A stretch of DNA of 22,123 bases from a virus, in the IMG/VR virus record IMGVR_UViG_3300024343_000126, positions 1 to 22,123 of that record; one strand, written 5' to 3'. The position numbers and the translations under genes were made by a program. The notes beneath the pieces are model-generated. The model made no database searches, was not told the DNA's origin, and saw only the letters and a list, made by a program, of their open reading frames with translations. Below, in pieces: positions 1 to 22,123 of this stretch; position 1 is the stretch's first letter; the number at the start of each line of letters is the position of its first letter.

Positions 1-11
1 GTCTAAACATA

Positions 12-105
12 TTGCCCTTGAAAGAGGGCATTATTTTAATAGCCTTCACAAGAGGGTTATTAAAGTAATTGGTGCAATGTCGCACCGCAAAGGGGAGAGA
101 ACCCC
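12..105 (+). promoter_or_regulatory. Hairpin-rich 5' leader upstream of the first gene
   Basis: Four hairpins follow one another in 94 bases. TGCCCT/AGGGCA (13-18 with 25-30, 6-nt loop) is followed by TTATTTT and resembles an intrinsic terminator. AATAGCC/GGTTATT (38-44 with 55-61, one G-U pair) comes next, then GGTGC/GCACC (71-75 with 82-86), then GGGG/CCCC (92-95 with 102-105). The last ends directly before the Shine-Dalgarno AAAGGAG of the gene at 120. A possible sigma70-like promoter, TTGCCC (12-17), a 17-nt spacer and TTTAAT (35-40), overlaps the first hairpin. It is a weak match and cannot be separated from the terminator reading. The leader may terminate upstream transcription, stabilise the 5' end of the downstream message, or both. 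Confidence 0.5.
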
Positions 106-119
106 AAAGGAGAAATAGC

Positions 120-398
120 ATGAACAACACAACCGAAAAAACTCTTTTTGTTGTTAGTCATTATACGCCTTTAGGCAAGCAGGAGGCTGAGTTCAACAGT
201 CTTCAGGCTGCCTATAAGGCTGCTAAAGGGCTGTCTCGTTTCTTGAGATCGTCGGAAAGTCGAGTATGGATACACCAGAGGGGCTTTAACGGGGTTGTTT
301 TCATGGACCCTGGAACAGTCACTCGCAGTTGGTGTGGTGGCGGTAGCCATTGGGTTGGTCAGTACAGTTGTGGTCTTAACTCAGTCCATTCAATTTAA
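120..398 (+). CDS. Small hypothetical early-type phage protein (92 aa)
   Basis: I do not recognise this protein. The ATG at 120 is chosen because AAAGGAG lies 6-7 bases upstream; the reading frame extends back to 69 without ribosome binding support. The first 60 or so residues look like a normal compact protein, including a helical stretch around residues 27-42 and the segment VWIHQRGFNGVVF. The last 30 residues are rich in Gly, Ser, Cys and Trp and look unlike coding sequence. Over the same bases the +1 frame encodes a strongly hydrophobic segment. This suggests either an overlapping small membrane-protein gene or a frameshift. It is the first of a run of small genes that ends at the RNA polymerase. 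Confidence 0.65.
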   Translation: MNNTTEKTLFVVSHYTPLGKQEAEFNSLQAAYKAAKGLSRFLRSSESRVWIHQRGFNGVVFMDPGTVTRSWCGGGSHWVGQYSCGLNSVHSI

Positions 399-408
399 GG
401 AGAATTAT

Positions 409-618
409 ATGAATGTTAACTACAGACATTCTGGTGATGATTTTGTCATCAAGAACGCTGCTGTGCTTAGTGCACACCGTGCTCAATTCCGTTCAGACGA
501 ACGGGAACTTGTTGTAAGACGCCTCCGGTTTAACCGGTGGGTTGTCGTGGATGGCGGGTCCACATACCACTACAGGTATGAGAATGGGGAGGCCTCCCCT
601 GATTTTGGAGGGTATTGA
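409..618 (+). CDS. Small hypothetical protein (69 aa), possibly with an upstream membrane-anchored form
   Basis: Translation from ATG 409 is supported by TAAGGAG 7-12 bases upstream, which overlaps the stop codon of the preceding gene. The product is a 69-residue soluble protein rich in Arg and Tyr with no family I recognise. The frame stays open upstream to 247, and a TTG at 295 would give a 107-residue form. That form would begin with a transmembrane segment, roughly AVGVVAVAIGLVSTVVVL, before the soluble part. No strong ribosome site precedes 295 (GAGGGG ends about 11 bases upstream). The longer form is therefore possible but unproven, and 409 is the better-supported start. Confidence 0.6.
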   Translation: MNVNYRHSGDDFVIKNAAVLSAHRAQFRSDERELVVRRLRFNRWVVVDGGSTYHYRYENGEASPDFGGY

Positions 619-619
619 C

Positions 620-1015
620 ATGAATATTCAGCTTTTCACTCACCGGTTAGCTGGTGGTGCTCATTTTGAGCATGACTGTGATCGGTGTTTATTTCTTGGC
701 CATTACGATGGCTATGATTTATATGCGTGCTCTGACACGCTAATAGCCCGGTATGGGCTTGATGGTGATTACATCTCTGGGGCATGTTTTGCTCCATCGG
801 TGGAACCACTTTATGTGGCCTACCTCGCTCTTTGCGATATGGCCATGCTTAACGAGCATTTAATTGCTCTTAGGGATCGTCTGTTCACTGATAATAGGTA
901 TGACAAACCTATTTTGGTGGGCAGTGACAATGGGTCTTACATGACCCTACCACTTACCCAAAATTGGGTCGCTACGGATCTTCAGGCAATAGCCTGTAGC
1001 TCTGCTTACCGTTAA
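620..1015 (+). CDS. Hypothetical phage protein with Cys/His cluster (131 aa)
   Basis: ATG 620 follows the previous stop by one base, with GGAGGG about 8 bases upstream. Earlier in-frame ATG codons at 542 and nearby lie inside the preceding gene and lack a ribosome site. The N-terminal third carries His18-x-Cys20-x2-Cys23 and Cys37 in the context HDCDRCLFLGHYDGYDLYAC, which could bind a metal. The remainder has no recognisable domain, and no membrane segment or signal peptide is evident. It sits in the operon-like run of small genes ahead of the RNA polymerase. The function is unknown. Confidence 0.7.
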   Translation: MNIQLFTHRLAGGAHFEHDCDRCLFLGHYDGYDLYACSDTLIARYGLDGDYISGACFAPSVEPLYVAYLALCDMAMLNEHLIALRDRLFTDNRYDKPILVGSDNGSYMTLPLTQNWVATDLQAIACSSAYR

Positions 1016-1027
1016 ATGGAGAATTTT

Positions 1028-1540
1028 ATGAAAATTGCAGTAAAAGGATATAACGGATTTCGTGGCTGTCCTGAATTTGCCGTTGATTTCGGGCTTATTG
1101 AGTTTAATGAGCCAATCATCACTGAGTTGACTAACGACTCAGCGGCCTATATGGCCTTCAGCAAGGACAGCAATGTTCTTGAGTATCGCCTTCTTCGCCG
1201 CAAGGCGGAGGATGGCAACACCCATTATGGGTATAGTGAGGGTGGCTATCTATCTGGCTGGAGTAGTCGCGTCAGCGTGATGAATAATCTCTTCGGCATC
1301 AAGTTTGTAGAGGCGTACCCTTATGGTATACGCCTCATAGCATTCCTTGAGCTTATCGACAGATCCTACAAAGGGTCTGTTGCGGTTCGCTTTGAAGCGT
1401 TCAGCGAGGAGGACATGGATTACACTGTGCTTCCTTATGACCACAAGTGCACCTATGACGATAGCTATTCAATTATTGATTGCGGCAATCCTGGCTGGAT
1501 TGATCGTGCCTACCTAGCATTAACTGGAGAAGTATTATGA
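1028..1540 (+). CDS. Hypothetical phage protein (170 aa)
   Basis: The protein is soluble and rich in Tyr, Gly and acidic residues, with no family I recognise. ATG 1028 is preferred over the in-frame ATG at 1016 because GGAGA (1018-1022) is well placed for 1028, whereas 1016 directly abuts the previous stop. The gene overlaps the next one by ATGA at 1537-1540, which suggests translational coupling. Two Cys residues in the last 40 residues are not arranged as a clear metal site. The function is unknown. Confidence 0.7.
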   Translation: MKIAVKGYNGFRGCPEFAVDFGLIEFNEPIITELTNDSAAYMAFSKDSNVLEYRLLRRKAEDGNTHYGYSEGGYLSGWSSRVSVMNNLFGIKFVEAYPYGIRLIAFLELIDRSYKGSVAVRFEAFSEEDMDYTVLPYDHKCTYDDSYSIIDCGNPGWIDRAYLALTGEVL

Positions 1541-1995
1541 TAAATTTTAACGCTGTGCCACTTGAAGAGCAGCTCATTGCTGTTCCCTATATCCGTCAGT
1601 CAGGTGCTGACGGGTTTGTACAAGCCCTCACTGCCCATGATGAGGTTTCTGTTCCAGAGGCTTTCATCTGGGCTGATGCACTTATTGAGGGCAATACCCT
1701 CGATAATGGCAAGTGGCGAAAGCTACTGCCGCACGAAGGCGTTGTCTTTATTCTTGACGGGCGCATGTGTGTGCCTGTAGTTGAGCCTGAAGGTCGGGTT
1801 CTTAACATGGTTTACCATTCGGTAGACCCGCAAGAAAGTATTGAATTCATCTGTCGGAGAGCTACCGGCTTTCTCGACACAATACATATTTGGCCTGATG
1901 GGAGCTACTGCCTTCCATCGGAGGAGTCTCTTGAAGAGGCGCTTACCTACCGGTCAGACGATTTTGTAACTTATGAGGAGGTACCTTATGCCTAA
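1537..1995 (+). CDS. Hypothetical phage protein (152 aa)
   Basis: The start overlaps the upstream stop (ATGA) and has GGAGAAG 5-11 bases upstream, inside the preceding coding sequence. The protein is acidic and soluble with no membrane segment. I do not recognise a domain. The C-terminal 40 residues are dominated by Glu, Asp, Ser and Tyr. Its last codons overlap the start of the next gene at 1988. It belongs to the coupled run of small genes before the RNA polymerase. Confidence 0.7.
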   Translation: MINFNAVPLEEQLIAVPYIRQSGADGFVQALTAHDEVSVPEAFIWADALIEGNTLDNGKWRKLLPHEGVVFILDGRMCVPVVEPEGRVLNMVYHSVDPQESIEFICRRATGFLDTIHIWPDGSYCLPSEESLEEALTYRSDDFVTYEEVPYA

Positions 1996-2212
1996 AAGGC
2001 TAAACATTGGTGACCTTGTTACCGCAGAGGGCGGTGATGAGGTTTTCAGCGTGACGCAAGTCCTGGCCAATTGGTCTGGCAGCCGTCACCAGCGAGCTAC
2101 TGAGGTTCACTACATAGTGGCTTGCAAGATCAAAAATGGGGTAGTCCTAAAGCGTGTTGAGCGCTTTCGTGGCTACAACTGGGTTCACGTCCCAAAAAGG
2201 AGAAGATCGTGA
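1988..2212 (+). CDS. Small basic hypothetical protein (74 aa)
   Basis: ATG 1988 is chosen over an in-frame ATG at 1973 because GAGGAGG lies just upstream of it. The product is strongly basic, begins MPKRLNIGDLV and ends in the cluster PKRRR, with a short beta-rich middle. The opening resembles small SH3-like or KOW-type folds that start near a 'GDLV' turn and often bind nucleic acid, but this is only a visual resemblance. It overlaps both neighbours, by 8 bases upstream and by GTGA downstream. Confidence 0.65.
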   Translation: MPKRLNIGDLVTAEGGDEVFSVTQVLANWSGSRHQRATEVHYIVACKIKNGVVLKRVERFRGYNWVHVPKRRRS

Positions 2213-2331
2213 GTAATGATGATCTTTTAATGGTAGCTGCACTGGCTGCGCTCATAAATTTATTTGGAGCCCTTTTTAATATTAGGGCTGACCGCCTTAA
2301 GAATGAGGTATCAAAAAATGAAGATAATTGA
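2209..2331 (+). CDS. Single-pass membrane micro-protein (40 aa)
   Basis: A GTG start at 2209 overlaps the preceding stop (GTGA) and is preceded by AAAAAGGAGAAG. The 40-residue product has a short acidic N-terminus and a hydrophobic segment from about residue 6 to 24 (LLMVAALAALINLFGALF). A charged tail rich in Asn, Lys, Glu and Asp follows. It is most likely an inner-membrane protein with the tail in the cytoplasm. The function is unknown; small membrane proteins of this kind are common in early phage operons. The end overlaps the start of the next gene by 14 bases. Confidence 0.65.
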   Translation: MSNDDLLMVAALAALINLFGALFNIRADRLKNEVSKNEDN

Positions 2332-2593
2332 AGATGAAGGCACTTATGTGATCGAGGTCACAGAGTACGAACCATTTATCCCTGCTATTACTGGCAGAGA
2401 TCCTTTGGATTGTGAGGAAGCTCAGTATGAGACTGTCGAGTATTCCATTGTTGAATTTATTCCTAGCAGTCCAGAGGATTGGACCGGCTCTGGTGTTGAT
2501 TGGGAATACCACGGTGAGTGGGATGAGGAAATGAGGGATGAAGATTACTTCCATGATGAAGTGATCGATCATTGTCGTAACGAGTCACTTTAA
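2318..2593 (+). CDS. Very acidic small protein (91 aa)
   Basis: ATG 2318 is selected because GAGG lies about 8 bases upstream and inside the preceding gene; longer in-frame starts would overlap that gene heavily. About 28 of 91 residues are Asp or Glu against about 4 Lys or Arg, a net charge near -24 spread along the whole chain. Aromatic residues are also frequent. Known phage proteins with such composition include DNA mimics such as T7 Ocr, but I see no specific sequence match. It lies directly upstream of the RNA polymerase gene and would be made before or with it. Confidence 0.7.
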   Translation: MKIIEDEGTYVIEVTEYEPFIPAITGRDPLDCEEAQYETVEYSIVEFIPSSPEDWTGSGVDWEYHGEWDEEMRDEDYFHDEVIDHCRNESL

Positions 2594-2598
2594 CTTTA

Positions 2599-2620
2599 AT
2601 AGTATAGGAGAATATACTAT
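2599..2620 (+). promoter_or_regulatory. Hairpin with Shine-Dalgarno in loop at RNA polymerase start codon
   Basis: A perfect 8-bp inverted repeat pairs 2599-2606 with 2613-2620. The six-base loop GGAGAA (2607-2612) is the Shine-Dalgarno of the RNA polymerase gene. The first two bases of its ATG (2619-2620) lie in the stem. In RNA this displays the ribosome site while occluding the start codon, which could tune or gate translation. Confidence 0.65.
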
Positions 2621-4724
2621 GAACACTATTAGTAAACTAAACTATGCGTCAGTTTCTGACGCTTACGCAGCTTGTGAAGATTACATGGCTGCCAAAGGCA
2701 AGCCTGTCGACCTAGTTCCACAGGTTGCACACAAATTAATGCTAAACCAACAGTTCTGGGCTGTTAACTCCAAGCGGATTGATCGTATCGTTACCGGTAT
2801 GAAATCTAAGAACGATGAACTTCTTCAAGAAGCTACCATCGGCAAGCTTGCTGTTAAGCTTCAGTCTATCAAGATACCCAATCAAGGCTACGACCGGGAC
2901 TTCCATGAAGCTGCCTGTAAGCTCTTCCGCATGTCTAACTTCGACAAAGTTCATGTCCGTTACACCATGGCTGGCATATTGCTTCGCATTATGGTGGCCA
3001 ACGGTGTTGTTAAGGAACGTGTTGAGTTTAAGCAGGCGTTTAATGCTCACACTAAGAGGAGCTTCAAGAAGGCACATACCTATGTTGTCTTCGGTGGTGT
3101 TAGTGAACGACCTTCTGTTCTTAGAGGGTTCGAGTCTGCGCCAGGGGTGGTGCTGTCTAAGCACAACGGTCCTTACCGCATTAAGCCTGAGCTCATCTCG
3201 CTTCTTGGTGAGATGTCTTCACAGAAGTTTAAGCTTTCGGACTTATATAGCCGTGAGCGCATGCTTCACTTTTACAGAGGGTCGACTCTTTATCATTCGG
3301 AGTCAAAGGACATCAAGGGTCGCGTAGTTGAAGGGCGTGTTAAACGCCACACACGCTTCGAGATGGACTATTTGGATGGTATGGACAAGTTAGCCGCTCT
3401 TGATGGCTATTACCTTCCTGTGCACCCTGACAGCCGCCTGAGACTGTCTTACAGCACTGCGTTGTATGGCGCCAGGATTCATGGCAAGGCGTTTGAGACA
3501 GCCATGCACGATGCCTACGAGGCCCGTGTCTACGGACCGTCTGCTATTGATGTGTGTAAGCACATTATTGTGGACATTCGTTATGGCAAAATGTCTCAGA
3601 AAGAGGCTGTTGCTAAGTTCTGTGCTAAGGATCTGACTTGGGCTCTCGCCCAAGATCCTTTGAATGTGGCTCTGCCTGATGTTAAGTACAGTGCAGCTAC
3701 CAAACCAACCTTCGAGAAATTTGAGAAGGATTGCTCTGAGGCACTTGTGGCTCTAAAGGCTGCTCGCTGTATCCAGATGACTAAGGCAGGTGAACCCTGC
3801 TCTTATATGTTTGGTCAGGACTTAACCAACTCAGGTTTACTGATGTTGGGCAACTCCAGCCGTTCTCCGCAGATGTTGGCTGCGGTTAACGTGATGGGTG
3901 AGTCTACTGTCAGGGATTCTCATACCGTAACAGGTACTGGCCTTGGCATTATGAGTCTGGGCAGACAAGCGGTTAAGTTGATCTCAACACCGCTGTTCCA
4001 CGGAGCTGGTTACTCAACGATAGCTAAGAAAATGCTTGAAGTTGGTGTTCCAGAGGAGTTCTGCACTGAAGAGTATGTTGATGATCACCTTATAGCTACC
4101 TATGGCTATGAGATCGACAATATTCAATCTATTACCCAATGGGGTCGTAAGGTTGTCAACAACTACCAGAACATTCTTAAATGGAAGACTTTGGATGGCC
4201 ATACAGCCTTCCACCAGTCGACTATGGAGAGAACTCCGTTCTCGGTATGTGTTGCTATGCCTGGATGGCAAAACAGCTCTAAGAAGGACCCAGTGCCTTT
4301 CAAGTACTATAACATTATAGCTACCATGCCTTATGCGGAGGATAAGTCTGGGTATGCTATTTATGGCAAGGATAACGTTACACCTGAAAGTCCTAAAGGT
4401 GTCTCTGTTAAGACTTATGGTTTGTTTGCCAACATCACTCACAGTCTGGATGCAACTCTGTTGCGCCGTATTGTGCAGCACCAGCTGCTTAAGGGTGAGG
4501 AGATACTGGTCAAGCATGATGATTACATTGTGCGTCCTGATCAGTTTGGTGAGATCGTTCAAGTGTGCCAGAAGTTCTTCTCGGATCTTCAGAGCAAGAA
4601 TCTTTATCAGGATGCTCTTGATCAGATCGCTGCAAATCTTAAGGTTCCGGCAACTGCTCCAACATTCCGTGTTGGTAATGCACCTGACCTGACTTCACAG
4701 TCAGTTAACTTCCTGCTTCCGTAA
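2619..4724 (+). CDS. Single-subunit phage-type RNA polymerase (T7/N4-like)
   Basis: This DNA-directed RNA polymerase would transcribe phage genes from its own promoters in the cytoplasm. The whole set of single-subunit polymerase motifs is visible. A DxxGR-like element, DSRLR, is at 271-275. Motif A is DLTNSG, with catalytic Asp401 (T7 Asp537). Motif B has Arg449, Lys453 and His461-Gly462 at exactly the T7 Arg627/Lys631/Tyr639 spacing. Motif C has His608 in HSLD (T7 His784) and HDD at 633-635, with catalytic Asp634 (T7 Asp812). Three features are unusual: Tyr639 is replaced by His, the motif C Ser by Asp, and the DxxGR Gly by Leu. At 701 residues it is shorter than T7's 883, mainly in the N-terminal region. 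Its size is close to the two N4 RNAPII subunits combined (about 30 plus 40 kDa), so it may be a one-chain form of that enzyme. Confidence 0.88.
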   Translation: MNTISKLNYASVSDAYAACEDYMAAKGKPVDLVPQVAHKLMLNQQFWAVNSKRIDRIVTGMKSKNDELLQEATIGKLAVKLQSIKIPNQGYDRDFHEAACKLFRMSNFDKVHVRYTMAGILLRIMVANGVVKERVEFKQAFNAHTKRSFKKAHTYVVFGGVSERPSVLRGFESAPGVVLSKHNGPYRIKPELISLLGEMSSQKFKLSDLYSRERMLHFYRGSTLYHSESKDIKGRVVEGRVKRHTRFEMDYLDGMDKLAALDGYYLPVHPDSRLRLSYSTALYGARIHGKAFETAMHDAYEARVYGPSAIDVCKHIIVDIRYGKMSQKEAVAKFCAKDLTWALAQDPLNVALPDVKYSAATKPTFEKFEKDCSEALVALKAARCIQMTKAGEPCSYMFGQDLTNSGLLMLGNSSRSPQMLAAVNVMGESTVRDSHTVTGTGLGIMSLGRQAVKLISTPLFHGAGYSTIAKKMLEVGVPEEFCTEEYVDDHLIATYGYEIDNIQSITQWGRKVVNNYQNILKWKTLDGHTAFHQSTMERTPFSVCVAMPGWQNSSKKDPVPFKYYNIIATMPYAEDKSGYAIYGKDNVTPESPKGVSVKTYGLFANITHSLDATLLRRIVQHQLLKGEEILVKHDDYIVRPDQFGEIVQVCQKFFSDLQSKNLYQDALDQIAANLKVPATAPTFRVGNAPDLTSQSVNFLLP

Positions 4725-4761
4725 CATCTTGGCGGTAGGCTGTTATTCACTAGATCTACTT

Positions 4762-4855
4762 CCCGCATAGAATTACGGCAATCACTCTGTACTGCTCTTT
4801 ACACCACCGTTTTGGTGGTTTGAGCTTTGGTATGGAGTGAACCGTAGTTCGCGGG
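4762..4855 (+). ncRNA. Long intergenic hairpin (about 36 bp) downstream of RNA polymerase gene
   Basis: One arm, 4762-4808, folds back on 4814-4855. Successive helices are 5 bp (4762-4766/4851-4855), 9 bp (4770-4778/4842-4850), 12 bp including three G-U pairs (4782-4793/4829-4840), 4 bp (4794-4797/4822-4825) and 6 bp (4803-4808/4814-4819). They are separated by small bulges and capped by GTTTT. There is no U-tract, so this is not a standard intrinsic terminator. It resembles an RNase III processing or message-stabilising site, or a small structured RNA. Confidence 0.65.
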
Positions 4856-4963
4856 TGTGGATGGCCTTTTTAGGCCCAATCAAGGACGATTTCGTCACAC
4901 CCGATTCGACATTCTTACTTGCTCGCATACGCTCGTTTTTGCGAATAACGGCAATATCGCTGT
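4770..4963 (+). repeat. 21-nt imperfect direct repeat pair in the intergenic region
   Basis: GAATTACGGCAATCACTCTGT at 4770-4790 and a second copy at 4943-4963 match at 17 of 21 positions. The first 13 bases, GAATWACGGCAAT, differ at only one position. Both copies lie in the non-coding block between the RNA polymerase and the next gene. A promoter or operator read by the phage polymerase is possible; the first copy also forms one arm of the long hairpin. Confidence 0.5.
4852..4903 (+). promoter_or_regulatory. Alternative branched stem competing with the upstream hairpin
   Basis: CGGGTGTG (4852-4859) pairs perfectly with CACACCCG (4896-4903). Enclosed are GGCC-TTTTTA-GGCC (4863-4876) and a small GACG/CGTC hairpin (4885-4888/4893-4896, its last base competing with the outer stem). 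Bases 4852-4855 are also needed by the lowest helix of the preceding long hairpin. The two folds are therefore mutually exclusive at that point, as in an attenuator or switch. Confidence 0.5.
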
Positions 4964-4966
4964 TAT
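4945..4966 (+). promoter_or_regulatory. Hairpin upstream of the gene at 4994
   Basis: ATAACGGC (4945-4952) pairs with GCTGTTAT (4959-4966), eight pairs including one G-U, around a six-base loop AATATC. It ends 15 bases before the Shine-Dalgarno GAGGAGAAA of the gene at 4994. It overlaps the second copy of the 21-nt direct repeat. Confidence 0.5.
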
Positions 4967-4993
4967 CTAAACCTGTCTACTGAGGAGAAAATC

Positions 4994-5320
4994 ATGGACA
5001 AAAATCAGCAAGTATTAGCGGTAGCTTTCAAGCGCACTAAGCGCAAGTTAGCCCGCATCAAAGATTTGGGGATTACCCCAGATATGCCAGAAGATGCGAT
5101 TGACAAAATCGTTGTCGACCTGGCAACCGCCAAAGCCCTTGATGAGAAGGGCGACGTCAAGGACTACCTAGACGGCCAGCAATGGTACGTTGAATCCTTG
5201 ATAAAAGCGTCTGCGCTTGAAGCAGCTGACCTGTTGGAGGCCGAGTATAACGACTCGTTTGCCGACGTGGCATCGGAAGATGACATGGTCAATATGCTCG
5301 AAGCGTTTAAAGCCGCTTAA
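4994..5320 (+). CDS. Small hypothetical protein (108 aa)
   Basis: ATG 4994 has a strong GAGGAGAAA about 5 bases upstream and follows the 269-nt structured non-coding block. The protein has a lysine- and arginine-rich N-terminal helix (residues 12-23) and an acidic, Ala/Leu-rich helical C-terminal half. No membrane segment is present and I recognise no family. Its position just after the polymerase and its own strong leader suggest it is well expressed. A nucleic-acid-associated role would fit the basic N-terminus but is speculation. Confidence 0.7.
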   Translation: MDKNQQVLAVAFKRTKRKLARIKDLGITPDMPEDAIDKIVVDLATAKALDEKGDVKDYLDGQQWYVESLIKASALEAADLLEAEYNDSFADVASEDDMVNMLEAFKAA

Positions 5321-5324
5321 AGCT

Positions 5325-5401
5325 AAGGGGTCTAGCCCTGCCCGGCAACAGAAAAGGGCTCTATACCTTGATTCGACTACAACTTAATTAGGCCATCGGC
5401 C
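5325..5401 (+). promoter_or_regulatory. Structured leader of the gene at 5413
   Basis: AGCCCT (5334-5339) pairs with AGGGCT (5355-5360), flanked by AAGG (5325-5328) with CCTT (5366-5369). A second small hairpin, GGCC-ATC-GGCC, spans 5391-5401 and ends just before the Shine-Dalgarno GAGGAG. GATTCGAC at 5370-5377 also occurs at 4903-4910 in the preceding gap. The element may be a terminator, processing site or leader. Confidence 0.35.
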
Positions 5402-5412
5402 GAGGAGCTACC

Positions 5413-5901
5413 GTGGGACTAGATCAAAATTGGTTTGCGTATTCCGCCGAACCTGAACTTAGTGAGCATGATGAAGGTACTGCTGTGTTTGAAGCAGCTA
5501 AAATCCACCCAGAAGTGCTGGGTATTTTTACTGAAAACCAGGAGCTTATGCACAATCTGGTTTACAACAAATTGGTGATGAGGACTGAACTCGGTTACCA
5601 CAGAAAAGTGCCGTTTCTTCATGGATTTATGGCTAACGAGTACGCCAACACATTCTCAGGAACTGAAGGGTACGATGAAGGGTTCAACTGTACTCAGCTA
5701 TTCATTTCTAGTGACATCTTGGACAGTCTTTCTACCGAAATCGAGAGAGCTCGAAAAGGTACAAGTGTGTTTATTAACACTAAAGGCTTTTTCTTTGGTG
5801 AACACTGCCCCGAAGACGTTGACGAAGTGGAATCAGCTGTTAAGAGAGCTAGAGAAGCAATCAGCAGTGGGGCGATAGTGTCCTACTCAGCGTGGTACTG
5901 A
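5413..5901 (+). CDS. Hypothetical phage protein beginning MGLDQ (162 aa)
   Basis: A GTG start at 5413 is preceded by GAGGAG at a good distance. The opening MGLDQNWFAY resembles a widespread group of uncharacterised phage and bacterial proteins beginning MGLDxY/W; I know no assigned function. The chain is soluble and rich in Glu, Phe and Tyr, with a His-Cys pair near residue 137. The C-terminal helix has regularly spaced charged residues. It is separated by one base from the next ATG, so the downstream gene is probably translated by coupling. Confidence 0.7.
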   Translation: MGLDQNWFAYSAEPELSEHDEGTAVFEAAKIHPEVLGIFTENQELMHNLVYNKLVMRTELGYHRKVPFLHGFMANEYANTFSGTEGYDEGFNCTQLFISSDILDSLSTEIERARKGTSVFINTKGFFFGEHCPEDVDEVESAVKRAREAISSGAIVSYSAWY

Positions 5902-5902
5902 T

Positions 5903-6094
5903 ATGAACAAATTTTGGAGAATTAACTACTGGGGCTCTCATCTCGGTGGCAGAGCTATTGTTATGGCACCTACTGCCGAAGAGGCTATTGAAGCCTTAAG
6001 ACCCCAAGTTGATGAAGAAGAATTTACAGCCGTCAGCGCTGTAGAGATAGCACCTGAAAATGGTGTCTTGTACAACTGGAACGGTGATTACTAA
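5903..6094 (+). CDS. Small hypothetical protein (63 aa)
   Basis: ATG 5903 starts one base after the preceding TGA and lacks a strong ribosome site of its own, implying translational coupling. The product starts with an aromatic beta-like segment (FWRINYW). A short helix with the pattern APTAEEAIEAL follows, and the C-terminus is acidic. This arrangement is common in small phage proteins of unknown role that carry an 'A..EAxxxA' helix. I recognise no family. Confidence 0.65.
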   Translation: MNKFWRINYWGSHLGGRAIVMAPTAEEAIEALRPQVDEEEFTAVSAVEIAPENGVLYNWNGDY

Positions 6095-6106
6095 CTGGAG
6101 AAAATT

Positions 6107-6658
6107 ATGAATCCCAAAGAAACACTACCGCAGGCAGTAGCTGAGATTAAGCGGCTGCTACAAGAAAAAGCAAAAAGCACTTTCGCTTTAGCTAAAAAGC
6201 TTTATCAAGTTAAACGCATGTATGTCTGGAAACATACTTCCTACGGATCTTGGACCAACTTCTGTGAAAAAGAAGTCGACCTGTCTCCTAGCTACATTTG
6301 GCGTCTTATCACCTCTGCTGGCTATGTAGAGAAATATAGTTACACAGAAGAGGAATGTACTGAAATTCTTAACGCGATGTCCTATCCCTCGTTTGAATTT
6401 GGCTTATCCAGTATAAAGCGTCGCATATCCATTAAGAGCTTTATAAAAATCTACCGGGGACAGTATGCAAATAAAGGATATGCTGCTGCAAGCCGTGACC
6501 CGAACTTTGTATTTTACAGGTTTGCGTTGCCACTTGAACTGAGCAAAACTTTTGAAGCTGTGCTCAAAAACTATGGGCTTGTTGTCTTGGAGACTGGTCA
6601 TCGTAACCATCTCCAATCGTCAATCCAGAAGTTCTTGGAAAACGTACTGCCTGAGTAA
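6107..6658 (+). CDS. DUF3102/KorB-like putative DNA-binding protein (183 aa)
   Basis: ATG 6107 has CTGGAGAAA 6-8 bases upstream. Residues 8-75 form a long helical region followed by a helix-turn-helix-like stretch, SWTNFCEKEVDLSPSYIWRL. It is similar in pattern to DUF3102 and KorB/ParB-type domains that bind DNA in plasmids and phages. The second half is basic and Tyr/Phe-rich with no recognisable domain. A regulatory or DNA-binding role is likely but not certain. It lies among small unknown genes and is followed by its neighbour at 10 bases. Confidence 0.5.
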   Translation: MNPKETLPQAVAEIKRLLQEKAKSTFALAKKLYQVKRMYVWKHTSYGSWTNFCEKEVDLSPSYIWRLITSAGYVEKYSYTEEECTEILNAMSYPSFEFGLSSIKRRISIKSFIKIYRGQYANKGYAAASRDPNFVFYRFALPLELSKTFEAVLKNYGLVVLETGHRNHLQSSIQKFLENVLPE

Positions 6659-6668
6659 GGGGAAGCCT

Positions 6669-7154
6669 ATGAAAAGCCTTCATGGAAGCCTCACAAAGTC
6701 CCAGATGAAGCGTTTAAACCAATTGGCACTAGATATAGGTCTGGTGTCTGATAGTCGCTGGAAAGAGGCTGCGGACGACAGTGGGGTCTATTCCGCATTC
6801 TGGATTAGGCCTGTGCCTGATAACGTTGAGAAGGTCTGGAAACAACAGCTCATGCCGAAGGGTAACCGCGAAGAGTTTCTGTCTTATTTGACAGCTCGAG
6901 CTGTGGCAATACCCCGGCAGTGGAGGGTAGACTTGGAGTTGCACTACACCAATGTGAAGGGTGAGCTCCAAGACCCTCATTTAATTGATATGAGAGCTGA
7001 AGAACCAATGCTTCTCAATGACTTCATAGAAATCTACGCGGAGTACCGCAAAGAATTGCTTGGACGGCTTGGCCCCAACGATAAGCAAGTAGCTTTTGTT
7101 TGGATTGCAACGCCCAAAGACCGTATCAGCAAGGAAAAGTGGGACAGAGCTTAA
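6669..7154 (+). CDS. Hypothetical phage protein (161 aa)
   Basis: ATG 6669 is chosen because AAGGGGAAG precedes it; the open frame extends back to 6552 but overlaps the upstream gene without ribosome support. The protein is soluble, rich in Trp and Arg, with a helical N-terminus (SQMKRLNQLALDIGL). A C-terminal segment contains QVAFVWIATPKDR. No catalytic motif is evident and I do not recognise it. It belongs to the same co-directional run as its neighbours. Confidence 0.65.
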   Translation: MKSLHGSLTKSQMKRLNQLALDIGLVSDSRWKEAADDSGVYSAFWIRPVPDNVEKVWKQQLMPKGNREEFLSYLTARAVAIPRQWRVDLELHYTNVKGELQDPHLIDMRAEEPMLLNDFIEIYAEYRKELLGRLGPNDKQVAFVWIATPKDRISKEKWDRA

Positions 7155-7165
7155 ACGGAGTAACC

Positions 7166-7453
7166 ATGAGCAAACACAGATTCGGTACATTCAGAGTTAA
7201 CACCATAGTTGCTGATCGAGAAAACATCGAAGAAATGCTTCAGCAATTGGAGTTCACACCTACTCGCATATCTAACCATGATATGCAGATGGATATTGTG
7301 TTCGTTGGGCATTCTCCGCTGTTCAAAGAAATTGAAGAAGGAGAGCCCCCAACCAGGTATACGGTCTGGGGTTCCCGCCATCACATTACTGCGTCTACAG
7401 CCTTCCGTGTGGAAGAGGTAGTCGATGAACCAAATAAGGAAGACTTCTTATGA
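7166..7453 (+). CDS. Small hypothetical protein (95 aa)
   Basis: ATG 7166 is preceded by ACGGAG. The longer open frame from 7100 overlaps the preceding gene and has no ribosome site. The protein appears to be alpha/beta, with a short N-terminal strand, the helix NIEEMLQQL and two further strands. It contains a Ser-His-His cluster near residues 70-73. There is no known family. It overlaps the next gene by ATGA at 7450-7453. Confidence 0.65.
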   Translation: MSKHRFGTFRVNTIVADRENIEEMLQQLEFTPTRISNHDMQMDIVFVGHSPLFKEIEEGEPPTRYTVWGSRHHITASTAFRVEEVVDEPNKEDFL

Positions 7454-7629
7454 CTCAAACTATTAACAATCTTCAATCTGATAAGTACGAAAATGGGTAC
7501 AAGAAAATTCAGCGTCAGGTGTCTAAAGACGTTGAAGAGTGGTTAAAAACCAATGAACCAACAATTGTACCTACTGGGCACACCACATTTCTAACTTATA
7601 GAGAAAAAAGCAACGCGAGGAAATCCTGA
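7450..7629 (+). CDS. Small hypothetical protein (59 aa)
   Basis: This short gene fills what would otherwise be a 175-base gap. ATG 7450 overlaps the preceding stop (ATGA), has AAGGAAG upstream, and the frame ends with TGA at 7627-7629. That stop overlaps the next ATG by one base (TGATG). The 59-residue product is hydrophilic, with a helix around VSKDVEEWL and a basic C-terminus (REKSNARKS). Both overlaps strongly suggest a real coupled gene. The function is unknown. Confidence 0.6.
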   Translation: MTQTINNLQSDKYENGYKKIQRQVSKDVEEWLKTNEPTIVPTGHTTFLTYREKSNARKS

Positions 7630-8114
7630 TGGCTATTCAAAAAGTAAATCAAACACAACGCAATTATGCTTTGGCACGTCTTCAAGAAGCTGCCGAGATT
7701 AACCTTTCAAGGGTTGTTTCTGAATCTGACAATAAACGTAAGCGCATTTTAGACAACGTTAATGTTAGTACTGGAACTATCATGGCTGCTGTTTCCAGCT
7801 CACTTAAGCTAGAAAAAGCCAACCTTAGAGACGTATGCCTTGAAATACGCCAAACACTGATAGCTGTTGAGGATCGGCACGAAGAGTACCTGGCCGGTGA
7901 AGCCATTGTCGTAGATGTCAAAAAACTTATTAGCGCTCCTGGTGTTAAAAGATCCTACTATGTATCACCGAAAGTTACTGTTTACAGCCAAGAAGAAGCT
8001 GAAAAAGTAAAGCTGTTGGTTGATAAAGCTGTGTCTATAAGAGATCAGATAATGCTCAGCGACGCTGATGCGTTACGGGAAACTATGGAAGAGGTAAGTC
8101 GTTACTTCGGCTAA
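7629..8114 (+). CDS. Hypothetical helical phage protein (161 aa)
   Basis: The start overlaps the preceding stop (TGATG), with GAGGAAA about 6 bases upstream. The protein is mostly helical and highly charged, with heptad-like stretches near residues 10-40 and 120-158. A short beta segment around residues 90-115 contains SYYVSPKVTVYS. It has no membrane segment and no recognised domain. It may oligomerise, judging only from the helical pattern. Confidence 0.7.
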   Translation: MAIQKVNQTQRNYALARLQEAAEINLSRVVSESDNKRKRILDNVNVSTGTIMAAVSSSLKLEKANLRDVCLEIRQTLIAVEDRHEEYLAGEAIVVDVKKLISAPGVKRSYYVSPKVTVYSQEEAEKVKLLVDKAVSIRDQIMLSDADALRETMEEVSRYFG

Positions 8115-8125
8115 TCGGAGGTTTT

Positions 8126-8821
8126 ATGGAAACTGTAAGCGTACCACTTGAAAAACTCAATAAGCTACAGGATTTACTTTCTCTTGCCTTGAGGGATAAA
8201 GAGGAAGGCGGTGTTGTGCAGATACTCGATGCTAAGGATCTTATCACCGGTATTATTTACGCCTATGAAACAGATAGTGTATTGACAGAAGAAGCAATCA
8301 GAATAAAAAAGCTTCAGCAAGATATTCTTGCTGTTGAAATCAAGAACAGAAATCTTCTAAAAATGAATGCCGAACAGGCCCAAGCTTACATCTACCTTCG
8401 AGAGAAGCTCGGAGTTGATAAGCTAGGGGCTATGGCTGCTAAAAGCGTTTATAACGTTACTGAAGATGCCTTGGACGCCCTTATCTGCAAAGTAAGGGAT
8501 ATGGAAAGTGGCCCGGCGCCTGCTGAGGCTGTGCCTAGCCCTGAGCACCGAACAACTAATGTTGGTGCGAGTGATTATGCGTCTCGTAGCATTCAGCCCT
8601 GGGACATTTGGGCAGCGTTCAGTCTTAACCCTTGGGACGCGGATATAATTAAGCGCGTGCTTAGAGTCAAGAACGAAGACAACCTCACTCCGCTAGGCGC
8701 CAGAATCCAGGATTACAAAAAGATTCGTCACGTCTGTGAGGAGCGAATCCATCAACTAGAAAATGGTGACCCGTACCATAAGAACATGCGGGTTCCGCCA
8801 TGGGTTAAAGGTAATTTATGA
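8126..8821 (+). CDS. Hypothetical protein with DUF3310-like C-terminal domain (231 aa)
   Basis: ATG 8126 has CGGAGG upstream. Residues 1-125 are helical, with a likely coiled coil around residues 50-85. A Pro/Ala-rich linker (about 128-145) joins this to a C-terminal part containing IQPWDIW and, about 20 residues later, IIKRVLRVKN. The later KIRHVCEERIHQLE helix completes a pattern seen in DUF3310 (SaV-like) phage proteins, whose biochemical role is not settled. DUF3310 proteins are usually much shorter, so the long N-terminal extension is notable. The gene overlaps the next by ATGA. Confidence 0.5.
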   Translation: METVSVPLEKLNKLQDLLSLALRDKEEGGVVQILDAKDLITGIIYAYETDSVLTEEAIRIKKLQQDILAVEIKNRNLLKMNAEQAQAYIYLREKLGVDKLGAMAAKSVYNVTEDALDALICKVRDMESGPAPAEAVPSPEHRTTNVGASDYASRSIQPWDIWAAFSLNPWDADIIKRVLRVKNEDNLTPLGARIQDYKKIRHVCEERIHQLENGDPYHKNMRVPPWVKGNL

Positions 8822-9213
8822 GTGACAAAAGCGACGCCATTTTGAGAAACATGACTGCGGAAGAGCTGATTCGTGTTGTTGAAACTACTTATAGCACTTC
8901 AGCACTGGAGAGAGTGCTGGTAGACGCGCTTAAAAAAGCTACTGACCACAGAAGCGAAAAGGTCGATCTAAACAACAATCCTTGTTACAACGTCTCGTAC
9001 TCGATGACCGCTATGGTTTCTCAGCTTTATTACCTGGAACACGATCTTTATACCGTGCATCAAGCAGATGAGCTAGATATTGACTTGGAGTGCTTCAAAG
9101 AAGTCTCCAACATATTGACTCAGGCCCAGAACAAAGTAATTAATGCGACACTTCGCTATGGAAAACGCAAGGAACAACGAGCGGTTAAACTATCTCCACA
9201 GTTTCGCTGGTAG
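8818..9213 (+). CDS. Hypothetical phage protein (131 aa)
   Basis: The start overlaps the previous stop (ATGA), with GGTAA upstream and little other ribosome-site support, so coupling is likely. The protein is helical and starts with an acidic region. A Tyr/Ser-rich middle (YNVSYSMTAMVSQLYYLEHD) and a basic C-terminus follow. I recognise no domain. The last codons, including the stop, form part of the structured element downstream at 9207-9265. Confidence 0.65.
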   Translation: MSDKSDAILRNMTAEELIRVVETTYSTSALERVLVDALKKATDHRSEKVDLNNNPCYNVSYSMTAMVSQLYYLEHDLYTVHQADELDIDLECFKEVSNILTQAQNKVINATLRYGKRKEQRAVKLSPQFRW

Positions 9214-9265
9214 GGACTACCCATCGATAAATTGCTATCAACTGCTACGGTGGACTCCCTACTGG
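9207..9265 (+). promoter_or_regulatory. Structured intergenic element with alternative hairpins
   Basis: CTGGTAGGGA (9207-9216) can pair with TCCCTACTGG (9256-9265), ten pairs including two G-U. Alternatively GGTAG-GGA-CTACC (9209-9221) forms a compact 5-bp, 3-nt-loop hairpin. The two folds share bases and exclude each other. The 5-bp/3-nt geometry resembles early promoters used by N4 virion RNA polymerase, but this is only geometric similarity. No U-tract follows. Confidence 0.4.
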
Positions 9266-9300
9266 CGTTTTATAGGAAAATTTACTAGAGGAAATTTACG

Positions 9301-9504
9301 ATGGGAAGAATGAAAGACATAGCTGACCTGGCCTACGACCTAGGTTACCAAACCGGTTTCGGCAGTTCTGATATAGTTGCAAGCCCATATCCTAGAGAAA
9401 GCGATGAAGAAGACTATTGGATTTCTGGCTGGGAGGATGGTGTCCATGACCGTGAGTTGCAGATGAAAATTAGCGACAAGCGTGTTGGAGGAGAGCTGCC
9501 GTGA
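9301..9504 (+). CDS. RMF/CrpP-fold small protein (67 aa)
   Basis: ATG 9301 has AGAGGAAA about 8 bases upstream. The chain carries the spaced pattern of the ribosome modulation factor/CrpP fold: an N-terminal AYDLGYQTGF helix-turn, then a central SPYP, then YWISGWEDGVHD. Cellular RMF inactivates 70S ribosomes by promoting 100S dimers in gammaproteobacteria. CrpP-like proteins share the fold, and phages often carry small versions of unknown role. The usual central Cys-Pro-Tyr is Ser-Pro-Tyr here. It overlaps the next gene by GTGA. A role in modifying host translation is inferred from the fold only. Confidence 0.6.
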   Translation: MGRMKDIADLAYDLGYQTGFGSSDIVASPYPRESDEEDYWISGWEDGVHDRELQMKISDKRVGGELP

Positions 9505-9617
9505 CTGAGAATGAAGCCATAGAAATACTAGTTACAATGCTGATTGTTATTTCGCTTGTATTTGTTGTTTATTCAGCATGGGATGACGAGCTTAAAGACC
9601 GTCAAAAAAACAACTAA
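9501..9617 (+). CDS. Single-pass membrane micro-protein (38 aa)
   Basis: A GTG start at 9501 overlaps the preceding stop and follows GGAGGAGAG. The 38-residue product has an acidic N-terminus and a transmembrane segment of about residues 9-25 (ILVTMLIVISLVFVVYS). A charged tail, WDDELKDRQKNN, follows. It is presumably anchored in the inner membrane. The function is unknown; a second membrane protein follows immediately at 9635. Confidence 0.65.
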   Translation: MTENEAIEILVTMLIVISLVFVVYSAWDDELKDRQKNN

Positions 9618-9634
9618 GACTGAGGAGAAAGGCG

Positions 9635-9880
9635 ATGTCTGAACCAAATATGGTAATGCTAATAGGTATTGGTCTTATCCTAGTAGTTATTATGATTACA
9701 GCTGATGCCGTAAAGCATTTTAAGGCTGAAGAAGCTTATCGTAAAACAATACAGTCTCAACAAGACGAGCTGATCAAAGTTCACAAAGTTCTTGATAAAG
9801 CCCTAGATCTGCTGATCAAGCAGGACAATGAGATTGACCGCATAACGGAAAAACTATCCAATTTTAAGGAGGGTCCATGA
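9635..9880 (+). CDS. Membrane-anchored coiled-coil protein (81 aa)
   Basis: ATG 9635 is preceded by GAGGAGAAA. An N-terminal transmembrane segment at about residues 7-24 is followed by a long charged helix with heptad spacing (residues 28-78), ending in LSNFKEGP. The topology resembles an inner-membrane spanin or another membrane-tethered coiled coil. Spanins usually sit in lysis cassettes, however, and no endolysin or holin neighbours are visible. It overlaps the next gene by ATGA. Confidence 0.6.
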   Translation: MSEPNMVMLIGIGLILVVIMITADAVKHFKAEEAYRKTIQSQQDELIKVHKVLDKALDLLIKQDNEIDRITEKLSNFKEGP

Positions 9881-10185
9881 CTGTAAAAGTGGTAAATCTA
9901 CGGCTGTCATCCAGCCCAGTGGATTTCGTGTGTGATAGAACCTCCCCGTTAGGGAATCCTTTCAACATGAAGAACTTCTCAAAGGCTGAGCGAAACCGTG
10001 TTTGTGATCTTTACGAAGAGCATTTCGCAACGTGCCTTAACCCGGACTACGCCCCGGTGGGCTTCCTGGAATACTTAGATACCATCTGCCAAGCCGCCGC
10101 TGAGCGGGACATCACTATTGGATGCCACTGTGCTCCGCAGCGCTGTCACTGTGACACCATCAAAAACTACATTGATTCAGAATAA
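9877..10185 (+). CDS. DUF4326 family protein (102 aa)
   Basis: The start overlaps the preceding stop, with AAGGAGG upstream. The protein matches the layout of DUF4326. It has an N-terminal VVNLR strand, then a RTSPLGNPF element. A helical middle region leads to the C-terminal IGCHCAPQRCHCDTI, where Cys and His residues cluster. The family is common in phages and bacteria, and its reaction is not established to my knowledge. The Cys/His cluster might bind metal. The gene closes the accessory cluster before the helicase. Confidence 0.75.
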   Translation: MTVKVVNLRLSSSPVDFVCDRTSPLGNPFNMKNFSKAERNRVCDLYEEHFATCLNPDYAPVGFLEYLDTICQAAAERDITIGCHCAPQRCHCDTIKNYIDSE

Positions 10186-10257
10186 GGTCAACTGACCCCC
10201 TAGGCCAACTCTAGGTTCTCGGAAGGCTGGCCCTCTTCTGGTCACAATGGGCCCTAA
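10186..10257 (+). promoter_or_regulatory. Structured gap before the helicase gene
   Basis: Nested inverted repeats are present: TGACC/GGTCA (10193-10197/10240-10244) encloses GGCCA/TGGCC (10203-10207/10228-10232). A smaller alternative, GGTCA-AC-TGACC, spans 10186-10197. TGGGCCCTAA at 10248-10257 is also found upstream of the exonuclease gene. No clear sigma70 promoter or U-tract is seen. Confidence 0.4.
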
Positions 10258-10272
10258 CTTTTGGAAACTAAT

Positions 10273-11673
10273 ATGATTACCTACACTCCCGAACAACATG
10301 ATGTTCTTAGCCACCTTATGAACCCAGAAAACACAGGTATTACCTTGGTAAGCGCCGGGGCTGGTACTGGTAAGTCTTGGTTATCGAGACGGGTGGTTGA
10401 AGAATTGAAACCTAAACGGTGCCTGTACACAGCATTCAACAAAGCGATTGTGCAAGAGGGGGAATCCCGATTCAGAGGCACAAGTACTGAGTGCAAAACG
10501 TTGCACGCTTTGGCGTATAGCTACGTCAGACCTAAAGGTAGTATTAGCGATATTTCCTATGGCTGCATCGAAGAGGACATCAGCTATAACCTGAAATACC
10601 TGATAATTACCGGTATTAACCGCTTCTTTGTCTCCGACTCTGTGAACGCTTACGAATTTATGGAAGAGCACTTCGAGGGTGAAGACCACGAAAAAATGCT
10701 TGCCGAGCTCTCTGTTAAGTACATCGAAAAGATGGCCAATAAGGAATTGGACCCAACATTCAATTTCTTGCTCAAGTATTTTCACTTGATGCTGCATGAA
10801 GGCACGGTCACCTGCAAGTACGACTTGGTTATCCTGGATGAAATCAACGACACCACTGCCGTAGCTCTGGAGATATTTAAGCTAATAGATGCTCCGAAGA
10901 AGCTTGGCCTGGGTGAAACTCACCAAGCTATTTACGATTTTCTACATCTTGTTAATGGATTTGAATTGTTAAAGGACGCTGATCTATTTCACTTAACGCA
11001 ATCGTTTAGATGCAGTGAAGAGATCGCTGGCCGTATTGAAAAATTTATGAAATTGGATGCTGACGACACATTCAAGTTTGTCGGTACAGATGAACCGGTA
11101 AGAAATGGGAAAACTCTTGTGTGCACAAGCACCAATGCGTCAATTGTGGCGCATATTCAGGATTGCTTGGACAGAAAGAAAGGATTCCAGCTTTTACGAA
11201 AAATATCTGAAATCTTTGCCTGCCCCTTGGCAGTTACATCGGCAAGTGCCGGCAAAGCTGTTTACCAAAAAAAGTTTAAGCACTTAGAAGACGAGTACAA
11301 AAATTGGAACAACAATAGACGGCGGGGCTATTCGTATTTTCAGCACTTGCTTGATCATTTTGATGACCAAGAAACAGTTAACGCTGTTCAGCTTTTGCTC
11401 AACTTCCAAAGGAAAGGCATTAATATCTTCAGCCTATACAAAAAGGCAAAAGAGTCGAATGTTGACTTAAACTATACTATCGCTACCGTGTTCACCTCAA
11501 AAGGTTTAGAATTTGAAACCGTTTTAATATCTGACGACTTAAATACTCGTATTGCAAAAATAAGAGAGAACGGTGGTGTAAGGAACCACGACGACCTAGT
11601 AGCGTACCGTTGCTACTATGTGGCAGCAAGTCGTGCAGGAGTTAACTTGCTTAACGCAACTGCACTTTATTAA
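10273..11673 (+). CDS. SF1 DNA helicase, UvrD-like (466 aa)
   Basis: This ATP-driven helicase would unwind DNA in phage replication or recombination. Motif I is SAGAGTGKS with Lys34, followed by motif Ia-like AFNKAIV and TLHALAY. Motif II is ILDEIN with Asp189-Glu190, motif III is GETHQAIYDF, and motif IV is QSFRCSEEIA. Motif V is TSKGLEFETVL and motif VI is YVAASRA with Arg454. The DEIN box departs from the common DEAQ. At 466 residues it is compact, similar to phage and FBH1-like helicases rather than full UvrD or RecB. I prefer ATG 10273. A TTG four codons upstream is possible, and neither has a strong ribosome site, so translation may depend on the structured gap upstream. Confidence 0.88.
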   Translation: MITYTPEQHDVLSHLMNPENTGITLVSAGAGTGKSWLSRRVVEELKPKRCLYTAFNKAIVQEGESRFRGTSTECKTLHALAYSYVRPKGSISDISYGCIEEDISYNLKYLIITGINRFFVSDSVNAYEFMEEHFEGEDHEKMLAELSVKYIEKMANKELDPTFNFLLKYFHLMLHEGTVTCKYDLVILDEINDTTAVALEIFKLIDAPKKLGLGETHQAIYDFLHLVNGFELLKDADLFHLTQSFRCSEEIAGRIEKFMKLDADDTFKFVGTDEPVRNGKTLVCTSTNASIVAHIQDCLDRKKGFQLLRKISEIFACPLAVTSASAGKAVYQKKFKHLEDEYKNWNNNRRRGYSYFQHLLDHFDDQETVNAVQLLLNFQRKGINIFSLYKKAKESNVDLNYTIATVFTSKGLEFETVLISDDLNTRIAKIRENGGVRNHDDLVAYRCYYVAASRAGVNLLNATALY

Positions 11674-11695
11674 CCAAAATGAAAGAGGCACGATC

Positions 11696-12040
11696 ATGTC
11701 AATTACCAAAGTACTGAATAATGAAAAAATGTCAGATGAAGAAAAACTTGCAGCTGTGGCAGAAACTGTCGCTGGAGCCCGTGAATCATACGGTAACACC
11801 AGTGTTAAGGTTGAAGTCCCTGCTGTAAACACACCTCATGGCGTTATGCCATTTGATATGCTTGAAGCAGACTCTCGAGTCAACATTCTTAAGGGCCGTG
11901 TTGCTTACATCAAAGCAGAAGCTGTTGAAGATGTTACCAACAATCCTGCGGTAAATATCAACAAGCGTATCGAAGAGTTAATCGCTACAGACGCATATTT
12001 CACCAACATCGATTCAGGTGTGGAATTTAGCTACATCTAA
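11696..12040 (+). CDS. Small hypothetical protein (114 aa)
   Basis: ATG 11696 has AAAGAGG about 7 bases upstream; the open frame extends back to 11618 but overlaps the helicase without support. The protein is hydrophilic, with the sequence SDEEKLAAVAET forming a helix, then a beta-like middle and a helical C-terminus. I recognise no family. It is the last gene before the strong terminator at 12057-12082, so it ends a transcription unit that includes the helicase. Confidence 0.65.
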   Translation: MSITKVLNNEKMSDEEKLAAVAETVAGARESYGNTSVKVEVPAVNTPHGVMPFDMLEADSRVNILKGRVAYIKAEAVEDVTNNPAVNINKRIEELIATDAYFTNIDSGVEFSYI

Positions 12041-12056
12041 TCGTTTGTTCTTGTGC

Positions 12057-12082
12057 AACTCCCCTATTAGGGGGAGTTTTTT
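12057..12082 (+). terminator. Intrinsic terminator
   Basis: AACTCCCC (12057-12064) pairs with GGGGAGTT (12071-12078) around a six-base loop TATTAG, and six T residues span 12077-12082. This is a textbook Rho-independent terminator for host polymerase. It separates the helicase unit from the AAA+/primase/polymerase unit. Confidence 0.85.
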
Positions 12083-12097
12083 CCTTAAGGTGTTCCC

Positions 12098-12700
12098 ATG
12101 GCTAATAAATTCTTACCGTTCATTGTGGTGAGTTCTTCACCTCTACACATTTACAAGACCTTAATTACAAGGGGAAAAGGTGTACCTGAGCATCTATTAG
12201 CGTCTATTTTTAATGCAATTCTTGAAGAGGGTATTGCAAAGGTTAGATCAGTAGCTGTTGGCATTCCTCAGATGTCCAACACTGAAGGGCTGTACAGAAC
12301 TTTAGTGTTAGAGCATTTCAATAAACACGCCATTCCTCATAAAAATATTGAGCTATTTACAAAAATGGCGAGTTACACAGATAACCAATTTTGGGAGCAT
12401 TTCCCAAAAGAAATGGATGAGCTGTCAGTAAAAGAGCGGTTGCTGTTCCTGTCAGTCGTGCATGATAAGCCATTCCTACCTGACTACACAGATCTGCCAG
12501 TAGATAAGGTGATAATGCACATGCCTGCCTTGTGCAGTAATCTGAAGAATTTTCTAACTTTTGGAAACGGTACAGGTGCCACACAAGTTATCGTCACCAG
12601 TTCTGAAGAGCTGCATTCTGCATGCGCTTATTTTGGGTTTTTAACTGGCGATAAAGAACACATAATTTCATTCAAAACTTTTGCTAACCCACCTGCGTAA
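12098..12700 (+). CDS. Hypothetical phage protein (200 aa)
   Basis: ATG 12098 follows TTAAGGTG. The chain begins with a hydrophobic strand (FLPFIVVSS) that is too short for a clear signal peptide or membrane anchor. The rest is alpha/beta with a well-formed VIVTSSEELHSACAYFGF segment near the end. I recognise no domain. It lies immediately upstream of the AAA+ ATPase and may act with it, given the 12-base spacing and shared transcription unit. It could also simply be an accessory gene. Confidence 0.65.
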   Translation: MANKFLPFIVVSSSPLHIYKTLITRGKGVPEHLLASIFNAILEEGIAKVRSVAVGIPQMSNTEGLYRTLVLEHFNKHAIPHKNIELFTKMASYTDNQFWEHFPKEMDELSVKERLLFLSVVHDKPFLPDYTDLPVDKVIMHMPALCSNLKNFLTFGNGTGATQVIVTSSEELHSACAYFGFLTGDKEHIISFKTFANPPA

Positions 12701-12712
12701 GGAGGTTCACCT

Positions 12713-13510
12713 GTGAGACATAATAAGTTTCAGGAATGCCTAACGCTTGTTAAGGCTGGCATCCCGGTTTTACTTACTGGAGAGAAAGGCAGTGGTAAAA
12801 CTACCCTGGCTATACAGGTTGCCAAAGAACTTGATCTACCTTTCTACAGCGTGTCTATGACCCGTCAGACCACTCTGTCGTATCTTATGGGCTTTATGAA
12901 CGTAAGTGGTGCGTATGTACCATCTTTGCTTCGTAGGGCTGTTGAGGAGGGCGGTATGTACCTTCTCGATGAAATGGATGCGGGTGACCCTAACGTTCTT
13001 TTGTCGTTGAATACCATTGAGAATGGTTTCGTATCATTTCCTGACAAAATCGTGGAGTTACACCCGAATTTTCGTTTGATGGGATCTTCTAACCCAGCTC
13101 ACTTGCACGCTCATTACACTGGTCGTGCGAAACTTGACGCAGCTACCCTGGACAGATTCGATGAAATCGTCATACCTCGAGACGAGGAGCTGGAGAAATC
13201 TCTAGTGGACTCAGACACTTACGCCAATATGACTGCGCTACGAGAAGCCTTGACTGAAACAAATTCTGGAATAGTTCTGTCAATGCGTGACAGCTTGAGG
13301 TTCCAAAAACGAAAAGAATTGGGTCTTTTGGCAGGTTACTTGGAAAAGCTAACTGGCCATGAAGATTTTATCCTCAAAAAGTACAAAGAAAAACTGAAAA
13401 CAATGCCTAGGCACACAAGCCAAAGCGATTGTGAAACTATGGCAGACTTATTGCATCTGCTGAACAGTGAAAACGATACTGAATGGGAAGAAATAACCAT
13501 TTCAGCTTAG
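12713..13510 (+). CDS. MoxR-type AAA+ ATPase (265 aa)
   Basis: A GTG start at 12713 is preceded by AAGGAGG. Walker A is GEKGSGKTT (residues 23-31, Lys29) and Walker B is YLLDEMD (Asp86-Glu87). Sensor 1 is SSNP with Asn127, followed by LDAATLDRFDEIVI, which contains the arginine-finger region. The order and spacing fit the MoxR/AAA_5 group, whose members remodel partner proteins and usually pair with a vWA-domain protein encoded next door. The following gene at 13544 is such a candidate. From memory, N4-like phages carry a similar ATPase/vWA pair. The target in phage development is unknown. Confidence 0.85.
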   Translation: MRHNKFQECLTLVKAGIPVLLTGEKGSGKTTLAIQVAKELDLPFYSVSMTRQTTLSYLMGFMNVSGAYVPSLLRRAVEEGGMYLLDEMDAGDPNVLLSLNTIENGFVSFPDKIVELHPNFRLMGSSNPAHLHAHYTGRAKLDAATLDRFDEIVIPRDEELEKSLVDSDTYANMTALREALTETNSGIVLSMRDSLRFQKRKELGLLAGYLEKLTGHEDFILKKYKEKLKTMPRHTSQSDCETMADLLHLLNSENDTEWEEITISA

Positions 13511-13543
13511 CAGTGTGCCAACTAGACCTTAAGGAGGTTAAAG

Positions 13544-14365
13544 ATGGTATTTGAAAACTATAATATGGACAGACCTTTGCCCAGCATCTTTCCAAAATCT
13601 TGGACATCAGAGATGGTTGAAAAGTTTGACCTCATGGAATTTCGCAACTTGAGCCATTTCAAGTCTACGGTTTCTCAGCTAAAGCAGATAGAAGATGACA
13701 AGTGCGGTTTGTCCTATAAATCAGCACTCGACAAGCTTGTTCGTGGTGTCACTGACTTCCCTGAATCTGAGCAGGCATCAATTAGAAACTTGGTGCGCTC
13801 TAACCTACACAAGCGTGGGTTAATTACCCAAGAAGTGTATGAGGAGTTTAAGTACGCAACTGACGGCGTTGTCGTCGGTATAGACGTAGGAAAGTTCACC
13901 TCTGGTGAGCCTGACTGCGCTATTGTACCTACTCAGCAGTATGTAGATTTCTTTTATGAGCTCTACATAAGCATCAGCTACCCTTGGGACATTCCTAATG
14001 ATCGTGTCCGGGATAACACAGCAAAGCTGCTGGCAACAATTGAAGAGTTGGAAAGACAGCATATTTTTATTAAAATAACGCTAGTACTTCCAATTCGTGG
14101 GTGTTCTATGGGAACGCCCAGCAATTTCTTCTCTACGATACCTCTGTTTTCGCATAAAGAGCAAAAATCAGTATCTACCATGTCCTCAGTGATAAATGAG
14201 CGCTTACTCCGTAAGTTTTACTTTGCCATTTTGGAAACCCACTACGGTGGTATGCTTACCGGTGGTTATGGTCATCCTGTAACGCTCTCAACAGCTATGA
14301 ACATAGGCAATCAGTTTGATGAGATTGCATTCTTTGAATCAATCACTAAAGCCGTAGGTGCGTAA
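13544..14365 (+). CDS. Probable vWA/CoxE-like partner of the AAA+ ATPase (273 aa)
   Basis: ATG 13544 has TTAAGGAGG upstream. A helical N-terminal half (residues 1-105) precedes VVVGIDVGKFTSGEP with Asp114. That stretch sits where the vWA metal site (DxSxS) would be, although the serines are replaced. Later strands (IKITLVLPIRG) and a C-terminal helix are consistent with a degenerate vWA fold. The pairing with a MoxR ATPase 33 bases upstream is the main support; the sequence alone is not conclusive. The stop overlaps the next ATG by one base (TAATG). Confidence 0.55.
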   Translation: MVFENYNMDRPLPSIFPKSWTSEMVEKFDLMEFRNLSHFKSTVSQLKQIEDDKCGLSYKSALDKLVRGVTDFPESEQASIRNLVRSNLHKRGLITQEVYEEFKYATDGVVVGIDVGKFTSGEPDCAIVPTQQYVDFFYELYISISYPWDIPNDRVRDNTAKLLATIEELERQHIFIKITLVLPIRGCSMGTPSNFFSTIPLFSHKEQKSVSTMSSVINERLLRKFYFAILETHYGGMLTGGYGHPVTLSTAMNIGNQFDEIAFFESITKAVGA

Positions 14366-16569
14366 TGGAAACCAAAGAACTCTTACAACAATATGTTAAG
14401 GAACGGACGAAGGATTTGCCTTCGTATCCTGACATAGTTCAGAAGGGTATCGACACCATATCTGGTGAGATTCCCTTTAAACTGAAACTGGCTATTGTGC
14501 TGTCTGAGTTGATCACGTTTACCTCACATCTTCGTAAGCCTATTCGTCTTTACGATGGCACCTTAGTCCCGACTAACGCCATCGTCTTTGCCCTGAGTGC
14601 TTCTGGTACGTCTAAAGACAAATCCCTGAACACTCTTCGCAAAGCGTTGAATGAAGGTTACGAGCATTTAGAGGGAGTTCGTCGTGAGTACGCCAGAGAA
14701 CGTGCTGAAAAAGTAGCCATTCTTGAGGGTGACCGTAAAGAAAATTGGGAAAAGTATTACCGTACTCCAAAGCCTTTGCAGGCTGGTTTGGGTACTGTTG
14801 AAGGTCTTATGCACCATTTTGCGGAAATTTCGCAGAATCCTCTTGGTGCAGGATCACTTACCAGTTCGGAAATTGGTTCAGAGCTACAGACCAATGGTGC
14901 AATGGTAGATATTATCAAGACCATTGCTGTTGCTTATGACCTGGGAAATATCCCGGCTAAGATCGTTAAGTCCCATGAGAATCAGACGCAAGCGGTTAAG
15001 AATCTACCGGTCAATGCGTTGTTCTTCGGATCTCAGGAAGCTTTGCTGTTTAACAATGAAATTAAATCTAAGTTCCGACTTGTGTTTAACACGCAGTTGG
15101 CACGAAGAAGTATTTTCACATTCACACCTGAAGTAGCTTCGCCTCTGCGAATAAGCTCTATTGATGAGCTTTACGCTATGAAGGAAAAGGAACGTTCAAG
15201 AGTTCTGGCTGCCCAACAGACGCTTCAGAATATGACAGCGCATCTTGTTGAGAAAACAACCCAGGAACCTCTCGAAATTACCAAGAACGCCGATAAGCTG
15301 TTTGACGTATTTTTGGAGTTCAATTCTATTGAATCCGAAGACATGCCTAATAAGTTTCCTATTGCGAAACTAAGCCGCAAGCACAAGCAGTGGCTGGCTT
15401 TGAAACTCGCTGGAACCTACGCGATTCTTGCTAATAGTGAGCTCATAACTGAGAAGATGTACGCTACAGCAATTAACACTGTTGAAATGTTGTCTCCAGA
15501 CTTGAGCAACTTTGAGCGTGAATTGATTAAGGAACCATACGAGCAGCTATCCGATATGTGCCGGTTCAAGGCGCAAGAAGGCGACTTCTACCTATCGCTG
15601 CATGAGCTGCGGAAGATGTCCTATGTGACAGGTTCTGGCTCAAGCAAGAGCAAGGTGGAGGAATTAGCTACGTTGGCCAATTCTTACGATCCCGACGGTT
15701 CGTATACCATAGAAGACAACGGTATCAGGTACAAAGAGATCATAAAAACTGATATTGTTGGCGTGTCATTCAAAATCTTTGATACGACTCTTGCAGGCAA
15801 AGAGCTTAAAGAGTTTATGGCAAGAAACTCATCTGATGGCTATACATTCTACGAAACAAACTTTAATGAGCTGGAGTTGTTACTTAGCGAAAACGCTACT
15901 TACTCTCCATTTGCATTTAAGGACGGCGTTCGTAAGAAGGAAAACCTCATCGGTGGCACTAAGTTCGTGGTGCTAGACGTCGATAAGTCACAGCTCACAG
16001 ATGAAGAAGTCCATGTACTTTTAAGCGAGTATAATCATTATGTGGTACGCACTAGCGATCCTAACAACGAGTTCAAATTTCGAGTTATTATGGAGTTGGA
16101 TTCTATGGTGGATATTGATGAGCGCATGTGGAAGGCTTTTCTGGAGGAGTTAAGTGAAGACCTAGGTCTAATCATTGACGTACTGCCACAAAGCCAGATA
16201 TTCCTCAGCTTCGCTAACCGTAAAATCCTAACCAAGCTGGACGGTGAAAGCCTATCTACCAAAAGTCTTTTGGAGAGAGCTTCTCTTCGTATTAGGGACA
16301 AGCCTAAACCTGCGTCTTCACTTCCTACAAAGGAAAAGCAGCATAAGCTTGAAGACCCACAGGAAACGTTCATGTATGCGTTTAATGCGGGCCCTGGAGA
16401 GCGTTCACGTCTGATGTACCGTGCACTAGCACATGCCATCGACTTGGGTGCTGACCGTTCTTACATTCGCCAGATGGCTGATGAAATAAATGGTTACTGG
16501 GTTGAACCTATGGACAAAGGGCGTCTTGAACGTACTTTGGTGGGGCCTGCGCTTAGACGCATACCGTAA
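14365..16569 (+). CDS. Fused helicase-like/primase protein (734 aa)
   Basis: This protein would prime, and perhaps unwind, DNA for the family A polymerase. Residues 71-90 hold a degenerate Walker A, SASGTSKDKS, of the kind seen in DUF3987 (YfjI-like) helicase proteins. Residues 100-300 are helical, with GSLTSSEIGSEL as a possible Walker B neighbourhood. Residues 520-640 resemble an archaeo-eukaryotic primase/PrimPol domain. FVVLDVD carries Asp538 and Asp540, followed by KFRVIMEL (Arg573). IIDVLPQSQIFLSFANR follows with Asp605. The primase part follows the helicase-like part, the reverse of the common primase-helicase order. The Gly-Lys-Asp-Lys core replaces a normal GKS/T, so ATPase activity is uncertain. 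Confidence 0.7.
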   Translation: METKELLQQYVKERTKDLPSYPDIVQKGIDTISGEIPFKLKLAIVLSELITFTSHLRKPIRLYDGTLVPTNAIVFALSASGTSKDKSLNTLRKALNEGYEHLEGVRREYARERAEKVAILEGDRKENWEKYYRTPKPLQAGLGTVEGLMHHFAEISQNPLGAGSLTSSEIGSELQTNGAMVDIIKTIAVAYDLGNIPAKIVKSHENQTQAVKNLPVNALFFGSQEALLFNNEIKSKFRLVFNTQLARRSIFTFTPEVASPLRISSIDELYAMKEKERSRVLAAQQTLQNMTAHLVEKTTQEPLEITKNADKLFDVFLEFNSIESEDMPNKFPIAKLSRKHKQWLALKLAGTYAILANSELITEKMYATAINTVEMLSPDLSNFERELIKEPYEQLSDMCRFKAQEGDFYLSLHELRKMSYVTGSGSSKSKVEELATLANSYDPDGSYTIEDNGIRYKEIIKTDIVGVSFKIFDTTLAGKELKEFMARNSSDGYTFYETNFNELELLLSENATYSPFAFKDGVRKKENLIGGTKFVVLDVDKSQLTDEEVHVLLSEYNHYVVRTSDPNNEFKFRVIMELDSMVDIDERMWKAFLEELSEDLGLIIDVLPQSQIFLSFANRKILTKLDGESLSTKSLLERASLRIRDKPKPASSLPTKEKQHKLEDPQETFMYAFNAGPGERSRLMYRALAHAIDLGADRSYIRQMADEINGYWVEPMDKGRLERTLVGPALRRIP

Positions 16570-16581
16570 GAGGTTTAGACT

Positions 16582-16977
16582 ATGTGGTTGTACCGTGAAA
16601 ATGAGATCCACAGCCATGATGACCTGCTGCCCGAGTGTACTGATATTGTTTACTGGATAACGTATACTAACGGGCAGAACTACTTAGGCAAAAAGGCGGT
16701 GCGGAGTATTCATACCAAACCGCCGCTTAAAGGAAAAAAGCGTAAACGTAGAGTTGCCGTGACCCTCCCCTTCGTAAATTACGAGGGAAGCCACGACAAG
16801 GTTGGATTAGAAATTGAATCCAAAGAGATCTTGTATCAATGCTCAACCCGCAAAGCATCTACATATTTGGAGACTGCTCTGCTATTTCACTACGATGCGA
16901 TATTTGACCCTGCGTTTTTAAATGAAAATATCGGCGGAAAATTCTTCAACAACGATCTTAATGGGTTGTTGGAATAA
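16582..16977 (+). CDS. GIY-YIG-like putative nuclease (131 aa)
   Basis: ATG 16582 is preceded by AAGAGG. Residues 22-38 read IVYWITYTNGQNYLGKK, a degenerate GIY...YIG core. The conserved Tyr24, Tyr34-Leu-Gly and Lys37 are visible. A later YLETALLF contains Glu97, where the catalytic Glu of the GIY-YIG fold would be. A basic stretch, KGKKRKRR, lies between them. Such genes occur in many phages, as free-standing homing nucleases or as DNA-processing enzymes. It precedes the structured gap before the exonuclease gene. The family call is moderate. Confidence 0.55.
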   Translation: MWLYRENEIHSHDDLLPECTDIVYWITYTNGQNYLGKKAVRSIHTKPPLKGKKRKRRVAVTLPFVNYEGSHDKVGLEIESKEILYQCSTRKASTYLETALLFHYDAIFDPAFLNENIGGKFFNNDLNGLLE

Positions 16978-16983
16978 CAAATT

Positions 16984-17061
16984 TGCTTCACTTAGCAAAG
17001 TAATTGTCTACGTGAGTCCTAAAGGCCTGGGCTATTGATAAAGCACCGCATAAGTGAAGCA
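16984..17061 (+). promoter_or_regulatory. Long-range stem enclosing two small arms (first half of gap)
   Basis: TGCTTCACTTA (16984-16994) pairs perfectly with TAAGTGAAGCA (17051-17061). Inside are GTA/TAC (17000-17002/17009-17011) and AGTCC/GGGCT (17015-17019/17029-17033, one G-U). This gives a cloverleaf-like outline ending in GCAGCCA, but it lacks a T-arm and anticodon stem. It may be a processing or regulatory RNA, or a replication signal. Confidence 0.45.
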
Positions 17062-17069
17062 GCCATATT

Positions 17070-17155
17070 TGCTCTTGTTGTCAGTCCACAACGCTAGGAA
17101 GCTGCTGATTGGGCCCTAATTGCTGCATACGGCATGGTGGTCTGTAGCAAGAGCA
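17070..17155 (+). promoter_or_regulatory. Second long-range stem with inner hairpins before the exonuclease gene
   Basis: TGCTCTTG (17070-17077) pairs with CAAGAGCA (17148-17155). Inner elements are GTTGT/ACAAC (17077-17081/17088-17092) and a TGC-TAC/GTA-GCA stem with one bulge (17124-17130/17044-17049 of the same block, i.e. 17144-17149). A near-palindrome ATTGGGCCCTAAT spans 17108-17120. Some inner pairs overlap the outer stem and are alternatives. The element ends 19 bases before the exonuclease ATG. Confidence 0.45.
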
Positions 17156-17173
17156 GCACTATTAGGAGGTTTA

Positions 17174-17833
17174 ATGGCGATTATAAAAGTAAACTATGAA
17201 GTTTACGGATCATCGTTTCTTATAAGCAAAGCGTTAAACCGTCTTTTGGATTACCCAAGACTTAGTTTCGATACTGAAACTAAAGGAATCTACACCAAAG
17301 CTGAGCGTGCTGAAGCTGTGCAACTGCTTAAAGACGAGGGTTTACCTCTTGAGCACAAGCGCCTAGCCTATCAGGTTGCCGCTAACACTGGTCTGTCGTT
17401 TCCTTCATTAGTTAATGTGACGCACTTCATATTTGGTTTAGATGAAGCTAACAGCATTATCATTCTGTCAGATGATCCGAAAACTGAATTGAAGGTGTGG
17501 GACTGGGTAAAATCCTACCCAGGAACATTGGCAATCCATAATGCTTTATTTGATTTGAAAATCATGTACCACAGAGTAGGTGCTCTTCCTAACGATTACG
17601 TCGACACATCTCTGATGGCAAAATGTTTAATAAACCACACACAAATTTGGAAAGCTAAGACTGACCTTAAAACTTTAATGGGCAGGCACTATGACCCTAA
17701 GTGGTCTGCGTTCGATTCTTATGAGCCAGACGACATACGGAATAAAGCTTTTCTTGATTACGCAGCTATTGATGGCGCAGCTCTGATGTTGCTCTGGAAA
17801 GAAGTGGAGGGCATGTTTTATGAGGCCAATTGA
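17174..17833 (+). CDS. DnaQ-like 3'-5' proofreading exonuclease, DEDDy type (219 aa)
   Basis: ATG 17174 is preceded by TTAGGAGG; the longer frame from 17120 runs through the structured gap and lacks support. Motif I is SFDTETKG (Asp33, Glu35), motif II is IHNALFDLK (Asp127) and motif III is LDYAAIDGAA (Tyr196, Asp200). These are the four acidic residues and Tyr of the DEDDy class used by family A polymerases for proofreading. The gene overlaps the polymerase gene by 14 bases. Exonuclease and polymerase activities usually joined in one chain are therefore encoded as two coupled proteins, which presumably associate. Confidence 0.9.
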   Translation: MAIIKVNYEVYGSSFLISKALNRLLDYPRLSFDTETKGIYTKAERAEAVQLLKDEGLPLEHKRLAYQVAANTGLSFPSLVNVTHFIFGLDEANSIIILSDDPKTELKVWDWVKSYPGTLAIHNALFDLKIMYHRVGALPNDYVDTSLMAKCLINHTQIWKAKTDLKTLMGRHYDPKWSAFDSYEPDDIRNKAFLDYAAIDGAALMLLWKEVEGMFYEAN

Positions 17834-19592
17834 GCATTTACCAATAAAAATGCCATGGGAGCATGATCCGGGCCCTGAATTTTTTTACAGAAACATTGTG
17901 CACCCGATAATTCCCGACATGCTTGATCTTATGACTGTTGGGTTAACTATCGACCAAGAAGCTGTTGAAGAGCTTCGAGTAACCATTACTGACGTTCTAA
18001 GTAATGTGGACTCAACGTTAGCCAAAAATCCACTTATTTTGCGTCACCAGAAAGAGGTTCTTCCCCGTGCTCAGCAAGAACACGCTGATAAAGCCACTGC
18101 GGCTACTAGAACTCCGGAGTATTACCTTTCCGAGTTTAAGCCGTCAGATATGGTTCACCGAACATGGGTTATGAACACTTACTTGAAGTCAATCTCTCGG
18201 TCCAAGGACTGCAGGGACAAGTGGCCGGTAGCTGGGATGAAGAAATACAACATATTTCTATCTGACCCGTTCATCAAGTCACTTGTAGATAAGTCGACTT
18301 CATCACAGAATCAGCATGTCATTAGTGGCATGCGTGCACTGGCTGAGTATAAGTCTGAATTATGGAATCGTCCTAGAGAGGAAAAGGCTAAAGAGCCTGT
18401 GACTCTGGACAACTTCAATCCTGGGAGCAACAAGCAGATGCGAGAATTTTTCGCAATGCTTGGCATTGAGCCTATGGAATACTCTGCCAAAACTGGTGAG
18501 GCTTCCTGGGACAGGGAAGCTGTTGAGCAAGTGCTGAAAACTACTGATGATCCAGACCTTAAACAGTGTCTGGTTGCATTTGTCGATCATTCCTTTGGGG
18601 GAATTATTCGATCAAACTTCTTAAAAGCTTTCGATACTTACACGATAGACGGAAAACTACACGGAAACATGCGTGTATTTGGGGCTAAAACCTTCCGTCC
18701 TACGTCCAACAGCCCGAACTTGCTAAATATGCCTAGTACTAAGTCTATTTACGCAAAACCTCTTAAACGCTGTTTCAGGGCCCCTGACGGCATGGTAGTT
18801 TTTACTGCTGACCTCAGTGCGCTGGAAGATCGAGTTATTGCGAATCTGACCAAGGATACGAACAAGTGCAACATATTTTTAGAAGGCCTTGATGGCCACT
18901 CTCTAAATGCTTGTGGCTACTTCGGTCCTGAACTTGTTCCCTTTTTGGGAACTAATACTGACAACGTGGCTTACGTTAAAAAGTTTATGGAATCTTTCGA
19001 CAATGATCACCCGGAAATTAAGAAGTTTCGCCAAAAATCTAAGGGGCCAACCTTCAAGCTTGCTTATGGTGGATACCCTGACGACCACAAAGGTGGTGTG
19101 ATTACCCAAGAGATTTTCGACAGGTATCACAACATCTTGTACCCAGGTATTACAGAATACCGTGAAAACTATGTACTGCCCACTGCTCGAGAGCAAGGGT
19201 ACCTGCATCTTGGTCTTGGTTGTCGTCTCTATACAGATGACGCAAGTAAAGACATCAGGACTTTGCACAATTCCACAGTACAGTTCTGGAGTATCTTGAC
19301 GCTTATTGCAGTTAATGAGCTCAATCATCGGATAAGAGAAGAAAAGCTTTCTGACATTATCCAAGTGACTTCCACTATTTACGACAGCATCTACACCCAA
19401 GCAATTAAGGACGCTGACGTTATTAAGTGGTTGAACGACAATATGATTGAGGTTTTGTGTACCAAGTATTTAGAAGACGAAACCATAAGCAACGAAGCTT
19501 CTGGTGAGGTCGGCTACAACTGGGCAGACTTAACCAAGGTTCCTAACGGTGCCTCTGTAGATGACATAAAAGTTATCTTGAGGGACTTGTAG
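17820..19592 (+). CDS. Family A DNA polymerase, polymerase domain only (590 aa)
   Basis: This enzyme replicates phage DNA. Motif A is TADLSALEDR (Asp331, Glu336), replacing the usual DYSQIELR. Motif B has Arg404, Lys408, Phe412 and Tyr416 with the same spacing as Klenow Arg754/Lys758/Phe762/Tyr766. Motif C is IYDSIY with Asp522, so the usual HDE is Y-D-S. Palm and finger residues needed for metal and nucleotide binding are therefore present, but two motif C neighbours are altered. No exonuclease motifs are present; that activity is encoded by the overlapping upstream gene. Residues 1-300 hold a thumb-like helical region. The stop overlaps the next GTG start. Confidence 0.9.
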   Translation: MRPIEHLPIKMPWEHDPGPEFFYRNIVHPIIPDMLDLMTVGLTIDQEAVEELRVTITDVLSNVDSTLAKNPLILRHQKEVLPRAQQEHADKATAATRTPEYYLSEFKPSDMVHRTWVMNTYLKSISRSKDCRDKWPVAGMKKYNIFLSDPFIKSLVDKSTSSQNQHVISGMRALAEYKSELWNRPREEKAKEPVTLDNFNPGSNKQMREFFAMLGIEPMEYSAKTGEASWDREAVEQVLKTTDDPDLKQCLVAFVDHSFGGIIRSNFLKAFDTYTIDGKLHGNMRVFGAKTFRPTSNSPNLLNMPSTKSIYAKPLKRCFRAPDGMVVFTADLSALEDRVIANLTKDTNKCNIFLEGLDGHSLNACGYFGPELVPFLGTNTDNVAYVKKFMESFDNDHPEIKKFRQKSKGPTFKLAYGGYPDDHKGGVITQEIFDRYHNILYPGITEYRENYVLPTAREQGYLHLGLGCRLYTDDASKDIRTLHNSTVQFWSILTLIAVNELNHRIREEKLSDIIQVTSTIYDSIYTQAIKDADVIKWLNDNMIEVLCTKYLEDETISNEASGEVGYNWADLTKVPNGASVDDIKVILRDL

Positions 19593-19825
19593 TGAAGCCA
19601 ACAAAGATTGGGAAAAAGCCCAGGAAACGAATCAGAAAACTACTGTGGAAAACTTTTGGTAGTGACTGCTGCTGGTGTGGTGAACCTATGATTTATCCAA
19701 ATTATGGTGAGCCTATGGATGATATTGGCCTTATGGCCACTATCGAACACCATTTCTCTAAAGAGATGGGATCTCCAGACGCAATCATGCACTTGAGATT
19801 GTCCCACAAGAAATGCAACAAATAA
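19592..19825 (+). CDS. Small HNH-type nuclease (77 aa)
   Basis: The GTG start at 19592 uses the last base of the polymerase stop (TAGTG), so translation is likely coupled. The protein has a basic N-terminus, Cys26-x2-Cys29 (CCWCGEPM) and the core IEHHFSK (Glu52, His53, His54). LRLSHKKCNK with His72 and Cys75 completes it, a complete short HNH/zinc-finger pattern. Phages use such proteins as homing endonucleases or packaging-associated nucleases. Its position right after the polymerase gene favours a mobile or replication-linked role, not a terminase partner. Confidence 0.75.
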   Translation: MKPTKIGKKPRKRIRKLLWKTFGSDCCWCGEPMIYPNYGEPMDDIGLMATIEHHFSKEMGSPDAIMHLRLSHKKCNK

Positions 19826-19835
19826 GGAAAATACC

Positions 19836-20630
19836 ATGCCAAGCGAATTAGCTTATGTGCCGGCGGCAGTGCCTGAAGGCGCAAAGTTCAAAATAAGCCC
19901 AAGTAGCTTCTCTAAATTTATTGAGAAGCCATACCTGTGGTATCAGGACAACCTGACAGACGCAGAAGGCTTTACTTACAACACGTCGACTGTTTTGGGA
20001 ACTATCGTGCACTACTGTGCCGAGAAGGTTGCCAAGCACGAAGAAGTCAACGTTAAAGACATCGAAGCTTACATAGATGAGCATGAAGCTAACGAAACCT
20101 TCGATCCAGAAGATGTTCGCGCTAATTACTTGAACATGGCCGAAACCCTGGTGAACGACTATGTGTTGTCTAACGACTTCTTGGAAGCTGAAACGCAACA
20201 TTGTGCGGAAATTAAGGACGGCTATTACGCTGCAGGAACACTTGATGCCTTGCAGGGCACAGTAGATGACTGCATGGTGGTGGATTACAAGACCTACTCC
20301 TCTAAGACTAAACCTAGAGCTATCCCTGCGTACTACAAGTACCAGTTGCTAGTCTACGCTTACATCTTACAGAAAGAGGGTTACAACCCCACCAGAGTGC
20401 GCCTGGTCTATATCAATCGCAACATTGATGGCGACATCAGTGAAAAGACAGGAAAGCAGCTTAAATGCTATCCGCCAGAAACTACTGTGCTTACTGAGTC
20501 AATAACTCAGGATGATATTGATTTCATCAAGAGCATGTTGGAACTGTGCGTAGACACCGTTGAATTCCACAAAAATCACCCGGAACTTGCCCATATCATC
20601 TGGCACGATCCAAGATTGAAGCCTGAATAG
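19836..20630 (+). CDS. PD-(D/E)XK nuclease, RecB/Cas4-like (264 aa)
   Basis: ATG 19836 has AAGGAAA upstream. The RecB-family motifs are in order: ISPSSFSKFIEKPYLWY near the N-terminus, GTIVHYCAEK with His59, and AAGTLDAL with Asp137. VVDYKTY (Asp150, Lys152) and YKYQLLVYAY (Gln170, Tyr174) follow. These are the catalytic residues of a metal-dependent exonuclease. The four-Cys iron-sulfur cluster typical of Cas4 is not evident. With the Sak4-like ATPase and SSB-like protein downstream, it probably makes single-stranded DNA ends for recombination. A role in degrading host DNA is an alternative. Confidence 0.85.
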   Translation: MPSELAYVPAAVPEGAKFKISPSSFSKFIEKPYLWYQDNLTDAEGFTYNTSTVLGTIVHYCAEKVAKHEEVNVKDIEAYIDEHEANETFDPEDVRANYLNMAETLVNDYVLSNDFLEAETQHCAEIKDGYYAAGTLDALQGTVDDCMVVDYKTYSSKTKPRAIPAYYKYQLLVYAYILQKEGYNPTRVRLVYINRNIDGDISEKTGKQLKCYPPETTVLTESITQDDIDFIKSMLELCVDTVEFHKNHPELAHIIWHDPRLKPE

Positions 20631-20639
20631 GAGTAATTT

Positions 20640-20873
20640 ATGGAAGTATTAGGAATGGCATTTCTAACAGCAATGGCTTTCATCATATTGCTGGTTAAGA
20701 TGGGTTTGCCCAAATTTCTAAGATTTGGATGGCAAACTGACGTGATCATATCCGGTGTTTTGGCCATGATGTTCTTTGGAACATTCGCTGGTATGCTTAC
20801 CGGCCTTATCGCCGGTATATTTGTAAGTCTGTTTCTATCGATGATGAAGTGGGCTTCACCCCCGAGAAAATGA
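20640..20873 (+). CDS. Small integral membrane protein (77 aa)
   Basis: ATG 20640 follows AGGAG. Two hydrophobic stretches, about residues 4-22 and 35-68, are separated by a basic, aromatic loop (KFLRFGWQTD). The second stretch is long enough for one or two membrane passes, with Gly/Ala-rich packing. The C-terminus is short and basic (KWASPPRK), suggesting it lies in the cytoplasm. The function is unknown. It is an unexpected insertion between two recombination genes, with spacings of 9 bases on each side. Confidence 0.65.
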   Translation: MEVLGMAFLTAMAFIILLVKMGLPKFLRFGWQTDVIISGVLAMMFFGTFAGMLTGLIAGIFVSLFLSMMKWASPPRK

Positions 20874-20882
20874 GGAACAATA

Positions 20883-21545
20883 ATGTCTAAGGTAAAAATG
20901 CTTATCAGCTCCTTGCCGAACATCGGTAAAACTACGTTGCTCCAGACGTTGGACGATGTGCTGGTAATTGCACGGGACGGCAAGAAGTATCCGTTTCCAC
21001 AGGCGCATGTGAATGTGGAGGACTTTACCTCTGCTGACACATTGATTAATGTGATTACGGATAAAATCCACGCCTATGAAAATAAGATGGGCAAATTGCC
21101 AGAAACTATAGCTATCGACTCTATTTCAAAGATTCTTTTGGACATAGAAGGCTATTGCTTGGAGCAGATAAAGTCTTTCCCTTATGGAAAGATTAATACT
21201 GAGATCAAGAGTGTTGTAGATTTCATTGAGCGCGACCTATCGCCTGTTTTTAACGTGATTATGGTATCGCACGCAATGTACAGCGAGGAAACCACTGGCT
21301 ATAGCTTAGTCAATGCTGGTGGTAGCTACGGAAAGAAGGGCGGAATCCTTTCTGAAGTAGATGAGGCGATCTTCCTTGAGCTTAAGGGAAAGCAGCGTGT
21401 TGTGCATTTCCGTAATGCTAAAATGGCGTCTCGAACGACGGTGGCTGAGCTACCGGATAGTATGCCTAGTGCTGAGTTCAACCTCCAAGAACACTTGGAA
21501 CTGCTCAAAAGTAAGCAATCTAAAGCAAGTGAGTGGAGTCTGTAA
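20883..21545 (+). CDS. Sak4-like RecA-fold ATPase (220 aa)
   Basis: The ATG at 20883 is preceded by GAGGAAC. Residues 8-19 read ISSLPNIGKTTL, a Walker A with Lys16 in which the first Gly of the consensus is Ser. Walker B is ETIAIDSISK with Asp79. A later IMVSHA and a C-terminal Lys/Glu-rich tail fit the compact Sak4 single-strand annealing group (Rad51-like). These proteins work with a phage SSB, and an SSB-like gene follows. The altered first Walker A residue may not abolish ATP binding because Lys and Thr are kept. A general phage AAA_24 NTPase is the alternative. Confidence 0.7.
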   Translation: MSKVKMLISSLPNIGKTTLLQTLDDVLVIARDGKKYPFPQAHVNVEDFTSADTLINVITDKIHAYENKMGKLPETIAIDSISKILLDIEGYCLEQIKSFPYGKINTEIKSVVDFIERDLSPVFNVIMVSHAMYSEETTGYSLVNAGGSYGKKGGILSEVDEAIFLELKGKQRVVHFRNAKMASRTTVAELPDSMPSAEFNLQEHLELLKSKQSKASEWSL

Positions 21546-21593
21546 CAGGCCATCACTATCAAATATGTGGCAATTTCTGTCACTTTATAACCT

Positions 21594-21610
21594 AGGGTTG
21601 ACACCCTTTT
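21594..21610 (+). terminator. Weak terminator-like hairpin before the SSB gene
   Basis: AGGGT (21594-21598) pairs with ACCCT (21603-21607) around TGAC, followed by TTTT (21607-21610). The stem is short and could attenuate rather than stop transcription. The loop region also contains TTGACA (21598-21603), but no good -10 element follows at the normal distance, so a promoter is less likely. Confidence 0.35.
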
Positions 21611-21629
21611 ACTCTGAGAGGAATAAACT

Positions 21630-22123
21630 ATGTCATTTTTCAAAGCAAGCGTAAAAGAAGAAGATGTGAAACAAGGCGGTGGTAGTGATTACCTAAACGG
21701 TTCTGGTGTGTATCCTGTTACGATTCTGGGAGCTATTGCTAACGAATCTAAGAACGGTTCCATCACAGTAGACTTGTTTGTTGACCATAATGGCCAAAAG
21801 CAGATCGTCTACGGAAACCTTCGCATTACCAACAACGACGGCTCTCCAAACGAAATCGGTGCCAAGATCTTTAACCAGATGTTAATTATTGCTGGTGTGA
21901 GTGATGTTGCCGAGCCTACTGAAGGTCAGCTACCAATCGGTAAGGCCGGTGCACTGAAAGACGTTGCTCTTCTTGAAGAGTTCACTGACGTTGAAATCAT
22001 GCTCCGTATCCAATTGGAGTACGGCAGATACAATGGTTCAATCACGGAAAAGAAAGTCATCAAAGGCTTCTATCGTGCAATGGACAATGCAACTGCTGAA
22101 GAAATCGCACTGGAGAAAACTCC
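21630..22123 (+). CDS. SSB-like single-stranded DNA-binding protein (partial, 164+ aa)
   Basis: ATG 21630 has GAGAGGAA about 8 bases upstream, and the frame is open to the window end, so the C-terminus is missing. The first 20 residues are charged and Gly-rich (KQGGGSDYLNGSG). Beta-rich segments follow: VYPVTILGAIA, ITVDLFVDHNGQ, IVYGNLRITNNDGSP and IMLRIQLEYGRY. An OB-like fold of the DUF669 or phage SSB type fits this, with aromatic residues available for base stacking. Placement after the Sak4-like ATPase supports the call. It would coat single-stranded DNA made by helicase and nuclease. Confidence 0.65.
   Translation, partial: MSFFKASVKEEDVKQGGGSDYLNGSGVYPVTILGAIANESKNGSITVDLFVDHNGQKQIVYGNLRITNNDGSPNEIGAKIFNQMLIIAGVSDVAEPTEGQLPIGKAGALKDVALLEEFTDVEIMLRIQLEYGRYNGSITEKKVIKGFYRAMDNATAEEIALEKT

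Follow-up and report, generated by a model that had tools for sequence, protein, structure and literature searches.

The window analysed here, a 22,123-base IMG/VR virus fragment (22 kb), carries in its replication region a gene for a single-subunit RNA polymerase of the T7/N4 type, and the phage, a marine one, is a schitovirus of the V19/R22Y type. The enzyme is ordinary in its class and unusual in detail. The group of one-chain polymerases to which it belongs had not been described before, and has an invariant His at the position of T7 Tyr639. The explanation that we consider best, and probable as a whole, is that it is a one-chain enzyme of the N4 RNAPII kind that is competent in DNA-dependent RNA synthesis and keeps its preference for ribose via His461. 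Coordinates are collected in Table 1.

Table 1. Features of the window and homologues of its small downstream protein; positions are those of the window unless a genome or contig is named.
Feature	Position	Strand	Basis or remark
Ribosome-binding site AGGAG, 8 nt ahead of ATG	2606-2610	+	direct reading of sequence
One-chain RNA polymerase gene, 701 aa	2619-4724	+	intact ORF; PHROG, profile and fold matches; 9-member family
DxxGR-like element DSRLR, residues 271-275; Arg275 = T7 Arg425	3429-3443	+	profile alignment to N4 RNAP1 and T7
Motif A FGQDLTNSG, residues 398-406; Asp401 = T7 Asp537, Gly406 = T7 Gly542	3810-3836	+	T7 alignment
Motif B RQAVKLISTPLFHG, residues 449-462; His461 (3999-4001) at T7 Tyr639 position	3963-4004	+	R, K, H, G invariant in nine one-chain enzymes
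ANITHSLD, residues 604-611; His608 = T7 His784	4428-4451	+	T7 alignment
Motif C KHDD, residues 632-635; Asp634 = T7 Asp812, Lys632 at T7 Ile810 position	4512-4523	+	alignment
Small protein, 108 aa, acidic, family unassigned	4994-5320	+	directly downstream of polymerase; candidate cofactor
DNA helicase	10261-11673	+	PHROG 1967; gene order as V19
MoxR-type AAA ATPase, N4 gp24-like position	12713-13510	+	PF07728, PHROG 249
DNA primase	14365-16569	+	PHROG 2135, E 1e-80
GIY-YIG (SegE-type) endonuclease	16582-16977		between primase and exonuclease genes
Family A DNA polymerase; motif A DLSALE with steric-gate Glu	17820-19592	+	PHROG 23226
Single-strand DNA-binding protein, cut by window end	21630-22121	+	PHROG 743
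Small-protein homologue	L003 5788-6129
Small-protein homologue	L002 4421-4783
Small-protein homologue	L022 2360-2851	-
Small-protein homologue	L064 4556-4912
Small-protein homologue	L020 11673-11990	-
Small-protein homologue	L063 427-744	-
Small-protein homologue	G009 44716-45036
Small-protein homologue	G010 3586-3900

The open reading frame is real and intact, with a good ribosome-binding site. Its product matched two PHROG families annotated as RNA polymerase, PHROG 2051 (E 9e-11) and PHROG 414 (E 2e-5), and in a profile-profile comparison (hhalign) it matched N4 RNAP2 with an E value of 5.2e-20 over 281 columns. The Pfam RNA_pol profile (PF00940) scored 15.7 bits over residues 601-675, below its gathering score of 22 bits. 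A phmmer search of the PDB with the single polymerase sequence returned a chance match only, although the profile does recover N4 RNAP2. In an AlphaFold2 model made with eight family sequences, pLDDT was about 80-95 across the greater part of residues 290-535 and 600-698; it was poor over most of residues 1-290, and mostly below 50 in the first 250. The best match of the model to a solved structure was gp16 of N4 RNAPII (6dt7_B, Z 22.6, 303 residues), with model residues 307-700 superposing on gp16 residues 4-404; the yeast mitochondrial and T7 RNA polymerases came next (Z about 21), and family A DNA polymerases scored 12.6. The core of the enzyme is predicted to have the palm/fingers fold of single-subunit RNA polymerases, and the gp16-like palm and fingers proposed in the preliminary description were upheld by both the profile and the fold comparison. 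Chance is ruled out for the identity of the polymerase because of the PHROG, profile-profile and AlphaFold core matches. We place it as a variant within the T7-like superfamily on its fold and remaining motifs, despite the His, the DSRLR element and the PF00940 score.

In tblastn searches of 50,697 phage records, the only full-length relatives were those of the Alteromonas phages V19 (OP751378, WAK44711.1) and R22Y (PP212876, gp93), which are 27-28% identical; RNAP2 of phage A5 matched in part. Further relatives came from scanning IMG/VR with degenerate DNA patterns drawn from conserved stretches other than motif B; hand-made motif patterns were productive, and automatic locus searches yielded little. 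Together there are nine distinct one-chain enzymes (the window, V19, R22Y, L020, L022, L061/G009, L062/G010, L063/G012 and L064/G011), with pairwise identities of 22-64% (median 28). In a tree of 309 columns these nine form one clade (support 100/99.9), apart from both the split N4-type group (94/91) and the T7-like group (97/95); the tree was rooted on the T7-like group, with no outside root, and does not give the branching order of the three groups. The pattern scan gave no match to the family in bacterial or archaeal genome contigs. No member was found in phage AD45-P1, whose DNA polymerase is 43% identical to that of the window, or in contig G001. The AD45-P1 protein P0005 (669 aa) is of similar length but shows none of the polymerase motifs. 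The polymerases of V19 and R22Y are annotated simply as RNA polymerase; they share with that of the window the single chain, the His, KHDD, the small downstream gene and the gene order, but their DxxGR element reads SGSGR. Their single chain and His pass without remark, the available portion of the R22Y paper noting two RNA polymerase genes only (PMC11705849), and we found no paper that discusses the downstream neighbour of this polymerase, its His or its being one chain.

The residues that the preliminary description had assigned to motifs A and B were found as described. Both metal-binding Asp residues of the superfamily are present (D401 in motif A and D634 in motif C), and R449, K453 and H461 form R-x3-K-x7-H at exactly the spacing of T7 R627, K631 and Y639. 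The superfamily motif R-x3-K-x7-Y is thus altered in one residue, with Arg and Lys kept and Tyr replaced by His in nine of nine members, in all of which motif B reads R-x3-K-x7-H-G. By comparison, the alignment shows Tyr to be kept in all 13 split N4-type RNAP2 proteins, in a one-chain enzyme from contig L049 and in six of six T7-like RNA polymerases. The five virion RNA polymerases compared (N4, V19, R22Y, G009 and G005) also have Tyr, so that a Tyr enzyme and a His enzyme occur together in each of the genomes of V19, R22Y, G009 and G005. His461 did not arise from a sequencing error or a frameshift, since nine distinct members, the window included, have it and were found by seed patterns that did not contain position 461. 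A scan of IMG/VR with the pattern K-R-x-V-M-T-x-x-H-G gave eight matches, none in an RNA polymerase, a weak comparison that had no Tyr-version control.

A second change lies in motif C, and was overlooked in the earlier emphasis on altered residues there. Eight read-through members of the one-chain group, together with the second exon of the L063 gene, have K-H-D-[D/N], whereas Ile or Val stands ahead of HD in all 20 other aligned enzymes (13 split RNAP2, L049 and six T7-like). Motif C of the window enzyme is K632-H633-D634-D635; Asp634 had been placed in it correctly, and His608, which had been given the same label, is the equivalent of T7 His784. The HDD in place of HDS is there as described, but it is not an unusual feature: normal enzymes have S, D, E, C or A as the third residue, and HDD also occurs in two T7-like polymerases, those of Alfirin and XAJ24 phages. 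Similarly, the DxxGR-like element is present and departs from the superfamily motif, and it is degenerate across the whole group (DSRLR, DHRLR, DYRTR, SGSGR and CGRDR), with only the Arg invariant; in T7 such degeneracy would be expected to affect contacts to template and RNA. The changes of importance are His461 and the Lys632 ahead of HD.

The genes of the window follow much the order of those in V19 (polymerase, small gene, helicase, MoxR ATPase, a further gene, primase and DNA polymerase), and its DNA polymerase is 61% identical to that of V19 and 58% to that of R22Y. The papers that describe V19 and R22Y class both as schitoviruses (PMC10579305, PMC11705849), and the window phage lies in this Alteromonas branch of the N4-like phages. 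Identity to V19 is 27% for the RNA polymerase and 61% for the DNA polymerase, so that the former is diverging much faster. The window, a fragment of 22 kb, includes no virion RNA polymerase of its own, and what is said of that enzyme comes from relatives, which encode proteins of about 2,080-2,140 aa (V19 32493-38741, R22Y 32041-38289, G009 13292-19501 and G005 28605-35015); these are about 2,090 aa in the window's relatives compared with 3,500 in N4. The G005 protein appears to have Gln for the His of motif C (IQDA).

Schitoviridae are described as having three RNA polymerase genes (PMC7650795), but V19 and R22Y have two. The R22Y paper notes two, and the missing subunit is not remarked on in the portion of its text available (PMC11705849). 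A profile of six RNAP1 proteins matched nothing in the window, V19, R22Y, G005 or G006, while the positive controls N4 and A5 were matched; no separate RNAP1 gene having been found, we conclude that the one-chain polymerase replaces both subunits. In a 2015 survey of 26 virion RNA polymerase homologues, all but two of the phages also had a heterodimeric RNAPII (PMC4496689). V19, R22Y, G009 and G005 have a virion RNA polymerase of ~2.1 k residues together with a one-chain enzyme, and the one-chain group therefore breaks that link and is a natural comparison for asking why the N4 enzyme is split. Searches with phmmer for the N4 cofactors gp1 and gp2, an insensitive test, gave none in the window or the V19 pieces, and likewise none in the A5 piece.

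That the enzyme is a single chain about as long as the two N4 RNAPII subunits together (701 aa compared with 269 plus 404) had been noted at the outset, with the suggestion that it is a fused form of the heterodimer, the gp15 and gp16 genes of an N4-type ancestor having been joined in this lineage. The total length fits this, as does the direct joining of the DxxGR piece to the palm and fingers with no spacer, and the part ahead of DxxGR is short like gp15 (270 residues, compared with 235 in N4 and 420 in T7). However, the N-terminal part had been expected to match gp15 as far as about residue 390, and this was true only of the DxxGR piece, which is C-terminal in gp15 and where the profile match is confined to 46-48 columns (E 2e-5). 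In profile comparison residues 1 to about 245 had no detectable match to gp15, nor were they nearer to T7, to which they also had none, and the structure match puts the gp15/gp16 border at about residue 304. Against fusion is also that the one-chain enzymes form a separate clade, not one nested within the split enzymes, in a tree that lacks an outside root. Contig L049 (72-kb, IMG/VR) encodes at 5132-6775 a 547-aa one-chain polymerase in which a DFRGR piece is joined to an N4-type RNAP2. It shares this arrangement with the window enzyme but differs in keeping Tyr and in having IHDC, and it branches beside the split group, on a long branch whose position is unsure. As this one-chain Tyr enzyme lies beside the split group, a single fission on the N4 branch is the most parsimonious account of the observations, and is as simple as fusion or simpler. 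The fused form was thus not borne out; we regard fusion as a possible but minority explanation, and a polymerase that was never split is at least as likely. In the model of the L064 polymerase, the N-terminal part resembled winged-helix proteins with Z of 6.2-6.6, a weak match below a trustworthy level.

By analogy with the transcription timing of N4 (PMC4496689), the polymerase would be an early product, its gene probably being transcribed by the giant virion RNA polymerase, and, given the gene order, would then transcribe the middle genes, which serve replication and include those of the window. A search of the window for promoter motifs by repeats and hairpins gave nothing convincing. With Asp401, Asp634 and the O helix residues Arg449 and Lys453 kept, the enzyme is expected to use NTPs. 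In T7, Arg425, Gly542, Tyr639 and His784 lie near the incoming nucleotide and have been targeted to alter sugar choice (PMC4551944); the equivalents of Arg425, Gly542 and His784, which line the ribose, are kept in the window enzyme (Arg275, Gly406 and His608), and only the Tyr is changed. The steric-gate Glu of family A DNA polymerases, five residues past the motif A Asp, is absent, the position being occupied by Gly406. Since the DNA polymerase of this same phage has that Glu, the enzyme appears to be built as an RNA polymerase. With the fold, both catalytic Asp residues and the Arg425, Gly542 and His784 equivalents kept, its sequence indicates that it should make RNA.

His461 stands at the end of the O helix in place of the Tyr that elsewhere bonds the 2'-OH and excludes dNTPs. 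Tyr639 is the discriminator of NTP against dNTP in single-subunit RNA polymerases (PMC7862312), the T7 mutants Y639F/V/L relax sugar selection (PMC4551944), and Tyr is lost throughout the one-chain group. It could be argued from this that the His enzyme, like T7 Y639F, accepts dNTPs as substrates or synthesises chains of mixed RNA and DNA, and perhaps makes primers for replication. We consider this unlikely: the phage encodes a dedicated primase, the equivalents of Gly542 and His784 are kept, Lys632 co-varies with His461, and the replacement is always His and never Phe or Val, which argues for a retained polar contact to the 2'-OH. In the preferred explanation, the 2'-OH is most likely hydrogen-bonded by the imidazole of His461 in place of the Tyr, which is conjecture, Lys632 would be a co-evolved, matching change, and the ribose preference would be retained through a different side chain. 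A Tyr-to-His change in T7 was described in no paper that we found. A natural clade with His and a co-varying Lys makes the Tyr rule for the choice between NTP and dNTP directly testable. T7 mutants at Tyr639 are the basis for making 2'-modified RNA, and the His-type polymerases are new enzymes to try with modified nucleotides.

Another origin to be weighed is that the gene was taken from a T7-like (Autographiviridae) lineage, making the product a separate T7-type polymerase that is only superfamily kin of N4 RNAPII. The profile match to T7-like polymerases (E 5.5e-20) is as strong as that to N4 RNAP2, and the enzyme shares with T7 RNA polymerase (PF00940) the single chain and the equivalents of Asp537, Arg627, Lys631, His784, Asp812, Gly542 and Arg425. 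It differs from the T7 enzyme in being ~150 residues shorter ahead of DxxGR and in having His for Tyr639 and Lys for Ile810. An origin of this kind is quite improbable in our judgement, as the length is compact and N4-like, the genome position is that of N4 RNAPII, no separate RNAPII genes were found, and the best fold match is N4 gp16, although this is nearly tied with the mitochondrial and T7 enzymes. With N4 RNAPII (the gp15/gp16 heterodimer) the enzyme shares the palm/fingers fold predicted for its core, motif order, overall size and genome position, and also, in the relatives, the co-occurrence of a virion RNA polymerase. It differs from N4 RNAPII in being one chain, in the His for Tyr and the Lys ahead of HD, in a motif C that follows the THS-D helix without an insertion, in an N-terminal part that is not detectably gp15, and in the gene that lies downstream.

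Group I introns typically occupy conserved catalytic stretches of active essential genes. A decaying or non-catalytic protein, which the altered Tyr639 and DxxGR positions and the fast divergence might bring to mind, is very improbable, because the catalytic Asp pair, Arg449, Lys453, His461, Gly462 and His608 are invariant across the family at 22-64% identity, and a group I intron in the L063 gene sits exactly in such a stretch.

The small acidic protein encoded next to the polymerase has homologues (~105 residues) downstream and on the same strand in all nine one-chain genomes, at distances of up to about 0.9 kb. No homologue was found in any of ten N4-like or related records without this polymerase (N4, A5, EcP1, PA26, 1.026.O, D270, V12, AD45-P1, the L049 contig and G001), and V19 and R22Y are its only carriers in the phage collection. 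The protein matched no family in Pfam or PHROG, and it did not resemble N4 gp1, gp2 or the other N4 early proteins tested. The simplest guess is that it is a cofactor of the polymerase, and it is probably an accessory factor. We suggest only tentatively that these enzymes are a separate polymerase class, in which the pair of His461 and Lys632 replaces Tyr-based sugar selection and the small downstream-encoded protein is an obligate partner.

Several additional observations were made on the window and its relatives. Terminator-like hairpins in positions 1-10000 of the window numbered 21, compared with 8.1 +- 3.0 in shuffles, and perfect hairpins in the whole window numbered 22, compared with 9.3 +- 3.4, mostly within genes. 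In L063 (about 1240-2300, minus strand) the polymerase gene is split at ...RGLYA|NITHS... by the group I intron (RF00028, 77.5 bits), which holds an open reading frame for a GIY-YIG-like homing endonuclease and is followed by an intact second polymerase exon. L058 (the G005 contig) has group I introns on the minus strand at 4069-4396 and 4639-4881 (68.9 and 109.4 bits) in its family A DNA polymerase gene. Lastly, a protein of the 248-kb Enterobacter phage SonariX (PQ898399.1, 195306-196544), annotated as hypothetical, matched across all of N4 RNAP2 at 33% identity.
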